Source: Loigolactobacillus iwatensis
Lineage (GTDB): Bacteria > Bacillota > Bacilli > Lactobacillales > Lactobacillaceae
Assembly (NCBI RefSeq): GCF_003950295.1
Contig: NZ_RHNP01000003.1
Coordinates: 1-64,000 of the forward strand
Direction of reading: 5' to 3'
Length of the DNA stretch: 64,000 nucleotides
Shown here: positions 1 to 64,000 of the stretch, piece by piece
Layout of the letters: each line of letters opens with the position of its first letter
How positions within the stretch are numbered: the stretch's first letter is position 1
The notes under the pieces: model-generated
What the model was told of the DNA's origin: nothing
The model's input: the letters and a program-made list of their open reading frames with translations, nothing else
Databases searched by the model: none
Position numbers and translations under genes: made by a program

Positions 1-90
1 ATCGCAGCCTAGCTTGCCGAATGATTCGCGCAGCGGATCGTTTGGTGAGCGTAGCTAAGCACAGGGGGCTGCCTTTTAACGCACGTTCCA
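1..90 (+). repeat. Palindromic repeat, right part (cut by window edge)
   Basis: Starts inside an element at the window edge. It shows the inner hairpin arms (CCGAATGATTCGC and GCGGATCGTTTGG, paired with G-U) and a right end GCTGCCTTTTAACGCACGTT. It is almost identical to the right half of the next copy. Confidence 0.8.
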
Positions 91-100
91 GAATAGAAGG

Positions 101-265
101 AGTGGCACAAAAAGGCGTTTAGGCTCCGAGCATTACTGACGATGTCGATCGGACTAGGATGAACCAAAGTCCGAATCGCAGCCTAGCTTGCCGAATGATT
201 CGCGCAGCGGATCGTTTGGTGAGCGTAGCTAAGCACAGGGGGCTGCCTTTTTAGCGCACGTTCCA
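101..265 (+). repeat. Palindromic repeat, medium form
   Basis: About 165 bp. It carries the extra module with the GGACT...AGTCC hairpin (about 140-185) and then the conserved inner hairpin. The ends are diverged (GGCACAAAAAGGCG and GCCTTTTTAGCGCACG). Confidence 0.8.
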
Positions 266-274
266 GAAAAGAAG

Positions 275-342
275 GAGTGTTTGGAAAGGCGCCCAGGTTC
301 CGAGCATTAACCAAAAGATACGACTAAAAGTATTTCCAGATC
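275..342 (+). repeat. Palindromic repeat, left-half fragment
   Basis: Begins with GAGTGTTTGGAAAGGCGCC and keeps the AGGTTCCGAGCATTA segment, then loses the core. It lies just upstream of the ABC permease RBS, and I see no clear promoter between them. Confidence 0.6.
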
Positions 343-383
343 TAGCGCCAAATAACCCCCAAAAAAGCAAGGAGATGATGAGT

Positions 384-1184
384 ATGCAAACATTAACGGC
401 GACGGAACACGCACCAGTTAAAAAAGTACACTTCACCGGTCGGAAATTATTACCGTGGTTGGTGCCAGGCCTACTAATTATCGGTTGGCAGGTTGCCAGC
501 ATGTTAAACGTTTTACCGGCATCAATTTTGCCTTCACCGGTGGATGTTTTGAAGCAAGGTGTGAAACTTTGGCAAACAGGTGATTTGCAGACTAACTTAA
601 GTATTAGCCTGTACCGTGCCAGTATTGGATTTTTGATTGGTGGGAGCCTTGGCTTTGGTTTAGCGTTACTCACGGCTTTGTCGAAAACCGCCCGGGCACT
701 TTTGGATTCTTCAATTCAAATGTTGCGGAATATCCCTCATTTATCGTTAATTCCGTTAATTATTATCTGGTTTGGAATTGGGGAGACAGCCAAAATTTCG
801 TTGGTCGCAATTGGCGTGCTATTTCCAATCTACATTAATACTTACCAAGGGTTAACCACCGGCGATAAATCGCTGCTAGAGATGGGTCGTTCTTACGGCT
901 TGTCGAAAACGAAGCTGTTTACCCGAATTATTTTCCCCGGGGCACTACCGAGCATCTTAAACGGGGTACGGTATGCGCTGGGCGTGATGTGGACGACGTT
1001 GATTGTTGCCGAAACAATCGCTTCAAGTTCTGGCATTGGCTATATGTCAACGAACGCACAGGATTTTCTCGATATGAAAACAATCTTGCTCTGTATAGCG
1101 ATTTACGCACTACTTGGCAAATTATCCGATTTGATGGCCAAATGGTTGGAAGGCATCTTACTCGATTGGCAACAGAAGGGATAG
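384..1184 (+). CDS. ABC transporter permease, SsuC/TauC type
   Basis: A 266-residue integral membrane permease of the BPD_transp_1 family, used for sulfonates, taurine, nitrate or related anions. About six hydrophobic segments are visible. The EAA-like cytoplasmic loop lies around residues 165-190 (LLEMGRSYGLSKTKLFTRII, typical of SsuC). The AAGGAG at 369-374 directly touches the first ATG (375), so the ATG at 384, nine bases downstream, is the better start. The ATPase follows 7 bp later. No binding-protein gene lies downstream, so it must be upstream of the window or elsewhere. The substrate is not determinable from the permease alone. Confidence 0.85.
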   Translation: MQTLTATEHAPVKKVHFTGRKLLPWLVPGLLIIGWQVASMLNVLPASILPSPVDVLKQGVKLWQTGDLQTNLSISLYRASIGFLIGGSLGFGLALLTALSKTARALLDSSIQMLRNIPHLSLIPLIIIWFGIGETAKISLVAIGVLFPIYINTYQGLTTGDKSLLEMGRSYGLSKTKLFTRIIFPGALPSILNGVRYALGVMWTTLIVAETIASSSGIGYMSTNAQDFLDMKTILLCIAIYALLGKLSDLMAKWLEGILLDWQQKG

Positions 1185-1191
1185 TGAGTTA

Positions 1192-1935
1192 ATGTTGCAA
1201 AAAAATTTAATTGAAGTACGTCACATTCAAAAAGTTTACAGTGAGCGCCTTGTTTTGAATAACATTGACTTCACCATTGCGGCCGGTGATTTTGTCGCCT
1301 TAGTCGGGATGAGTGGCGGTGGTAAAAGTACCTTGCTACGCTTGTTGGCAGGACTAGAAGCGCCAACTAGTGGTGAAATTTTGCAAAATGATGTTGCGGT
1401 AACTGGTCTGAATACGAAGTGCCGCGTGATGTTTCAGGAGGACCGTTTGCTGCCGTGGTTCAATGTTTTAGAGAACGTTACGCTAGGTGATAAGCAACCT
1501 GAACAAATTGCCAAGGCCACTGAATTATTGGATTTAGTCGAGCTGGCCGATTTTTTGGCGGCTTATCCACAAAGTCTTTCTGGTGGTCAAAAACAACGAG
1601 TGGCCTTGGCTCGTGCATTAATGGCTGATCCAGAATTGCTTCTTTTAGACGAACCACTGGGAGCTTTAGATGCGCTGACCCGCCAGAAAATGCAAAAATT
1701 AATTCTAAAAATTTGGCAGAAACGGCAAGTGACAATTGTTTTAGTTACCCACGATGTCACCGAAGCAGTCAGAATGGCCACCAAGGTATTGGTCATTAAG
1801 GACCAAAAAATTGCTTGGCAAACGGCGATTGATCTGGCTTATCCAAGGGAAAATCTGGTTGAAGTTGATCAGGCTGCCCAGCAGATAACCCAAGTGATTT
1901 TGAACGAACATGAACATCAGGAAAAAGAAGCTTAG
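1192..1935 (+). CDS. ABC transporter ATPase, SsuB type
   Basis: A 247-residue ATP-binding subunit partnering the preceding permease. Visible motifs: Walker A GMSGGGKST (about residues 40-48), Q-loop MFQEDRLLPW (the RLLPW continuation is typical of SsuB/TauB ATPases), signature LSGGQKQRVALARAL, Walker B LLLLDEPLGALD, and the switch histidine in LVTHDVTEAV. ATG follows AGAAGGG. A strong terminator follows at 1963. The family and Q-loop favour an aliphatic sulfonate or taurine-like sulfur source, but nitrate- or pyrimidine-precursor-type transporters share this architecture. Confidence 0.88.
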   Translation: MLQKNLIEVRHIQKVYSERLVLNNIDFTIAAGDFVALVGMSGGGKSTLLRLLAGLEAPTSGEILQNDVAVTGLNTKCRVMFQEDRLLPWFNVLENVTLGDKQPEQIAKATELLDLVELADFLAAYPQSLSGGQKQRVALARALMADPELLLLDEPLGALDALTRQKMQKLILKIWQKRQVTIVLVTHDVTEAVRMATKVLVIKDQKIAWQTAIDLAYPRENLVEVDQAAQQITQVILNEHEHQEKEA

Positions 1936-1962
1936 GTAAAAAATTAAAACTGAAACTCACAC

Positions 1963-1996
1963 AAAAATAACTCAGATCATATCTGAGTTATTTTTA
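1963..1996 (+). terminator. Intrinsic terminator after ABC operon
   Basis: Perfect 11-bp stem ATAACTCAGAT / ATCTGAGTTAT with a CAT loop, flanked by A4 and T5, so it could stop transcription from both sides. It ends the permease-ATPase operon ahead of the adhesin gene. Confidence 0.9.
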
Positions 1997-2163
1997 TGTC
2001 TACTAAATCAGGAAAGTCAGATTTTGTAAGAAAGCGCTCAAAAGTTGGGATTAATTTATATAATTATTGGTATATAATTTAATTGTGTATACGTTATTTT
2101 ATTTTAATGAGATAAATGAACAATAAATGACATAATTACAAAACAAAAGGGGAGTGCGTTTAA

Positions 2164-5100
2164 ATGGTGAGTCGTTATAGGATGTATAAAGCTGGTAAAT
2201 TTTGGGTCTTTGCTGGAATTACAACGGCTGGCCTATTAAGCGGCATGATTCTTGGCGGAACTAAGGCCGATGCGGCGACGGTCCAAGCTAGTTCGACTGC
2301 TGCACAAGAAGTAACGGCTGGCTCGGCGGCCACATCTGGTAATACCTTGATCTTAGCTAACTCAACAGCAACTAATTCAGTGAGCAATACTTCAGCGGAA
2401 ACTAGCAGTGCTGTTACGTCTACTAGTAGTGCGGCCGCCAGTCCAAGCACGGCTGGTACTGGTAGTTCTGCGGCGGCCACAAGTAGCGAAAGTTCTGCGG
2501 CGAAATCCGACAGTAATACAATCGCCAGTATAAATTCGGCGAGTGATAGTAGCTCTGCAACGGCAAGCAATAGTGGTACCGCGACCAAATCGGCTGCCAG
2601 TACTGCATCTGGAGCGGTGGCGACAAGCACGGCCACAAGTGATTCAAGTACGGCAGCTAGTCAAGCAGGTACTGGCGTAGTAGATTCAAATCCGACTAAG
2701 CAGGAAACTTCGGCCGGTAGTGCAACTCCAGATAGCACGGCTTCTAATAGCACAACTTACGATGGTGCAACAACTGGTAGTACCACAACTGACGCTACTT
2801 CATTAGCAGGTTCAACTAACTCAGCAACAAATTCTGCACCAAAAGCAGTTACTGGGCAAACTAGTGCGATAAACGCTAAGTCAACAGCAGTTTCAGCAGC
2901 CATGGCGGCCAGAATTTTAGCGCCACAGCTGTTAGCGGCGGCAGTTAAACAAGCAACCGACGTTGATTTGAAGTTATTAAGCAATAAATCAACAACGACG
3001 GATTTTCCAGCTACTTATACTGCGCCAAACTATAATTCATACGTTTTTTTAGGGGTTTCTGGCACCTTTGATATTGATAGCACCGATTTAGCTAAAGGTG
3101 ATACAGTTCTAATTCAAACGTTGACCCATGACCTAGATAATACGTTGTCTGGTTTTAAGGCGGATGGACCAAAGCCAGCAGTGACCTTAAAAGATGGTAC
3201 GGAAATTGGTTATTTGACTTATGATGCAACGGCCGGTGGAATCGTGCTTAAAGTTGATAATGATGTGACTAGTATTGGTACGCAAGCCTTCACAATTTCA
3301 GCGCCTTGGCTCGCTTATTATCAGCAAACAAGCGCATCTTACGCAACTGGTTCAACTGATACGTTACATTTCGGAGATACAAATTATACCGTAATCTATA
3401 ACAAAATTAACTTAACGGATGCGCAAAAATTAACGGGTAATTATTTAAGCGTAGCAACATCAGCGACTGGTGCAAGCTTACTGGCTAATAATTTTCAAAT
3501 TTCGATTGCGACAGATACTGATTTTACCACTTTGCAAAACAGTGAGGGACAGACTGGAACTGTTGCTAGTGGGCCAGTCGAGTTTGCTCAAAAAATTAAT
3601 AACTCAAGTGCCTACACAATGGGTTCCCGGGTAGGCTATTCCTTATCTTATGGAACGGTTGGTCAAGATGGCAAACTACAAGGTACGCCTGCTAATACCG
3701 TTTTAGCGAGTATGGTCAAAGGTGGGTATGTTTACATAACAAATACCAACTATGGTGCAGGATTAACGCTGGATCAAATGCGTGCGAGGGCCGAGGCAAC
3801 ACCTGATGTCAGCACTGCCGGTTACTCTTTGCAAGCAGATGGCAGCTACTTGACGTTTACATATATTGCCGCGGCGGACCTTAAGCTTGATCAGGCGGCC
3901 TTTAGTGCATTAATGACGGCCAGCTCTCCATTGGCGGAGACTGATTCAGGATTGCAAGATGCGCTTGACTATCATTATGGTGTCTTAGACGGCCGAGCGT
4001 TAGGGGTAACTATTTCTAATTCGATCAACTTTGCCGATTCTACCATTGCTAATGACGCGACAGAAGAAACGATAAACCCAGTAACCGGGGCACCCCTTCT
4101 TAATGCTACTGGAACTTCAACGCCTAACACAGTCAGTGTAACTGGTAAATCTAGCGTCATTGTCCATTACGTTGATGAACAAGGCAATGATTTGACTGTA
4201 CCAGTCACGACTACTGGTGCGCCTGGAATTGCAAACACGGCTGAAGTTCAACCTTTTGCTGGTTATGAAGTGACGCAAGTTGCGACGATTCCTGGGGCGA
4301 ACGTTGTCAGCGGTTCGATTAATGGTGGGACTACTAATTATGAAGATGTTTTTCCGGCCGATGGCACTGAAATGAATATTTACTACGTTTATAAGGCTCT
4401 TCCCCAAGCGGCAACAATCACTTATATTGATGACACGACTAAAGAGACATTGGATGACGTTGATACGGTTGATGGTGTGACTGGGGCTGCTATCGATTAT
4501 TCAACGGCTGATCGGATTACTGACTATGAAACAGCTGGCTATGTGCTGGTCAGCGATGGTTTTTTGACAGGGGCAACGTTTGATACTGATACAGCAACGG
4601 ATCAGGCTTTTGTAGTGCATTTGAAACACGATACTACGAGCAAAGATGAAACTGCCCAAGTGACGCAAACTGTTCATTATCAATACGCTGATGGCACGCC
4701 GGCTTTTGATGACGTGACTGATGCGGTTAATTTTAGCTGTGTTGCAACCACTGATAAAGTGACTGGCGAAGTTAGTTACTCAGATTGGATAGCTGCCAAT
4801 GGTGACACTAGTTTTGCGGCCAAATCATCACCAGAGTTGGTTGGGTACACGCCTAGTCAAAGCGAGATTGCAACGGTCACTGGGATAACTGCGACTGATA
4901 AAGATTATGAGTCAACAGTAATTTATACAGCCGACCTGCAAAAGGCCAGTGTTACTTACATTGATGACACAACTGGAGACATCCTAGCAACTGTTCCTTT
5001 ACAGGGTGACAGTGGTAGTACCAGCGATTATCAAACAACGGCTGCTAAAGATACTTATGTAGCGCAAAATTATAAAGTTGTCAGCGATGATTTTCCAGCA

Positions 5101-8100
5101 GCTGGATTAACTTTTGATACAGATAAAGATACGGATCAGGCTTATGTAGTGCATTTAGCTCATACCTTCACTACCGCGGACGAAAATCAGACTGTCAATC
5201 GAGTAATCCATTATGTTTATGCAGATCAAACAACGGCCAAACCGGATGCGACCACTAGCGTAACTTTCACGCGAACGGTGACAACGGATGAGGTAACTGG
5301 TTTACCGACCGCTACTACTGACTGGGTTGTTACTACTGGCAGCGCTGCTTTTGCTGCAGTGGCTTCACCAACGATTGCCGGTTATACGCCTGATAAGGCA
5401 ACGGTGGCGGGACAAACCGTGACCGTTGATAGTGATGATATTGAAGATACCGTGACCTATAAGGTTGACCTACAAAAGGCCAGTGTTACCTACATTGATG
5501 ACACAACTGGAGACATCCTAGCAACTGTTCCTTTACAGGGTGACAGTGGCAGTACCAGCGATTATCAAACGGCAGCGACCAAGGCTACTTATGTAGCGCA
5601 AAATTATCAAGTTGTCAGTGATGATTTTCCAGTAACTGGATTAACTTTCGATACAGATAAAGATACGGATCAAACTTTTGAAGTGCATTTAGCCCATACC
5701 TTCACTACGGCGGACGAAAAGCAAACTGCCAGTCGCGTGATCCACTATGTCTATGCAAATGGCAATACGGCAGCTCCTGATGCTACTGCTAATGCCGATT
5801 TCACGCGGGTAGTGACAACGGATAAGGTAACTGGTCGCCAGACATATACTGACTGGGGGACTGCTGCATTTACTGCAGTGGTTTCGCCGGCGATCACTGG
5901 CTATACGCCTGACAAGGCAACAGTCGCTGGACAAACTGTGACTGCAGATAGTGGCAAAAATGAAATCACGGTTACTTACAACGGTGCTGCACAGCGCGCC
6001 ACGGTCAAATATGTTGATGACACAACGGGACAACAGTTAGGTGCTGTTGATACGATTGATGGTGTTACCGGTGCGGCTATCGATTATTCAACGGCTACCC
6101 GGATTGGCGACTATGAAGCTGCCGGCTATGTGCTGGTTGGCGATGGCTTTTCAGCTGGGGCAACGTTTGATACTGATACGGCAACCGATCAGGCTTTTGA
6201 AGTGCATTTGAAACATGGGACGGCCACTACTTCAGAAACTGATCCGGTCAAACGTGTAATCCATTATGTTTACGAAAATGGTGATAAAGCGGCCAATGAT
6301 GTTACTGATAACGTCACTTTCACGCGCAATGTAACGACTGATAAGGTAACTAATGTGAAAACACCGACTGCATGGATCGTATCTACTGGTAATGCGAATT
6401 TTACTACAAAAATTTCACCAATAATTGCTGGCTATACACCTAATGAGACGGAAATAGCCGGACAAACCGTTACGGCTGGCACAGCTGATATTGAAGATAC
6501 CGTGACCTATAAAATTGATGCGCAAAAAGCGAGTGTCACTTACGTTGACGACACGACTGGACAAACATTGGCAACTAAAACTTTGACTGGTGACAGTGGT
6601 AGTACCAGCAATTACCAAACGGCCGCAACCAAGGCCGCTTATGTGGCGCAAAATTATCAAGTTGTCAGTGATGATTTTCCGGTCGCTGGATTAACTTTCG
6701 ATACAGATAAAGATACGGATCAAACTTTTGAAGTGCATTTAGCCCATACCTTCACTACAGCGGACGAAAAGCAAACTGCCAGTCGCGTGATCCACTATGT
6801 CTATGCAAACGGCAATACGGCGGCGCCTGATGCTACTGCTAATGCCGATTTCACGCGAACGGTGACAACGGATAAGGTAACTGGTCGCCAGACATATACT
6901 GACTGGGGGACTGCTGCTTTTACTGCAGTGGTTTCACCGGTAATCACTGGCTATACGCCTGATCAGGCAACGGTTGCGGGACAAACTGTGACTGCGGATA
7001 GTGGCAAAAATGAGATCACGGTTACTTACAACGGTGATCTGCAGCACGCCACCGTCAGCTACATTGATGACACGACTGGAAAAACACTGAAGCAAGATTT
7101 CCTTACTGGCCAGTCTGATCAGTCCGCTGATTATTCGACGGCAGCGACGAAGACGGCTTATATTACCGCCGGCTATGCAGTTGTAAGTGATAATTATCCG
7201 GGCACCGCGTTTGTTTTTGATGAAGTTACGGGGACGACCCAAAATTATGCAGTTCATTTGACTCACGCCACGACGAGCAAAGATGAGTCCGCCCAGGTGA
7301 CGCAGACTGTTCATTATCAATATGCTAATGGTAAACAGGCCTTTGCCGACGTGAATGATGCGGTTAATTTTAGTTGCACTGCAACCACTGATAAAGTGAC
7401 TGGCGAAGTTAGTTATTCAGTCTGGACGGCCACCAATGGTGACACTAGTTTTACGGCTAAATTATCACCGAAGTTGGCTGGCTACACCTCTAATCCAGGC
7501 GAGATTGCGGCGGTCACTGGTTTAACGGCGACTGACGCAAATCGTGAAACAACGGTTATTTACACGGCCGACCAACAAAAGGCGACGATCACTTACGTTG
7601 ATGACACGACTGGAAAGACGTTAAAAGTTGATGGAATCGAGGGCGCTACTGGGACTGCGATGAACTATCAAACTGCTACACAGATCAATCAGTACACGGC
7701 CATGGGTTATAAGTTTGTTAGTGATAATTTCCCAGCCGCAGGTATGTTTGATGCTGATACGGCAGCTGATCAGGCCTATACGGTTCATTTGGCACACACG
7801 TTTAGCGAGGTTAGTGAAAATAAAACAGTTAACCGTACGATTCATTATCAATTTGCTGACGGTACGGCCGCGGCGGCTGATGTAACTGATGGTGTGACTT
7901 TCACCCGAAATGGTACGAAAGATGCAGTAACGGGTGGCACAACATTTTCAAACTGGACGACTAAAAATAATGCCTTTGCTACCAAAATTTCACCAACGAT
8001 TACTGGTTATACACCAGATCTGTCAGAAGTCGCCGGGCAAACGGTTACCGCTGCTAGTGCCGATGTTGAAGTCACTGTTAAGTACACGGCCGATCAACAA

Positions 8101-9066
8101 AAGGCGGTGGTCAGTTACATTGATGACACCACGGGTAAGGTTTTGACGGTTGAAACGCTGACCGGCAATAGTGGCAGCACCAGCGATTATCAAACGACAG
8201 CGACTAAGGCAGCTTACGTTGCGCAAGGTTATGCAGTTAGCAGCGATAATTTTCCGGCTACTGGATTGATATTCGATCAAGACAAAAATGTTGACCAACA
8301 CTATGAAGTTCATCTGGTTCACGGTACGACAGCAACGGACGAAAATAAGACGGTCAAGCAAACCATCCATTATGTTTATACCGATGGGAAAACGGCCGCT
8401 CCTGATAGCATTGATACGGTGGCATTTACGCGGACTGCAACGACGGATAAAGTAACCGGCGTCACGGTAGATACTGCGTGGACGGCCAATAATGGTGATG
8501 ATCGGTTTGACGCTAAAGTTTCGCCAACAATCACTGGTTATGTTCCCGATCAGGCAGAGGTGGCCGCAGTAACTGGGCTCAATGCCGGCGATACTGACCA
8601 AACGGTGGTTGTCACGTACACGGCAACGCAGCCAGGCACCCCGGGAACGCCGACGGAACCAACAGAACCAGGTACGCCAACAACGCCAACGGAACCGGGG
8701 ACACCAGCAACACCGACGGAACCGACAGAGCCAGGCACGCCAACAACACCGACGCAACCGGCAGAACCAAGTACATCGGAAACACCGACGCAACCAACAG
8801 AATCTGAAACAGCGGTAACACCGGAGACGCCAGTAACTTCTGCTAAGACGACTGAAACAGTAGCATCCGTGACGCCAGCGGCCGCAACAACATCTAATGT
8901 TAAAGCGCAAAACACGCAAAAGGTTAAACTAACGGCGGATAAAACGGTAGGTGCCGCACGGTTACCACAAACTGGTGCTGCAAACGAATCGTTCTTGACT
9001 TCGATTGGAATATTGATGTTAACGGCACTTAGTTCATTGATGTTTTGGCGAAAGCGCAAAGAATAG
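2164..9066 (+). CDS. Giant LPXTG mucin-binding adhesin with eight tandem repeats
   Basis: A 2300-residue cell-wall-anchored surface protein. The N-terminus has a KxYKxGKxW-type signal (RMYKAGKFW, residues 6-14) followed by a hydrophobic segment and a likely cleavage after ADA (about 35-38). Residues 38-250 are Ser/Thr/Ala-rich. Residues 265-650 form a globular adhesin-like region I cannot name. A MucBP domain spans about 662-745. From about 750 to 2156 there are eight repeats of 173-179 residues, each a MucBP_2-like half (Y-I/V-DDTTG) and a Mub B2-like half (HYxYxxG ... GYTPD). A Thr/Pro/Glu-rich wall spacer follows. The anchor is LPQTG (2267-2271), then a hydrophobic helix and RKRKE. Such proteins bind mucus glycans; the ligand here is inferred. 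SD AAAGGGGA precedes the ATG. Confidence 0.95.
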   Translation: MVSRYRMYKAGKFWVFAGITTAGLLSGMILGGTKADAATVQASSTAAQEVTAGSAATSGNTLILANSTATNSVSNTSAETSSAVTSTSSAAASPSTAGTGSSAAATSSESSAAKSDSNTIASINSASDSSSATASNSGTATKSAASTASGAVATSTATSDSSTAASQAGTGVVDSNPTKQETSAGSATPDSTASNSTTYDGATTGSTTTDATSLAGSTNSATNSAPKAVTGQTSAINAKSTAVSAAMAARILAPQLLAAAVKQATDVDLKLLSNKSTTTDFPATYTAPNYNSYVFLGVSGTFDIDSTDLAKGDTVLIQTLTHDLDNTLSGFKADGPKPAVTLKDGTEIGYLTYDATAGGIVLKVDNDVTSIGTQAFTISAPWLAYYQQTSASYATGSTDTLHFGDTNYTVIYNKINLTDAQKLTGNYLSVATSATGASLLANNFQISIATDTDFTTLQNSEGQTGTVASGPVEFAQKINNSSAYTMGSRVGYSLSYGTVGQDGKLQGTPANTVLASMVKGGYVYITNTNYGAGLTLDQMRARAEATPDVSTAGYSLQADGSYLTFTYIAAADLKLDQAAFSALMTASSPLAETDSGLQDALDYHYGVLDGRALGVTISNSINFADSTIANDATEETINPVTGAPLLNATGTSTPNTVSVTGKSSVIVHYVDEQGNDLTVPVTTTGAPGIANTAEVQPFAGYEVTQVATIPGANVVSGSINGGTTNYEDVFPADGTEMNIYYVYKALPQAATITYIDDTTKETLDDVDTVDGVTGAAIDYSTADRITDYETAGYVLVSDGFLTGATFDTDTATDQAFVVHLKHDTTSKDETAQVTQTVHYQYADGTPAFDDVTDAVNFSCVATTDKVTGEVSYSDWIAANGDTSFAAKSSPELVGYTPSQSEIATVTGITATDKDYESTVIYTADLQKASVTYIDDTTGDILATVPLQGDSGSTSDYQTTAAKDTYVAQNYKVVSDDFPAAGLTFDTDKDTDQAYVVHLAHTFTTADENQTVNRVIHYVYADQTTAKPDATTSVTFTRTVTTDEVTGLPTATTDWVVTTGSAAFAAVASPTIAGYTPDKATVAGQTVTVDSDDIEDTVTYKVDLQKASVTYIDDTTGDILATVPLQGDSGSTSDYQTAATKATYVAQNYQVVSDDFPVTGLTFDTDKDTDQTFEVHLAHTFTTADEKQTASRVIHYVYANGNTAAPDATANADFTRVVTTDKVTGRQTYTDWGTAAFTAVVSPAITGYTPDKATVAGQTVTADSGKNEITVTYNGAAQRATVKYVDDTTGQQLGAVDTIDGVTGAAIDYSTATRIGDYEAAGYVLVGDGFSAGATFDTDTATDQAFEVHLKHGTATTSETDPVKRVIHYVYENGDKAANDVTDNVTFTRNVTTDKVTNVKTPTAWIVSTGNANFTTKISPIIAGYTPNETEIAGQTVTAGTADIEDTVTYKIDAQKASVTYVDDTTGQTLATKTLTGDSGSTSNYQTAATKAAYVAQNYQVVSDDFPVAGLTFDTDKDTDQTFEVHLAHTFTTADEKQTASRVIHYVYANGNTAAPDATANADFTRTVTTDKVTGRQTYTDWGTAAFTAVVSPVITGYTPDQATVAGQTVTADSGKNEITVTYNGDLQHATVSYIDDTTGKTLKQDFLTGQSDQSADYSTAATKTAYITAGYAVVSDNYPGTAFVFDEVTGTTQNYAVHLTHATTSKDESAQVTQTVHYQYANGKQAFADVNDAVNFSCTATTDKVTGEVSYSVWTATNGDTSFTAKLSPKLAGYTSNPGEIAAVTGLTATDANRETTVIYTADQQKATITYVDDTTGKTLKVDGIEGATGTAMNYQTATQINQYTAMGYKFVSDNFPAAGMFDADTAADQAYTVHLAHTFSEVSENKTVNRTIHYQFADGTAAAADVTDGVTFTRNGTKDAVTGGTTFSNWTTKNNAFATKISPTITGYTPDLSEVAGQTVTAASADVEVTVKYTADQQKAVVSYIDDTTGKVLTVETLTGNSGSTSDYQTTATKAAYVAQGYAVSSDNFPATGLIFDQDKNVDQHYEVHLVHGTTATDENKTVKQTIHYVYTDGKTAAPDSIDTVAFTRTATTDKVTGVTVDTAWTANNGDDRFDAKVSPTITGYVPDQAEVAAVTGLNAGDTDQTVVVTYTATQPGTPGTPTEPTEPGTPTTPTEPGTPATPTEPTEPGTPTTPTQPAEPSTSETPTQPTESETAVTPETPVTSAKTTETVASVTPAAATTSNVKAQNTQKVKLTADKTVGAARLPQTGAANESFLTSIGILMLTALSSLMFWRKRKE
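4411..8628 (+). repeat. Eight in-gene tandem repeats (MucBP_2 + Mub-B2 units)
   Basis: Units begin near 4411, 4943, 5480, 5998, 6530, 7048, 7580 and 8104, giving a period of about 518-537 bp. The openings of units 2 and 3 are nearly identical at DNA level. Most of units 3 and 5 (about 5585-5990 and 6635-7045) is also nearly identical, silent sites included. Units 1 and 6 share a Cys (NFSC) where the others have Thr-Arg. This patchwork suggests recent duplication or gene conversion. Confidence 0.9.
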
Positions 9067-9167
9067 CTGTTATATAAGTCTAATAAAAAATTTAACCTGG
9101 TAATTTAGATTGGTGAATGTACTTCACTATTTGCCACTGTTAGAAAATGTAGAGCTGGAGTCAAAGA

Positions 9168-9223
9168 AAAGCATGGTGCCATTAAAATCGAAACTCAATT
9201 TTAATGGCACCATGCTTTATTTT
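9168..9223 (+). terminator. Strong intrinsic terminator after adhesin gene
   Basis: A 21-bp perfect stem (AAAGCATGGTGCCATTAAAA... with its complement at 9198-9218) and a 9-nt loop, followed by ATTTTT. It lies 100 bp after the adhesin stop codon. Confidence 0.9.
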
Positions 9224-9318
9224 TGCCTGCTTACTTATGGCAGGGCTCTTTGATGCTTGGAGATTTACTATATATATGGATTAGGTAGTTTTTTGATGGG
9301 GCTTTTAACTGATTTGGT

Positions 9319-9482
9319 GGAAACGTGCCAAAAAAGGCAGCCTCCTGTGCTTAGCTACGATCGCCAAATCATCTGTTTCACAGATAATTCGTCAATCTAG
9401 GCTGCGATTCGGACTTCGGTTCATCCTAGTCCGATCGACATCGTCAGTAATGCTCGGAGCCTGAACGCCTTTTTGGGCACTC
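9319..9482 (-). repeat. Palindromic repeat, medium form
   Basis: Reverse-oriented copy with the GGACT-hairpin module and the inner hairpin in its CAGATAATTCG / CAAATCATCTG form. Its right end (AAACGTGCC) is at 9319. It is followed 5 bp later by a second copy in the same orientation. Confidence 0.8.
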
Positions 9483-9487
9483 TGGTT

Positions 9488-9605
9488 TAAACGTGTTTGA
9501 AAAAGCAGCTTCCTGCGGTTAGCTACAATCGTCAAATAATCCACTGCGTGAATTATTCGCCAATTTAGGCTAATCCTCAGAAGCTAAGCGCTTTTTCAAA
9601 CACTC
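9488..9605 (-). repeat. Palindromic repeat, short form, abutting ndh stop
   Basis: Complete short copy. Left end CTTTTTCAAACACTC ends 2-3 bp from the ndh stop codon (9608-9610). The inner hairpin arms are CAAATAATCCAC and GTGAATTATTCG. It probably serves as the 3' end of the ndh transcript. Confidence 0.85.
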
Positions 9606-9607
9606 TT

Positions 9608-10798
9608 CTAAATTCGCAAGAAGTTGAATCGTCCGTGTTTCATTACTGTTGAAACGGTACCTTCTTCGAGTAATGAACGGTCATAAATAATGACCTTCAT
9701 CACTGAAGCTGGGTAGCCGCGTAATTCAATGTTACCAAAGACTGCTGCGGCTCCGTCACGTTTGCCGAGACCAAGGACACTGCCAAGATCTTTGAAGGAG
9801 AAGTCTTGGCGCTGGTTGCCAGTTAGGTCGGCGGCGATATTCTTGGCCGCCGCAGTACCCATTTCCATAGCTAATTGGCCAGTGTTGGCAAAAGGCCATG
9901 ATTTGCCGGGTTGCATAACGGTTGCGACATCACCGACCATGAAGATATTCTTATCTTCCTTGATACTAACGTCATTTTGAACAACCATTCGGTTACGGCG
10001 GTTTTCAAAGCCAGAATCACTAATAACTTGGCTGCCACTCAAACCAGTAGTTAATACAATTGTATTAGCCATGAAGACTTTATCACCACTAATTACGCGG
10101 TCAGCTTTGACTTCATCGATTGCCATACCAAGATGTAAGTTGGCGCCCTTTTTCTTCAAAGTTGCTTTAATGTAACCAGTTAACTTATCGCTGTACATGG
10201 GCAAGATTTTATCTTTAGCTTCGATACAATCAATTTTCATTTGATTAAGCGGTAGATTGTATTTTTTTGCAAGAACAGGTAAATGTTCAGCTAATTCGCC
10301 AAGAAATTCAAATGCTGACCACCAAGCACCGCAAACAACAACGTGAAGATCATTAGGGTCTTTACTAGTGTTGTAATTGGCCATTGTTTTTTCAATATGT
10401 TCTTTAAGTGCCACGGCAGTATCAACACTGACGATTGGCATCCCAAATTCTTTAGCACCTTTAATGCCGTAATCCTCGGATTTAATACCGAGAGCCACGA
10501 TTAAGTAGTCAAAATGTAAATCAGCATGATCCTCTAACTCAACAGTGTGAGCTTCACGATTAATCTTGGTCACTGTTGCTTTAATAAATTTGACACTTTG
10601 GGGAAGAGAAGCTGGTAAAGGCAGCATGATTTGCTCCACCTTTGCTGTGCCAGCAGCAACACCTGCGAGGGATGTTGTTTCGTAATGATAATCGTTTTGA
10701 TTGACAACAGTAATTGTTGCGTCTAAATTTTGTTTAGCAAGAACCTTAGCAGCACGAATACCCGCAATACCTGCTCCTAAAATTAAAATTTCAGTCAT
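9608..10798 (-). CDS. ndh: Type-2 NADH:quinone dehydrogenase (NDH-2)
   Basis: A 396-residue FAD-dependent pyridine nucleotide-disulphide oxidoreductase of the single-subunit NDH-2 type. It would pass electrons from NADH to menaquinone at the membrane without pumping protons. The N-terminal FAD motif is GAGIAG (about residues 8-13), the FAD-ribityl motif is GDVATV near residue 290, and the C-terminus is amphipathic. The ATG at 10798 is preceded by GGAGGTGG. The TTG five codons upstream overlaps that SD and is rejected. Its divergence from four menaquinone genes supports a quinone partner. A water-forming NADH oxidase would have a conserved active-site Cys; I see none in the expected N-terminal position. 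Confidence 0.88.
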   Translation of the reverse strand: MTEILILGAGIAGIRAAKVLAKQNLDATITVVNQNDYHYETTSLAGVAAGTAKVEQIMLPLPASLPQSVKFIKATVTKINREAHTVELEDHADLHFDYLIVALGIKSEDYGIKGAKEFGMPIVSVDTAVALKEHIEKTMANYNTSKDPNDLHVVVCGAWWSAFEFLGELAEHLPVLAKKYNLPLNQMKIDCIEAKDKILPMYSDKLTGYIKATLKKKGANLHLGMAIDEVKADRVISGDKVFMANTIVLTTGLSGSQVISDSGFENRRNRMVVQNDVSIKEDKNIFMVGDVATVMQPGKSWPFANTGQLAMEMGTAAAKNIAADLTGNQRQDFSFKDLGSVLGLGKRDGAAAVFGNIELRGYPASVMKVIIYDRSLLEEGTVSTVMKHGRFNFLRI

Positions 10799-11027
10799 AT
10801 AGGCCACCTCCAAAAATAATTTTGAATAATAAGTGAAAACGCTTTACCCCTTTAGGCTACCACAAACATTAAAGGGTTAAAAGAAAGCGAATTACTGAAC
10901 TAGTGTTTCAACTTAAATATTAGCGGATTTATTTAATTTTTCATTGGAAATCCTAGATATTACGCGTTTTAGATTAATATGCTGTAAACTATAAAAAGAT
11001 GAAAATAAATGAGGGGAAGCATAGATA

Positions 11028-12347
11028 GTGAGTTTACAAACAAGGGTGATTGCTTTAAATGAACCTCCCAAAGTGGCCCAGTTAATTGCCCTAGGCCAGC
11101 AAAGCGATCCTTATTTTTCCTACGAAACGCCTGAGCAAAACTTTTGCCTGTTTGGTTTTTCCAGTTGCCAAACTTGGTGGCCAACTGCATTTGGTAATGA
11201 GGTTGGCCGACTTCAGGATTGGACAACAAAAATAAAACAACAATTTCAAACGGACATCACTGGTTACGACCGTGGCCTAGGTCCACAGTTGTTAGGTGGG
11301 TTACCTTTTGTGGCAACAACCAAGCAACAATTGCGCTGGGGTATTTTTAGGCACGGCTATTTTTTCTTGCCTCGTTTTCTAGTAACCATGCAGGATGAAA
11401 AGTGGTGGTTAACCGTGACCGCGCCGCTGACTGAGGATTTGACCAAATTGGCTGAAGATTTTTTGCACCGGTTGCGGACAGTTAAGCCCTTAGTAACGGC
11501 CGATAATCAGGTGCTTAGCGAAACGGCGTTATACGCGGAGCAATGGCAGCAAGGTGTGCGGGAAACGGTTGCTCTTATTCAGCGATCTGACTTGGACAAG
11601 GTCGTTTTAGCCCGACCGTTAGTGATTAAAATGGCGCAATCCATTCAGGTGGCTAGCTTGTGGCAACAATTACGCCAAACGCAACCGGCAACTTACCACA
11701 TTTGTCTCCAAGCTCATGGGCAAGCGTTTGTGAGCGCCACGCCAGAACGTTTGCTGAAATTCGAGCCAAACGAGTTTGCGACTGCGGCCGTAGCGGGAAC
11801 TGTCCGTCGGGGAAAAACAGCAGCCGAAGACGAGCAGTTAGGCCAGAAGTTGTTGGACGACTCTAAGAATCGTGGTGAGCAAGCCTTTGTGGTGGCAACA
11901 ATTCGCCAAAACCTCGAACAACTAGGCCTCCAGGTTAGTCATCCAGCACAGCCGCAATTATTACGCAATCCTAACGTCCAACATTTATTTACGCCAATTA
12001 CTGCACGTGGTTTAGACAAAGTAACACCGCTGACAGTACTAGCGGCGCTGCACCCAACGCCGGCTCTAGGTGGTGTGCCGCGAAAGGCCGCCTTAGCGCA
12101 AATTGCCCAGGTTGAGCCAGAAGCCCGGGGACTATTTGGCGCGCCAATTGGCTACTTTGGGTTAAACGATTTAGGCGAGTTTGCGGTGGGCATTCGTTCA
12201 GCGTTACTCCAAGGCCAGCAGGCAACACTGTTTGCCGGCGCAGGAATCGTGGCGGCCTCGCAAGCCGAAAATGAATTTAAAGAAACAGCCCTGAAATTTG
12301 AGCCGATTAGAGAGTGTTTGAAAAAGCGGTTAGATTATGGAGTATAG
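11028..12347 (+). CDS. menF: Isochorismate synthase MenF, C-terminus extended by a repeat
   Basis: A 439-residue chorismate-binding enzyme converting chorismate to isochorismate, the first step of menaquinone synthesis. The C-terminal catalytic half shows KVVLARPL, ATPERLL, VAGTVRRGKT, HPTPALGG, GAPIGYFG and AGAGIVAAS. GTG start with GAGGGG eleven bases upstream. The normal family ending (ETALKFEPIR) is followed by ECLKKRLDYGV, which is encoded by the left end of a palindromic repeat (GAGTGTTTGAAAAAGCGG). The native stop codon has therefore been replaced. Three repeat copies then separate menF from menD. The first domain is variable, as is normal in this family. Confidence 0.93.
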   Translation: MSLQTRVIALNEPPKVAQLIALGQQSDPYFSYETPEQNFCLFGFSSCQTWWPTAFGNEVGRLQDWTTKIKQQFQTDITGYDRGLGPQLLGGLPFVATTKQQLRWGIFRHGYFFLPRFLVTMQDEKWWLTVTAPLTEDLTKLAEDFLHRLRTVKPLVTADNQVLSETALYAEQWQQGVRETVALIQRSDLDKVVLARPLVIKMAQSIQVASLWQQLRQTQPATYHICLQAHGQAFVSATPERLLKFEPNEFATAAVAGTVRRGKTAAEDEQLGQKLLDDSKNRGEQAFVVATIRQNLEQLGLQVSHPAQPQLLRNPNVQHLFTPITARGLDKVTPLTVLAALHPTPALGGVPRKAALAQIAQVEPEARGLFGAPIGYFGLNDLGEFAVGIRSALLQGQQATLFAGAGIVAASQAENEFKETALKFEPIRECLKKRLDYGV

Positions 12348-12594
12348 CCTACTGCTCCGCGATAGAGGAGGAATATTGGCAAAGAACGCTAATATTCTTT
12401 GATGCTACGGACGTTGACCATTCTTGTGGCGAAAGGCCAGGGAGCACAGTTATAAAGTTCATAACTGTGTTTCCTCGACTCGGTCCGTCTCGGTCACCGC
12501 AAGAAACATGGCAGCCGGGCGAAAAGAGCCGCGCAGCGGATCGTTCGACCGGCGTAGCTATACGCAATAATCTGCTTTTTCAAACACGTTTCCA
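12311..12594 (+). repeat. Palindromic repeat, long form, overlapping menF 3' end
   Basis: About 284 bp, the longest form. Its left end AGAGTGTTTGAAAAAGCGG lies inside menF and encodes its last residues. The core has several extra hairpins, for example ACACAGTTATaaagttcATAACTGTGT (12447-12472). It ends CTTTTTCAAACACGTTTCC. Confidence 0.85.
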
Positions 12595-12600
12595 AGAACT

Positions 12601-12880
12601 AGAGTGTCTCAAAAAGCGGTTAGATTCTGAGGATTAGCCTAAGTAGGCGGCTTTGGCCGTGCAACGGCCGAAGTGACTGCTGTAGCTACTATTCCGCAAT
12701 TGGGGATTATTACTAGCTTCGCTTACGATGTCGATCGGACTAAGATGGACCAAAGTCCGAGTCGCAGCCAAGTACGCTAATAATCTTGATGCTTCATACG
12801 TTGTCCATTCAACTAAGGCGAAAAGCGCCAAGTTGAAACATGGCAACCGCAGGAATCTGCTTTTTCAAACACGTTTCCAC
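12601..12880 (+). repeat. Palindromic repeat, long form
   Basis: About 280 bp. It starts AGAGTGTCTCAAAAAGCGG and ends CTTTTTCAAACACGTTTCC. It carries the GGCCGTGCAACGGCC hairpin, the GATGTCGATCGGACT module and the TTCAACT...AGTTGAA hairpin, so it combines modules seen singly elsewhere. Confidence 0.85.
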
Positions 12881-12885
12881 GAAAT

Positions 12886-13020
12886 GAGTCAAGAAAGGCC
12901 AAGTAAAGGCCAAGTAAAGGCACTTTACAACCGCGATCTAAACAGACGAATTATCTGTGCAACGGCCAGCGTGACTGCTGTGGACATACGCAGGAATCTG
13001 CTTTTTCAAACACGTTTCCA
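12886..13020 (+). repeat. Palindromic repeat, degenerate right part
   Basis: Lacks the standard left end. It has a short GGCCAAGTAAA duplication, then the right half ending CTTTTTCAAACACGTTTCC. A sister fragment with the same AAGGCCAAGTAAAGGCAC start lies at 17160. Confidence 0.65.
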
Positions 13021-13147
13021 AGAAATCAGTCAGGCAAGTACCAAATAGCTGTATTTCCCAAACACAGCCAAGATAAATTTAATTAAATCGCAGAATCCAA
13101 CCCAAAGATAATGGTACTTTCTGCATTTTACATATAGGAGAAAAATA

Positions 13148-14881
13148 ATGGCAAACGAAATTTTAACAACTTACGTCACTAAATTATTACAGGCATTGGT
13201 TAGCCAGGGGGTCACGGCCGCCGTGATTGCGCCTGGCTCCCGGTCAACGCCGGTAGCTTTGTTATTAGCAAAGTGGGCGCCAAAATGGCAGTTGAAACTT
13301 TATGTGGACGTTGATGAGCGCTCGGCCGGCTTTTTTGCGTTAGGAATTGCCAAGTCTAGCCACAAGCCAGTTTTGTTGGTGTGCACATCAGGAACGGCGG
13401 CGGCCAATTTTTACCCGGCTATTTGCGAGGCTAATTTGGCGGCCGTCCCCTTAATTGTACTGACGACTGATCGGCCGCCTGAATTAACCAACGTGGGTGC
13501 GCCCCAAGCACTTGATCAGGATCATTTTTACGGGCAGCAGGTGCGCGATTTTGTTCAATTACCACTGCCAACTGCCCAAGAGGATGCGTTGCGCTACTTA
13601 ACTTTTGTGGCCCAGCGAGCTGTACTGACAGCAATGCAGGCGCCGGCCGGGCCAGTGCAACTTAATTTGCCGTTGCGCAAGCCGTTACTACCAGATATGG
13701 CTCCGGAAAATTTAAACGCAATACCAGTTTTACAGCCAAAGGAAAGCCAGCGCACCTTAGCATCGGCAGCCTTAGCAACACTGAAGCAAAAATGGGCCCA
13801 ACAACGCGGGCTTATTTTGGCGGGACCAATGGAAAATACCGATGCCCGGCAAGCCTTGGTTGATTTTGCCGCTAGCGTTCACTGGCCGATTTTGGCCGAT
13901 CCATTGAGTGGGTTGCGGGGATTTGAGACTGAAGCAACGATTGTTGAAAGCTATGATTTGTTGTTAAAAGCACAGTCAAAACTGGCAACTTCGTTACAAC
14001 CTGATTTAATTTTACGCTGCGGCGGCACCTTTGTTGCGGCCAGTTTGGCGGATTGGTTGAAGCAGGTTACTGTGCCAATCTATTATTTAGACGAAACGCA
14101 ACGGCTAGCGGATTACACCAAAACGGCGACGGTTCAATTGGCAGTGACACCAAGACCATTTTTTGAACAACTCACGGGAAACGTTACTGCTGGACCTAAA
14201 ACATTTGCAACGGCTTGGCAGGGAGTTAATCAACAAATTAAGCAAACTTTACAGGCAACTTGGCGGCGTAACCAAGACCAATTAGACGAACCGCAAGTTG
14301 CCGCAATTTTGGCTACTGCGTTACCAGCAACCGCCCAGTTATTTAGCAGTAATTCAATGCCAATTCGTGATTTGGATAGTTTTTATTGGCCAACGAAGGC
14401 AAGTGGGCAACTTTATTGCAACCGCGGAGCCAATGGCATTGACGGTGTTACCTCAACTGCCTTAGGTGTGGCCAGTCAAACGTCGATGCCACATTTTTTG
14501 TTAACCGGGGATTTGGCTTTTTTTCATGATATGAACGGGCTGATGTTAACCCGGCGCTACCCACTGCAACTGACCGTCATTGTGATTAATAATAATGGTG
14601 GCGGAATTTTTTCGTTTTTACCGCAAGCTAATGCAGCCGATTACTTCGAAACTTTGTTTGGAACGCCCCAGGACTTAGAACTTGAACAAGTAGCTAAACT
14701 TTACCATGGCACTTACCAATTAGTGACCCAGGCCGAGCAATTAACGACCTTACTGCAACGGCCGCAAGTTGGGTTGCAGATTATTGAAGTCCAAACTGAG
14801 CGTGAGGCTAATGTGGCGCAGCATCAGGCATTGGTAGGCCTAGCCAAAGGAGCACTCGCAGAAATGGGTGGCAAGCAATGA
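13148..14881 (+). CDS. menD: SEPHCHC synthase MenD
   Basis: A 577-residue thiamine-diphosphate enzyme condensing isochorismate with 2-oxoglutarate (2-succinyl-5-enolpyruvyl-6-hydroxy-3-cyclohexene-1-carboxylate synthase). The N-terminal pyrimidine-binding region contains GVTAAVIAPGSRSTPVAL and DVDERSAGFFALG, including the glutamate expected to activate the cofactor. The C-terminal PP-binding motif runs from GDLAFFHDMNG to NNNGGGIFSFLPQ. The length is normal. ATG follows ATAGGAGAAAAATA. Its last base region overlaps menH (ATGA), so menD-menH-menC form a tight operon while menF is separated by repeats. Confidence 0.96.
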   Translation: MANEILTTYVTKLLQALVSQGVTAAVIAPGSRSTPVALLLAKWAPKWQLKLYVDVDERSAGFFALGIAKSSHKPVLLVCTSGTAAANFYPAICEANLAAVPLIVLTTDRPPELTNVGAPQALDQDHFYGQQVRDFVQLPLPTAQEDALRYLTFVAQRAVLTAMQAPAGPVQLNLPLRKPLLPDMAPENLNAIPVLQPKESQRTLASAALATLKQKWAQQRGLILAGPMENTDARQALVDFAASVHWPILADPLSGLRGFETEATIVESYDLLLKAQSKLATSLQPDLILRCGGTFVAASLADWLKQVTVPIYYLDETQRLADYTKTATVQLAVTPRPFFEQLTGNVTAGPKTFATAWQGVNQQIKQTLQATWRRNQDQLDEPQVAAILATALPATAQLFSSNSMPIRDLDSFYWPTKASGQLYCNRGANGIDGVTSTALGVASQTSMPHFLLTGDLAFFHDMNGLMLTRRYPLQLTVIVINNNGGGIFSFLPQANAADYFETLFGTPQDLELEQVAKLYHGTYQLVTQAEQLTTLLQRPQVGLQIIEVQTEREANVAQHQALVGLAKGALAEMGGKQ

Positions 14882-15687
14882 CAATGTTGAATGGACTTGA
14901 TTATTTTGTGGCGCAAGAGGGTAATGGTGCGCCGGTTTGGCTGCTTTTACATGGTTTTATGGGCAGCCACGCCGACTTTGCAAAAATTGTACCAAAATTG
15001 GCGGGCACAGTTCTCATGCCCGATCTGTTAGGCCACGGGGCAACTACTAGCCACGCCGCGGCTGAGCGGTACCAAATTGAACAGCAAGTTGCTGACCTGG
15101 CAAGTTTGTTGACAAAACGGCAAGTTAAACAGGTGAATTTATTAGGCTACTCCATGGGCGGTCGTTTAGCACTGGCCTTTGCACTCAGCCACCCAGAATT
15201 GGTCCACTGCTTAATTCTTGAAAGCAGTTCGCCGGGCCTGGCCACGGAAACTGAACGACAAAAGCGGCGTCAGCACGATCAAATTTTAGTGGAAAGGCTC
15301 CAAAAAAATGGCCTCGCGCAATTCGTGCGGGCGTGGACGGCCTTGCCATTATTTGCCAGCCAACGCAAACTACCAACGGCGACGCAACAATTTATTCGGC
15401 AGCAACGCCTTCAACAAAATCCGGCAGGGTTAGCTTTAAGCCTGCAGCAAATGGGAACTGGCAGCCAACCGAATTATTGGCCTGCGTTGGCGAATCTTGA
15501 GTTACCCGTTCATTTAATTGTTGGGGCGGCCGACGCAAAATTTCAGGCAACGGCAGAAAAGATGTTGGCCAAGTTGCCTAACGCCAGTCGAACGGTCATT
15601 GCCAATGCTGGGCACAACGTCCATTTGGAACAACCAGCTGCTTATTTGGCCGCCGTTAACCAATTTGTGCAGAGGGAGGACAGTTAA
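14878..15687 (+). CDS. menH: SHCHC synthase MenH (alpha/beta hydrolase)
   Basis: A 269-residue alpha/beta hydrolase that eliminates pyruvate from SEPHCHC to give SHCHC. Visible: oxyanion-region LLHGFMGS (about 24-31), nucleophile elbow GYSMGGR (Ser92), an acidic residue in LIVGAADAKF, and the catalytic histidine in NAGHNVHLEQP (His246). The start overlaps the menD stop by four bases. A second ATG two codons on is also possible. Position between menD and menC fixes the function better than the fold alone. Confidence 0.93.
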   Translation: MTMLNGLDYFVAQEGNGAPVWLLLHGFMGSHADFAKIVPKLAGTVLMPDLLGHGATTSHAAAERYQIEQQVADLASLLTKRQVKQVNLLGYSMGGRLALAFALSHPELVHCLILESSSPGLATETERQKRRQHDQILVERLQKNGLAQFVRAWTALPLFASQRKLPTATQQFIRQQRLQQNPAGLALSLQQMGTGSQPNYWPALANLELPVHLIVGAADAKFQATAEKMLAKLPNASRTVIANAGHNVHLEQPAAYLAAVNQFVQREDS

Positions 15688-15689
15688 CT

Positions 15690-16817
15690 TTGCAAATTAA
15701 AAAAATTCGTTTGTTGCCAGTTACGTTGCCGTTAATTGGTTCGTTTAAAACTAGTGAGGACAACTTGAATACGCGGGAAGTGACACTTGTTCAAGTCGTT
15801 ACCACCACTGGATTAAGCGGCCTTGGCGAACTAGAAGCCTTCGCCCACCCAACCTATACGGCAGAAACGCAAGCCACCGCCCGGCAAATAATTCAACAAG
15901 AAATTGTGCCGTTACTGACTGATTTTCAGTTTGCGTTGCCAGAAGAATTGAGCAAACATTTGGCAGTGATTCAGGGAAACCAGATGGCCAAGGCGGCTGT
16001 TGAAACCGCCGTTTGGGACCTTTACGCCCAAAGCCAGCAGAAATCTTTGGCTGCGGTATTGGCCCAGCGTTTGCAAGTTAGGCCACGGCGACAAATTGCG
16101 GTTGGCGTCAGTATTGGGCAACAGCCTTCAGTTGACCAACTATTGCAAAAAATTAAATTGTACTTAAACCAAGGCTACCAACGAGTTAAACTGAAAATTA
16201 CTGGTGTAGCCGAGATAGCGATGGTTGAGCACGTTCGGCAACAGTTTCCGAAATTAAATTTAATGGTGGATGCCAACTCGGCGTTTACTCTGGCCGATTT
16301 ACCAGCCTTAAGCCGGTTGGACAAATTGAATTTGGCCATGATCGAGCAACCACTGGCCACCGACGATTTTGTCCAGCACGCCCAATTACAAAAGCAGTTA
16401 ACGACCAGCCTCTGTTTAGATGAAAATATTTTTAGTTTAGCTGATGTTGCGACGACAGTTACGTTAAAAAGCGCCCGGGTGATTAATTTGAAATTGGCCC
16501 GGGTCGGTGGCTTAACTAACGCCTTGGCAATTGCACAGTATTGCCAAAAACAACGGCTAGAAGTTTGGTGCGGTGGGATGCTGGAGACGGGAATTGGCCG
16601 TGCCGCTAATTTGGCCCTAGCCAGTTTGCCTTTGTTCACTTTTCCAGGGGATATTTCAGCTAGTGATCGTTATTTTAGCGAAGATGTCATTCAGAAACCA
16701 TTTGAATTGGCGCAGGGCGGGCGACTTAACGTGCCGGATCAGGCTGGACTTGGGGTTAATTTGACCGCGAAATATTTGGGGAAGATGGCAGAGCAGCCTT
16801 GGATTTGGGTTAATTAG
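15690..16817 (+). CDS. menC: o-Succinylbenzoate synthase MenC
   Basis: A 375-residue enolase-superfamily enzyme dehydrating SHCHC to o-succinylbenzoate. Catalytic features in order: RVKLKITG with the KxK lysines (about 165), metal ligands in MVDANS, MIEQPL and LCLDEN, and the second-face lysine in INLKLARVGG. The start is TTG at 15690, with AGGGAGGA nine bases upstream. The N-terminus matches the family from IKKIRLLPVTLPL. This Gram-positive subgroup often also has N-succinylamino-acid racemase activity; the men context supports the synthase role. menE, menB and menA are not in the window. A repeat begins 3-4 bp after the stop. Confidence 0.93.
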   Translation: MQIKKIRLLPVTLPLIGSFKTSEDNLNTREVTLVQVVTTTGLSGLGELEAFAHPTYTAETQATARQIIQQEIVPLLTDFQFALPEELSKHLAVIQGNQMAKAAVETAVWDLYAQSQQKSLAAVLAQRLQVRPRRQIAVGVSIGQQPSVDQLLQKIKLYLNQGYQRVKLKITGVAEIAMVEHVRQQFPKLNLMVDANSAFTLADLPALSRLDKLNLAMIEQPLATDDFVQHAQLQKQLTTSLCLDENIFSLADVATTVTLKSARVINLKLARVGGLTNALAIAQYCQKQRLEVWCGGMLETGIGRAANLALASLPLFTFPGDISASDRYFSEDVIQKPFELAQGGRLNVPDQAGLGVNLTAKYLGKMAEQPWIWVN

Positions 16818-16820
16818 AAA

Positions 16821-16941
16821 AGAGTGTTTGAAAAAGCGGTTAGATTCCGAGGATTAGCCTAAGTGGGCGCTTTGGCCGTGCAACGGCCGAAGTGACTGCT
16901 GTAGCTAACCGCAGGAATCTGCTTTTTCAAACACGTTTCCA
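16821..16941 (+). repeat. Palindromic repeat, short form, after menC
   Basis: A 121-bp complete copy 3 bp after the menC stop. Left AGAGTGTTTGAAAAAGCGG, right CTTTTTCAAACACGTTTCC. Its inner hairpin has been swapped for GCTTTGGCCGTGCAACGGCCGAAG. Confidence 0.88.
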
Positions 16942-16949
16942 CAAAACTG

Positions 16950-17016
16950 GAAGCGCAGCGGATCGTTCGACCGACGTAGCTATACGTAATAATCTGCTTT
17001 TTCAAACACGTTTCCA
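16950..17016 (+). repeat. Palindromic repeat, right-half fragment
   Basis: Begins AAGCGCAGCGGATCG (middle of the inner hairpin) and ends CTTTTTCAAACACGTTTCC. The left half is missing. Confidence 0.7.
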
Positions 17017-17022
17017 CAAACT

Positions 17023-17143
17023 AGAGTGTCTCAAAAAGCGCCTAGGTTCCGAGCATTAGCCTAGCTTGCCGAATTATTCGCGCAGCGGATGATTTGGTGA
17101 GCGTAGCTAAGCACAGGAAGCTGCTTTTTTAGACACGTTTCCA
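17023..17143 (+). repeat. Palindromic repeat, short form
   Basis: Complete copy AGAGTGTCTCAAAAAGCGCC ... GACACGTTTCC. Inner arms CCGAATTATTCGC and GCGGATGATTTGG pair throughout when G-U is allowed. The outer TCTC/GA change is shared by both ends (GTCTCAAAAAG vs CTTTTTTAGAC). Confidence 0.85.
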
Positions 17144-17149
17144 CGAAAT

Positions 17150-17250
17150 CAGTCAGGGAAGGCCAAGTAAAGGCACTATACAATCGCGGCCTAAACAGAC
17201 GAATTATCCGCGCAACGGCCGAAGTGACTGCTGTAGCTACTATTCCACTT
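17150..17250 (+). repeat. Palindromic repeat, degenerate fragment
   Basis: Core-only fragment starting AAATCAGTCAGGGAAGGCC with AACAGACGAATTATC and CTGCTGTAGCTACTATTCC, but no standard ends. The stretch to the next hairpin (17250-17320) shows nothing else recognisable. Confidence 0.5.
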
Positions 17251-17324
17251 TAAACACACTGTTTGGTCCGTTTGCCACTTAAATAAATGTTAAACACTAT
17301 TGACTCAAAAATTTTTTGCAAGTA

Positions 17325-17351
17325 AAAAGACTAGCCTAAAACTAGTCTTTA
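17325..17351 (-). terminator. Terminator for AbrB-like gene (minus)
   Basis: Stem AAAGACTAG / CTAGTCTTT with a 7-8-nt loop. On the minus strand it is followed by TTTTTACTT. It lies shortly after the second stop codon of the antitoxin-toxin-like frame. Confidence 0.6.
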
Positions 17352-17364
17352 AAGTAGCAGTCAA

Positions 17365-17502
17365 TTAATTCACGTCGTCTGCATTTACAATATCGTTAAT
17401 AATCATGCGGGTCTTTGCTAAGACTTGATTGAACTTTTCGACAAAATGCTTACTAGAATTAAAATTAATTAAAACGAGATCGTCCTTTGGAGAAAATCGT
17501 TG
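17365..17502 (-). pseudogene. In-frame extension after the AbrB-like stop (possible lost domain)
   Basis: After the TAG that ends the AbrB-like gene, the same frame stays open for about 45 codons to a TAA at 17365-17367. The extension contains DDLVLINFNSSKHF and LAKTRMIINDIVNADD. It has no start codon or RBS of its own. It may be the tail of a once longer protein cut by a nonsense mutation, or chance. It does not resemble MazF, PemK or RelE as far as I can see. Confidence 0.3.
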
Positions 17503-17727
17503 CTATGACCATTCACTAGCTGTTTCTTCCATATCATTACTGATATCAGTTTGCCTGAGTTCCTGATTAGACCAATTGCCCGCAAAGGGGTTACGATATT
17601 TTGGTTTAAATATGATTGATCCATCATTACGTTGTTTAACCTCAAATTCTGTACCTTTTTTAACATTGAATTCTTTTGGAATTGTTAAAACAGTTGAATT
17701 ACCAACCTTTCTGGCTTTGATTTTCAT
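17503..17727 (-). CDS. AbrB/MazE-like antitoxin
   Basis: A 74-residue swapped-hairpin AbrB-family DNA-binding protein. MKIKARKVGNSTVLTIPKEF is the typical beta-hairpin core, and an acidic C-terminal tail (NDMEETASEW) would be the toxin-binding part. The ATG at 17727 has GGAAGGA nine bases upstream; the longer frame upstream has no SD. No recognisable toxin follows, although the frame continues after the stop codon. It is either an orphan antitoxin or part of a decayed pair. Confidence 0.72.
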   Translation of the reverse strand: MKIKARKVGNSTVLTIPKEFNVKKGTEFEVKQRNDGSIIFKPKYRNPFAGNWSNQELRQTDISNDMEETASEWS

Positions 17728-17776
17728 TGCAATTCGTTCCTTCCGCGTATTTATAGTAGCCATTGAGTAATACTTA

Positions 17777-17912
17777 AAACGTGTTTAAAAAGCACCCACT
17801 TGCGCTTGTCATGTTTCAACTTGGCATTTTTTGCCACAGTTGAATGGACAATGTTTGGAGGGTAATAATCTTTAGCTGCGGAGTAGAATCTAAACGCCTT
17901 TAAACGCTCTTT
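17777..17912 (-). repeat. Palindromic repeat, diverged, abutting a stop codon
   Basis: Right end AAAACGTGTTTAAAAAGC, left end CTTTAAACGCTCTT ending 1-2 bp before the stop codon (17914-17916) of the minus-strand 132-residue gene. The core keeps the GTTTCAACTTGGC ... AGTTGAA hairpin. Confidence 0.75.
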
Positions 17913-17913
17913 T

Positions 17914-18312
17914 CTAATGGCCCATCTCCCAATGGCCCACGCCGTTACCGGCCAGCGTTTCAAAGTAGGCCAGTAGTTCAATCGATGCGTGGCGGTTTAC
18001 GTGGGCCACGGCGTTAAAGCCTGTGCCGGTAGGAACCACGTTGGTCATGCTAGTGATTTCATTGCCGTTTTCGATGGTGACTTGGGCGAAAGTGACCGTC
18101 CAATTACTGCCCATGTTTTGCGCAAAAATGAAGAAGAGGTTGAAGCCCTCGCTGAGGTAAGCCGGCATGGCCCAAGCTTCTTCGTTCATTGCTTCCGGAA
18201 GAACGTCATCGTGGAAAGCCAGTTGCTCCAAATTATGTTTAGTGACGGGATTTTCCAGAATAAAAATGACGTTTTCAAATTCATCACTACCAGGTTCTGC
18301 GGGTAAATCCAT
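17914..18312 (-). CDS. Hypothetical protein (132 aa)
   Basis: Not recognised. A soluble, acidic protein (MDLPAEPGSDEFENVIFILE...) with no signal peptide or membrane helix. It lies 15 bp after the upstream 330-residue gene with a good SD (GGAGG, eight bases before ATG), so the two are co-transcribed. Its last residues, GVGHWEMGH, end directly at a palindromic repeat, so the C-terminus may have been altered by the insertion. Confidence 0.65.
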   Translation of the reverse strand: MDLPAEPGSDEFENVIFILENPVTKHNLEQLAFHDDVLPEAMNEEAWAMPAYLSEGFNLFFIFAQNMGSNWTVTFAQVTIENGNEITSMTNVVPTGTGFNAVAHVNRHASIELLAYFETLAGNGVGHWEMGH

Positions 18313-18327
18313 GTGTAAAGACCTCCA

Positions 18328-19320
18328 TTAAAAGTTTTCTTCGTAAAATTTATATTTGTTGTTGATTTCGGTGGTAGGTGCGTCCATGACGTGCTCATAG
18401 CCGGCATCATCAATTAAAAAATGTTTCCGGACCGCGGTCTGCAGCTGAATACGCAGCTTAGCGTTTTGCTGCAGTTCTTTTGGTAGCGGGGTTGTCTGAA
18501 TTTCAAAACGTTCTAAGTAAGTGGGGACTAAAAGATTGAGAAAATCCTGATAAGTATCGGCGAAAACTTGTGCGTAGGCCTTATCCGCGTATTTTAGCTC
18601 CACGTTTTTGGACTTTTCATAATAATCAAAATCACTGAGATTTCGTTCGTTTTTAACTAAGTGCTGGGCGTCGTATTCGTGAGTTAGATAAGCGTCCCAG
18701 TCACGAAAAGCGTAGGCCGTCATCCGTGCCACTAGGTGTTGGCCTTTTTTGGTCACGTTTTTTCGTTTCATTTCGTGGTCGTTCGTCAAAAAGTAGGGCT
18801 GCGCCAATTGACGAATAACCAAGTCGTAAAATGTGTCCGGAATAATCTCCCGGGCGCTGTCAGCATCATACAAAGGGCCAGTACCAGTGTGTGTTGGCAA
18901 CTTTTGCAGATCGCGGCGGGTTGAATTAACCGCGAAAATTAAATCTTCAATATCAGTATCAATCGCGGTCGTTCGACTGATTACTTGCAAAACGTGCGTG
19001 TAAAGGCGAATTAAATCGTTAACTTCCGTTTTTTGATTAGCGTAAACAAACGTTTGTTGTTCATATTTTCGCGTTTCCCGTTCCATTTGTTCCTCTAAAG
19101 CGACCGCCATTCGTTCAATTTTAACGGGCAGTACTGGTTGATCAAAGGACTCCGCCGCAACGGTGTGAACAGCGCTGCGCAATTGGGGCCGCATTTCAAC
19201 AAAATCTGGGAAATCAAAGACATTTTGAAATTCAGCCTTTGGTGGTGTTTGTTCTGCTGCTTTAGTTTTATCAGGTGATTCACCCACTAACGCTGAGTGA
19301 TCAATGTGAAAATGTGCCAT
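18328..19320 (-). CDS. Hypothetical protein (330 aa), first of a two-gene operon
   Basis: Not recognised. Predicted soluble and highly charged, helical in the middle (about residues 70-130), no signal peptide. It begins MAHFHIDHSALVGES and ends INNKYKFYEENF. AGGAGG stands six bases before the ATG. A TATAAT on the minus strand (about 19370-19375) may be its -10 box. Conserved pairing with the following 132-residue gene would be the main clue to function. It could belong to a phage remnant or a secreted-substrate chaperone system, but nothing in the sequence shows this. Confidence 0.65.
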   Translation of the reverse strand: MAHFHIDHSALVGESPDKTKAAEQTPPKAEFQNVFDFPDFVEMRPQLRSAVHTVAAESFDQPVLPVKIERMAVALEEQMERETRKYEQQTFVYANQKTEVNDLIRLYTHVLQVISRTTAIDTDIEDLIFAVNSTRRDLQKLPTHTGTGPLYDADSAREIIPDTFYDLVIRQLAQPYFLTNDHEMKRKNVTKKGQHLVARMTAYAFRDWDAYLTHEYDAQHLVKNERNLSDFDYYEKSKNVELKYADKAYAQVFADTYQDFLNLLVPTYLERFEIQTTPLPKELQQNAKLRIQLQTAVRKHFLIDDAGYEHVMDAPTTEINNKYKFYEENF

Positions 19321-19341
19321 GGTATACCTCCTAAAAATATC

Positions 19342-19366
19342 GAGTGTCCAAAAAGGCGTTCAGGCT
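19342..19366 (+). repeat. Palindromic repeat, left-end remnant
   Basis: Only GAGTGTCCAAAAAGGCGTTC and a few bases remain, directly upstream of the RBS of the minus-strand 330-residue gene. Confidence 0.5.
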
Positions 19367-19478
19367 AACTAATTATATGTGAAATACGCATAAAAGTTCT
19401 GAACTATCTAAGAATAGTCTTACATATAATATACAAGTTTAATTGCCAGAAGAGTATGGGTGAAAGACCTAATTATTA

Positions 19479-19702
19479 AGAGTGCTTGAAAAGACGGTTA
19501 GATTCTGAGGATTAGCCTAAGTAGGCGCTTTGGCCGTGCAGCGGCCGAAGTGACTGCTGTAGCTACTATTCCGCAATTGAGGATTATTAGCACAGTTCGC
19601 TAATAATCTTGATGCTTCATACGTTGTCCATTCAACTAAGGCGAAATACGCCAAGTTGAAACATGGCAACCGCAGGAATCTGCCTTTTCAATCACGTTTC
19701 CA
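19479..19702 (+). repeat. Palindromic repeat, long form
   Basis: About 224 bp. Left AGAGTGCTTGAAAAGACGG, right CCTTTTCAATCACGTTTCC; the single-base changes in the two ends do not match one another. It contains the GGCCGTGCAGCGGCC hairpin, GATTATTAGC...GCTAATAATC, and TTCAACT...AGTTGAA stems. Confidence 0.85.
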
Positions 19703-19708
19703 CAAATT

Positions 19709-19872
19709 AGAGTGTCTCAAAAAGCGCCCAGGTTCCGAGCATTACTGACGATGTCGATCGGACTAGGATGAACCAAAGTCCGAATCGCAGCCTAGCTTGC
19801 CGAATTATTCGCGCAGCGGATAATTTGGTGAGCGTAGCTAAGCACAGGAATCTGTTTTTTTAGACACGTTTA
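19709..19872 (+). repeat. Palindromic repeat, medium form
   Basis: 164 bp. AGAGTGTCTCAAAAAGCGCC to TTTTTTAGACACGTTT. It carries the GGACT-hairpin module and inner arms CCGAATTATTCGC / GCGGATAATTTGG. The 19873-20060 stretch after it shows only A+T-rich sequence before the phosphoketolase promoter. Confidence 0.85.
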
Positions 19873-20064
19873 AGCCAAAAATAGAAAAAAACAATCTCCC
19901 AAACGTAATCCAAGACACCTCAACTCAATAAAGCCGCAAAACACCAAACAATTAAACAAAATTCTTTGCATTTATTTGCAAATGTAAATTAGTGCAAAAC
20001 TTGATTTTTAGCTGTTCTAAGGCGGTTGACATTAAATGCTAGCCTAAATAATCGAAAAAGTCGC

Positions 20065-20092
20065 TTGACTTGCCAATAGAAAACGATATCAT
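20065..20092 (+). promoter_or_regulatory. Phosphoketolase promoter with overlapping cre-like site
   Basis: TTGACT (20065-20070), 16 bp, TATCAT (20087-20092). A catabolite-responsive-element-like site, TAGAAAACGATATCA (20077-20091), has one mismatch to WTGNAANCGNWNNCW and covers the spacer and -10. This predicts repression by CcpA during growth on preferred sugars. Confidence 0.7.
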
Positions 20093-20143
20093 AGGGAGTG
20101 TAAAAAAGATATAAGCATATAAATGCAAAGGGGAATGCCAATT

Positions 20144-22531
20144 ATGGATCAAACAGTAGAAAAGACAACAGACTATTCATCTAAAGACTATTTGGCAAAA
20201 GTTGACGCGTACTGGCGTGCCGCTGATTATTTATCAGTTGGTCAGTTATATTTAAAGGATAATCCGTTATTAAAACGTACATTGAAGGCATCAGACGTTA
20301 AAGTTCATCCAATCGGCCATTGGGGCACCATTGCCGGCCAGAACTTTATTTATGCTCATTTAAACCGGGTCATTAATAAGTACAACTTAAATATGTTCTA
20401 CATTGAAGGCCCCGGTCATGGTGGCCAAGTCATGGTTTCTAATTCCTACTTAGATGGTAGCTATACTGAAACTTATCCAAAAATTACGCAAGATGAATCT
20501 GGGATGCAAAAATTGTTCAAACAATTTTCATTCCCAGGTGGTGTTGCTTCTCACGCTGATCCTAAGACACCTGGCTCCATCCATGAAGGTGGCGAACTTG
20601 GCTACTCAATCTTACATGGTGCCGGTGCTATTCTCGACAACCCTGGTTTGATTTCAGCCGTTGTTGTTGGTGATGGTGAATCTGAAACTGGCCCATTAGC
20701 AACTTCTTGGCAAGTTAATAAGTTTATCAACCCAATCACTGACGGAACTGTTTTACCAATCTTGAACTTAAATGGTTTCAAGATTTCTAACCCAACCATT
20801 CTTTCACGTGAATCACACGAAGAATTAGAAGATTACTTTAAGGGCTTAGGCTGGGATCCTCATTTTGTTGAAGGTGACGATCCTGCCAAAATGCACCCAT
20901 TAATGGCTAAAACTTTGGATACTGTTGTTGAAGAAATCGCAGCTATTCGCAAGAACGCTAAAGACAACAACGATACAACTCGTCCAGCTTGGCCAATGAT
21001 CGTATTCCGTGCACCAAAAGGCTGGGGCGGACCTAAAGAATGGGACGGGGAACCAATTGAAGGCTCATTCCGTGCCCATCAGATTCCGATTCCGGTTGAC
21101 CAATTACACATGGAACACGCTGACGATTTAGTTGCTTGGTTAAAATCATACAAACCTGATGAATTATTTGATGAAAACGGCGACTTAAAGCCAGAAATCA
21201 AAGAAATTATTCCTAAGGGCCAGCACAGAATGGCAATGAACCCCGTAACAAACGGTGGTGCTTTGACCAAAGACCTTATTTTGCCAAACATTCAAGACTA
21301 TGCCTTAGACAACACTGAACATGGTGGTGCGATGGCACAAGATATGACTGAACTTGGCAAATATATCCGTGATGTTGTCAAATTAAACGATAAGAATAAG
21401 AACTTCCGTGGCTTTGGCCCAGATGAAACTTTATCAAATCGTTTGAACTCAGTCTTTGAAGCCACTAAACGTCAATGGTTGGAACCAATCAACGAACCTA
21501 ATGATGCTTTATTAGCACCAAATGGCCGGATCATTGACTCAATGCTTTCTGAACATATGGATGAAGGCTTGTTAGAAGCTTATACGTTAACTGGTCGTCA
21601 TGGCTTCTTTGCCAGCTACGAATCCTTCTTACGAGTTGTCGATTCAATGTTGACTCAGCACTTCAAATGGTTGCGTAACGCCCACGAAGAAGCTGAATGG
21701 CGTCGTGATGTTCCTTCATTGAACATCATTGCTTCATCAACTGCCTTCCAGCAAGACCACAATGGTTATTCACATCAGGACCCTGGTGTCATTACTCATT
21801 TGGCTGAAAAGAAGACGAAGTACATCCGTGAGTATTTACCAGCTGATGCTAATACTTTAATTGCGACTTTCGACAAAGTTTTGCAAAGCCGTCAGGTGAT
21901 TAATTTAATCGTTGCCAGCAAGCATCCACGACCACAATGGTTTACGATGGCTGAAGCTAAGCAATTGGTTAAAAATGGCTTGAGCATTATCGACTGGGCA
22001 AGCACGGATGATGGCGTTGAACCAGACGTTGTTTTCGCCGCTGCTGGTTCAGAACCAACACTTGAAAGCTTAGCCGCAATTTCAATCTTGCATGATCGTT
22101 TACCAGACCTTAAAGTTCGCTTCGTTAACGTTGTTGATCTTTTACGCTTGAAGAAGAACGATCCACGGGGACTTAGCGACAAAGAATTCGACATGTACTT
22201 CACTAAGGACAAACCAGTTATCTTTGCTTATCATGGCTACGATGACCTAATCAAAGATATCTTCTTCGATCGTCACAATCACAACCTTCACGTACACGGT
22301 TACCGTGAAGAAGGGGACATCACAACGCCATTTGACATGCGTGTTCGTAACGGCCTTGATCGTTTTGACATTGCCAAAGAAGCTATTCTTGATGTACCTG
22401 AATTCACTGAAAAAGGTGCTGAAATCGTTCAAGAAATGGATGACGAAATTCAGAAACACAACGAATTTATTCGTGAAGAAGGTACTGATTTACCAGAAGT
22501 TGACGACTGGGAATGGAAACCTTTGAAATAA
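20144..22531 (+). CDS. xfp: Xylulose-5-P / fructose-6-P phosphoketolase
   Basis: A 795-residue TPP enzyme splitting xylulose-5-P (and possibly fructose-6-P) with phosphate into acetyl-P and glyceraldehyde-3-P (or erythrose-4-P). Family landmarks: [14 protein letters not shown] (about 48-61), [35 protein letters not shown] (TPP/Mg), [29 protein letters not shown] and FAYHGY. Full length. AAAGGGGA directly abuts ATG 20135, so the ATG at 20144 is the better start. The enzyme fits as the sink for xylulose-5-P made by the polyol operon at 33.5-37.9 kb. A repeat follows the stop within 2 bp. Confidence 0.96.
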
Positions 22532-22532
22532 G

Positions 22533-22652
22533 GAAGTGCGTTTTAAAAAGGCGCTTAGATTCTGAGCATTAGCCTAGCTCGCCGAATGATTCGCGCAGCG
22601 GATCGTTTGGTGAACGTAGCTAAGCGCAGGAATCTGCCTTTTTAAACACGAC
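22533..22652 (+). repeat. Palindromic repeat, short form, after phosphoketolase
   Basis: GGAAGTGCGTTTTAAAAAGGCG to GCCTTTTTAAACACG, starting 1-2 bp after the stop codon. Both ends changed to TTTAAAAAGGC / GCCTTTTTAAA, a matched change. Inner arms CCGAATGATTCGC / GCGGATCGTTTGG. Confidence 0.85.
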
Positions 22653-22680
22653 TACAATGCTTAATCGTTAAATATAAAAG

Positions 22681-22719
22681 ATACCCCCAAGGCTGGAAAT
22701 GGCTTTGGAGGTATTTTTG
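22681..22719 (+). terminator. Intrinsic terminator downstream of phosphoketolase
   Basis: Stem ATACCCCCAAGGC / GCTTTGGAGGTAT with one mismatch, then TTTTTG. It stands just after the repeat, so the gene appears to have two 3' hairpins. Confidence 0.8.
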
Positions 22720-22878
22720 TGTTGGTTTCAATAGTGCTGTTTACCCATTTGAGTATATAATCGAAAAACGTTAAATTCGCCTGATACAAAGCCTAATATA
22801 AACGCCAATCCAACCCTTATCTTATAGTTTACTTTTTCCATGATCTATCGCACAATAGCAGTCAAAGAGGTGGTTGCA

Positions 22879-23106
22879 ATGGCAGTAATTAGGGTTCAGG
22901 TCGATGCAGCGGAGAAGGAATGGCTGCAGTATCTGGCAGGTTTTCACGGTGTTAGTCTTTCAGATTTAATAAAGGAATATTCAATTGCCCAACTTGAAGA
23001 TGAATACGACAGGCAAACCGCTGCCATTGCGATGAAGCGTTGGCGTGAGGATGGTAGGAAAACTGTTTCGATGCAGGAAATCTTGGCCAAATTTGGTGGT
23101 TTATAG
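22879..23106 (+). CDS. RelB/DUF6290-like ribbon-helix-helix antitoxin
   Basis: A 75-residue protein with a short beta-strand (MAVIRVQVDA) and two helices typical of RHH DNA-binding proteins (GVSLSDLIKEY), then a charged C-terminal helix that would bind a toxin. ATG at 22879 with AGAGGTGG upstream. No toxin gene follows before the terminator at 23148, so it is a solitary antitoxin or a plain regulator. Confidence 0.7.
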   Translation: MAVIRVQVDAAEKEWLQYLAGFHGVSLSDLIKEYSIAQLEDEYDRQTAAIAMKRWREDGRKTVSMQEILAKFGGL

Positions 23107-23147
23107 TGGGCCATTGAATCACTAACCAGTTCTTATCTAAATCACAA

Positions 23148-23190
23148 AAAAACAACCAGCTAACGGCGTAAACCGTGGCTGGTTGTTTAG
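23148..23190. terminator. Bidirectional terminator
   Basis: Stem AAACAACCAGC / GCTGGTTGTTT with A7 before it, lying between the convergent RHH gene (plus) and the 62-residue gene (minus). Confidence 0.85.
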
Positions 23191-23199
23191 GTTAACAAA

Positions 23200-23388
23200 T
23201 CAATTGACTGTCTTCGTACAATCAACGTTGAAGATAGCGTGTGGTGGTAGTTTTTCCAGATCACTTAACCGATGCAGGCAGACTGTGTAACAGTGGCTAG
23301 AGCTTTCAAATATTCGGACAGTAACGTTAGTGAATTCGCCTAGATCAGTTAAGTAGTGTTTGAGGCCGTTAAAGCTAAAGCTGCGCAT
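23200..23388 (-). CDS. Small conserved protein (62 aa), paralogue of 52837-53037
   Basis: Function unknown. GLKHYLTDLGEF, then NVTVRIFESSSHCYTVCLHR, then HAIFNVDC match the product of 52837-53037 almost position for position. That conservation supports a real gene. AGGAAG lies eight bases before the ATG. The predicted alpha-beta-beta layout has no signal or membrane segment. It faces a shared terminator. Confidence 0.7.
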   Translation of the reverse strand: MRSFSFNGLKHYLTDLGEFTNVTVRIFESSSHCYTVCLHRLSDLEKLPPHAIFNVDCTKTVN

Positions 23389-23510
23389 GTTAAGGACTTC
23401 CTATCTAAGTGTTAGGAAAAATTCGGAAGTTGCCTAGCCTAATATGTTTAACCTAAAAAGGCTAGGTCGCGTTAAAAATACTTTTATTATTTTCCTGACC
23501 AGTTTATTGT

Positions 23511-23557
23511 AAACGTGTTTGAAAAGGCAGAAATCCAAACGTTTTTCCAAACACTCC
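23511..23557 (-). repeat. Minimal palindromic repeat (ends only)
   Basis: A 47-bp copy with only the two terminal arms: AACGTGTTTGAAAAGGCAG and CGTTTTTCCAAACACTC, the core being deleted. It ends immediately at the stop codon (23558-23560) of the minus-strand esterase gene. Confidence 0.8.
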
Positions 23558-24391
23558 CTAGAAATCAACACGTGTTAAATCAAATTGTTCATCCAGCCAA
23601 CTTGTGGCCAGTTCAAACCAATTAGCGGCACGTGGCTCAATATCTTCAGGATGATTGAAGCGGGAGGTTTCAATCGTACTTAGCACTAATCCGTGCTTAC
23701 CTTTGGTGAACGTATGATAATCAAAGGGAACGTGCTGATCGGCCAGTGCTTCAGCGTAAACGAGACCATTTTTTACGGGAACGACAGCGTCAGAATAGGT
23801 ATTCCAAATGAAGGTTGGCGGTGTTGTCGCGGTCACTAATTTTTGGGTTGCCCAGTATTGGCGCTCTGGGCAGATTGCTAGTGCTTCCGTATCAGTTTTT
23901 GGAAAGCCCATTGCCAGATCAATGACAGGATAACCTAATATCTGTGCGGCGGGGCGTAGGTCGTCAGTTTTAAATTGATGAGCAGTTAGATAATCCTTGT
24001 CGTTGCTTAATGCATTCATTAAGGTCACAATATGTGCGCCTGCTGAAAGGCCCAAGGTAACCAATTTATCTGGATCACCATTGATTGCGGCCGCGTGTTC
24101 TTTTACATATTGAATTGCAGTTAGGCCAATGTCAATTGCGTTGGGATAAATTGGACCTTGGTCTAGCAGATTATATTGGACAACGGCGGCCTGATAACCT
24201 TGTGCATTAAGTGCCAGGGCGACTGGCTCTCCTTCACGTTGAGTCATCTTTATAAAAGCGCTACCAGAAAAAATTAAAACAATCGGCCATTGCCGGGGAT
24301 CGTTGTCCTCGGCTAATTGCTCTTTCCAATAATAGTCCAGTGTGAATTTAAATTTAAGCGGTGTTTCTAATTCAACTGTTCCACACTTCAA
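23558..24391 (-). CDS. Alpha/beta-hydrolase esterase, paralogue A
   Basis: A 277-residue BD-FAE/acetyl-esterase-like hydrolase, last gene of the minus-strand operon. Nucleophile elbow GLSAGAH (about Ser115), acid in YSDAVVPV, histidine in KGKHGLVLS. The usual oxyanion glycines, which its neighbour keeps as FPGGGFAG, read FSGSAFIK here, so activity may be altered. TTG start with AAGGCGGG upstream, aligned with the neighbour's start. Position next to sialic-acid genes suggests removal of O-acetyl groups from imported sugar, but this is inference; a general short-chain esterase is equally possible. Confidence 0.82.
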   Translation of the reverse strand: MKCGTVELETPLKFKFTLDYYWKEQLAEDNDPRQWPIVLIFSGSAFIKMTQREGEPVALALNAQGYQAAVVQYNLLDQGPIYPNAIDIGLTAIQYVKEHAAAINGDPDKLVTLGLSAGAHIVTLMNALSNDKDYLTAHQFKTDDLRPAAQILGYPVIDLAMGFPKTDTEALAICPERQYWATQKLVTATTPPTFIWNTYSDAVVPVKNGLVYAEALADQHVPFDYHTFTKGKHGLVLSTIETSRFNHPEDIEPRAANWFELATSWLDEQFDLTRVDF

Positions 24392-24415
24392 TGATGCCCG
24401 CCTTCTTTCTACGGA

Positions 24416-24487
24416 AGTGGGACAAAAGTCGGTTTTGGATTTACTACATAACTTAAGCTAATCCAAAGGCCAATTTTTGTCCCGCTC
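24416..24487. terminator. Long hairpin between the two esterase genes
   Basis: GTGGGACAAAAGTCGG ... with the near-complement CCAATTTTTGTCCC, and inner TTTTGGATT / AATCCAAAG arms. It may be an attenuating terminator within the operon or an mRNA-processing hairpin. Confidence 0.6.
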
Positions 24488-24529
24488 TCTACTTTGGTAT
24501 TATGAGCAACAATTACTTACAAACTGTTC

Positions 24530-25366
24530 CTACAAGATAGTAGGATTTTCTGATTTAAAGCATTCCTTCAACCAATTTAGTGCCAATGGGAACCAGCCAG
24601 CCGCTTGTGGTTCAACGTCTTCAGGGTGAGTATAACGTGACGTTGCAACGTTGCTGAAGGCAAGCCCGTGGACACCTTGAGCATAGATATGGCTTTCAAA
24701 AGGAACTTTGTGTTCAATCAATGCTGTAATGTAGGCGGCAGTGTTGGCCACGGGAACTAGTTCATCAGTAGCAGTATGCCAAATGAAAGTGGGTGGGGTC
24801 TGCGCTGTAACTAATTTTTGGGCGTGCCATAAATGCTGGTCAGAACTAATTTGTTTTGCCACTGCCAAATCTTCGGGAAAGCCCATTGTCAAATCGATGA
24901 CTGGATAACTGAGGATTTGTGCTGCTGGCTGAATCGGTTGCTCTTTAAAATTATGGGCCTCTAAAAACTTTTGGTTGTTGCCTAATGCGTTCATAACGGA
25001 AACTAAATGCCCACCGGCTGAAAAGCCAACCGTAATAATTTTATTAGGATCGGCGTGCAATGCAGCTGCATTTTTCCGAACGTAATTGATGGTAGTCAAT
25101 CCGATCGTTGCCGCATTTGGGTAAAAAGGACCAGCCGCTAATAAATTATAGCGAACAACGATGGCTTGATAGCCCTTAGCCAGAAATGGCAAGGCGGCTA
25201 ATTCTTCTTCACGCTCGGAAATACCGGCAAAGCCACCGCCAGGGAAGATTAAGACTATTGGCCATTGCCGCTGATCAGGAAAATCAGTGAATTGTTGGCG
25301 GCAGTAAACTTTGATTGTGAATGCCAATTCCTGAGGCGTTTGTAAAGTTAATTTTTCAAATTTCAA
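24530..25366 (-). CDS. Alpha/beta-hydrolase esterase, paralogue B
   Basis: A 278-residue hydrolase about the same length as paralogue A and aligned throughout. It has an intact oxyanion motif IFPGGGFAG, nucleophile elbow GFSAGGH, acid in ATDELVPV and histidine in QGVHGLAFS. Likely a carbohydrate-type acetyl esterase acting in the cytoplasm (no signal peptide). ATG 25372 sits only three bases after AGGAGG; the TTG at 25366 has better spacing and aligns with the paralogue start. Co-directional with the symporter and antiporter. Confidence 0.85.
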   Translation of the reverse strand: MKFEKLTLQTPQELAFTIKVYCRQQFTDFPDQRQWPIVLIFPGGGFAGISEREEELAALPFLAKGYQAIVVRYNLLAAGPFYPNAATIGLTTINYVRKNAAALHADPNKIITVGFSAGGHLVSVMNALGNNQKFLEAHNFKEQPIQPAAQILSYPVIDLTMGFPEDLAVAKQISSDQHLWHAQKLVTAQTPPTFIWHTATDELVPVANTAAYITALIEHKVPFESHIYAQGVHGLAFSNVATSRYTHPEDVEPQAAGWFPLALNWLKECFKSENPTIL

Positions 25367-25397
25367 TAGCATCTGCCTCCTGAATATTACTTAGTAT

Positions 25398-26912
25398 CTA
25401 TCTATCCTGTTTTTTGACGTAGTCTTCGTTAATTGTTGCGGCGGTCAAACCAGTAACGTCTTTAGTGTGACTTGGCGTAAATAAACTAACAATATAACTG
25501 ATAACAAATGATGAGATAAACGCGACACAGGCAACAAGCAGTGAAGAAATATTCAACGAATCAACCCAGAACGATAAGATGACACTGATAATTAGGCCAG
25601 TTAGAACACCAACAGTATTCGCACGCTTTGTGAAAATACCCACGGCGAAAATGCCAGCAATTGGAACACCAAAGATACCAGTAACTGTTAAGAATAGATT
25701 CCAAGTACCTGAAGCATTACCTAATAATAGATAAATTGCAATACTTAGGCCTAACAAACCGGCAATGATAATGATAATCCGAGCCAAGGTAACATCTTTG
25801 ATTCCCTTCAGCTTATCGCTAAAGAAGCGCTGCTTGAAATCTGAAATGGCACAGGAAGAAATTGCGTTTAAACTTGAGGCGATCGTTGATTGAGCAGCGG
25901 CAAAGATACCAGCAATAACTAAACCGGCAATTCCTGCAGGCATTTGCGTAATAATGAAGTAAGGGACAATTGCACTGGTATTAAAGTTCTTTGGTAATGT
26001 ACCGGCGTGTTGGTAAAAACTGAACAGAATAGTACCCATACCGAAGAATAACGGAATTGTAATCAAGGCTAACCAACCATTAGTGTAGAGCGAACTTTTT
26101 GCTTCTTTTAAAGAGCCAGTTGTTTGATAACGCTGAACAACATCTTGGCTACCCGTATATTGATATAAGGTATTGAATATCTGGCCGGCTAAGATTAACG
26201 GCACAAACTTGGATAGATCATTGACGTTAAAGTCAGCTCCAGAAATAAATTTATGATGGATTGAGACATCCTGAACAACAGTTCCAAGACCACCATGAAT
26301 ATAAGCAATACCTAGGATACAGACTAACAAGGCACCACCTAAAAGTAAGAATCCTTGAATAACATCGCTCCAGATGACGCCTTCGATACCACCTAAGAAG
26401 GTGTAAAGGATACATAATCCCCCGATAGCGATAGCGATTACAATTGGATTAATATTGGAAACTGACGTGATGGCAATAATTGGTAAGTAAATGACAATTG
26501 CGATCCGACCAATATGGTAGAGCATGAATAGAATACTGCTAATAGCTCGCATTACGGGGCTAAAACGTTCTTCTAAATATTCATAGGCGGTAGTAACTTG
26601 TAATTTTCGAAAAAAAGGAACGTAATATTTAACTAATAAAGGAAGTATAATTAGAATAGAAAACGATCCGATTGCATAAGACCAATCTTGCAAGAAAGAC
26701 TGTTCTGGCGTAGACATAAAAGTAATAGCACTTAAAGTTGTGGCGTAAATACTGAAGCCAGCCGCCCAAGCAGGAATTTTACCCTCTGCCTTGAAAAAGG
26801 CATCTGTATTTTTACTAGCCTTCCGCGTGAAATACGCACCAACACTAAGCATAACTAATAGATATAAGACAAGCACAATCCAGTTTAACGTACCAAATCC
26901 AACTTTACTCAT
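25398..26912 (-). CDS. Sodium:solute symporter (SSS family), putative sialic-acid NanT type
   Basis: A 504-residue membrane protein with about 13 hydrophobic segments and SSS hallmarks (FGTLNWIVLVLYLLVMLSVG at the N-terminus; GGIEGVIWSDVIQG; AAQSTIASSLNAISSC with the Na+-site serines). It would import a solute with Na+. The neighbours are nanA, nanE, a ROK kinase and a Na+/H+ antiporter, so sialic acid is the best guess; SSS carriers also move other sugars and amino acids. ATG with GAGGTG five bases upstream. Confidence 0.85.
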   Translation of the reverse strand: MSKVGFGTLNWIVLVLYLLVMLSVGAYFTRKASKNTDAFFKAEGKIPAWAAGFSIYATTLSAITFMSTPEQSFLQDWSYAIGSFSILIILPLLVKYYVPFFRKLQVTTAYEYLEERFSPVMRAISSILFMLYHIGRIAIVIYLPIIAITSVSNINPIVIAIAIGGLCILYTFLGGIEGVIWSDVIQGFLLLGGALLVCILGIAYIHGGLGTVVQDVSIHHKFISGADFNVNDLSKFVPLILAGQIFNTLYQYTGSQDVVQRYQTTGSLKEAKSSLYTNGWLALITIPLFFGMGTILFSFYQHAGTLPKNFNTSAIVPYFIITQMPAGIAGLVIAGIFAAAQSTIASSLNAISSCAISDFKQRFFSDKLKGIKDVTLARIIIIIAGLLGLSIAIYLLLGNASGTWNLFLTVTGIFGVPIAGIFAVGIFTKRANTVGVLTGLIISVILSFWVDSLNISSLLVACVAFISSFVISYIVSLFTPSHTKDVTGLTAATINEDYVKKQDR

Positions 26913-26924
26913 AGTTTCACCTCA

Positions 26925-28112
26925 TTAAATTTTTACAGCGTTTTTGGTCGTACTTTTCTGATTATCCGACTGTTGAATAAATATTTTCAGGACAAATGGC
27001 GCAATAATTGTTGTGACAACGGTTACAATTATCATCGCGGTATAGTGATTTTGATCAATTAAATGGCTACTTAAGGCCACGTTTGCGACGACCAACGCCA
27101 TTTCACCACGGGAGATCATGCCGGCGCCGACAATGTTGGCAGCGGGCCAATCTAAGTGGAACAAACGTGCACCCAGCGCACCGCCGATTTGTTTGCCAAG
27201 AACGGCGATGACGATCAAAGAGATGATAAAAACCACGTCGTCTTGCATACCGGAAAAGCTGATGTTAAGGCCGATGCTGACAAAGAATACTGGAATGAAA
27301 ACTGCGTAACCAATCGGTTCAATTTTCAAGGCCAACTTGTCTTTAAACTTGGTTTCCGAAATGGCCAAGCCGGCAAAGTAGGCACCCAGCACATCGCTCA
27401 TGCCAAGGGCCACGGCAAGAGCCGCAAAGCCAAAGCATAAAATCAAGGCCGCCGTTGTTTCGTTTTCACTAGCAGTTAGTTTACTGAAAAATTGCAGAAA
27501 TCTAGGTACAAACCATTTGCCTAAAACAAACATTGCACCGAAGAATAGCAGCTTGGTGAGTAACATTAACGGCAATGATTGATTGCTGGTGGATGCGCCA
27601 CTACCAAAGAGCCCTACGCAAATACCCAACAAAATGACGCACATAATATCATCGGCTACGGCGGCGCCAAGTATAATGGCACCTTCACGACTGTTTAACC
27701 GGTGCATCTCCTTTAAAACTTGAACGGAGATGCTGACCGAAGTTGCACTCAGGACGAGGCCGATAAAAATTGCGGTTGTCCATTGAAAGTTAAAGCCAAA
27801 GACGCACAAGGCGGCAGCACTAGCAGTAGGGAAAATGACCCCTAAAGTGGCAACGGTGAGTGCAGGGCGCCAGTAACGCATCAATAGTCCAAGATCACCT
27901 TCCAGGCCGGCAATAAACATCAAGATGATGACGCCGAACTCGGAGAAATACTGAATGAAGGTGGTTGGTGCTAATAAATGTAGCACTGCTGGACCCGCCA
28001 AAACACCAACTAGTAGTTCACCGATCACACTAGGAAATTTAAGTAGATTGGAGACGTGCGCGCCTAATTTAGTTAGCAGTAAGATAATGACCAACTGCAT
28101 TAAATAAGTCAT
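26925..28112 (-). CDS. Cation:proton antiporter (CPA2, Kef/NapA type)
   Basis: A 395-residue monovalent-cation/H+ antiporter with about 12 membrane segments. GAAVADDIMCVILLG carries the paired aspartates expected for ion exchange, and SRGEMALVVANVAL is the late conserved segment. There is no C-terminal TrkA-N domain, unlike KefB/C. The start overlaps the stop of the upstream gene by four bases (ATGA). Next to a Na+-coupled symporter, it plausibly re-exports Na+ during solute uptake. Confidence 0.85.
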   Translation of the reverse strand: MTYLMQLVIILLLTKLGAHVSNLLKFPSVIGELLVGVLAGPAVLHLLAPTTFIQYFSEFGVIILMFIAGLEGDLGLLMRYWRPALTVATLGVIFPTASAAALCVFGFNFQWTTAIFIGLVLSATSVSISVQVLKEMHRLNSREGAIILGAAVADDIMCVILLGICVGLFGSGASTSNQSLPLMLLTKLLFFGAMFVLGKWFVPRFLQFFSKLTASENETTAALILCFGFAALAVALGMSDVLGAYFAGLAISETKFKDKLALKIEPIGYAVFIPVFFVSIGLNISFSGMQDDVVFIISLIVIAVLGKQIGGALGARLFHLDWPAANIVGAGMISRGEMALVVANVALSSHLIDQNHYTAMIIVTVVTTIIAPFVLKIFIQQSDNQKSTTKNAVKI

Positions 28113-28855
28113 AATGTGGCCTGTCGTTGTTGCAATAATTGATTAACTAAGTCGATTTGTTGATTTAGTTGCTCATTTGGAATGGCATATTCCAGAAAGA
28201 CTGGAACGCTTGACTGCAATTGTGCCAGCATCTTCTGCCAGTTAGCTGGTTTTGCGGTCAATAGGACAGTATCTTTGTTTTGGATTGCCTTAAGGTGAAA
28301 TACGCTGATTGCCGCTTGCACTTTAGTAAAGGCCGTTAAGGGCTCGGTAGCGACCCAACACCAGTTACCAGCGTCAAATGTGTAACCAAGACTTGATTGG
28401 GCCGCTTTAAGCCAAGCCAGACGTTGTTCTAGGTTGGCCAAAGTTGCATTTTCATTTGGCTGATTCTCAATGGTTACCTTAACTTTGGTGGCGGCCAGTT
28501 GTTGTTGAAGGGCGGCCAACGTTGCCGGTGAGATCTGTTGACAATCACCTAAACTAAATTTAAGTGATTTGATGTGATTTTCTTGCGCCATTTTTAGATA
28601 GGTAGTTAACTGCGAATTGACCGTTGAACCCTGGAAGAGTTCTTCCGGAACGGAATAGTAAAATTGCCAATTTTGTTGCTGGCATAGTTGATCGATTTTA
28701 TGTAACTCGCTTGCCTTAGTCGCTGGCTGGAAAAATTCACCACGGACCTCAATGGCATCGATTGCCGAAGCGGATAGTCGCTGTAAACACGTGAATTGGG
28801 AAACGTGTGCCTGTAAGTCATCTAAGAATACTGCTGTATTGATTGAAACTTTCAT
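28109..28855 (-). CDS. Xylose-isomerase-like TIM barrel (sugar-phosphate isomerase/epimerase)
   Basis: A 248-residue AP-endonuclease-2/xylose-isomerase-fold protein. Possible metal ligands: the glutamate in VTIENQPNE, Asp in YTFDAGNWCW, His in VFHLKAIQN and Glu in VFLEYAIPN. First gene of the five-gene minus-strand operon; AAAGGTGG seven bases before the ATG. The exact reaction cannot be read from sequence; a sugar epimerase step in sialic-acid or related sugar use is inferred from the neighbours. Confidence 0.75.
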   Translation of the reverse strand: MKVSINTAVFLDDLQAHVSQFTCLQRLSASAIDAIEVRGEFFQPATKASELHKIDQLCQQQNWQFYYSVPEELFQGSTVNSQLTTYLKMAQENHIKSLKFSLGDCQQISPATLAALQQQLAATKVKVTIENQPNENATLANLEQRLAWLKAAQSSLGYTFDAGNWCWVATEPLTAFTKVQAAISVFHLKAIQNKDTVLLTAKPANWQKMLAQLQSSVPVFLEYAIPNEQLNQQIDLVNQLLQQRQATL

Positions 28856-28886
28856 GGGTGTGCCACCTTTCTACTACTATTGGAGA

Positions 28887-29050
28887 GAGTGTTGGAAAAA
28901 GCGTTCAGATTCTGAGGATTACTGACGTTGTCGATCGGACTAGGATGAACCAAAGTCCGAATCGCAGCCTAAACAGACGAATTATCTGTGAAACAGATGA
29001 TTTGGCTGTTGTAGCTAACCGCAGGAATCTGCTTTTCCCAACACGTTTAC
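28887..29050 (+). repeat. Palindromic repeat, medium form, compensated inner hairpin
   Basis: Ends changed together: GTGTTGGAAAAAGCG / GCTTTTCCCAACACG. Inner arms are CGAATTATCTGT / ACAGATGATTTG, quite different in sequence from other copies yet fully pairable. It carries the GGACT-hairpin module. Confidence 0.88.
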
Positions 29051-29087
29051 ACTAGATTAGTCAGAACTACTAATAAAAGTAATTTGC

Positions 29088-29176
29088 AAACATGGACTAG
29101 GTTGATGAATGATCGGTGCAAAACATCATTCAGTGAACGTGGTCAAGCGTAAAAATCTACTTTTCCCAACACGTTT
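29088..29176 (+). repeat. Palindromic repeat, right-part fragment
   Basis: TTGATGAATGATCGGTGC / GCAAAACATCATTCAGTG hairpin and right end CTTTTCCCAACACGTTT, the same end variant as the neighbouring copy. Left end lost. Confidence 0.6.
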
Positions 29177-29241
29177 ATGCTAGGTTAGCTAGAAATTCAC
29201 TAATAAAAACAATTTTCAAGCATGGTTCTAAGTGACGAAAA

Positions 29242-29292
29242 AAGCCGCTAACAATAACCCCCGTCAAAATACGAGGTTATTGTTAGCGGTTG
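29242..29292 (-). terminator. Terminator for the ROK kinase gene
   Basis: Perfect 15-bp stem CCGCTAACAATAACC / GGTTATTGTTAGCGG with a 15-nt loop. On the minus strand it is followed by CTTTTTTC. Confidence 0.9.
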
Positions 29293-29352
29293 AATTTTTG
29301 AGCTGATCATTACAACCAGTACCTTAGCATATAAAAATTATTTTGTAAACGC

Positions 29353-30213
29353 TTAATTATAAAAATTAGCTACCGCACCAAATAGTTGGGCCCGATCGGC
29401 AAGTTGTGTGACGCGCAATTCTGTTTGGCATAAATTAGGTGGTAATAGTGGTTCTAATGCCCGATTTAATAGTGTTAATAAGAAGTCACCTTGTTGGGAA
29501 ACAGCGCCGCCAATTAAGAGAATTTCGGGATCAAATAACAAGATAATATTTGCCAGGCCGGTAGCGACTTCGGCCGCCCAGTTATTTATTATCGTAGTAA
29601 AGGGTGCTTCTTGCCGACGTGCTTTATCGAAGGCCGCCGGGACGCTCGTTTTCAGATCAACTAATTGATGTTCCAAAGTCAAAGTGGAGGCCCGCTGTTC
29701 GTAATTTGTCTTCGTTTTTCGGTCATAAAGGGTGTAACCAAGGGAATTGGCAGTGGCGTGGGCGCCATTAAGTAGCTGGCCGTGATTCAAATAGGCGCCA
29801 CCGATGCCCGTACCTAAAGCGACGCAGTAAACGGCACCTTTGCCCTGTGCGGCACCGGCCAGTTGTTCACCTAATAACGCGGCATCAACATCGTTCACTA
29901 CAACTACTGGTAGGCCACTTTGCTGGACTAAGACTTTCTTGAGTTCAGTTCCTTGGTAACCAGGGATGGTAGGGCCGGCGTACTGAATCTGGCCTTCAGC
30001 GCCAACAATGCCGGCAGTACTGATGCCAATACCGTTTAAAGTGTATTCTTTTTGGTACGCGGCCGTAATTGCCTGCAACTGCTTGAGAATATGTCCATCG
30101 CGATTATGTTCCGTTGAACAACGGTCGCCAGCACTGAAGTGAAGCCGCTCGTCCACTAGACTGTATTTGATCGTGGTACCACCGATATCGAAAGCTAAAA
30201 ATAGTTTACTCAT
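29353..30213 (-). CDS. nanK: ROK-family sugar kinase, putative N-acetylmannosamine kinase
   Basis: A 286-residue ROK kinase. ATP-binding motif FDIGGTTIKYSLVD (about 6-19), GIGISTAGIV, catalytic Asp in VVNDVDAALLGE, and ALGTGIGGAYL. The cysteine-rich zinc motif of many ROK proteins (CxCGxxGCxE) is absent. Divergent from nanA with nanE beyond, so phosphorylation of ManNAc to ManNAc-6-P is the likely role; glucokinase or fructokinase activity cannot be excluded. Confidence 0.8.
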   Translation of the reverse strand: MSKLFLAFDIGGTTIKYSLVDERLHFSAGDRCSTEHNRDGHILKQLQAITAAYQKEYTLNGIGISTAGIVGAEGQIQYAGPTIPGYQGTELKKVLVQQSGLPVVVVNDVDAALLGEQLAGAAQGKGAVYCVALGTGIGGAYLNHGQLLNGAHATANSLGYTLYDRKTKTNYEQRASTLTLEHQLVDLKTSVPAAFDKARRQEAPFTTIINNWAAEVATGLANIILLFDPEILLIGGAVSQQGDFLLTLLNRALEPLLPPNLCQTELRVTQLADRAQLFGAVANFYN

Positions 30214-30252
30214 TAGATCATCCCATTTTCTATTAGATGTGTTTTTCCTTTA

Positions 30253-30266
30253 CTGAATCGCTTTCA
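30253..30266. promoter_or_regulatory. cre-like site in the nanK/nanA divergent region
   Basis: CTGAATCGCTTTCA has an intact right half (CGCTTTCA) of the CcpA consensus and two mismatches at the left end. It lies 40 bp before nanK, consistent with glucose repression. Confidence 0.45.
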
Positions 30267-30351
30267 TAGTAGCATGTAATAATTATTTTCTCAAACTAAA
30301 AAAATAATAATTGATATTTTACCAGTTGCACCAGTTCCTACAAAGGATAAT

Positions 30352-30364
30352 GGTAATTATTACC
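30352..30364. promoter_or_regulatory. Palindromic operator candidate upstream of nanA
   Basis: GGTAATTATTACC is a perfect 13-bp palindrome in the intergenic region between nanK and nanA. It may bind a local regulator; no regulator gene is adjacent. Confidence 0.4.
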
Positions 30365-30471
30365 GAAAATAATCGTTGAAATATTTTTTATCTTGCGGTA
30401 TGGTTCTTGTTGAGCGGTTGGATGATTTGAGATGTTCATTACAAAATTTAAGAAGAATGAGGCTATCCATT

Positions 30472-31341
30472 ATGAAAAAATTATATTCAGCATTAATGAC
30501 AGCGTTTAACGAAGACGACACGATTAACGAACAAGGCATCCGCGAAATGGTTCGTTACAACATTGATGAAAACAAAATTGACGGCTTGTACGTTGGTGGC
30601 AGTACTGGCGAAAGTTTCATGCTCAGCACTGAAGAACGTAAACTGGTTTATAAGATTGCTTATGAAGAAACTGCCGGCAAAGTTGATTTAATCGCCCAAG
30701 TTGGTTCCGTTGATTTAAAAGAAGCAAAAGAATTAGCTAAGTACGCCGCTGACCTCGGCTACAAGACGATCTCAGCCGTACCGCCATTCTACTATCACTT
30801 CACTTTTGACCAGATCAAAGACTACTACGATCAAATTCTCGCTGGTGTCGACGTTAAATTGATTATTTACTCAATTCCAGCCTTATCTGGCGTTACGCTT
30901 TCATTGGACGAATTTGCTAAATTATTTGAAAATCCTAAAATTATCGGCGTTAAATACACAAACAACGACTTCCTACTATTACAACGTCTTCGCTCAGCAT
31001 TTCCTGACAAAAAGATCTACTTTGGCACGGATGAAATGTTGATCTCTGCTTTACCACTTGGCATTGACGGCGCAATTGGTTCAACCTTCAACTTAAACGC
31101 CAAACGCGCTAAGGCTGAAATTGCTGCTTTCGAAGCCGGCGATAATAAGAAAGTCTTTGAATTACAAGATGTTAGCAATAAATTAATCCTTGCCTTGATT
31201 GACAACGACATTTACCCAAGCCTCAAGCTAGTCTTCGAAGAAATGGGCGTCCACGCAGGCTACAGCAAAGCACCAATGAGCAAACCATCACCAGCAATGA
31301 AGGCTGGAGCTAAGAAGATTTACGAGAAGTATATTAAATAG
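30472..31341 (+). CDS. nanA: N-acetylneuraminate lyase NanA
   Basis: A 289-residue class-I aldolase of the DHDPS/NAL family that cleaves N-acetylneuraminate to ManNAc and pyruvate. Family motifs: GGSTGESFML (about 43-52, the sialic-acid lyase variant), Tyr in IIYSIPALSGV, and Schiff-base Lys161 in GVKYTN. I start at the ATG beginning MKKLYSALMTAF, which matches the family N-terminus; the longer frame upstream is unlike it. A palindromic repeat starts 1-2 bp after the stop. Together with nanE, the kinase and the symporter it forms a sialic-acid route to the amino-sugar pool. Confidence 0.92.
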   Translation: MKKLYSALMTAFNEDDTINEQGIREMVRYNIDENKIDGLYVGGSTGESFMLSTEERKLVYKIAYEETAGKVDLIAQVGSVDLKEAKELAKYAADLGYKTISAVPPFYYHFTFDQIKDYYDQILAGVDVKLIIYSIPALSGVTLSLDEFAKLFENPKIIGVKYTNNDFLLLQRLRSAFPDKKIYFGTDEMLISALPLGIDGAIGSTFNLNAKRAKAEIAAFEAGDNKKVFELQDVSNKLILALIDNDIYPSLKLVFEEMGVHAGYSKAPMSKPSPAMKAGAKKIYEKYIK

Positions 31342-31342
31342 A

Positions 31343-31461
31343 AGAGTGTTTGAAAAAGCGCCCAGATTCTGAGGATTAGCCTAGATTGCCGAATTATTCG
31401 CGTAGCGGATAATTTGGTGATCGTAGCTAACCGCAGGAATCTGCTTTTTCAAACACGTTTC
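31343..31461 (+). repeat. Palindromic repeat, reference short form
   Basis: A clean 119-bp copy. Ends AGAGTGTTTGAAAAAGCGCC and GCTTTTTCAAACACGTTT pair over 14 bp; AGATTC pairs GAATCT, GGATTAGC pairs GCTAACC, and GATTGCCGAATTATTCGC pairs GCGGATAATTTGGTGATC around a GTA loop. Confidence 0.92.
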
Positions 31462-31468
31462 AGAAGAG

Positions 31469-31590
31469 AGAGTGTAAAAAAAAGCGCCCAGATTATGGAG
31501 TATAGCCTAGACAGGTGAAAAGAGACGCGCAGCGGATCGTTCGACTGGCGTAGCTATACGCAATAATCTGCTTTTTCAAACACGTTTCCA
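31469..31590 (+). repeat. Palindromic repeat, short form
   Basis: GAGAGTGTAAAAAAAAGCGCC to CTTTTTCAAACACGTTTCC. The core uses the GTGAAAAGAGACGCGCAGCGG variant. It lies between nanA and nanE, so readthrough must occur or nanE must have its own promoter. Confidence 0.85.
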
Positions 31591-31655
31591 CTGAATTAGT
31601 AGGTAAAATACTAATTTTCAGGAACAAATTCCAGTAAGCATAGAAGAGGGTTGTC

Positions 31656-32345
31656 ATGATGACAAATACATTTTTAGATTCAGTAAAAGGAAAACTAATA
31701 ATTTCTTGTCAGGCCTTACCTAAAGAGCCATTGCATAGTTCGTTTATCATGGCGCGGATGGCTCGGGCTGCCAAGGAAGCTGGCGCGGCAGGTATTCGTG
31801 CAAACTCGGTCGTGGATATTCAGGCGATTCAGGATGAGGCCGGCTTACCAATGATCGGTATTGCCAAAACCGATTACCCTGATTCACCAGTTTACATCAC
31901 ACCGACAATGAAAGAGATGCGCGCGGTTGCGGCAACTGGCGTAGAAGTAGTTGCTTGCCAGGCAACAGGTGAACCACGGCCAAACGGTGAAAATTTGGCT
32001 GATATCGTGGCCCAATTTAGACAAGAATTTCCGGATACGCTGTTAATGGCGGATACGGATACGTTGGAGAACGCTGTAGCTGCCGATGAACTTGGTTTTG
32101 ATATCATCGGGACGACGATGCGCGGCTATACGCCTAGTTCAAAGGGGACCAACGTTGCCGATAACGACTTTGAATACTTGAAGGAACTATTAAAGCGCGT
32201 TAATCACCCAGTCGTTGCTGAAGGCAAGATCGATACACCGGAAAAAATGAAACGGTGCCTAGATCTTGGCTGCCAAGCAGTTGTCGTTGGTGGGGCAATC
32301 ACCCGACCATTGGAGATTGCTAGCCGCTTCACTGCAGCACTTTAA
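31656..32345 (+). CDS. nanE: N-acetylmannosamine-6-phosphate 2-epimerase NanE
   Basis: A 229-residue TIM-barrel epimerase converting ManNAc-6-P to GlcNAc-6-P. Hallmarks: KLIISCQALPKEPLH at the N-terminus, AAGIRANS, MIGIAKTDY with the catalytic Lys, MADTDTLENA, GTTMRGYTP, VVAEGKI and GCQAVVVGGAITRP. Full length. GAAGAGGG precedes two adjacent ATGs; either may be used. Terminator at 32366. Confidence 0.94.
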   Translation: MMTNTFLDSVKGKLIISCQALPKEPLHSSFIMARMARAAKEAGAAGIRANSVVDIQAIQDEAGLPMIGIAKTDYPDSPVYITPTMKEMRAVAATGVEVVACQATGEPRPNGENLADIVAQFRQEFPDTLLMADTDTLENAVAADELGFDIIGTTMRGYTPSSKGTNVADNDFEYLKELLKRVNHPVVAEGKIDTPEKMKRCLDLGCQAVVVGGAITRPLEIASRFTAAL

Positions 32346-32365
32346 GTTACGATTATTAATCGAGA

Positions 32366-32397
32366 GTACCGTAATCATAATGATTACGGTGCTTTTT
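32366..32397 (+). terminator. Terminator after nanE
   Basis: ACCGTAATCA / TGATTACGGT stem with a TAA loop followed by GCTTTTTG. Confidence 0.88.
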
Positions 32398-32456
32398 GCG
32401 TTCAACAGTGAAGTTTCAATAAATTATAAAGGCTAGTTGCAAATTGGTTTTTTAAT

Positions 32457-32516
32457 CAAAAAAATGGTTTAAAAGGTTCACTTTTTATAAGTTAAGAACC
32501 TTTCAACCATTTTTTT
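32457..32516. terminator. Bidirectional terminator, nanE / deoR-type regulator
   Basis: AAATGGTTTAAAAGGTTC and GAACCTTTCAACCATTT pair with one mismatch; T-runs follow on both strands. It separates the convergent nanE and DeoR-family genes. Confidence 0.85.
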
Positions 32517-32521
32517 AAATT

Positions 32522-33283
32522 CTAATGTTCAATATCAATACCGCTATGTTGAAATTCAGTAACTAATTCTGGAGAAATTTTGTTATCAGTAATAATGGCG
32601 CTGATTTCAGAAAAATCTGCTGTTTTATAAAGAGCCGTCAACTGAAATTTATTACTATCGGCAACCGCAATTATTTTCTGACAATGTTTCATTACTCTTT
32701 TAGAAACTTCGACTTCATCCAAATAATGATTGGTAATACCAATATCAATATTAATACCACCACATCCAAAGAAACCAATATCAGCGTAAATATCATTGAT
32801 TGCCTGTAGGGTTAACGGTCCAGATAACGAACTTTCAGATTGTCTCAAGTTTCCTCCTAAGAGAATGATCTGGTTAGCAGAATCACCGATTAGATTGGTA
32901 GCAATTGCTAGGGAATTAGTAATTAAGGTTAAATCATGAAGGTCACTTTGTTTAATTGCTTGGGAGATTGAAAAGGTTGTTGTTCCATAATCAAGGAATA
33001 CTGAATTCCCGGATTGGATAAATTCAATTGCTTTTTTTGCAACTAAGAGCTTATCTTGGCTATTTTGTTGCAATCGTTTATCATATTTGGTTTCCTTATC
33101 AAGGGAGATTGTTGTGGCACCACCACGGACTGTTTTAAGTAAGCCCTTACTTTCTAGTGTATAAAGATCCTTTCTGATTGTTTCGCGGGTGACATTAAGC
33201 TCAGAACTTAATTGCGATATTTTTGCAAAGCTATATTCCTTAACTTTACTTAGTACAAGTGCTTGTCTTTGGTATGGATTCAA
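32522..33283 (-). CDS. DeoR-family transcriptional regulator
   Basis: A 253-residue regulator with an N-terminal winged HTH (SFAKISQLSSELNVTRETIRKDL, the DeoR signature) and a C-terminal sugar-phosphate sensor domain (FLDYGTTTFSISQAI; GGNLRQSESSLSGPL; FFGCGGINIDIGITN). TTG start with AGGCGGTG upstream. Divergent from the polyol PTS operon, which it probably controls in response to a phosphorylated pentitol or pentulose. Repeated TGCAAA motifs in the intergenic region are operator candidates. Confidence 0.9.
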   Translation of the reverse strand: MNPYQRQALVLSKVKEYSFAKISQLSSELNVTRETIRKDLYTLESKGLLKTVRGGATTISLDKETKYDKRLQQNSQDKLLVAKKAIEFIQSGNSVFLDYGTTTFSISQAIKQSDLHDLTLITNSLAIATNLIGDSANQIILLGGNLRQSESSLSGPLTLQAINDIYADIGFFGCGGINIDIGITNHYLDEVEVSKRVMKHCQKIIAVADSNKFQLTALYKTADFSEISAIITDNKISPELVTEFQHSGIDIEH

Positions 33284-33490
33284 TAGAATGCACCGCCTTT
33301 TATATAAGAAACAATAACTACAATTGCAATTATAGCATTAATTTTGCAAAAATGTTGGCAAAATTAGGCGTTTAAAATGCTTTAAATTAGTTATTTATGA
33401 AAATTATTATGTAATTACTGTCTCTATAGTACGCAATTTATTTTTTTACATTTTAGTCATTATGTGAAAAAAATAACTTAAATAGTACAC

Positions 33491-33518
33491 TTGCAAATTA
33501 AATGCAAAATGCTATACT
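33491..33518 (+). promoter_or_regulatory. Polyol PTS operon promoter
   Basis: TTGCAA (33491-33496), 16-bp spacer, TATACT (33513-33518). TGCAAA motifs occur at the -35 and again in the spacer (TTGCAA, ATGCAAAA), possibly DeoR-family sites. Confidence 0.65.
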
Positions 33519-33526
33519 TAATTTGT

Positions 33527-33540
33527 TGAAAACGATTACA
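33527..33540 (+). promoter_or_regulatory. cre site (CcpA) at polyol operon start
   Basis: TGAAAACGATTACA is an exact match to TGNAANCGNTTNCA. It starts 9 bp after the -10 box, covering the expected transcription start, so CcpA should block initiation on preferred sugars. Confidence 0.8.
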
Positions 33541-33563
33541 CAAAATATATGGGGGCAATAAGA

Positions 33564-34655
33564 ATGTCAGAAACAAAAAATGATGAAAAGCAGATTATGT
33601 CAAAGACTTACCGATTGGTTAAACCGGGCGATATTGAGGAACAAGAAATTTCACGAACACTTAAAAAAGGTTGGGTTGATGTTCAACCATTAATGGCAAG
33701 TGTTTGTCATGCTGATGATCGTTATTTTGCAGGACAACGTCGTCCAGAAGCATTGGCCAAAAAATTGCCAATGGCATTATTACATGAAGGTATTGGGACT
33801 GTAAAAGAGAGCATGAGCGATGAATTTAAGGTTGGCCAACGTGTCGTTGTTGCGCCTAACGTTCCTGGTTATGTACTAAGAGGAGAAAAGAAGACCGATA
33901 CTGTACCAGATAATTACAGTAAAGATGCTGCATTTATCAGTAGTGGTCACGATGGTATCGCACAAAGTGATTTAGTTCATCCTGAAAGTTGCTTAGTTCC
34001 AATTCCAGAGAATATTCCTGATGAAATTGCAATTTTGGCCGAAGTTAGTACGGTTGGTTATCATGCTTCTAGCCACGTTAAACATATTCTATCAAAGCCA
34101 AATGTAAAAGTTGCATTATTTGGCGATGGTCCCGTAGGTTATATGGCTGCAGCAGTACTTCATTATGTTTGGGGTATTAGCAAAGAAAACTTAACTGTTT
34201 ATGGAGCTATGAAGGATCGTTTAAGTAAGTTTACGTTTGCAACAAGAGAAATGGTTACTGAATATGACTTTGATAATGCAGAAGAACAATTCGATGTTAT
34301 TTTTGAAGCTACTGGTGGCCATTTCAGTTCAAGCGCAATCAATGAGGGTATTAAAGTTATTAAGCGGACTGGTAGTTTTGTTTTGATGGGTGTTACTGAA
34401 GAGCTAGTTCCAATTGATACTCGTGACGTACTTGAGAAAGGCTTAACACTTTATGGCACTAGTCGTTCAACGCCAGCCGATTTCAAGGTTGTCATTAAGA
34501 CAATGAGTGAAAAACTAGAATATCGCGAAGCTTTGCAAAAATTGTTGCCAGAAAAAGAAACCGTTATCAAAAATGCTGATGATTTAACAGCAGCATTTAA
34601 TAAAATTGTTGCTGATAAAGCTTGGAAGAAAGCAGTTCTGAAGTTTGAATGGTAA
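33564..34655 (+). CDS. TarJ-like polyol-phosphate dehydrogenase
   Basis: A 363-residue medium-chain dehydrogenase resembling ribitol-5-phosphate dehydrogenase TarJ (KLPMALLHEGIG, FGDGPVGYMAAAVL for NAD(P), VLEKGLTLYGTSRS near the C-terminus). The catalytic zinc Cys is in VCHADDRYF and the ligand pair in LLHEG; the four-Cys structural zinc lobe is missing, as in TarJ. First gene of a mannose-class PTS and Rpe operon, so it likely oxidises imported ribitol-5-P (or another pentitol-P) to ribulose-5-P rather than making teichoic-acid precursors. ATG at 33564 follows GGGGG at suitable spacing; the in-frame ATG at 33549 has none. Confidence 0.8.
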   Translation: MSETKNDEKQIMSKTYRLVKPGDIEEQEISRTLKKGWVDVQPLMASVCHADDRYFAGQRRPEALAKKLPMALLHEGIGTVKESMSDEFKVGQRVVVAPNVPGYVLRGEKKTDTVPDNYSKDAAFISSGHDGIAQSDLVHPESCLVPIPENIPDEIAILAEVSTVGYHASSHVKHILSKPNVKVALFGDGPVGYMAAAVLHYVWGISKENLTVYGAMKDRLSKFTFATREMVTEYDFDNAEEQFDVIFEATGGHFSSSAINEGIKVIKRTGSFVLMGVTEELVPIDTRDVLEKGLTLYGTSRSTPADFKVVIKTMSEKLEYREALQKLLPEKETVIKNADDLTAAFNKIVADKAWKKAVLKFEW

Positions 34656-34692
34656 TTAAAGTAAATTAAACCCGAAATGGAGGCGATTAGTA

Positions 34693-35112
34693 ATGGTAGG
34701 TTTCGTTATAGCAACTCATGGTAAATTTGCTGAAGGATTAATGGATGCAGTCGATTTAATAATGGGAGAACAAGAGAATACTGAAATGATTGGATTACAT
34801 CATGGTGATGACGTTAGTCAATTCGGCGATAGTCTGGCAGATAAAGTCAAGAAGGTCAGCACTGGAGATGGCGTTATCGTGTTCGCAGACCTGTTCGGAG
34901 CGAGTCCATATAATCAAGCGGCATTATGTTCTAGAAAGATTGAAGGTATTCCGTACAAATTAATTACTGGAGTTAGCTTACCAATGCTGGTTCAGGCATT
35001 TAATGATCGCATGTTGGGCAAGAATATAGAGGAAATTAAGGCTTCTTCTATGGAAGCTGGTAAAAAGGGAATTATTGAATTCTTCGATGAAATGCAAACA
35101 CAAAATAAATAA
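34693..35112 (+). CDS. PTS EIIA, mannose class
   Basis: A 139-residue cytoplasmic phosphocarrier. The phosphorylated histidine is His9 in VIATHGKFAEGL. VIVFADLFGASPYNQA is typical of EIIA-Man. It receives phosphate from HPr and passes it to the next gene's EIIB. SD GGAGGCG precedes the ATG. Part of a four-protein split permease (IIA, IIB, IIC, IID separately encoded). Confidence 0.92.
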   Translation: MVGFVIATHGKFAEGLMDAVDLIMGEQENTEMIGLHHGDDVSQFGDSLADKVKKVSTGDGVIVFADLFGASPYNQAALCSRKIEGIPYKLITGVSLPMLVQAFNDRMLGKNIEEIKASSMEAGKKGIIEFFDEMQTQNK

Positions 35113-35135
35113 TTAGATATTAAGGGGATGTAACT

Positions 35136-35612
35136 ATGTCAGAAATTGTATTAGCTCGAGTTGATGATCGTTTAATTCATGGTCAGGTTATGACTGCGTG
35201 GCTTCAATATACAGATGGTAATCATATTGTGATTGTCGACGATGCTACAGCTAAAGATGATTTCTTGAAGACTGTCATGAAAATGTCAGTGCCACAAGGG
35301 GTTAAATTAGATGTACTTACAGTTGAAGAGGGCTCTGATTTCCTACAGAAGGATCAGGGTAAGGATAATATTTTAGTTTTAGCTAAAACACCTGAAGTAT
35401 ATTTACAATTAGTTGAGGCCGGTGTGCCTTTAAAAGAAGTAATTGTTGGTGGAATGGGTGCAAATAGTGAACGATCAAAGTTTTATAAAAATATTTCCGC
35501 AACTGATGAAGAGCGCGAAACTTTCAAAAAGATTATTGATAAAGGTGTAAATGTAAAAATTCAGATCGTACCTAGTGATAAGGCTACGGATGCGGCTGGT
35601 TTATTAAAGTAA
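35136..35612 (+). CDS. PTS EIIB, mannose class
   Basis: A 158-residue EIIB with the phosphorylated His15 in ARVDDRLIHGQVMTAW, the class signature. It transfers phosphate to the sugar during import by the IIC/IID pair. 23 bp after EIIA; AAGGGGATG spacing is good. Confidence 0.93.
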   Translation: MSEIVLARVDDRLIHGQVMTAWLQYTDGNHIVIVDDATAKDDFLKTVMKMSVPQGVKLDVLTVEEGSDFLQKDQGKDNILVLAKTPEVYLQLVEAGVPLKEVIVGGMGANSERSKFYKNISATDEERETFKKIIDKGVNVKIQIVPSDKATDAAGLLK

Positions 35613-35632
35613 GTTTATAAAGGAGAATGGCT

Positions 35633-36397
35633 ATGACAATTCATTTGTGGCAGGCTTTCCTCATAGGGGTCGTATATTATCTCGGCCAAATGGGAACGCC
35701 TTGGGTATCATTAGCGGGTACCCATACGATTATGCGACCGTTAGTAAACGGTGCCTTAGTTGGTTTAATTCTAGGGGACCCTGTAAAAGGAACGATCTTT
35801 GGTGCAGCTATTCAGTTGCCTTTCCTAGCTTGGATTGGTGCTGGCGGCGCTGTTCCAATGGATACCGCTTTAGCTGGTACATTAGGAACTGCCTTAGGGA
35901 TGGCATCTAATGTTTCACCTTCAGTTGCAATTACATTGGCTGTACCGATTAGTTTGATTGGAACAATGATTTGGGTACTCCATATGACTGTCGATATAAC
36001 CTTTGTACATATGGCTGATACAGCAGCTGAAAAAGGTGACTTAAAACGAATTGACTTACTTCATGTTTGGCCGCCACAAATAACGATGTTTGTCTTCTCA
36101 GTTGTTCCGGCCATGCTAGCTGCTTATTATGGTGCCGGTCCAGTAAAGACGGTCATTGGTGGCTTAAGTGGGACACCACTTCATGTTTTAACCGTTATTG
36201 GTGGACTTCTTCCTGCTCTTGGTATTGCCATGAACTTACAGGCAATGACTGGTAAGGGTACGTTAATGTTCTTCTTACTTGGATTTATGTTGGCCGTATA
36301 TTCTAAGTTACCAATCTTAGCAATTGCCGTCTTCGCTGTTATCATTGCATATATTTATACTACTTTGTATTTGAAGAAAGGAAGCGAGAACGCATGA
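35633..36397 (+). CDS. PTS EIIC, mannose class
   Basis: A 254-residue membrane channel subunit with about 7-8 hydrophobic segments (GTPWVSLAGTHTIMRPLVNGA; QLPFLAWIGAGGAVPMD). AAGGAG almost touches ATG 35627; ATG 35633, with normal spacing, is preferred. The stop overlaps the IID start by four bases. Confidence 0.9.
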   Translation: MTIHLWQAFLIGVVYYLGQMGTPWVSLAGTHTIMRPLVNGALVGLILGDPVKGTIFGAAIQLPFLAWIGAGGAVPMDTALAGTLGTALGMASNVSPSVAITLAVPISLIGTMIWVLHMTVDITFVHMADTAAEKGDLKRIDLLHVWPPQITMFVFSVVPAMLAAYYGAGPVKTVIGGLSGTPLHVLTVIGGLLPALGIAMNLQAMTGKGTLMFFLLGFMLAVYSKLPILAIAVFAVIIAYIYTTLYLKKGSENA

Positions 36398-37263
36398 GCG
36401 ACAAAGAAGAAATTGAAAAAGAAGTATTGCCTTCAGAGAATAATCCTGATGCAAAAAAGATTTCAAAAAAAGAAGTTGTTAAGGCGTTCTGGCGTTGGAC
36501 TTTCTTCTCACATGCAAACTATAACTATGAACGTTTACAGGCAACAGGGGTTGTTTTCGCCCTCTCACCAATTCTGAAACATTTATATGGTAATGACCAG
36601 GATGCAATGAAAGAGGCTCTTAAACGACATATGCAGTTCTTTAATACCGAACCACATTTTGGTGGTGCTATCTTAGGTATGACAATTGCAATGGAAGAGG
36701 AAAAGTCTAATGGTGCACCAATTACCAATGATACTATTAATGGTTTAAAAACAGGATTAATGGGCCCACTTGCCGGAATTGGCGATACTTTATGGCAAGG
36801 CACTTTAATTCCAATCCTACTTTCATTCACGATCGGTTTTGCATCCAAAGGTAACATTTTAATGGGACCCGTATTGTTCGCCGTTTTACATTTAGGAATC
36901 ATCTGGTCAATCGGCTATTTTTCATGGATGCAAGGTTACTCTTTAGGTAAAGAAGGTATTGCAAAAGTTCTGCAAGGATCGTTACTACCAACAGTTATGA
37001 CCTTTGCTCAGTGTATGGGACCGATTGTCATTGGTGCTCTATCGGCAACGTTCGTTAAGGTATCAAGTCCTTTAAAGATACAGCTGGGTAAATCCGTTCT
37101 AAAGGTCCAATCAGGAATTTTGGATAAGTTGGTACTTGGTCTTTTACCGTTAGGGATAACATTATTGGCCTATTATTTATTGAAACGTAAGTTCAAACCA
37201 ACAACAGTTGTACTTATTCTAGTGTTAATTGGTGTTATTGGTGGTGCCTTCTACATCATCTAA
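36394..37263 (+). CDS. PTS EIID, mannose class
   Basis: A 289-residue membrane subunit. A charged N-terminus (residues 1-30), then NYERLQATGVVFALSPIL, FNTEPHFGGAILGMTIAMEE and GLMGPLAGIGDTLWQGTLIP, all standard EIID motifs, and about 5 hydrophobic segments at the C-terminus. Translationally coupled to EIIC (ATGA). Presence of IID defines the mannose class; sugar specificity is inferred from flanking enzymes. Confidence 0.93.
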   Translation: MSDKEEIEKEVLPSENNPDAKKISKKEVVKAFWRWTFFSHANYNYERLQATGVVFALSPILKHLYGNDQDAMKEALKRHMQFFNTEPHFGGAILGMTIAMEEEKSNGAPITNDTINGLKTGLMGPLAGIGDTLWQGTLIPILLSFTIGFASKGNILMGPVLFAVLHLGIIWSIGYFSWMQGYSLGKEGIAKVLQGSLLPTVMTFAQCMGPIVIGALSATFVKVSSPLKIQLGKSVLKVQSGILDKLVLGLLPLGITLLAYYLLKRKFKPTTVVLILVLIGVIGGAFYII

Positions 37264-37290
37264 CTAATCTATTTAGGAGAGTGAGAGAAC

Positions 37291-37941
37291 ATGGTTATTG
37301 CGCCATCGATTTTAAGTGCAAATTTCGCAAATCTTGAAAAAGATATTCACGTTGTGGAAGCAGGACAGGTTAGTTATCTTCACGTTGACGTGATGGATGG
37401 ACATTTTGTACCAAATATTACTTTTGGTCCTAGTGTCGTTGCAGCTATCCGTAAAGTAACTAAGCTAACGTTGGATTGCCATTTAATGATTGAAAATCCA
37501 GAGAATTTAATTCCTGAATTTGCGAAAGCAGGCGGCGATATCTTAACGATTCATGTTGAGAGTACACGGCATATCTATCGTGCTTTACAATTGATTCATG
37601 ATAATGGTGCTAAAGCGGGCATTGTCTTAAATCCTGGAACATCATTAGAAGCAATTAAACCTGTTTTATCATTAGTTGATCAAGTTCTTGTTATGACCGT
37701 AAATCCGGGCTTTGGCGGCCAAAAGTTTATCCCAGAAATGGTAAACAAGGTTGCTAAATTAAATCAGATTCGTCAGACTGGAAATTATCAATTTGATATT
37801 GAAGTTGATGGTGGAATCAATGATAAGACGATTAAGTCTTGCAGTGATGCAGGTGCAAACGTCTTCGTTGCCGGTTCATATGTTTATGGAGCTGATGATC
37901 CAGTGAAACAGATTAAGACTTTAGAGAATGTAGTTAAATAA
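37291..37941 (+). CDS. rpe: Ribulose-phosphate 3-epimerase
   Basis: A 216-residue TIM barrel interconverting ribulose-5-P and xylulose-5-P. Motifs: IAPSILSANFANL, HVDVMDGHFVPNITFGP (metal-binding His/Asp), LDCHLMIENP, VMTVNPGFGGQKFI, IEVDGGIN and AGSYVYG. Last gene of the operon; TAGGAGAG precedes the ATG. It supplies xylulose-5-P to phosphoketolase. A housekeeping rpe probably exists elsewhere. Confidence 0.94.
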   Translation: MVIAPSILSANFANLEKDIHVVEAGQVSYLHVDVMDGHFVPNITFGPSVVAAIRKVTKLTLDCHLMIENPENLIPEFAKAGGDILTIHVESTRHIYRALQLIHDNGAKAGIVLNPGTSLEAIKPVLSLVDQVLVMTVNPGFGGQKFIPEMVNKVAKLNQIRQTGNYQFDIEVDGGINDKTIKSCSDAGANVFVAGSYVYGADDPVKQIKTLENVVK

Positions 37942-37948
37942 GTATTAT

Positions 37949-37972
37949 TAATACATCGTTAATGATGTATTA
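37949..37972 (+). terminator. Small hairpin after rpe
   Basis: AATACATC / GATGTATT with a 6-nt loop just after the rpe stop; only a weak T-run follows. Confidence 0.45.
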
Positions 37973-38023
37973 TGTGTTTAGTATGATTTGATTTTCAAAT
38001 GTAAATTTTCAAAGTAAACTACC

Positions 38024-38066
38024 AAAATAAACCCTCTACCAATTATTGGCAGAGGGTTTATTTTTT
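38024..38066. terminator. Strong terminator after polyol operon
   Basis: AAAATAAACCCTCT / AGAGGGTTTATTTTTT arms, inner CC/GG and a 7-nt loop; T-runs on both strands. Confidence 0.9.
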
Positions 38067-38087
38067 ATAGATTATGCGTTAGTTTTC

Positions 38088-38160
38088 GCGGGTCTTCATC
38101 AAAATGTATTGGTGGAGATTTTTGAAGGGTCCGGGGCATACCTCATTTCTTGTTTTTGGG
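38088..38160. other. Possible IS-end remnant between operons
   Basis: GGGTCTTCATCAAAATG and ATTTTTGAAGGGTCC form an imperfect inverted repeat. The text resembles the ends of ISL3-type elements in lactobacilli as I remember them, but I cannot confirm this. No transposase is present. The rest of 38070-38255 shows nothing recognisable. Confidence 0.25.
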
Positions 38161-38258
38161 CTCAAAAATTTTAGTCTAAGATATCAGAAGGACAATGAAT
38201 AAGCAAAATACTGTCATATTACAACTTTAGTTGTGATTTTATTATTCGTGTAGCGTTC

Positions 38259-38588
38259 TTACAAACTGTGAGTTGTGATTACGGACTTTAGTTTAAGGTT
38301 TGTAATAATAATTGAAACAAAAAATAATATTATCATAATAGTAATCCAATTGGTTTCACTTTGTACAAGGTTGGGTGTTAAAAACATCAGTATAATGTAA
38401 GTTATTAAGTAAATACCCATAAAAATTGCATTAATTTTTCCAAAAAAATTATTTGCGAATTTCCAAGTTTTGTCATTTGTCATTGATCTTTTTGTTTTAA
38501 AACCGATAGCTGCTTCTGTTGATATATCAGCAAAAGCGATGTATAGGTATAACAATAGTACTAAAACTGAAAAAAAGATAATGTACAT
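38259..38588 (-). CDS. SdpI-family small membrane protein
   Basis: A 109-residue protein with an N-terminal membrane helix, a cytoplasmic loop IGFKTKRSMTNDKTWKFANNFF matching the SdpI/YhfL signature, and two more hydrophobic helices (about 50-72, 82-100). SdpI itself is the immunity protein for the SdpC toxin of Bacillus subtilis; most lactobacillar relatives are of unknown role. It is alone between two operons and has no toxin gene nearby. GGAGATGAG precedes the ATG. Confidence 0.7.
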   Translation of the reverse strand: MYIIFFSVLVLLLYLYIAFADISTEAAIGFKTKRSMTNDKTWKFANNFFGKINAIFMGIYLITYIILMFLTPNLVQSETNWITIMIILFFVSIIITNLKLKSVITTHSL

Positions 38589-38840
38589 ATAAGCTCATCT
38601 CCAATTATGTTTGAAGCAGAAATTCCACTTCAACTAAAATACAATATACATTCATTCCAAATTTAAAACAAATTTGATTTAAGTTTGTGTCTGCAAGTCT
38701 GATACTGAAACGGCGGCCCTTATTAAGGGTACTCACAGCGTTATACAATTACTTTGTTTATTAAAAACAAAATTGATTAGTCTGGTGAAAAAAATCACAA
38801 TTTAAATCCCTATAATGAACATTGAAAGGAGGAAGAGAAG

Positions 38841-40913
38841 GTGCTGGATAGTAGAGAAGAACAAATAATATCAGAAATTATCAAGAATCCACAAATTAAA
38901 TCAAAAGATTTGGCTAGTAAATATCAATTAAGCATAAGACAACTTACTTATTCACTTTCCAAGATTAATAGCGAATTAACTACAAAACACCTTAGATCTA
39001 TAAGGCGCACACGCAATGGCCAGTTTTTAATTAATGAAAAGACCAAAACGTTTTTGCTGAATAATGTTTTGAAAGTAAATGTAAACGGTTCCGATTCACA
39101 GAATGATTTTAATGATTTCTTTGATGAATCAACTCGATTAGATTTAATAAGTATTTTGTTAATAACAAATCCAGTAAAAACTACACTTGCTTCAATTTCA
39201 GTATTTTTACAAGTTAGTGAAAATACTGCTTTAAAAGATTTGAAATCCGCAAATGTAAGGCTGAGGGAGCATGATAGCAGAATTTATCATTCTCGAAAAA
39301 CCGGTTATATGATTGTTGGCAAGGAAATTAATTTATTGAATTATTTAACAAAATTAATTAGAAATTATTCCCTGAAACCGGAAAAACAACAAATTATTGA
39401 CAAAGTCCCCGGTCTACCAAAAAACAAAGTCATTCATTTGATTACTGAGCTCGAAAAAAAGCTCAATATTATTTATTCCGATTCTGCATTCTCACTTTTA
39501 ATTAACTTGTTGAGATTAACGCTTAACAGAATGAAATATTCTGACCCCGACCAAAGTATCCATGTAAGTAATGAGGTAAAGGAATCAATGGAATATTTGT
39601 TCTTAAAGGATTATTGCAAATTGGAAAATCTAAGTATTGGTTTATCAGATCGTATAGGATGGATTGCTCTTGTATTTTTATCAGTTAATACGCTTCAAAA
39701 TAACTCAATTTCTAATGAATCGGATTTATCGGAAGCAATAAAAAAAACGATCACTAATTTTGAAAACCAAACTTACATTATTGTTCAGAATAAACGGGAC
39801 TTTATTAAGCGCTTAACTTCACATCTCTTACCAGCCATATTTAGGACAAAATATGGCCTGAAATTAAATGATTTAGATTTTCCTGATGTGATCCATGATC
39901 AGAACCAGAATACATTTCTTCTAGATATTATTAAAACCTGTGTTAAGCCGATTGAAGATTTAATTGGCTTGCCACTGCCGGAAAATGAAATTCAGCTAAT
40001 AACGTTTTATTTTGGTTCGGAGTTAGCTAACTATACTAATAACATTGATTCAGCAAAAAAACGAGCTGCTGTCGTTTGTACCAATGGTCTTGTGGTTGCT
40101 CGGTTAATGCTGAATACACTGGTTGGAATATTTCCAGAAATTAATTTTGTTTCGGCAACTTCTGCACGGGAGTTTGATCGTTATCAAAATGATTACGATC
40201 TTGTTTTTACAACGTCGTTGCTAAAGACAAAAATTCCCCAATATATAGTGACACCGGTGTTATCCGCAGCAGAGCAAACAATGCTCAGATTTCGAGTATT
40301 AAATGAAATGAATCCAGAATTAATTACGAACGAAACCAATGAAATTCGTAGCATAGTTGAAAACCATGCTTTGGTTAAGGATGAAAAAGGGTTAAAAAAA
40401 TCTCTAACAAATTATTTAATTAATAGGGACAAACCAGATTCCAACAACAAGAAGTCATTCCAAACATTACCAGATATTACAAATTATGTTCATTTAGACT
40501 ATATACAAATTGCCAAACGGCCTCTTAATTGGGACGAAGCAATACGACTCGCCTGTGAGCCCTTATTAAAAAATCACGTGGTACTTCCAAAGTATGTAGA
40601 AAAATTAGTTGCACAAAGTGCAACTAATAAAAATTACAGTTTTTTACGTGAAAAGATCGCTATTCCACATACAACTGCGGACAATGGGGCACTCAGTGAT
40701 GGGTTTGGCTTCTTAGTGGCGGAAAACTATATCGACTTTCCAGGTAATCATTCTGCAATCATAATTATTCCAGTTGCACTTAAAAATACCGAATCACACC
40801 TTAGGGCCGTAAACCAATTAGTTACTTTATCAACAAATAATCAATTATTGAACGAAGTTACCACAACCGGATCGGTAACTGAAATTTATCAGATTTTGAA
40901 AAGATTAGCATAA
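38841..40913 (+). CDS. BglG/MtlR-type PTS-regulated transcription activator
   Basis: A 690-residue multidomain regulator. N-terminal HTHs (ILKNP-type first HTH at 10-60, NTALKDLKSANVRLREH near 130-145), two PRD regions (about 190-400), an EIIB-like part (AAVVCTNGLVVARLMLNTL, about 412-430; the usual Cys is shifted to VVCTNG), and a C-terminal EIIA domain with His610 in KIAIPHTTA. Phosphorylation by PTS proteins would set its activity. GTG start, AAAGGAGG eight bases upstream. It heads the seven-gene aldonate-type operon and presumably activates it. Confidence 0.88.
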   Translation: MLDSREEQIISEIIKNPQIKSKDLASKYQLSIRQLTYSLSKINSELTTKHLRSIRRTRNGQFLINEKTKTFLLNNVLKVNVNGSDSQNDFNDFFDESTRLDLISILLITNPVKTTLASISVFLQVSENTALKDLKSANVRLREHDSRIYHSRKTGYMIVGKEINLLNYLTKLIRNYSLKPEKQQIIDKVPGLPKNKVIHLITELEKKLNIIYSDSAFSLLINLLRLTLNRMKYSDPDQSIHVSNEVKESMEYLFLKDYCKLENLSIGLSDRIGWIALVFLSVNTLQNNSISNESDLSEAIKKTITNFENQTYIIVQNKRDFIKRLTSHLLPAIFRTKYGLKLNDLDFPDVIHDQNQNTFLLDIIKTCVKPIEDLIGLPLPENEIQLITFYFGSELANYTNNIDSAKKRAAVVCTNGLVVARLMLNTLVGIFPEINFVSATSAREFDRYQNDYDLVFTTSLLKTKIPQYIVTPVLSAAEQTMLRFRVLNEMNPELITNETNEIRSIVENHALVKDEKGLKKSLTNYLINRDKPDSNNKKSFQTLPDITNYVHLDYIQIAKRPLNWDEAIRLACEPLLKNHVVLPKYVEKLVAQSATNKNYSFLREKIAIPHTTADNGALSDGFGFLVAENYIDFPGNHSAIIIIPVALKNTESHLRAVNQLVTLSTNNQLLNEVTTTGSVTEIYQILKRLA

Positions 40914-40930
40914 AAAGAAGGTCATTGAGT

Positions 40931-41548
40931 TTGAATATTAATAATTACCCGAAAATAACAACAATCATGCGCGGATATACCCCTGAGCAGGCCCTAACAA
41001 TAATCAAAATGCTGAGCGGCTTTAATCATAAAATTGGTGTGGAAGTCACCACAAACAATCCAGACTATCTAAAAATAATTGAGGAGGGCACAAAAAAGTA
41101 TGGAGATACAGTCGATATTGGCGTCGGTACTGTTTTAGATATCGGACAGGCCAGAGATGCAATAATTGCAGGCGCACAATTTATGTTGGGCCCGACAAAT
41201 TTTACACCCGATATTTTTGAACTAGCACGACGGAATAATGTTATTACGGTTCCTGCTGCCATGTCACCAACTGAAATTTTAAAGATGAGGTCATTGGGTG
41301 CTGATATCGTAAAGATCTTTCCAGCAGTTACTGTACAACCAAAGTTCTTCAAACAAATTCAGGGACCTTTAGGAAAAATGCGGTTGATGGCTGTTGGTGG
41401 AGTTAATATCAAAAATGCTAAAGAATTCTTTGATAACGGAGCAGGTTATTTGGGTATAGGTTCAGGTATGTTCAATAAGACTGATGTTCAAGGCCTGAAT
41501 ATTGAAGGTCTTAAAAAATCTGTTGATAATTATGTAAAAATTATATGA
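40931..41548 (+). CDS. KDPG/KDPGal aldolase-like enzyme
   Basis: A 205-residue class-I aldolase of the Eda/DgoA family. Motifs: KITTIMRGYTPEQA with the active-site Arg, GVEVTTNNP (Glu), GVGTVLD, MLGPTNFTPDI, VPAAMSPTEI and the Schiff-base lysine in GADIVKIFPA (about residue 128). It would split 2-keto-3-deoxy-6-phosphogalactonate (or -gluconate) into pyruvate and glyceraldehyde-3-P. GAAGG lies nine bases before TTG 40931 and only three before TTG 40925, so 40931 is preferred. Neighbouring galactonate dehydratase favours the KDPGal substrate. Confidence 0.85.
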   Translation: MNINNYPKITTIMRGYTPEQALTIIKMLSGFNHKIGVEVTTNNPDYLKIIEEGTKKYGDTVDIGVGTVLDIGQARDAIIAGAQFMLGPTNFTPDIFELARRNNVITVPAAMSPTEILKMRSLGADIVKIFPAVTVQPKFFKQIQGPLGKMRLMAVGGVNIKNAKEFFDNGAGYLGIGSGMFNKTDVQGLNIEGLKKSVDNYVKII

Positions 41549-41565
41549 GTAGGTGGTGTTTTTTA

Positions 41566-42027
41566 ATGGATACAGAGTTGATAGACAAGAATGATATTTT
41601 TATCAATCAGGAATTCAAATCTAACACAGATTATTTTCAAAAAACATATCAAGTTTTATTGAAGGAAGGAAAAGTAAAAAAAAAGTTTATAGACAATATA
41701 CTTCAGCGAGAAAAAGATTATCCTACTGGGCTTAACACTGGTGAAATTAAAGTAGCAATTCCACATACTGATTATACCTACTCAAATACAACACAACTGG
41801 TAGTGACAACATTTAAAAGCCCGGTTGAATTTTATCAAATGGATAATTCATCAAGCAAAATTTCAGTGAATTTGGCAGTTATGATTCTTTTTAATAATCC
41901 CAAAAAACAACCAGAAACACTAAAATATATCATGAAAATAATCCAAAATCAGTCGTCTCTCAGTATGATCATGAAACAACAAAGTAAAGAATCAATGTCA
42001 AAACTTTTTAAAACATTCGGAGGTTAA
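41566..42027 (+). CDS. PTS EIIA, galactitol/fructose class
   Basis: A 153-residue EIIA of the GatA type, phosphorylated on His67 in VAIPHTDY. The ATG at 41566 has TAGGTGG upstream; the frame extends to 41545 without an SD. It donates phosphate to the small EIIB that follows 5 bp later. Confidence 0.88.
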   Translation: MDTELIDKNDIFINQEFKSNTDYFQKTYQVLLKEGKVKKKFIDNILQREKDYPTGLNTGEIKVAIPHTDYTYSNTTQLVVTTFKSPVEFYQMDNSSSKISVNLAVMILFNNPKKQPETLKYIMKIIQNQSSLSMIMKQQSKESMSKLFKTFGG

Positions 42028-42032
42028 TTATT

Positions 42033-42335
42033 ATGGATAATAAAAAAACTGTTATTGTGTGTTGCGCTTCATCAATGATTACATCAACTGTTGCTGCTGG
42101 TAAGGTTCGGGATGTTGCTTCGAGTAATGGTTTGCCGGAACCAAGAATTATTCAATGTAAGTTCTCAGAAGTTGAAGGTGAATTAGATACAAATAAAGTA
42201 GATTTCATAGTTCCAACGGGTAATTTAGATGAAACTGTGACACATGGTGTTAAAACAATTCTTGCTGCTGCATTTGTAACAGGTATTGGGGAAGATAAAG
42301 TTGAAAATCAAATTTTAGAAGCCCTTAAGGCTTAA
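42033..42335 (+). CDS. PTS EIIB, galactitol class
   Basis: A 100-residue GatB-type protein. VIVCCASSMITSTVAAGKV aligns with the class motif CGSGIATST, making Cys11 the likely phosphorylation site; the extra Cys10 is unusual. SD CGGAGG precedes the ATG. Confidence 0.88.
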   Translation: MDNKKTVIVCCASSMITSTVAAGKVRDVASSNGLPEPRIIQCKFSEVEGELDTNKVDFIVPTGNLDETVTHGVKTILAAAFVTGIGEDKVENQILEALKA

Positions 42336-42375
42336 CAGAATTGTATAGTTTCACAATTACTTGGAGGCGAGAAGA

Positions 42376-43659
42376 ATGCAAGTTGTTGTTAATGGCTTGA
42401 ATTGGATTAGTAAACTTGGACCAATGGTAATGATGCCTATTATTATTTTTGTTCTTGGATTAATTTTTCGAGTTAAGATAAATACCTTAGTTAAATCGGC
42501 ATTGACAATTGGTGTTGGGTTTGCGGGAGTAACGATTGTTATCAATTGGTTTGTTGCACAAGTAGGTCCCTCTGTTCACCTGATGGTAAAGCATTGGGGA
42601 ATACAAACTTCAATCATGGATGTAGGTTGGCCTGCTCGAGCTGCCGCAACGTGGGCCTTTCCATTAGCTGCTGTGGTTGTCTTTGTTGTTCTAGGTACAA
42701 ACGCTTTAATGCTGGTTACAAAAATGACAAATACGGTAATGGTTGATTTTTGGAGTTACAATCATTATATTTTTGCGGGGGCCTTGGTTTGGTATGTGAC
42801 AAAGAGTGCACCAATTGCACTGATTGTTGCCGCTTTAGATGCAGGTATTAGTTTCAAATTAGCCGATTGGACGGCGCCATTGGCACAGAAGTACTTTGGG
42901 TTAGAGGGAATATCGTTTCCAACCATAAACTCGGTTGCATGGGCACCAATTGCATGGGCCTTAGATAAATTATGGGGAGTGATTCCTGGTATTAAGAATA
43001 TTGATGCACGACCAGAAAAGATTCAAAAAAAATTTGGATTTGTTGGCGAACCATTGTTTATGGGCTTTATCATCGGTATTCTAATTGGGGCTTTGGCAGA
43101 GGAATCTATAGGAACTGTATTAATTGTTGGTATGAGTACTGCTGCAACAATGGTTCTTACTCCAAAAATGATGCAGATTTTAATGGAAGGTTTGATTCCA
43201 TTTGCGAACTCTATTAAGGGAATGCTTAACAAAAGATTCCCTCATAATAAATTCACTATTGGTATTGATGCAGCCTTAACTGTTGCAAATTCTTCAGCTA
43301 TTGCCTGTGGTATTATTATGGTTCCTATTACATTAGTATTAGCAGCAATTCTTCCAGGAAATAAGTTATTACCAATTTCTGATATTGCTTACCAAGCAAT
43401 GTGGTTATCAGCATGGCCTGTTGCATTTAGCAAGGGTAATATCTTTAGAGGCATTCTTTCAACGATGGTTATTACTTGTTGTGTTCTCTGGATCGCTACT
43501 AATTTAGCACCGGTTCACACTCAGTTAGCTCTCGCAGGTGGCTTTAAACTTGCAAAAGGAATGCACTATATTTCCACTGAGGATTCAGGTACACATTTGA
43601 CAGCGTGGATTTGGTACAAGTTAGCTCAGATTTTAAAAACTGTTTTTCCAGCAATTTAA
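42376..43659 (+). CDS. PTS EIIC, galactitol class
   Basis: A 427-residue GatC/SgcC-type membrane component with about 10-12 hydrophobic segments; KLGPMVMMPIIIFVLGLIF at the N-terminus and GALVWYVTKSAPIAL inside are typical. GGAGGCG stands before ATG 42376 (the TTG at 42361 overlaps the SD and is rejected). Substrate unknown: galactitol carriers have relatives for pentitols and other C6 compounds; the flanking dehydratase and lactonase suggest an aldonate or aldonolactone. Confidence 0.88.
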   Translation: MQVVVNGLNWISKLGPMVMMPIIIFVLGLIFRVKINTLVKSALTIGVGFAGVTIVINWFVAQVGPSVHLMVKHWGIQTSIMDVGWPARAAATWAFPLAAVVVFVVLGTNALMLVTKMTNTVMVDFWSYNHYIFAGALVWYVTKSAPIALIVAALDAGISFKLADWTAPLAQKYFGLEGISFPTINSVAWAPIAWALDKLWGVIPGIKNIDARPEKIQKKFGFVGEPLFMGFIIGILIGALAEESIGTVLIVGMSTAATMVLTPKMMQILMEGLIPFANSIKGMLNKRFPHNKFTIGIDAALTVANSSAIACGIIMVPITLVLAAILPGNKLLPISDIAYQAMWLSAWPVAFSKGNIFRGILSTMVITCCVLWIATNLAPVHTQLALAGGFKLAKGMHYISTEDSGTHLTAWIWYKLAQILKTVFPAI

Positions 43660-43696
43660 ATTTTAAATAATTTATCATTATAGGAGATCAATCAAT

Positions 43697-44842
43697 ATGA
43701 AGATTTCAGATTTTGTGATTTATAAAGTTAAGCCACGTTGGATTTTTGTTAAAATTTCTACTGACAACGGATTAAGCGGTTGGGGCGAAATGATTTCAGG
43801 TACCAAAACAGAAACTGTTGTTAGCGGTGCGAAAGAAATGGGAAAGACGCTCATCGGTCGTAATCCAAATAACATTGAACAGTTATGGCAAGAAATGCAT
43901 CGTTCGTTTTTCCGAGGAGGACCAATAAATGGTACGATCATTTCTGGATTTGAAATGGCTCTTTGGGATATTAAAGGTAAAGCATTGGGTGTACCTGTTT
44001 ATGATTTGTTAGGTGGTCCGGCTCGAGACAAAATACGAGTTTATTCTTGGATTGGTGGTGATCGTCCAAGCGACGTTGCTGAACAAGCAAAAGAGCGTGT
44101 CAAACTTGGGTTTACTGCAATAAAGATGAATGCCACCTCGGAATTACACTATATTGATTCATATAAGAAAGTACAAGCAGTTGTTGATCGTGTAGAGTCC
44201 ATTCGAAATGCAGTTGGTGATGATCTGGAAATTGGGATTGACTTTCACGGTCGTGTACATCGTCCTATGGCAAAGGTCTTAGCCAAGGCTCTCGAACCTT
44301 ACCACCCTATGTTTTTAGAAGAAGTTGTTCTCCCAGAAAATTGGGATTCCTTTGATGATATTGCTCGAGAAGTATCAGTACCCCTGGCAACAGGTGAAAG
44401 ACTTTATACAAGATGGGGATTTAAAGAGTTATTTAACCAAGGTGCCGTTGATATTGTTCAACCAGATGTTGCTATGTGTGGTGGCATTCTTGAAGCTAGA
44501 AAAATTGCAGCTATGGCCGAAGCATATGATATGGCGGTTGCACCTCATGCGCCATATGGTCCAGTTGCACTTGCAGCGACACTACAACTTGATGCTTGCA
44601 CACCAAATGTATTTATTCAAGAACAGAGTCTAGGTATCCATTATAATCAAGGCTTCGATTTGTTGGATTTTGTTGCTAATAAGGAAATCTTCCAGTATAA
44701 GGATAGTTATGTACAACTTCCAAAAAAACCCGGTCTAGGTATTGACATGGATGAAGATAAAATTAAAGATGTTGCTCAACAAGGTTTGGTATGGACTAAT
44801 CCAAAATGGAAGAACTACGATGGGACCATTGCTGAGTGGTAA
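43697..44842 (+). CDS. Galactonate-dehydratase-like enolase-superfamily enzyme
   Basis: A 381-residue mandelate-racemase/enolase-superfamily protein close to DgoD. It has IKMNATSEL, metal ligand Asp182 and His184 in IGIDFHGRVHRP, EEVVLPEN, ATGERLYTRWGF, QPDVAMCGGI and catalytic His in APHAPYGPVALAA. DgoD dehydrates D-galactonate to 2-keto-3-deoxygalactonate. No DgoK kinase is encoded nearby; with a PTS supplying a phosphorylated substrate, this enzyme may act on galactonate-6-P and feed the aldolase directly. AGGAG before the ATG. Confidence 0.85.
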   Translation: MKISDFVIYKVKPRWIFVKISTDNGLSGWGEMISGTKTETVVSGAKEMGKTLIGRNPNNIEQLWQEMHRSFFRGGPINGTIISGFEMALWDIKGKALGVPVYDLLGGPARDKIRVYSWIGGDRPSDVAEQAKERVKLGFTAIKMNATSELHYIDSYKKVQAVVDRVESIRNAVGDDLEIGIDFHGRVHRPMAKVLAKALEPYHPMFLEEVVLPENWDSFDDIAREVSVPLATGERLYTRWGFKELFNQGAVDIVQPDVAMCGGILEARKIAAMAEAYDMAVAPHAPYGPVALAATLQLDACTPNVFIQEQSLGIHYNQGFDLLDFVANKEIFQYKDSYVQLPKKPGLGIDMDEDKIKDVAQQGLVWTNPKWKNYDGTIAEW

Positions 44843-44860
44843 TGAAAGTGGGAAAATCAA

Positions 44861-45766
44861 ATGATTAATACAGTTTTAGGCCCAATCAAGAATGGTTCTT
44901 TAGGAACAACATATATACACGAACATCTGTATGTGTACCCCGATGCACAAGTTATGCACCAGGACTACACACTGGATGATCTTGACAAAAATATTGCCGA
45001 AGTCATTTCGTTTAAAAATTCCGGCGGCGACACTTTGGTTGATTTGACTCCTATTAATTATGGAAGAAGTCCAATGCTTTTGAGAAAAATTTCTCAGGCA
45101 TCAGGAGTAAATATAATTTGTATCACTGGGTTCCACAAAGAAGAGTTTCAGCCAAAGTGGTTAGAAAATATGTCAAATAAGGACGTTTATGATTTTCTAA
45201 CACACGAAATTATCGATGGAATTGGAACAAATAAAATTTTACCCGGAGCAATGAAATTGGGGACTAGCAAAAATACTATTACTGATTCCGAAAAACGCGT
45301 TATCGACGTTGAAGGTAACGTTCAACGTGATACACATATTCCAATTGTCACACATTGTGATCAAGGCACAATGGGCCTTGATCAGCTTGCTGGTTTAAAA
45401 GCAGCTGGTGCAGATCTAACGCACGTGTGTTTAAGTCACGTAGATTTATCTGAAGATGTTGATTATATAAAACGTATTTGCGACACTGGCGCAAGTATTA
45501 GTTTTGACCATATTGGTCGACACTTAAAAAACAAAGATAGTTTAAGAATCAATATGATTACTAACTTAGTAAATAGTGGATATTCTGATAACATTTGTTT
45601 GGCCGGGGATATGGGTAGAAAGAAATACTTTATTTCTTATGGTGGTGAGCCTGGTCTAAAATATATTTTAACAGATTTAAAATCAGAGTTACTTCAACAT
45701 ATCTCAGAGACAGATTATGCTAAAATGGTAACTACTAACCCACATAAAGTGCTTATTCGTCAGTAA
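44861..45766 (+). CDS. Phosphotriesterase-family lactonase
   Basis: A 301-residue amidohydrolase of the PTE/Php family (COG1735). Metal ligands visible: HEH in TTYIHEHLYV (about 18-24), bridging Lys in GAMKLGTSK, His in PIVTHCDQGT and CLSHVDLS, and Asp in CLAGDMGRK. Some members of this family open phosphorylated furanose lactones such as D-galactono-1,4-lactone-6-phosphate (established for Gram-positive homologues). As the last gene of a galactitol-class PTS, dehydratase and aldolase operon, that reaction fits. Weak SD, 18 bp after the dehydratase. Confidence 0.85.
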   Translation: MINTVLGPIKNGSLGTTYIHEHLYVYPDAQVMHQDYTLDDLDKNIAEVISFKNSGGDTLVDLTPINYGRSPMLLRKISQASGVNIICITGFHKEEFQPKWLENMSNKDVYDFLTHEIIDGIGTNKILPGAMKLGTSKNTITDSEKRVIDVEGNVQRDTHIPIVTHCDQGTMGLDQLAGLKAAGADLTHVCLSHVDLSEDVDYIKRICDTGASISFDHIGRHLKNKDSLRINMITNLVNSGYSDNICLAGDMGRKKYFISYGGEPGLKYILTDLKSELLQHISETDYAKMVTTNPHKVLIRQ

Positions 45767-45842
45767 TTCTATTGATTACCGTTTAAAGTATAAATGAGTA
45801 TATAAACATATTTATGATTTTGTCGAACCAAATATTGTCATG

Positions 45843-45881
45843 AACAGAACTAGAAGCTTTTTAATTCTAGTTCTGTTTTTT
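45843..45881. terminator. Terminator after aldonate operon
   Basis: Perfect 13-bp stem AACAGAACTAGAA / TTCTAGTTCTGTT with a 9-nt loop, then TTTTT. Confidence 0.9.
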
Positions 45882-45929
45882 ATTAAAGTGATAATTCTAA
45901 CTATTCATTCGTATTTTATTTGTTTAATG

Positions 45930-46694
45930 TTACATAAATTTTTGATTATCTGAGATTTGTATATACTGTTGGATGATCAAATCAAGAATTAAAAATATTG
46001 AAAAATGTGGTGTGAAGTCTGAGGTATTTATCAGAAGTGGCTGTGAATAGCCATGAAGTGTCACGTCAGATAGTTTTTCTAGTGTACTGTTTGGTGTATT
46101 GACAATACTAAGAGTAGTTAAGGTTTCTGTGTTTTTAATACGTTGAATAAGTTGGACCAGTTCTTGTGACTCGCCACTATTTGAGATGAAAATAGCTAAT
46201 CCGTCTGTGGTTGATAGTTGATCTAAACTCCAGATTATTTGGTGATCTGAAATAAAAGAACAGTTTTTACCTAATTGTTGCAGAGCAAGATTAAGATATT
46301 GACCGCAAGCCGTTGTTAGCCCAATTGCGAAGATGAAAATCTGTTGTTTTTGTTTAATTAGTTGAGTAGTTTTTTGAATTCTATCTGGTAAATTTTCTTT
46401 CAGGGTACTTTGAAAATTATATTTAAAGTTAATATTAAAATCGCTTGATTGAGCCTCAATCGCTAAGTCATTTTTTACTTGTTCTAAAGCAATTTTTAGT
46501 CGACTAAATTTTTGTACCCCAAGTCTCTTACATAATCTTACAACAGTGGTGGTACTGACGTTATTGTCCGTAGCAACTTTAGTAATCGTAAGAGAATCAA
46601 TTTGATTAATATTATCGCCTAAATACTTTAGAATTAGTGATTCTGCAAATGTGAGTTCGGAAGTAACAGTTGGAAAATATTTGATTAAATTCAT
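45930..46694 (-). CDS. RpiR-family regulator (HTH + SIS)
   Basis: A 254-residue regulator. N-terminal HTH_6 (SLTITKVATDNNVSTTTVVRLCKRLG, residues about 34-59) and a C-terminal SIS domain (IFAIGLTTACGQYLN; AIFISNSGESQELVQLIQ) that binds a phosphosugar. GGAGG seven bases before the ATG. Divergent from the fructose-class PTS and alpha-mannosidase operon and probably its local controller. Confidence 0.88.
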   Translation of the reverse strand: MNLIKYFPTVTSELTFAESLILKYLGDNINQIDSLTITKVATDNNVSTTTVVRLCKRLGVQKFSRLKIALEQVKNDLAIEAQSSDFNINFKYNFQSTLKENLPDRIQKTTQLIKQKQQIFIFAIGLTTACGQYLNLALQQLGKNCSFISDHQIIWSLDQLSTTDGLAIFISNSGESQELVQLIQRIKNTETLTTLSIVNTPNSTLEKLSDVTLHGYSQPLLINTSDFTPHFSIFLILDLIIQQYIQISDNQKFM

Positions 46695-46756
46695 ACCAAT
46701 TCCTCCAATTGCATTTATTATAACCTAAATCAGGGTAAATTTTTACTCTAATTTAG

Positions 46757-46770
46757 GAAAAGCGCTTTCA
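46757..46770 (+). promoter_or_regulatory. cre-like site upstream of fructose-class PTS
   Basis: GAAAAGCGCTTTCA matches the CcpA consensus except the first two bases, 63 bp before the EIIABC start and between two divergent genes. Confidence 0.5.
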
Positions 46771-46832
46771 TACATTTGCTGGTATATTGGAATTGTAAGA
46801 TAAATTTATATACCTAGAAGGTAGGGATAACA

Positions 46833-48830
46833 ATGAAACTCGCGGAATTAACTTCAAGCGATCTAATTATATTGGATCAATCATACTCAACTAAAGATGA
46901 GGTCTTTGATGCGGTTGCAGAACGCCTAATAAAGGCAAAGATCATTCCGGATAAAGTTGATTTTGAGAAAGCACTTTATGCGCGTGAAAAAGAGAGCCCA
47001 ACTGGTCTTGAAAATGGAATTGCCATACCACATGCCAAGTCCAGTGCTATTAGTCGACCAGTTTTTGCCGTGGTTAGATCAACAACGGTTATTGACGGCT
47101 GGGAAAGCCTGTCACCAGACAACAATGTTTCGTTAATTTTTCTATTAGCAATACCCGAGAAAAGCGCTGGTGATTTTCACGTTGAACTTTTGGCCAAGCT
47201 ATCACGAGCAATGTTAAATAAAGATTTCATCACCAGTGTTAAAAATGCCACACAAGTTGAAGAAGTGATTAATGCGCTCGATAGGGTTGACGCAACAGAA
47301 AAGAATAAAGCAACCACTAATGAGCATGCTACATCCAAAAAGGGCTTAATTCTTGGTGTCACTGCCTGTCCAACTGGTATCGCACATACTTATATGGCAG
47401 CAGAAGCGATTGAAAAAACGGCCAAAGAAATGGGCTATGACGTTTATGTCGAAAAACAAGGTGCCAATGGGATTGAGGATCGCCCGTCTAAAGAACTCGT
47501 CAAAAAGGCTGATGGTTTAATTATCGCTGCCGATGTGGATTTGCATGAAATGAACTATTACGCTGGACTCCCTTATATTTCTGTACCTGTTTCAACACCA
47601 ATTAAGGACGCCAAGTCTTTAATTAACCAAGTCCTTAACCATCCAGATGGTAAGTTTACAACTGTTGAAGATGATGAGGAAGAAGGCCCAAGTAATAAAA
47701 AAAAGTCAATAGGAACTGAAATGTATCAGGCATTAATGAGTGGTATTTCATATATGATTCCAATTGTTGTCGGTGCAGGGCTAATGTCGGCAATACCACA
47801 AATTGGTGGGTTGTTGTATGGTTTAAAACCAGGTACTATCAGTAATATTGCCTATGCAACGAGTTCAAATTCTATCCTGCAATTTTTATATAATTTCAAT
47901 AGTTTCGGTGGCTTTATCTTTTCTTTGATGTATCCAGTATTAGCTGCGTTTATTGCTTATGCAATTGCAGGTAAAGTTGGCTTAGCCCCCGGTTTCATTG
48001 GTGGCGGCTTAGCCGGGGGTCTGATTTACACAGTTAACGGGATTAAGGATCATGTTTCCTCTGGATTCTTAGGCGCAATTTGTGTCGGCCTTGTTGCTGG
48101 TTATTTCTGTCGATTCTTAAACCAAAAAATTAAGTTATCTAAAAATATTCAATCTTTGAAGCCGATGCTTATCATTCCCTTACTCAGTATTATTTTGGTC
48201 TATGTTTTAAACCTTTATATTTTCGAACCAATCGGTGGTGGCTTAAACAAGCTACTTGTTGACATTATTGGTCAATCAACAGGTTCGTACTTTATTGCAA
48301 TTGTGATTGCTTTAGCAACTGCCTTTGATATGGGTGGTCCCTTCAACAAAGCGGCTTTCGCGGTTACGCTGGCACTTGCCGCTGATCACACTTTTCCCAT
48401 GACGGCAAATATCTTAGGTTGTATTATTCCACCGTTAGGTATTGGCGCTTCAGTAATTTTAAATCAACATGTATTTAAGCGTGATATTTACGATGATTCA
48501 TTAGTTGCAGCGGGGTATACGTCCTTTATTTCGGGGATCATCGGAATTAGTGAAGGTGCAATTCCGTTTGCTTTACGTGATCCGTTAATTACAATTCCAT
48601 TAAATATGGTTGGCTCTGCAATAGCAGCCGTTGTGGCAACGTTCTTTAAAGTAAAAATCTGGTTCCCAATTCCTCAATTCTGGGGCTGGCCACTAGTTGA
48701 AGGCTTATTGCCATATCTACTTTCGTTATTAATCGGTGTGCTCTTTGTTGCTATTGGTAATATTATGATTCGTGACCATATTGCCAAAAGAAAAATTAAA
48801 GTTTCTAAAAAGCAGTCGGTAGCAGTATGA
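46833..48830 (+). CDS. PTS EIIABC, fructose class (mannosylglycerate-type)
   Basis: A 665-residue fused permease. EIIA: His67 in GIAIPHAKS. Linker about 150-168. EIIB: Cys179 in VTACPTGIAHTYMAAE. EIIC from about 290: MYQALMSGISYMIPIVVGAG with about 8-10 membrane segments and GGPFNKAAFAV. The pairing with a GH38 alpha-mannosidase recalls MngA/MngB of E. coli, which import and cleave 2-O-alpha-mannosyl-D-glycerate; other alpha-mannosides are possible. Its stop overlaps the mannosidase start (ATGA). Confidence 0.9.
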   Translation: MKLAELTSSDLIILDQSYSTKDEVFDAVAERLIKAKIIPDKVDFEKALYAREKESPTGLENGIAIPHAKSSAISRPVFAVVRSTTVIDGWESLSPDNNVSLIFLLAIPEKSAGDFHVELLAKLSRAMLNKDFITSVKNATQVEEVINALDRVDATEKNKATTNEHATSKKGLILGVTACPTGIAHTYMAAEAIEKTAKEMGYDVYVEKQGANGIEDRPSKELVKKADGLIIAADVDLHEMNYYAGLPYISVPVSTPIKDAKSLINQVLNHPDGKFTTVEDDEEEGPSNKKKSIGTEMYQALMSGISYMIPIVVGAGLMSAIPQIGGLLYGLKPGTISNIAYATSSNSILQFLYNFNSFGGFIFSLMYPVLAAFIAYAIAGKVGLAPGFIGGGLAGGLIYTVNGIKDHVSSGFLGAICVGLVAGYFCRFLNQKIKLSKNIQSLKPMLIIPLLSIILVYVLNLYIFEPIGGGLNKLLVDIIGQSTGSYFIAIVIALATAFDMGGPFNKAAFAVTLALAADHTFPMTANILGCIIPPLGIGASVILNQHVFKRDIYDDSLVAAGYTSFISGIIGISEGAIPFALRDPLITIPLNMVGSAIAAVVATFFKVKIWFPIPQFWGWPLVEGLLPYLLSLLIGVLFVAIGNIMIRDHIAKRKIKVSKKQSVAV

Positions 48831-51424
48831 CAGAAGGCTATATAGTCAATTTAACTCATTGGGATCGAGAGTGGTATTTTTCCAATCAAGATGCAGTGGT
48901 TTTGAGCGACGAATTATTTTCTGATGTACTTGATGAATTGGAAAAACGGCCAGAAGCTAATTTTTGTTTGGATGGCCAAAGCTCAATTCTAGACGAATAT
49001 TTGCAAATTCATCCTGAAAATTCACGTCGGGTAAAAAAACTCGTACAAAATAAACAATTATTTATTGGGCCTTGGTTTACGCAGAGTGATTGTCTATTAG
49101 TTGATGGCGAATCTCTAATGCGTAATGTAATGATTGGTATCCGAGATTGTGAAGCCTATGGTGGTGCTATGTCAGTTGGTTATATTCCTGATAGTTTTGG
49201 ATTTAATGCTCAACTACCAACGATTTTAAATCAGGTTGGTATTGATAACATCATTTTTTGGCGAGGTATTGATTATCAAGAGCAAGTCTCATCCCCTTAT
49301 TTCAAATGGCAAGGACTTGGTGATACTAGCGTAACCGCAATGACTATTCCGTTAGGCTATGGCTGTGCCCCGAACATGCAAACTACATCAGAGTATATTT
49401 CGAATCGGCTAGATAAGTATATGAACTTTATTAATGATATTAGGCCACAAGACAATGTACTGGTGCCTGCGGGAGGGGATCAACAAAATATTGTCACGAA
49501 TATTCAGGATAAACTGAATGTGATTAATCAGAAAAGTAAGTATCATTATCACATTAGCTCGTTTAGCGATTTCTTGAACAAACTTAAACAGAGCAAAGAG
49601 TTGCCAAGTTATCGCGGTGAGTTCAGACTTCCGGCCTATGCACGACTTCATCGGACGATTTCATCAGTTCGGATAAATATTAAACAAGCTAACCATAATG
49701 CAGAGCAAAAACTAATTAAACAAGTCGAACCTTTGATGGTCTTAGGCCGAGAATATGGGATTAATATTTCTCAAGAATTATTAGTCGACGCCTGGAAAAA
49801 AGTCCTAGCTTCACAAGCACATGACAGTCTTGGCGGTTGTGTTTATGATGCTGTGTCTGATGATATCATGCACCGCTACAAAGAGGCAGACGAGCTTTCA
49901 GACGGTATTCAGAATTTAATTTTAAGACGGTTGGCCGATAAGTTGGCGCTATCTGAAAATCAAGTTTTACTTGTGAACACTGAAGCAGAAGCTAAGGATC
50001 GCTATTACAAAGTAAATATTTTGACTAATAGGAAAAATATCAAATTCAAAGGTATTACAGATGCGTTTATCGTTAACGAGCACTATTATCCTGCAAGAGA
50101 ACATATCTTAATCGAAAAGCCAGAGGGTAAGAGCTATCTCACTGAACCTGCTTATTTTGAATTATCAGTGATGTTAAAAACAACTGTCCCTGGCCTAGGA
50201 TATAAAGTAATTGACTTTAATGATGATCAGTTGGAGTTACCAACTTTTAAGACTGTTGAACTAAATTCAACACCAAAAATTGAGACTACTGACGTTAAAA
50301 TTGAATTTTTAAACGGCAATATTTCTGCAACTTTCAATGGTAAAACAATGCCCAATTTAATAAAATTAGTTGATTGTGCGAATGATGGTGACACCTATGA
50401 TTTTTCACCGTTAAAAGGAGATACGGAAGTTGAACTACCGTTTAATACAGCCAACGCACAAGTGAGTGGGAAAATTCAGCAATTAATTATCAACGGGACG
50501 ACAAATCTACCTTACGATCTCATTGACCGACAAAATACGTCTGGTCAAACAAAGGCAATCAATTATAAATTAGTCCTGAGTTTAAACGATGATACCAATA
50601 CTATTTCGGGTGAATTTTACGTTGATAACACAGTTTGTTCTCACCGGATGCGTTTAGTCTTAAATCCTGAAATAAAAAATGCTGACGTTTTTGCTGGCTT
50701 AACCGCAGGAGCGCTCAAAAATAATCAAATTGATATGCACGATACTGACGGCTATGATGAATACCCAGCACCTTTAAATGTGTTTGATAAAGTAGTCTCG
50801 CTTAGTAATCATGCTTCATCTTTTTCCTTTTATGGTGGTGCAAGTAAAGAATATGAATTAGCCGCAGATAAGCTCTATATCACATTGTTTGCGAGTACTG
50901 GTCAGTTTGGAAAGCCCAATTTAATGTGGCGCCCTGGGCGTGCAAGCGGCGATACCACTAACCAGGGGCACGTGATGATAGCAACACCAGAAGCACAATT
51001 ACTTGGTCCGCAAGAGTTTGATTTTTCCTTGAAGCTATTTTCGCAGACATTTAATCCCTTAAAAGTTCAAAGTGTTGCCGACGAGGTCTATGCAGCAAAC
51101 GTTAGTTACCAGAACCAAAGCTTGAATTATTTTATAAATAGATTAGATAATAAGATTCAAAAAAAACAAGAGAAGCCTTTAACCAAAAAGAAATCAGGGA
51201 TGCTTGAACTTGATGGACTCACTGTGTCATCAATTTATCCCTCTTACAAAAATAATAATAGGTATTTAATTCGGGTAACCAATCCAACTAGCAATGCAAA
51301 GAAAATTAATACTGATCTATTTTCTAACCATAATCCAGAAATTGTTAACGCGTTAGAAGTTCATCAAGAACAAAAATTTGTTGTTGAACCCTACGATATG
51401 GTTACAATAAAGTTAGATTATTAA
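48827..51424 (+). CDS. mngB: GH38 alpha-mannosidase (MngB-like)
   Basis: An 865-residue cytoplasmic glycoside hydrolase family 38 enzyme. Zinc/active-site motifs: LTHWDREWY (about 10-17), GPWFTQSDCLLVDGESLMRN, and the nucleophile Asp in GYIPDSFGFNAQLP (about 117). AHDSLGGCVYDAVSDD is the second conserved block, followed by C-terminal beta domains. No signal peptide, so it acts on sugar already imported, presumably as a 6-phosphate, by the EIIABC of the preceding gene. Products would be mannose-6-P and the aglycone. Confidence 0.9.
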   Translation: MTEGYIVNLTHWDREWYFSNQDAVVLSDELFSDVLDELEKRPEANFCLDGQSSILDEYLQIHPENSRRVKKLVQNKQLFIGPWFTQSDCLLVDGESLMRNVMIGIRDCEAYGGAMSVGYIPDSFGFNAQLPTILNQVGIDNIIFWRGIDYQEQVSSPYFKWQGLGDTSVTAMTIPLGYGCAPNMQTTSEYISNRLDKYMNFINDIRPQDNVLVPAGGDQQNIVTNIQDKLNVINQKSKYHYHISSFSDFLNKLKQSKELPSYRGEFRLPAYARLHRTISSVRINIKQANHNAEQKLIKQVEPLMVLGREYGINISQELLVDAWKKVLASQAHDSLGGCVYDAVSDDIMHRYKEADELSDGIQNLILRRLADKLALSENQVLLVNTEAEAKDRYYKVNILTNRKNIKFKGITDAFIVNEHYYPAREHILIEKPEGKSYLTEPAYFELSVMLKTTVPGLGYKVIDFNDDQLELPTFKTVELNSTPKIETTDVKIEFLNGNISATFNGKTMPNLIKLVDCANDGDTYDFSPLKGDTEVELPFNTANAQVSGKIQQLIINGTTNLPYDLIDRQNTSGQTKAINYKLVLSLNDDTNTISGEFYVDNTVCSHRMRLVLNPEIKNADVFAGLTAGALKNNQIDMHDTDGYDEYPAPLNVFDKVVSLSNHASSFSFYGGASKEYELAADKLYITLFASTGQFGKPNLMWRPGRASGDTTNQGHVMIATPEAQLLGPQEFDFSLKLFSQTFNPLKVQSVADEVYAANVSYQNQSLNYFINRLDNKIQKKQEKPLTKKKSGMLELDGLTVSSIYPSYKNNNRYLIRVTNPTSNAKKINTDLFSNHNPEIVNALEVHQEQKFVVEPYDMVTIKLDY

Positions 51425-51447
51425 GTGTTATGAAAGGAAATTAACGT

Positions 51448-52431
51448 ATGAAGATTACAAACTGGGGTATATGTGGCACTGGTTTTATTGCAAACGATTT
51501 TGCGACAAAGGTTGATCGTTCAAAGTTCAATATTTTAGGGGTATTTGATATTAATGCGAACTCTTTAGCTAATTTTGCAACCAAATATGATATTTCAAAT
51601 ACTTATACTGATTTTGCAAAAATGGCTTCAAATCCTGATATCCAGGGCATCTATATTGGCACACCTAATTCAACCCATTACCCATTGATGATGCAGGCCT
51701 TAAATGCCGGAAAAAATGTTCTGGTTGAAAAAGTGGCTACCCTCAATGGACAGCAATTAGATCAAGTCCAAAAATTGGCGCACAAGAAGGGCTTAGTTGT
51801 TATTGAAGGGGTCACAATGTATTACATGCCATTGTTCAAGAGAATTAAAGAAATGGTGATCCAGAATAAATTGGGTAAGCTTAGTACCGTCAACATTACT
51901 TTCGGTAGTTCTAAGGAATACGATCCAACAAATCGCTTTTTCAGTCTTGAAAAGGGGGGCGGTGTCCTGTTTGATATTGGTACTTATGCACTTTCTACGT
52001 TAGTGTATTTCATGGGTATTGAGACTAAATTATTAAATACTAAAGTCATTATGTCGGAAAGTGGCGTTGACGAAAAATCCAGTTTTATTGTAGAAAACGA
52101 CAATCAGGTTCTTGGTACCGCTACAATTGCGTTCAGGGGTAAAATGCCTAAACAGATTATTGTCAGTGGAGACAAAGGGTACGTAGTGATTAAGGATTTT
52201 CCACGCGCCGAAGAAGCAACGGTTTATTGGAATAATGGCGAGAGCGAAAACATACAAACCGGTGACGAAAATCAAATTTTTAATTATGAACTGACACGGC
52301 TTAATGTCTATTCAGATAATGCAACAGGTAGCGAAGAGGACACACGTAAATTGACATCCCGTGTCATTCATATTATGGACGACGCCAGAAAAGAATGGGG
52401 CCTGAAATTTCCACACGAAGAACTTATCTAA
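51448..52431 (+). CDS. Gfo/Idh/MocA-family oxidoreductase
   Basis: A 327-residue NAD(P)-dependent dehydrogenase. Rossmann motif GICGTGFIAN (about 7-16), IGTPNSTHYPLMMQAL, VLVEKVATLNG (the EKP-type motif is EKV here), and a C-terminal alpha/beta domain. AAAGGA precedes the ATG. Third gene of the mannosidase operon; it may oxidise or reduce the aglycone (for example a glycerate or inositol-like moiety). Loss of the usual Pro in the EKP motif is worth noting but is seen in some subfamilies. Confidence 0.85.
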   Translation: MKITNWGICGTGFIANDFATKVDRSKFNILGVFDINANSLANFATKYDISNTYTDFAKMASNPDIQGIYIGTPNSTHYPLMMQALNAGKNVLVEKVATLNGQQLDQVQKLAHKKGLVVIEGVTMYYMPLFKRIKEMVIQNKLGKLSTVNITFGSSKEYDPTNRFFSLEKGGGVLFDIGTYALSTLVYFMGIETKLLNTKVIMSESGVDEKSSFIVENDNQVLGTATIAFRGKMPKQIIVSGDKGYVVIKDFPRAEEATVYWNNGESENIQTGDENQIFNYELTRLNVYSDNATGSEEDTRKLTSRVIHIMDDARKEWGLKFPHEELI

Positions 52432-52490
52432 TATGGTTTGGAATAGGTCTAAGAAATAATTAATGCTTAGAAAACTGACATAAGTGATCT

Positions 52491-52548
52491 AAAAAGAGTT
52501 TGGTGCTAGAAAATCGGTTATCCGATTCTTTAGCACCAAACTCTTTTT
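52491..52548. terminator. Long terminator ending the sugar island
   Basis: AAAAAGAGTTTGGTGCTA / TAGCACCAAACTCTTTTT plus inner AATCGG / CCGATT, one small mismatch region, TTAT loop; T-runs on both sides. Confidence 0.92.
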
Positions 52549-52555
52549 ACTGTCC

Positions 52556-52810
52556 CGGTTTTAATTTTATGCTCGGGGTGCAATGTATGGCCCGTTCATA
52601 ACAAGAAATAATGATTATAAGGTATTCGCGTTAAATTTTTCTTCGATTAATATAAAAATCTTCTTCCATATAGTTATGATAATGTGCTGTAAAGTTCTGG
52701 CGCGCATTAAAACGAACTATAGCAATGGTTAGTCTCGGGTCCTACATTAAGTACTTGGGGCAACTGTCATCAAATCGATATTCTTTGTTCTTTTCATCAA
52801 CCAAATACAT
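52556..52810 (-). pseudogene. Decayed cupin-domain gene
   Basis: From an ATG at 52808-52810 with AAAGGAGA upstream, the minus strand reads MYLVDEKNKEYRFDDSCPKYLM, a stop (TAG), then DPRLTIAIVRFNARQNFTA and HYHNYMEEDFYINRRKI, a second stop, and a tail containing IHCTP. The HYHNxMEExFYI core is a cupin metal-binding motif. Two in-frame stops make it a pseudogene of a small cupin protein, perhaps a sugar-handling enzyme once linked to the island. Confidence 0.7.
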
Positions 52811-52836
52811 AGAAAAAATCTCCTTTTTTTATTTTA

Positions 52837-53037
52837 ATGTATACCAGGGGCACGTCACATAAGGCTAGTTATATTGGATTACAACATTATTTAGCACAAC
52901 TCGGGGAATTTCATGATATAGAAGTGATCGTTATGGAGACAAACAGCCGATTTTACAAAGTACATTTACACAATCTACAGGATATGGAACATTTGACGCA
53001 TGACGCCATCTTTAACGTTCAATGTAATGATCAGTGA
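52837..53037 (+). CDS. Small conserved protein (66 aa), paralogue of 23200-23388
   Basis: GLQHYLAQLGEF, IEVIVMETNSRFYKVHLHN and HDAIFNVQC parallel the 62-residue protein at 23.2-23.4 kb. No SD precedes the ATG at 52837 (it follows a T-rich run), and the first dozen residues differ from the paralogue, so the 5' end may have been replaced by the cupin pseudogene junction. It could be expressed poorly or be a pseudogene with an intact body. Confidence 0.55.
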   Translation: MYTRGTSHKASYIGLQHYLAQLGEFHDIEVIVMETNSRFYKVHLHNLQDMEHLTHDAIFNVQCNDQ

Positions 53038-53046
53038 TGAATACAA

Positions 53047-53084
53047 ATAACGCCCCTGCCAACTATTGGCAAGGGCGTTATTTA
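53047..53084. terminator. Bidirectional terminator
   Basis: AATAACGCCC-TGCC / GGCA-GGGCGTTATT stem around AACTATT, between the convergent 66-residue gene and the DUF2922-like gene. Confidence 0.85.
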
Positions 53085-53173
53085 TTTCCGCTCATTATTC
53101 TAGAACGTACGCCAAAAGTCTGGATTAACTTACGTTACGCAGTAAACCCAAAAGCGACTTTTGTCCCACTCCA

Positions 53174-53416
53174 CTATGCATCAGTTTTCGCTGGCTTTTC
53201 GGCCTTGAAAATTGGTGTAACGGTTCGTTCAGTATAATTGGCACCAACTGGATGCGCGTAAGGATTGGCAAAATCGACTTCGAACATTTTGAGTTCAGCG
53301 ATTGCCTGCATCGCTGTCTTGACCGTTGTTTCGTCAAGATTCTGTGAGGCGTAGTTCATGCGCAAGTGCTTTTCCTTACCATTTTCACTGGTAAATTCCA
53401 TGTCTAGTTGTTTCAT
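53174..53416 (-). CDS. DUF2922-like small protein
   Basis: An 80-residue protein, MKQLDMEFTSENGKEKHLRM ... TTVKTAMQAIAELKMFEVD, matching the DUF2922 pattern found in Bacilli beside DUF1659 genes. Role unknown. GGAGG before the ATG. The C-terminal KAEKPAKTDA tail is charged and probably disordered. Confidence 0.75.
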   Translation of the reverse strand: MKQLDMEFTSENGKEKHLRMNYASQNLDETTVKTAMQAIAELKMFEVDFANPYAHPVGANYTERTVTPIFKAEKPAKTDA

Positions 53417-53494
53417 AGGTTGAATTCCTCCTTAATAGTTAAGTGTTTACTTGGTAAATATTGGTAACTATGATCGTAGTGACAGACATTGTTT

Positions 53495-53655
53495 TTAACG
53501 TGCGCCTAAAGTCATATTCCTGCGGTTAGCTACAACGGCCAAATCACCTTTTTCAAAGGTAATTTGTCTGTTTAGGCTGCGATTCGGACTTCGGTCCATC
53601 TTAGTCTGATCGACAACGTTAGTAATCCTCAGAATATAACCGACTCTAGTCCCAC
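53495..53655 (-). repeat. Palindromic repeat, degenerate, abutting a stop codon
   Basis: Shows ATTCCTGCGGTTAGCTAC, the hairpin GGCCAAATCACCTTT / AAAGGTAATTTGTC, the GGACT module and ATCCTCAGAATATAACCG. Ends are eroded. Its left side stops 3 bp from the DUF1659-like stop codon (53659). Confidence 0.7.
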
Positions 53656-53658
53656 TTC

Positions 53659-53874
53659 TTAGATCTCTTCTCCAGGGAAGTCCTGGCGGCGGTAATTCAC
53701 GATCACACCAGCATTGGCGCGGTGGCCGGAAAGTGCTTCAACCACTTTACCGAGACTGATAAGTTGCTCAGAAGTAACTTCTTCCTTACAATCGTGAAAA
53801 ACACGAGTTGCTTCATTAGCAATATCAGGGCCAGTTACCTTAATTTCAACGTTCGTTTTAATCCAATCATCCAT
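53659..53874 (-). CDS. DUF1659-like small protein
   Basis: A 71-residue protein MDDWIKTNVEIKVTGPD ... SEQLISLGKVVEALSGHRANAGVIVNY, resembling DUF1659 proteins, which occur next to DUF2922 genes. ATG at 53874 with GGAGG six bases upstream. A degenerate repeat now lies between it and its usual partner. Its upstream region contains one copy of a 42-bp block also found before the replication gene at 57.4 kb. Confidence 0.7.
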   Translation of the reverse strand: MDDWIKTNVEIKVTGPDIANEATRVFHDCKEEVTSEQLISLGKVVEALSGHRANAGVIVNYRRQDFPGEEI

Positions 53875-53979
53875 GAGTATGTCCTCCAATTTTGGGTATT
53901 GTGAATTAACTTCACATTAATTAATTCAATTAAACCCTTATTTTGTAAGTCAGTCGGTGGCCACCTGTTTTCTGCCTAC

Positions 53980-54021
53980 ATAGATATAAAACCCTCAGCA
54001 TGCCAAAAAGTGTCACTAAAA
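53980..54021 (-). promoter_or_regulatory. 42-bp duplicated upstream block, copy 1
   Basis: ATAGATATAAAACCC, a variable 9-10 bp stretch, then CCAAAAAGTGTCACTAAAA. It contains the palindrome AGTGTCACT and a TATA-rich minus-strand box. It lies 106 bp before the DUF1659-like start codon. Confidence 0.55.
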
Positions 54022-54045
54022 TTGAAAATAAATAAAATATTTTTT

Positions 54046-54166
54046 GAGAGTGTTTAAAAAGGCGATTAGATTCTGAGCATTAGCCTAAATTGGCGAATAA
54101 TTCACGTAGTGGATTATTCGACGATTGTAGCTAAGCGCAGGAATCTGCCTTTTTAAACACGTTTCC
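54046..54166 (+). repeat. Palindromic repeat, short form
   Basis: GAGAGTGTTTAAAAAGGCG to GCCTTTTTAAACACGTTTCC with matched end changes. Inner arms CGAATAATTCAC / GTGGATTATTCG pair around GTA. Confidence 0.88.
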
Positions 54167-54194
54167 GCTAAATTGGTTGGGAAAATAAGAACAA

Positions 54195-54381
54195 AAGTAT
54201 TTTCAAAACACGATCTAAACAGATGATTTGGCTGTTGTAGCTACTATTCCGCAATTGAGGATTATTAGCTTAAATACGCTAATAATCTTGATGCTCCATA
54301 CGTTGTCCATTCAACTACGGCGAAAAGCGCCAAGTTGAAGCATGGCAACCGCAGGAATCTGCATTTCCAAACACGTTTCCA
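54195..54381 (+). repeat. Palindromic repeat, left end missing
   Basis: Contains GATGATTTGGCTGTTGTAGC, the GATTATTAGC...GCTAATAATC stem and TTCAACT...AGTTGAAG stem, and ends GCATTTCCAAACACGTTTCC. A further right-end scrap (ATTTTCCAAACACGTTTC) lies at 54412-54430, directly before the stop codon of the next minus-strand gene. Confidence 0.7.
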
Positions 54382-54436
54382 CTAAATTAGTCAGAGAAAT
54401 ACTAACAAAAGTATTTTCCAAACACGTTTCTGCAAT

Positions 54437-54844
54437 TCATTTCACCTTACGACTCCCAAGCAAATGTAAAATACCCACAGCACTAGACTGGTGTAAGGTT
54501 AGGTAGTGCAAATACTGAAGAAAGTCCGCAGCGTGTTCTTCGCGGTAGAGTAAGGAGCCTAATTGATAAATTTGATCGTCTAAATAGAGAGTTTGACCAA
54601 GGTAGTCCCGCTTTGTACAAGTTGGCGTATGTCCTTGAGCAGTCTCGTTTTTAGTTATTTCGGGATCAAGCTTGGCTGCGGTAATCAGTGCGGCCTGGCG
54701 ACTAAGTTTTTCTAGGCCAGTCATGGCAGTTTCTTTTTCCTGCTCTGCCACTAGGTGCTGTTTTGCTGCCGTTAGATGTTCAGTGGCAGTGTCTGCCTTA
54801 AAAACAATCAGCGAATCTTGGGAAAAATAAGGATCATTTTGCAT
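54437..54844 (-). CDS. Hypothetical protein (135 aa) paired with a Phd-like antitoxin
   Basis: Not recognised. Charged and mostly helical, no membrane segment. Its ATG lies inside the end of the Phd-like gene (11-bp overlap) with GGAGG five bases upstream, the usual arrangement for an antitoxin-toxin pair. It does not resemble RelE, Doc or PemK. Could be a new toxin, or a replication accessory protein given the DnaB gene upstream. Confidence 0.65.
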   Translation of the reverse strand: MQNDPYFSQDSLIVFKADTATEHLTAAKQHLVAEQEKETAMTGLEKLSRQAALITAAKLDPEITKNETAQGHTPTCTKRDYLGQTLYLDDQIYQLGSLLYREEHAADFLQYLHYLTLHQSSAVGILHLLGSRKVK

Positions 54845-55031
54845 AGTTAGTTGCCTCCAATTCTTTGGGTAAAAAGTGTTCCAACTGAGCCTGCCACTGA
54901 CTGGCAGAAATTAATAAAAGTGCCGCGCCAGTGCGTTCATTGCGGACAAGTAAATAACTGCCAGTTTTATCAAGATCACGAACATAGCGATTTAAATGAG
55001 CCTTAGCTTCAGTAACGTTTATTTCTTTCAT
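54834..55031 (-). CDS. Phd/YefM-like antitoxin
   Basis: A 65-residue protein. MKEINVTEAKAHLNRYVRDL is the Phd/YefM DNA-binding N-terminus, ALLLISASQWQAQL the following strand-helix, and a short acidic tail would bind a partner. AAGGAG seven bases before ATG. Overlaps the 135-residue gene, its candidate partner. Confidence 0.72.
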   Translation of the reverse strand: MKEINVTEAKAHLNRYVRDLDKTGSYLLVRNERTGAALLLISASQWQAQLEHFLPKELEATNYAK

Positions 55032-55053
55032 AGTTTTTCTCCTTGTTATGTTG

Positions 55054-55170
55054 AGAGTGTTTTAAAAAGCGCCCAGATTCTGAGCATTAGCCTAGATTGA
55101 CGAATAATTTGCGAAGCGAATTGTTTGGCAATCGTAGCTAAGCGCAGGAATCTGCTTTTTAAACACGTTT
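55054..55170 (+). repeat. Palindromic repeat, short form, touching the dnaB-like stop
   Basis: AGAGTGTTTTAAAAAGCGCC to GCTTTTTAAACACGTTT. Extended inner arms GATTGACGAATAATTTGC / GCGAATTGTTTGGCAATC pair with a single A-G mismatch. The final bases form part of the stop codon of the minus-strand helicase gene, so this copy faces it with its right end, unlike most. Confidence 0.88.
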
Positions 55171-56506
55171 AACGTACATCGTTTTGCATCTTAATTAAGC
55201 CATCACCGCAGGGGACGTCAACGCTAGTAGGGCGTTTTGTCGCATGGTTAATCGGTGTAAATTTCATCTGTTGCGTATCAAATTTCAGAGCGATCTCGGC
55301 CAACTTGCCGGAGCGATTTTTGCGGAAGAGTAGGTTGATATTGCGAATTTTACTCCGTTCTTGAATTTGATCTTCCAAATAGAGGAAGGACACAATGTTG
55401 GAATCTTGTTCGATACTGCCGGACTCCCGTAGGTCGGCTAATTGTGGCTTACGATCAACGCGTTTTTCCAGTTCACGATTAAGTTGCGAAAATAGAATAA
55501 TTGGAATATCTAATTCATTGGTTAATAATTTTAATTCACGGGTAATCGCCTCGATTTCCAAACGACGATCGGTGACGCGGGCTTTCGTTCGCGTCAGGCT
55601 AACGATTTGAAGGTAGTCCACGATGGCAAAATATTTAACGCCTTTTTCGGCGGCTTTCTTGGCGTTTTCCCGAATCACTTTAATAATCTGAGGTAGGACC
55701 AGAATTTTGTCGTGTAAATTGACGTGTTGGGCCGTGATTTTAGGTAATACCTGATTAATTTGTTCTTTTTGCGCCGCAGATAATGAATTTTTCGGATTTC
55801 GTAGTTGGTTAACCGGAATACCAGTATGAAAGGCAATTGTGCGGTTGAAATTATCTGCGCCGGTCATTTCCAGTGAAAAATGATCGACAATAATTTCGGG
55901 ATCAAGCGCTAAGGCACTTTGAATGAAACTTAAGCCAAAGGCCGATTTACCGATGCCTGGTCGAGCACCAATTGTCCAAAGAACACCACCACACAGGCCG
56001 TTGCCCAGGACACTGTCTAATTGCTGGTAGGCCTTGATTCCGGCCGATCGTGAATGAGTCATGTAATAGCGCAAATCGTCCGCGTACTCACTTAATTTTT
56101 TGGTTGGTAATTCAGGTAAATTTAAAACGCGGACTAATTGCGTTAATTGACTAAGTTCCTCCAAATTTTCGGTGGTAGGGAATTTGGCGTAACGATTTGC
56201 CAACTCCTCTAATTCACCTTGATAATACCAAGCCTTCAGTCCTTGTAGGACTGACTTGAACGTTTTGGTGGTGACACTGGTATCATGCAGTTTAACCCAT
56301 TCGTCGTCCGCAAAATCCAATGGGTGAACCAGGAAGAAACGGCGTTTAACGTCCACCCAGTCCTTAAAATCACCGTTATTTTCTAGAATAACTTGGATGA
56401 GGTGTTGAAATTTAATCACGTGGAACCAACGAGCTTCAATTTCGGTACTTTTACAGACTTCTGGATGGTCCACTAAGTAAGCAACTGCGTCTTGTTCAAA
56501 TTCCAT
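55169..56506 (-). CDS. DnaB-like replicative helicase
   Basis: A 445-residue hexameric-helicase-type protein. N-terminal DnaB domain (1-130), linker, RecA-like domain with Walker A GARPGIGKSAF (about 190), Walker B FAIVDYLQIV, FSQLNRELEKR and the arginine-finger region LADLRESGSIEQDSN. The ATG at 56506 overlaps the end of the initiator gene by 11 bp. Sequence choices and context (next to a phage-type initiator) mark it as an accessory helicase of a prophage or plasmid rather than the chromosomal DnaB. Confidence 0.9.
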   Translation of the reverse strand: MEFEQDAVAYLVDHPEVCKSTEIEARWFHVIKFQHLIQVILENNGDFKDWVDVKRRFFLVHPLDFADDEWVKLHDTSVTTKTFKSVLQGLKAWYYQGELEELANRYAKFPTTENLEELSQLTQLVRVLNLPELPTKKLSEYADDLRYYMTHSRSAGIKAYQQLDSVLGNGLCGGVLWTIGARPGIGKSAFGLSFIQSALALDPEIIVDHFSLEMTGADNFNRTIAFHTGIPVNQLRNPKNSLSAAQKEQINQVLPKITAQHVNLHDKILVLPQIIKVIRENAKKAAEKGVKYFAIVDYLQIVSLTRTKARVTDRRLEIEAITRELKLLTNELDIPIILFSQLNRELEKRVDRKPQLADLRESGSIEQDSNIVSFLYLEDQIQERSKIRNINLLFRKNRSGKLAEIALKFDTQQMKFTPINHATKRPTSVDVPCGDGLIKMQNDVR

Positions 56507-57359
56507 CAACGACCACCGCCATTTCTTCTTTGGTAATTTCGATATCCTCAACCTTCATATGGCGGAAGGTTTCGTCCAAATCACGATCGCAGTCAAGATA
56601 AATCGCCTTAATTACTTCCGTTTCGGAGATTGGTTCGACATGGTGCACCACCGTTACCGGCCGTTCCGGGACAATATCGTTAACGTAATTAATAAATTTT
56701 GGCCCAAACAGTGTGCGCGGTCGAACAAATTTGCGCATTTCAATTTGAGTGCCCCATTCAGCCGACTTGGCCAAACTGACTTGCTTGAACTGCTCTGGTT
56801 GATAACCTCGTTGAAGCCAGGCAACAACATAATTTTCGTGGCGTTCGGTTTGGGGGAAAGTCTTGCCGCTGATTTGTGCCAGTTCAGTGACGATTTGTTG
56901 GGCCCGTTTTTGTTCAAGCGTGGTAGCGGGGTGCTTGAGATTCGGCGTTTTTGAAACTTTGGATGGCACCACTACTTTGGTTGATTTAACTGTTTTAGTA
57001 GTGGTGGTGGGTTCTGTTTTGGTCGTTGTTGCATTTTCTGGGCAAAATTGTTGCCAGTTGGCGATGTATAAAGCGTGCTTGTCATTTTCACGAAGGAGGC
57101 CAACTTTGAGGAGTAACTGGCACAGCGATTTGATATGCCGTGCGTTGGCTATGCCACAGACTTGCTTGATTTCGTTATTTGTATAGGCCTGTTGCGCCGA
57201 AGCCGAGATACGACCCCGATCGTCATTAATGGCGGCCTGATTCAATAAAAAATGCCAAAAACGAAAGCCAGCGTAATAAGTGTTGATTTGTTCTCGAGCA
57301 AGTTTACGGAACTCAGGTTGTGAATAAAGATTTACCGGAATATTAATTGAACTAAACAT
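56496..57359 (-). CDS. Phage/plasmid-type replication initiator
   Basis: A 287-residue protein. N-terminal winged-helix-like part (FRKLAREQINTYYAGFRFWHFLL ... NNEIKQVCGIANARHIKSL), a Thr/Lys/Pro-rich linker (about 112-145), and a C-terminal domain with MRKFVRPRTLFGPKFINYVND, the hallmark of the conserved phage C-terminal replication family (Phg_2220_C). Such proteins bind the origin and load a helicase; the co-encoded DnaB agrees. I choose ATG 57359 over GTG 57368 (closer to GAAGTGG). Confidence 0.82.
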   Translation of the reverse strand: MFSSINIPVNLYSQPEFRKLAREQINTYYAGFRFWHFLLNQAAINDDRGRISASAQQAYTNNEIKQVCGIANARHIKSLCQLLLKVGLLRENDKHALYIANWQQFCPENATTTKTEPTTTTKTVKSTKVVVPSKVSKTPNLKHPATTLEQKRAQQIVTELAQISGKTFPQTERHENYVVAWLQRGYQPEQFKQVSLAKSAEWGTQIEMRKFVRPRTLFGPKFINYVNDIVPERPVTVVHHVEPISETEVIKAIYLDCDRDLDETFRHMKVEDIEITKEEMAVVVDGI

Positions 57360-57388
57360 GTTTACCACTTCTTTCTTAATTAGGTTCT

Positions 57389-57430
57389 ATAGATATAAAA
57401 CCCGTAGCCTCCCAAAAAGTGTCACTAAAA
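57389..57430 (-). promoter_or_regulatory. 42-bp duplicated upstream block, copy 2
   Basis: Same block as 53980-54021 with four differences in the variable stretch, 30 bp before the initiator start. It includes AGTGTCACT. A shared promoter or operator is likely. Confidence 0.55.
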
Positions 57431-57620
57431 AACAACAATTATTTTTGACCTTAGGCAAAAGCTGATAAGGACGGGAATAATTGCTGTTATTTTTTTTGAA
57501 GTTTTTTTATTTTTTTGTCTTTTTAATTCGACTATGTCGGCGAAGTGGTACTCGAGTTCGTACTCGAAGTGGTATTCGCGGACATTGATGAGTAACCGCG
57601 AGTGGGTACTCGCCGACAAG
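57420..57620. other. Candidate replication origin: T-rich tract plus iteron-like repeats
   Basis: A long T-rich tract (57480-57530) adjoins four related boxes: GTGGTACTCG (57545), GTTCGTACTCG (57556), GTGGTATTCG (57569) and GTGGGTACTCG (57602), framed by the inverted pair TGTCGGCGA (57535-57543) and TCGCCGACA (57610-57618). It sits directly upstream of the initiator gene. Confidence 0.5.
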
Positions 57621-57737
57621 CTGACGGTAGCTGTTTTTTTGTTTGGGAAACACTTTTATTTAGTAGTTTTCTGACTCATTTAGTAGAAACGTGTTTGAAA
57701 AATACTTTTATCAGTAGTTTTCTGATCAATCTAGTGT

Positions 57738-58002
57738 AAACGTGTTTGAAAAAGCAGATTCCTGCGGTTGCCATGCTTCAACTTGGCGCTTTTCGCCATG
57801 CTAGTTCTTGCGGCACGTACTTTGCCACAAGAATAGACAACATTCGTAGCATCAAAAGTTATTTGCGATCTTTGCAAATAACTTACCGTAATTGCGAAGT
57901 AGTAGTTGAATGGACAACGTGTGGAGCATCAAGATTATTTGCGAACTGTGCTAATAATCCTCAATTGCGAAGTAGAATCTAACCGCTTTTTCAAACACTC
58001 TT
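57738..58002 (-). repeat. Palindromic repeat, long form, abutting a stop codon
   Basis: About 265 bp. Right end AAACGTGTTTGAAAAAGCAG, left end CCGCTTTTTCAAACACTCTT, ending 4-5 bp from the stop codon (58007-58009) of the minus-strand 275-residue gene. It includes AAGTTATTTGCGATC / GCAAATAACTT and TTCAACT-type stems. A diverged right-end scrap lies at 57687-57715. Confidence 0.88.
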
Positions 58003-58006
58003 TGTA

Positions 58007-58834
58007 CTACGCCGATTTAAAAAGTTTTGCCACTAATTCTTTCGGTGTAAAAATCGGGTAGCGGCGTTTAATTGTTTGCATAATTTGCCAGCATTCACCA
58101 TTATCACAGCAAGTCGCCGTTTTGATCCAACGTAGGGAATACAAAATGCCGAAGTGGCTCGCGCAATATTTTAATGGTGGGTAAACCGTATTATCTAGTA
58201 ATTTCATTTGGCGGTGCAAGTAAGTTTCCCCGGTCAGGATGGTTGTACATGAGTAATTGCTAAAGCAACGGGCAAACTCTGTCTGTAAGTAAGTGATGAA
58301 GTGCAGTATTTTGGCAGCGTTTTGTAACTGGCGGTCAAAAAATTTCGCGGAATAATTGATTTTTAGAATTGTTTGGTCGGTGAAATACAGCAGTAGTTGT
58401 TCATCAGTGACCGCGACAAAATGGTCAAAGGCCTCTAAGGCAACGAAAGCCTTATTGTTGTCAGCGGTAGTTCCTAAAACGATGAAGCTGGCATTGCCAA
58501 CAATGAACGGTACGTACTGATGAATATCAATAATACTAGCGAGGGATTTGACGACGTGTTCCGGCCAAAACCGTTTTTGCTGTTCAGTTAGTAACTTAGA
58601 AGTTGTTGCGCTAGTTAAATACAGGCGCCCCTGTTTGGTCACAATGAGACTATGACAGCGATGGCAATCGACGTTGTGTTTGAAAGTGATGGGCACACAA
58701 GCCAACGTATTGCTGGAAATGCGTGCTTCTTCGGAGTAACAAGCAGTTTGAAGCAGTGATTTTAATTCGCTAAGGTCCAATAAACGGTGGTTGCTAGGAA
58801 CGTAACTTTCCCAATCATGCGTATTTTTTCCCAA
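58007..58834 (-). CDS. Unknown 275-aa protein, possibly ComK-like
   Basis: Not confidently recognised. A soluble protein with paired cysteines (VDCHRCHS near 55-62; CCDNGEC near 240). The middle (NNKAFVALEAFDHFVAVTDE, then LLLYFTDQTILKINYSAKFF) recalls the beta-rich core of the competence regulator ComK, though the match is loose and the protein is longer than Bacillus ComK. TTG start with AAAGGACTG upstream. Divergent from a sigma-factor gene, which would suit a competence or stress regulatory pair. Confidence 0.55.
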   Translation of the reverse strand: MGKNTHDWESYVPSNHRLLDLSELKSLLQTACYSEEARISSNTLACVPITFKHNVDCHRCHSLIVTKQGRLYLTSATTSKLLTEQQKRFWPEHVVKSLASIIDIHQYVPFIVGNASFIVLGTTADNNKAFVALEAFDHFVAVTDEQLLLYFTDQTILKINYSAKFFDRQLQNAAKILHFITYLQTEFARCFSNYSCTTILTGETYLHRQMKLLDNTVYPPLKYCASHFGILYSLRWIKTATCCDNGECWQIMQTIKRRYPIFTPKELVAKLFKSA

Positions 58835-59170
58835 TAGTAACAGTCCTTTGAAAACAAATTTTTGACGTAAGTATTTTTTCCTATTTGACGTGCTTTCAAG
58901 CGCTGAATAGGACTTTTTTAATGTAACACGGCAATGGTACCGCTTTCAAATAGCTATAACTAAGAATTCAATGTGAGGAAAGCGTGAAAACGAAGGTTGG
59001 CTGCTCATTTTAAAATGAAAGCTTATGGTTGTGCGTTTCGTGGTAAAAAAAGTTCCGGAAATTCGGTAACGGCAATTTCTGGTTAAAATTCTTAATTTGC
59101 TAGGATGGGTCTGTTCCCCGGCGCTGGGGATCACAAAATAAAAGATTGCTTGATGAAGCAGGCGTTTACT
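58835..59170. other. Divergent intergenic region before sigma-factor gene
   Basis: 336 bp with no ORF I can support. It contains scattered half-cre-like words (TTTCAAGCGCTGAA near 58892; GTACCGCTTTC near 58937) and a CCCCGGCGCTGGGG hairpin near 59116-59129. Promoters for both flanking genes must lie here, but I could not pick boxes with confidence. Confidence 0.4.
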
Positions 59171-59257
59171 AAACGTGCTAAAAGCGGCCTCCTGCAGTTG
59201 GCTACGTAAGCCATAAGACGGTTAATTCTCAGGCCCACCGCTTTTTCAGGCACTCTT
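59171..59257 (-). repeat. Palindromic repeat, reduced form, in sigma-factor leader
   Basis: AAACGTGCTAAAAGCGGCC to CACCGCTTTTTCAGGCACTCTT, 87 bp. It ends right before the SD of the sigma-factor gene, unlike other copies, which follow stop codons. Confidence 0.75.
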
Positions 59258-59273
59258 GTCTGGAGTGATTCCC

Positions 59274-59837
59274 ATGAACGAACAAGATAAGAAACTTTAT
59301 AAAGCTGCCTTTACCTTATTGCAGGAAAATGAAAGTCTGATTTACGGCGCTCTCCGGCACTGTCGTGTGCGCCCAAGTTGGCAAGATTATCCGGATTTGG
59401 TTAACGAAAGTCGCTTAACCTTTGTGGACACTTATTGCCAGTTTGTTAAAAAGTTTCCTGAAAAAGAGGAGACCGATTGTTTGAACTATATTTATACCGC
59501 CATACTTTGGATGATTCGCAAGGTTCAGCGAAAAAATCGGATGCAAAGTTGCCATCTGATCCAGAATGAGTCGGCCTTAGATGAAGAATCTGATTACTTT
59601 GATTTACGCGCCGCAATTCAGGCCGCAGATGTTTTTGAAGAAGTTCAAGTGGATGAAATCTTTCGCAATCTGTTCAGTCGCTGTAGTAGTGTCGAGAAAC
59701 AATTCATTGTTATGCGTTGCTTGGAAGATCAGTCAGTTACAGTTATCGCCGAACGCTTAGGTTACTCAAAGCGCCGAGTTCATCGCTTACGCAATCGAGT
59801 GGCTTTAAAGGCCTTGAAAGTGGTAGGAAGTAAATAA
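59274..59837 (+). CDS. Sigma-70-family factor, ComX/SigH type
   Basis: A 187-residue alternative sigma factor. Region 2 spans about 15-105 (YPDLVNESRLTFVDTYCQF; YIYTAILWMIRKVQRKNRM), region 4 about 135-185 (SSVEKQFIVMRCLEDQSVTV, AERLGYSKRRVHRLRNRV as the HTH). Such short factors in lactobacilli are SigH/ComX-like and control competence-type genes. CTGGAGTG lies before ATG 59274; the frame start at 59256 lacks an SD. The palindromic repeat in its leader may influence its expression. Confidence 0.85.
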   Translation: MNEQDKKLYKAAFTLLQENESLIYGALRHCRVRPSWQDYPDLVNESRLTFVDTYCQFVKKFPEKEETDCLNYIYTAILWMIRKVQRKNRMQSCHLIQNESALDEESDYFDLRAAIQAADVFEEVQVDEIFRNLFSRCSSVEKQFIVMRCLEDQSVTVIAERLGYSKRRVHRLRNRVALKALKVVGSK

Positions 59838-59901
59838 AGTGAAATATCAAAAAAAGAAGCAGACGTTTCGCGCACTTTATTAAGGAGAGGGGAAATAATT
59901 T

Positions 59902-60096
59902 ATGAAAATAACGCTAGATATTACGAATGGAAATGATTTTATTTTATTGTCGCTTGACGAGGATGCAGTGGTGTTGCTGAAAAACGGAATGATTAAGCTG
60001 GAAAGAAGTTTTAAAGATAATTTTGCAGCCTTTGATTACTTTAAGGAGTTGAATGCTGAAATGATGGTGAAGAGTGAGGGCGTTGTGCGGGAATAG
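59902..60096 (+). CDS. Small hypothetical protein (64 aa)
   Basis: Unknown. MKITLDITNGNDFILLSLDED ... AAFDYFKELNAEMMVKSEG suggests a beta-beta-alpha domain. A strong AAGGAGAGGGG eight bases before the ATG supports translation. It lies 64 bp downstream of the sigma-factor gene and may share its transcript. Confidence 0.6.
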   Translation: MKITLDITNGNDFILLSLDEDAVVLLKNGMIKLERSFKDNFAAFDYFKELNAEMMVKSEGVVRE

Positions 60097-60286
60097 GAAA
60101 TGCCTAGGAGAAAGACTAGATGCTTCTAGCACCATTAATTTGGAAGCTAATAGTGCTACAGTAAAAGCTTAATCTATTGAGGATTATTTATATAGAAGAA
60201 GATTGATTGCAAAGATTTCATCAAAGCCAGCATTATCTGCCTAAACGGGTAATTTTGCTGCTTTTTCAAGCACGATCTAGCTTAGG

Positions 60287-60525
60287 GAATGTTTGAAAAA
60301 GCAGTTAGATTCTACTTTGCAATTGAGGATTATTACTGGCCTCACTAACGATATCGATGGGACTAAGATGGACCAAAGCTCGAATTGCGGCCCAAAACGC
60401 TAATAATCTTGCTGCTACGAACGATGGCCATTCTTGTAGCAGGTCCAAGGATCACAGGTACAAAGTCTGTAACTGCTCACGATCTAATCCGTCTAGGTCA
60501 CCGCTTCGGGACGATTTGCGTTTAA
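60287..60525 (+). repeat. Palindromic repeat, degenerate long form
   Basis: GAATGTTTGAAAAAGCAG at the left, then the AATTGAGGATTATT, GATATCGATGGGACT and CTAATAATC modules and GTTACAGACTTTG-type stems; the right end is lost near ACCGCTTCGGGACG. A right-end scrap (GCTGCTTTTTCAAGCACG) lies at 60256-60273. Confidence 0.7.
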
Positions 60526-60602
60526 AATTGGTTCATTATTAGGTGCTTACAATGATTTAATTCCAGTTTTATAAAAATTGTTACACTAAAAAATTAAAAT
60601 AA

Positions 60603-60631
60603 TTGATTTTGTGCGCACAGCGACGTACAAT
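60603..60631 (+). promoter_or_regulatory. hicAB promoter with palindromic operator
   Basis: TTGATT (60603-60608), 17-bp spacer, TACAAT (60626-60631). The spacer holds the perfect palindrome TGTGCGCACA (60610-60619), a probable HicB binding site for autoregulation. Confidence 0.75.
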
Positions 60632-60657
60632 TTAACTAAACTAAAGGAGCAACACAG

Positions 60658-60864
60658 ATGACTGAAATCAAGGCAAAAAAAGTGGTAAAACAGCTGCTTG
60701 ATGCAGGATTCTATGATTCAAGGATAAATGGCGACCACCATAGATTTAAGGACGATGAGGGTCATTATGTTACTGTTAATTACAGTAGATTAAGCGACTC
60801 AATTAAACCAGGAACTTATAGTGCAATACTAAGACAGGCGGGGCTTAAAAAGAATAGGGAGTGA
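60658..60864 (+). CDS. hicA: HicA mRNA interferase toxin
   Basis: A 68-residue dsRBD-like toxin. KVVKQLLDAGFYDSRINGDHHRF with the catalytic histidine in the GDHHRF motif, followed by VTVNYSRLSDSIKPGTYSAILRQAGL, the standard HicA ending. It cleaves mRNA when unbound. AAAGGAGC before the ATG. The antitoxin gene follows after 4 bp, the normal hicA-hicB order. Confidence 0.93.
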   Translation: MTEIKAKKVVKQLLDAGFYDSRINGDHHRFKDDEGHYVTVNYSRLSDSIKPGTYSAILRQAGLKKNRE

Positions 60865-60868
60865 TCTC

Positions 60869-61270
60869 ATGACAAAAGTTGTTGCATATCCAGCAGTTTT
60901 TGATGATACAGAAAATAAAAAAGGCGAATATACAGTTACTTTTCCAGATGTTCAAGGCGCAATCGCTGATGGAAATAACATTGCCGAAGCCATCAATAGT
61001 GCTGCTATTTCGTTAGGGCTAATTTTATTTGATGCCACGGAGTTACCTGAAGCTAGTGATATCAAGAAGGTACAAGAAGAAAATTTAGGAAAAATTGTTT
61101 CCTATGTCTCTGTTGACCTAGATAAGGCGGCCGAAGATTCATATGAGCCAATGACTAGAAAAAATACGCGCATTCCAACCGACATTGCTAAAAGAGCCGA
61201 GAAAGCCGGCATTAATTTTTCGGTAACTTTAACCGAAGCTTTAGAGAAAAAACTGGCGGCTAAGGATTAA
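60869..61270 (+). CDS. hicB: HicB antitoxin
   Basis: A 133-residue antitoxin with an N-terminal HicB domain (VAYPAVFDDTE...GEYTVTFPDVQGAIADGNNIAEAINSA) that binds HicA, and a C-terminal helical DNA-binding part (RIPTDIAKRAEKAGINFSVTLTEALEKKL, ribbon-helix-helix type). GGGAGTGATCTC precedes the ATG. Confidence 0.92.
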   Translation: MTKVVAYPAVFDDTENKKGEYTVTFPDVQGAIADGNNIAEAINSAAISLGLILFDATELPEASDIKKVQEENLGKIVSYVSVDLDKAAEDSYEPMTRKNTRIPTDIAKRAEKAGINFSVTLTEALEKKLAAKD

Positions 61271-61320
61271 AACCGGATTTCTACGTTCTAATTATCAGTG
61301 AATAATCAACGTTCGTTATA

Positions 61321-61380
61321 ATCCCATTATGGCCGACAGAAGAAGTTTGATATTTCCTCTGTCAGCCATAATGGGATTTT
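61321..61380 (+). terminator. Terminator after hicAB
   Basis: ATCCCATTATGGC-GACAGA / TCTGTC-GCCATAATGGGAT with one mismatch pair, then TTTT. Confidence 0.88.
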
Positions 61381-61519
61381 TATACGCCGATATCAAAGCG
61401 ATGCCCGATAAAATGGAATTATTAGAAGGGTTAAGGTCTTGGGTATAGTCAGCACAGCTAGTTTCTAACTAATATTGAATCGCAGAAGAAATCTGATTCG
61501 ACATACAACACATAGATGG

Positions 61520-61566
61520 AAAAAAAGGTCATTCAATTTAATTACTAATTAAATTGAAGGCCTTTT
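61520..61566. terminator. Second hairpin, terminator-like
   Basis: AAAAAAGG-C-TTCAATTTAATTA / TTAAATTGAA-GCCTTTT arms with a short loop, T-run following. Between hicB and the flavoprotein operon; no gene lies between the two hairpins. Confidence 0.7.
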
Positions 61567-61610
61567 AAATCCTCAAGAACATAACCTATTGAAAAAATAA
61601 TCACAATCTA

Positions 61611-61639
61611 TTGCCAAGCTCATTGACATCGCTTACAAT
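61611..61639 (+). promoter_or_regulatory. Promoter with cre-like site, flavoprotein operon
   Basis: TTGCCA (61611-61616), 17-bp spacer, TACAAT (61634-61639). TGACATCGCTTACA (61624-61637) is one mismatch from the CcpA consensus and overlaps the -10. Confidence 0.6.
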
Positions 61640-61741
61640 GAAAACGTGCCTAAATTTATTATTTCATTAGTTTTATATTTCAACATTCATTCTGTTTTAG
61701 TAGACCACGATCACCAATTTGTTTAAAAAGGGAGAATCACA

Positions 61742-62872
61742 ATGAAAAATTATTACGATGAAACAAAGAAATTTTCGAAAAAGCATGTAGCACCATTTTC
61801 AGTCAAGACTGATCAAGAAATCACATTCCCGACAGAAACTTTTAAAGCACTGGGAGATGCTGGTTATTTAGGCCTATTAGTGCCAGAAAAATTTGGTGGT
61901 CAAGGCAAAGGATTGCAAGAACATGCCCAGGTCGTTATGGCCTTGGCTGAAGATAATCCAAGCGCTGGATTATGTTATATGATGCATAATGTGGCACTGA
62001 AATGCATTATTGATAATGCCGATGAAACATTGGTTAAGAAAATTTGTGAAGACGTTATTAATAATCACGTCTTTTTAGCATTAGCATACAGTGAATTTGG
62101 TACAGGGGTTCATTTTTACAAACCAGAACTCAAAGCAACTAAAGAGGGCCAAGCAACGATCCTGAATGGCAAGAAGAGTATGGTTACTTCAGCCACACAC
62201 GCCTCATATTATTTAGTATTAGCGCCAAGTGTTGAAAAAGCGGGTGATATTAATAATTGGGTTGTTCCCGTAGATAGTGCTGGTTTATCATTTGATATGC
62301 CAAAATGGAATGGCCTAGGGATGCACGGCAATGTCTCTTGTCCAATGATTTTAAATAATGTACATATGGATCCACTGTATCGAATTGGTGAAGAAGGAAC
62401 TGGATTTGGCCAAGTATTCACGACTGTTGCTACCTTCTTCTTAACTGGATTAGCGGCCGTTTCAAGTGGTATTTGCTTAGCGTTGAGTGAACAGGCTAAC
62501 GCCCACGCGCTAGAGCGTAAATATCCTGGTGGTACAAGTATTGCGGAAATTCCGGCAATTCAAGAACATTTGGCTAAGATTTATATGCACGCCGTTTCGG
62601 CCAAGGCTATGACCTTTGAAGCAGCCCGTGCCGGTGCTGAAGGTGCTGATGATGCAGTTACTAAGATCTTTGCGGCTCGAATTCAGGCGTCCGAATTTGC
62701 GATTGATTCGGCCACTCATGCAATGCGTGTTGGTGGTGGTTGGGGCTATAATAAAGGCTTACCAATTGAAAGATACCTACGTGATTCATTTGCCGGTCAA
62801 ATTATGGCACCGAGTGTTGATGTGTTAAATAGCTGGTTAGGGAAAGTCGTTACTGGCCAACAAATTCCTTAA
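61742..62872 (+). CDS. Acyl-CoA-dehydrogenase-fold flavoprotein (possible monooxygenase)
   Basis: A 376-residue ACAD-superfamily protein: N-terminal helical domain, middle beta domain (ALAYSEFGTG; NGKKSMVTSATHASYY), C-terminal helical domain with VGGGWGYNKGLPIERYLRD. The usual catalytic glutamate position reads QIMAPSVDVLN, so classical acyl-CoA dehydrogenation is unlikely. It may be a flavin-dependent monooxygenase like SfnB/DszC-type sulfur-scavenging enzymes. Lactic acid bacteria lack beta-oxidation, which supports another role. AAAGGGAG before the ATG. Followed by a binding-protein-like gene and a MetE-like gene. Confidence 0.78.
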   Translation: MKNYYDETKKFSKKHVAPFSVKTDQEITFPTETFKALGDAGYLGLLVPEKFGGQGKGLQEHAQVVMALAEDNPSAGLCYMMHNVALKCIIDNADETLVKKICEDVINNHVFLALAYSEFGTGVHFYKPELKATKEGQATILNGKKSMVTSATHASYYLVLAPSVEKAGDINNWVVPVDSAGLSFDMPKWNGLGMHGNVSCPMILNNVHMDPLYRIGEEGTGFGQVFTTVATFFLTGLAAVSSGICLALSEQANAHALERKYPGGTSIAEIPAIQEHLAKIYMHAVSAKAMTFEAARAGAEGADDAVTKIFAARIQASEFAIDSATHAMRVGGGWGYNKGLPIERYLRDSFAGQIMAPSVDVLNSWLGKVVTGQQIP

Positions 62873-62935
62873 AGATCAATCTGGATTTGCAGAAGCATAA
62901 CAGGTGAATAAATATTTTTATTGGAGGATTTAATC

Positions 62936-63751
62936 ATGAGTACAGATGTAATAAGAGTTGGTGCAGTAATTTATAATCCTAAAGTCACCGTTATTTGGGG
63001 TGTCATTAGTGACTTTTTGGCGGCACATGGTGCCAAAACTGAATGTAAGTTTTATAAAAATTATGACATGCAAGTTACGGCCATGATGAACGGTGAAATC
63101 GATGTTGCCTGGAATTCACCATTGGCCTGGTTAGACACTTATCTGAGGTCCGATGGTAAGTGCCTGCACGGTGTTATGCGGGATACTGATCAAAATCGTA
63201 AATCATATTTTGTCGCACGAAAGGCCGATCATTATTCAAATACGTTAGCTTTAAAGGGCAAAAAGATTGGGTTTGGTGCGATTGATTCACCACAAGCTCG
63301 TTTAATTCCAATTCTGCATCTACATACTCGTGGATTGGAATATCAAAAAGATTATATCGAGCAACGTTTTGACGTCGGTGTTGGGCTGCAAGGTGACCAC
63401 ATTGGTGGTGAACTAGATGCGATCAATGCTTTAAAGGATGGCAAAGTCGATGCTGCCGTTACCCTAGATAAAAATTGGGATAATTGGTCAGTTGACGGCA
63501 CTATTGATCCTGATCAACTTGAGGTCATTGAACAAACTAGGGTTTTTGATCACTGTATCTTCACTGGCCGCCCAGGACTGGATTTTGGTTTATTTGAAAA
63601 ATGGAACACGATTTTAATGGAAATGGACTATAACGATCCTGAGCAAAAAAAGGTTATGGATATGGAAGGACTGCAGGAATGGGTACCAGGCCGTTTATCA
63701 GGTTATCGCCAAATCCAGCAGGCTAATAAATATTTACACTATTTTGATTAA
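62936..63751 (+). CDS. PhnD/TauA-like binding protein without signal peptide
   Basis: A 271-residue type-2 periplasmic-binding-fold protein. VIRVGAVIYNPKVTVIWGVI, MQVTAMMNGEIDVAWNSPLAW and LKGKKIGFGAIDSPQARLIP match phosphonate/sulfonate-binding proteins. The N-terminus (MSTDVIRVG) has no signal peptide or lipobox, so it should stay in the cytoplasm; it may be an enzyme or sensor partner rather than a transporter part. ATG at 62936 with GGAGG upstream. The operon has no permease or ATPase in view. Confidence 0.75.
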   Translation: MSTDVIRVGAVIYNPKVTVIWGVISDFLAAHGAKTECKFYKNYDMQVTAMMNGEIDVAWNSPLAWLDTYLRSDGKCLHGVMRDTDQNRKSYFVARKADHYSNTLALKGKKIGFGAIDSPQARLIPILHLHTRGLEYQKDYIEQRFDVGVGLQGDHIGGELDAINALKDGKVDAAVTLDKNWDNWSVDGTIDPDQLEVIEQTRVFDHCIFTGRPGLDFGLFEKWNTILMEMDYNDPEQKKVMDMEGLQEWVPGRLSGYRQIQQANKYLHYFD

Positions 63752-63765
63752 AGAGGTAGTCGTGG

Positions 63766-64000
63766 ATGGCTAAAGCAGATAAATTAACATCAACCTTATT
63801 TCCAACCACTTTGATGGGCAGCTTACCCCGGTCCCGGGACATAATGCGTGCACGACGCCAATCTAAACGCGGTCAAATAAATGAAGATGACTATCAAAAG
63901 CTTATTTTGAATGAAACGACGCAACGGGTTAGATGGCAAGAAAAATTGGGCCTAGATCTTATTACCAGTGGCGAAATTGGCCGTGATAATTACGTTTCAT
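63766..64000 (+). CDS. MetE C-terminal-domain-like methyltransferase (partial, runs off window)
   Basis: The first 78 codons of a COG0620-type protein: TTLMGSLPRSRDIMRARRQ and WQEKLGLDLITSGEIGRDNY are the start of the cobalamin-independent methionine synthase C-terminal domain, without the N-terminal half of full MetE. AGAGG nine bases before the ATG. Likely a zinc-dependent methyl transfer to a thiol. The 3' end lies beyond the window. Context with a flavoprotein and binding protein suggests organosulfur metabolism. Confidence 0.75.
   Translation, partial: MAKADKLTSTLFPTTLMGSLPRSRDIMRARRQSKRGQINEDDYQKLILNETTQRVRWQEKLGLDLITSGEIGRDNYVS

Follow-up and report, generated by a model that had tools for sequence, protein, structure and literature searches.

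The dgo (DeLey-Doudoroff) pathway of Escherichia coli, encoded by dgoRKADT, takes up free galactonate through DgoT and phosphorylates it with DgoK only after dehydration. The L-ascorbate system (ulaABCDEF) uses a PTS of the ascorbate/galactitol superfamily, which delivers a lactone 6-phosphate that is opened by a lactonase (UlaG, with a metallo-beta-lactamase fold), followed by decarboxylation and epimerisation. Gluconate and D-glucosaminate PTS routes, described in Gram-positive bacteria and Salmonella, phosphorylate the aldonate on import and reach KDPG without a KDG kinase, but rely on other EII classes and on Edd or, for glucosaminate, on a PLP ammonia-lyase, none of them from the enolase superfamily. 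A predicted gluconate PTS has also been mentioned in Enterococcus faecalis (PMC4528170).

We have analyzed a 64,000-nucleotide stretch of Loigolactobacillus iwatensis contig NZ_RHNP01000003.1 (the window) that contains an operon related to these systems. It resembles the dgo pathway in the dehydratase family, the aldolase fold, and the predicted end products, but the operon lacks DgoT, the genome lacks DgoK, and phosphorylation is predicted to take place at import instead of after dehydration. Import phosphorylation would be common to the gluconate and glucosaminate routes, from which the EII class and the dehydrating enzyme differ. The lactone 6-phosphate delivered by a PTS and then hydrolyzed, as we propose here, recalls ula, while the PTE-type lactonase and the proposed dehydration and aldol cleavage set it apart. 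We conclude with good confidence that the operon encodes a kinase-free, PTS-first catabolism of a galactonate-type aldonic acid that probably enters as a lactone.

Gene content of the operon

The operon is complete and consists of seven genes on the forward strand (positions 38841 to 45766), with gaps between successive genes of 11, -4, 5, 25, 37, and 18 bp. All seven were matched by Pfam, which bears out the gene content described in the original prediction. The opening gene, as in most of the type I and type II relatives discussed below, is a PTS-responsive transcriptional regulator (38841 to 40913) with Mga HTH, PRD, and EIIA domains (Pfam PRD, Mga, and PTS_EIIA_2), which also contains an EIIA-like AIPH motif. 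It is followed by a KDPG/KDPGal-type class I aldolase (40925 to 41548; Pfam Aldolase [KDPG/KHG], 3.1e-22), an EIIA of the galactitol/fructose class (41545 to 42027; Pfam PTS_EIIA_2), an EIIB of the galactitol class (42033 to 42335; Pfam PTS_IIB, with NCBIfam GatB below its cut-off), an EIIC of the EIIC-GAT family (42361 to 43659; 8.5e-70) that belongs to the clade we call type I, a DgoD-like dehydratase (43697 to 44842; Pfam MR_MLE N and C), and a PTE-family metallohydrolase (44861 to 45766; Pfam PTE, 1.6e-53). The phospho-acceptor residues are present in both EIIA (the His of an AIPH motif at residue 71) and EIIB (the Cys of a VCC motif). The same operon was found again in dozens of genomes, so the arrangement is not a product of chance. 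Regarding its regulatory signals, a scan allowing at most one mismatch found no cre site at the operon, promoter-like matches were not in excess over chance, and nine terminator-like matches were found versus 5.0 +/- 2.4 expected.

The dehydratase and its capping-domain loop

The dehydratase passes the NCBIfam "galactonate dehydratase" equivalog NF010624 over its whole length (residues 1 to 381 of 381), with 612 bits against a cut-off of 311. Its sequence identity to E. coli DgoD is 48-49%, and with this enzyme and the Ralstonia proteins 3rr1/3rra it shares the fold (TM of about 0.94) and all metal and acid/base residues. These residues (D183, H185, E209, E235, and H285 in E. coli numbering) are identical in 32/32 PTS-linked and 30/30 other DgoDs.

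The difference lies in the capping domain. PTS-linked DgoDs form a single clade (support 100/100) in which the loop at positions 34 to 38 reads S-G-T-x-T, versus the acidic E-G type, (V/I)-E-G-x-A, in the others; besides the loop region, this clade has also changed at barrel positions 260, 285, 287, and 295. The window protein has S-G-T-K-T (codons at 43796 to 43810, forward strand), without the P-(V/I)-x-E-G loop of kinase-linked DgoDs and with the conserved Glu35 lost. In a first sequence set, the SGT loop was found in 32/32 PTS-linked DgoDs and 0/30 others, and in an enlarged set of distinct sequences, 49 carried it and the other 43 did not. An EIIC-Gat gene adjoins 47 of the 49 SGT sequences (the other two sit on contigs of about 3 kb), versus 0/43 of the remaining DgoDs. 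This association spans several families of Bacillota as well as Olsenella (Actinomycetota), and the carriers include lactic acid bacteria, enterococci, streptococci, and anaerobic cocci. In an AlphaFold2 model, the SGTxT loop stands at the N terminus of the helix formed by residues 38 to 50, and we regard it as a candidate phosphate-binding site. The dehydratase is named here a predicted 6-phosphogalactonate dehydratase; both its function, the dehydration of a phosphorylated acid, and its substrate are predictions from sequence.

No paper on such an enzyme was among the titles listed by an open-literature search on 6-phosphogalactonate dehydratase and similar terms, and searches there on galactonate PTS, 6-phosphogalactonate dehydratase, and phospho-furanose lactonase gave nothing specific. 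A comparative study of E. faecalis lists dgoD and the PTS-Gat EIIA/B/C genes among those specific to blood isolates, without a pathway (PMC6042284).

Absence of a kinase

The original prediction had noted the lack of a DgoK kinase in the operon, and this extends to the whole genome (99.99% complete), where we found no DGOK (PF05035) match. None of the genome's five PfkB matches is a KdgK-type kinase: NCBIfam identifies a ribokinase, a tagatose-6-P kinase (LacC), FruK, and ThiD, and the fifth is a pyridoxal-kinase-like gene with a score below the cut-off, whose class was assigned by inspection. A kinase encoded elsewhere and acting in trans, which would have been at odds with the idea, was thus rejected, as the whole-genome DGOK and PfkB searches gave no suitable match.

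The same pattern is seen in other genomes. DGOK is present in 0/30 genomes with a PTS-linked DgoD versus 9/20 with a non-PTS DgoD. Only one of the 26 Lactobacillales genomes with DgoD has DGOK, and this genome (G365) carries both forms of the dehydratase, each within its expected operon: locus L121 combines an SGT-DgoD with EII and an aldolase, without DGOK, and locus L122 combines an EG-DgoD with DGOK, an aldolase, and a 444-aa membrane protein that is probably, by inspection, a GntP-type permease. A kinase gene was found near 27 of the 43 EG-type loci. Two observations run against the pattern: the other 16 EG-type loci have no kinase gene in their vicinity, which is partly due to short contigs, and a PfkB gene was located within 8.5 kb of four SGT loci, for example in a gene group just upstream of L029.

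Import and operon types

The EIIC falls within the NCBIfam galactitol subfamily, yet below its cut-off (387 versus 542 bits). A second EIIC in the genome belongs to a separate galactitol operon with SDR, LacD, and LacC (contig positions 67950 to 74073), so the window EIIC need not serve galactitol, and we rejected this polyol as the substrate of the PTS under study.

Type I EIICs are monophyletic (support 100/100), and the PTE gene occurs only alongside this clade. This EIIC-PTE cassette is scattered over the DgoD tree, requiring at least four changes (AU test for a single clade, p = 0.0005), and L. zeae holds both type I and type II operons, with two dehydratases that are 95% identical, which indicates that different importers feed the same dehydratase. 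On these trees, two import modes supply one enzyme, with exchange of the cassette between operons. Type II operons contain only the regulator, EIIABC, the dehydratase, the aldolase, and a small membrane protein, and as their only enzymes are the dehydratase and the aldolase, the imported substrate should be an aldonate. EII, dehydratase, and aldolase are the minimal content of most PTS-linked operons. Type III and IV relatives bear extra genes, coding for 2-hydroxyacid dehydrogenases, an altronate/galactarate-dehydratase-like protein, or a xylose-isomerase-like TIM protein.

These minimal operons, the lack of a kinase genome-wide, the split in the loop, and the genome with both forms of DgoD give strong comparative genomic support to the PTS-first, kinase-free route that had been proposed, with a predicted enzyme dehydrating the 6-phosphate.

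The PTE-family hydrolase and the aldolase

The closest solved structure to the PTE protein is 3pnz (7.3e-44), which we take to be the Listeria phospho-furanose lactonase Lmo2620. Both have the metal ligands HxH, Lys, His, His, and Asp and the motif GD..RK.Y..Y...PGL, in addition to the fold. Measured against a set of phosphate contacts that we assume from the literature on the Mycoplasma synoviae enzyme, the C-terminal Arg/Tyr pair past the metal Asp is kept with respect to 3pnz and the Lys-Tyr pair is not. The protein also differs from the phospho-furanose lactonases in scoring far below the cut-off of their NCBIfam model NF045706 (111 versus 630 bits) and in its location amid dehydratase and aldolase genes. 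We annotate it as a predicted sugar-lactone-phosphate lactonase. The lactone step of the original prediction has indirect support, from the tie of PTE to one EIIC clade and from 3pnz as its nearest structure, with the profile score and the missing Lys-Tyr pair against it.

The aldolase retains the Schiff-base Lys motif IVKIFPA, together with AVGG and GIGS. It had been labeled KDPGal type, a class of aldolases that use the 6-phosphate; the NCBIfam KDPG and KDPGal models match it alike, both below cut-off, and so favor neither, but it shares 62-63% identity with its counterpart in the DGOK-linked, galactonate-type operon L122, which suggests the same cleaved product.

Proposed pathway and alternatives

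In the pathway that we propose, the galactitol-class EIIABC, together with PEP, EI, and HPr, would import the 1,4-lactone as its 6-phosphate, and the PTE-family lactonase would convert it to 6-phosphogalactonate. The SGT-DgoD would then dehydrate this acid to 2-dehydro-3-deoxy-6-phosphogalactonate (KDPGal), which the aldolase would cleave to pyruvate and glyceraldehyde-3-phosphate, while the PRD/EIIA regulator would tie expression to the state of the PTS. The sequences themselves show the gene content, the lack of the kinases, the loop change with its link to the PTS, and the exchange of the EIIC-PTE cassette; the substrates, their stereochemistry, the entry as a lactone, and phosphate binding by the loop are what we infer.

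The similarity to E. coli DgoD and the score above the curated cut-off could also mean that the dehydratase uses free galactonate, that the PTS imports some unrelated sugar, and that the pathway is finished by a kinase encoded elsewhere. We give this very little credence, as the genome has no DGOK or KdgK-type kinase, the operon has no aldonate permease, the association of SGT with EIIC is strict, and in some operons the dehydratase and the aldolase are the sole catabolic enzymes. Another arrangement would keep the PTS-first route for a different hexonic acid or lactone (such as a gluconate, gulonate, or talonate epimer), giving KDPG or another epimer. The even match of the aldolase to both models would allow it, the altered loop and barrel positions could change recognition at C4/C5, and the extra enzymes of the type III/IV relatives suggest that other epimers enter there; however, the C2/C3 catalytic residues are the same as in galactonate dehydratase, and the kinship of the aldolase to one from a DGOK/EG-DgoD operon also argues against it, so we consider a different stereoisomer quite improbable.

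The pathway could likewise hold with a PTE enzyme that cleaves something other than a lactone, such as an aldonate ester, amide, or phospho-derivative, in which case type I operons would import a conjugate. This seems unlikely to us, even if PTE-family functions are diverse and the score is well under the phospho-furanose-lactonase cut-off, since the nearest solved relative is 3pnz, with metal ligands and the RK.Y..Y...PGL part of the motif conserved, and an aldonate lactone needs exactly one hydrolysis to enter the type II route.

Implications for galactonate metabolism

We propose with fair confidence that the SGT proteins are an undescribed enolase-superfamily subfamily that dehydrates a 6-phosphorylated aldonate (6-phosphogalactonate dehydratases), with SGTxT as a phosphate loop, in a widespread Gram-positive PTS-first galactonate pathway with interchangeable acid and lactone cassettes. 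We know of no earlier mandelate-racemase-type sugar-acid dehydratase that works on a phosphorylated substrate, so if true, this one would be, to our knowledge, the first. The name "galactonate dehydratase" that curated models give to SGT proteins is then likely a misannotation, and the loop residues would provide a simple rule to separate both. The galactonate pathway would gain a branch without a kinase, where phosphorylation comes with import and is driven by PEP, with no ATP kinase, as happens for gluconate and ascorbate. For the carriers, the pathway predicts growth phenotypes with galactonate or galactono-lactone as the substrate.

Operon content and genomic context

The predicted seven-gene operon is confirmed with all its parts present at 38841-45766, where co-directional genes spaced by -4 to 37 bp code, in order, for a PRD/EIIA regulator, a KDPG-type aldolase, EIIA, EIIB, a galactitol-family EIIC, a DgoD-like dehydratase, and a PTE-family hydrolase. 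The PTS phospho-acceptor motifs of EIIA and EIIB are recognisable in their sequences. Beyond the operon are an opposite-strand RpiR gene and then a fructose-class PTS, both part of another unit. This region (45930-51424), coding for the RpiR-type regulator, a fructose-class EIIABC (top match, under the cut-off, the mannosylglycerate PTS), and a large protein resembling GH38-type alpha-mannosidases by inspection, is probably a separate alpha-mannoside PTS unit. The stretch 33527-37941 holds a mannose-class PTS operon (alcohol dehydrogenase-like, EIIA, EIIB, EIIC, EIID, and ribulose-phosphate 3-epimerase-like genes) and, ahead of it, a cre-like site, TGAAAACGATTACA, a perfect palindrome at 33527-33540.

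The kinase missing from the operon is missing from the whole genome (89 contigs totalling 2.62 Mb; completeness, 99.99%), which has no match to the 2-dehydro-3-deoxygalactonate kinase family (DGOK, PF05035). Its five PfkB-family matches are assigned to other functions: NCBIfam names them ribokinase, tagatose-6-P kinase, 1-phosphofructokinase, and phosphomethylpyrimidine kinase, and the fifth, under the cut-off, is pyridoxal kinase-like by inspection. The one other galactitol-family EIIC has an SDR dehydrogenase, LacD, and LacC as operon-mates and is that of the galactitol operon, so the EIIC studied here is free for a different substrate.

Operon types and the dehydratase substrate

A dehydratase search of named genomes gave 67 loci, and comparing their neighbourhoods, plus a second draw, revealed four PTS layouts. 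Type I (the window, L004, L013, L016, L018, and L021; EIIC identity, 69 to 86%) includes the PTE gene, which among the relatives' loci examined adjoins the dehydratase only in this type. Type II (represented by 22 first-set loci from Lactobacillales, Peptoniphilaceae, and Sporolactobacillus; EIIC identity, 35 to 40%) lacks PTE and mostly has a membrane protein of 150 to 200 aa 3' of the dehydratase. Neither Pfam nor NCBIfam places this membrane-like protein in a family; it lies at 11180-11779 of L005, with equivalents in L002-L012, L015, L019, L050, and L060. Type III (Thermoanaerobacter, Fonticella, and Sporolactobacillus nakayamae) adds 2-hydroxyacid dehydrogenases and an altronate/galactarate-dehydratase-like pair, and type IV (L119-L121) a 2-hydroxyacid dehydrogenase, a 344-aa protein of no assigned family, and a TIM protein similar to xylose isomerase. 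At L023, L024, L027, and L055 the PTS-linked dehydratases, of the SGT form described below, stand beside 2-hydroxyacid dehydrogenases and a split altronate/galactarate-dehydratase-like protein; the extra enzymes here and at L119-L121 may be a route for other epimers into the same pathway. L008 and L009, recorded as Streptococcus parasanguinis and Enterococcus lactis, have identical dehydratases, near-identical operons, and the same downstream genes, reflecting either a transfer in the recent past or one contaminated assembly.

Beyond regulator and EII proteins, type II operons code only for the dehydratase, the aldolase, and the small membrane protein. KDPGal-type aldolases, as established for Eda and DgoA, require a 6-phosphate, and therefore dehydratase and aldolase make up a complete route only for an aldonate phosphorylated on entry, an argument independent of the PTE gene.

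Kinase distribution points the same way, with DGOK in 0/30 genomes with a PTS-linked DgoD versus 9/20 with a non-PTS DgoD, the latter lying close to DGOK or PfkB kinases or having neither kinase nor EIIC detected nearby. A draw of 395 Lactobacillales genomes contained 26 with DgoD, not counting the window's, and one of these, G365, had DGOK. This genome is a within-genome control, as its L121 dehydratase neighbours EII genes and an aldolase, while its other, EG-type dehydratase (L122, G365:C76) neighbours an aldolase, a GntR-type regulator, a probable GntP-type permease, and a DGOK-family kinase (PF05035 match, no NCBIfam match). Because the aldolase of this useful control operon is 62 to 63% identical to the window's, more similar than most type II aldolases, its sequence suggests the same cleaved product.

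Dehydratase loop

In the first set, S34-G35-T36-x-T38 occurs in all 32 PTS-linked dehydratases and Glu at position 35 in all 30 other DgoDs, mostly within (V/I)-E-G-x-A; catalytic residues are the same in both. In an enlarged set with identical sequences merged (some second-draw loci repeat first-set species), EIIC lies within 8.5 kb of 47 of 49 SGT sequences, the remaining two being on ~3-kb contigs, and of 0/43 others, 27 of which have DGOK or a PfkB gene. Fisher's test gives p about 3e-24, uncorrected for common ancestry. The PTS-linked dehydratases form a single clade (support 100/100, stem 0.4), so loop change and PTS linkage may have a single origin; the association amounts to one event that many lineages have retained, with G365 as an added control, rather than dozens of independent events.

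In an AlphaFold2 model (mean pLDDT 90), SGTKT follows strand 27-33 and leads into the N-terminus of helix 38-50, a common location for phosphate binding. We take this to correspond to the "50s" specificity loop of mandelate racemase; the aligned residue of the ManD relative RspA of E. coli, Asn37, is presumably a substrate contact in D-mannonate dehydratase. At the start of the helix an acidic side chain has been lost and hydroxyls have been gained, a change that a 6-phosphate substrate would be predicted to need.

Predicted lactonase cassette

Type I EIICs form one clade (100/100), although the tree program flagged the branches separating the types as long. Placed on the dehydratase tree, type I implies 5 changes, of which supported branches require 4 or more, and one clade for all type I members is rejected (AU p 0.0005). 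The window dehydratase is sister to that of type II locus L050 (92% support), and in L. zeae, where both types occur once each, the two dehydratases are 95% identical. This scatter and the L. zeae pair indicate that importer and hydrolase were swapped and the dehydratase retained. Types I and II thus most likely meet at the same phospho-acid, the type I substrate being most likely one hydrolysis away, for which a lactone is the simplest compound. The PTE protein scores far under the phospho-furanose lactonase cut-off; its top solved-structure match is 3pnz, presumably Lmo2620, with metal ligands and the RK.Y..Y...PGL motif kept.

The original prediction had a PTS-delivered lactone-6-P opened to galactonate-6-P, dehydrated to KDPGal, and cleaved to pyruvate and glyceraldehyde-3-P. 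This interpretation is supported. Its phosphorylated dehydratase substrate is the better-supported half, favoured by the minimal operon, kinase co-occurrence, loop, and G365 control; the lactone is supported less strongly. By name the dehydratase would be annotated as a galactonate dehydratase, and its sequence agrees with that family except in the loop; we therefore assign it to a subfamily of its own among the galactonate dehydratases, probably acting on the 6-phosphate.
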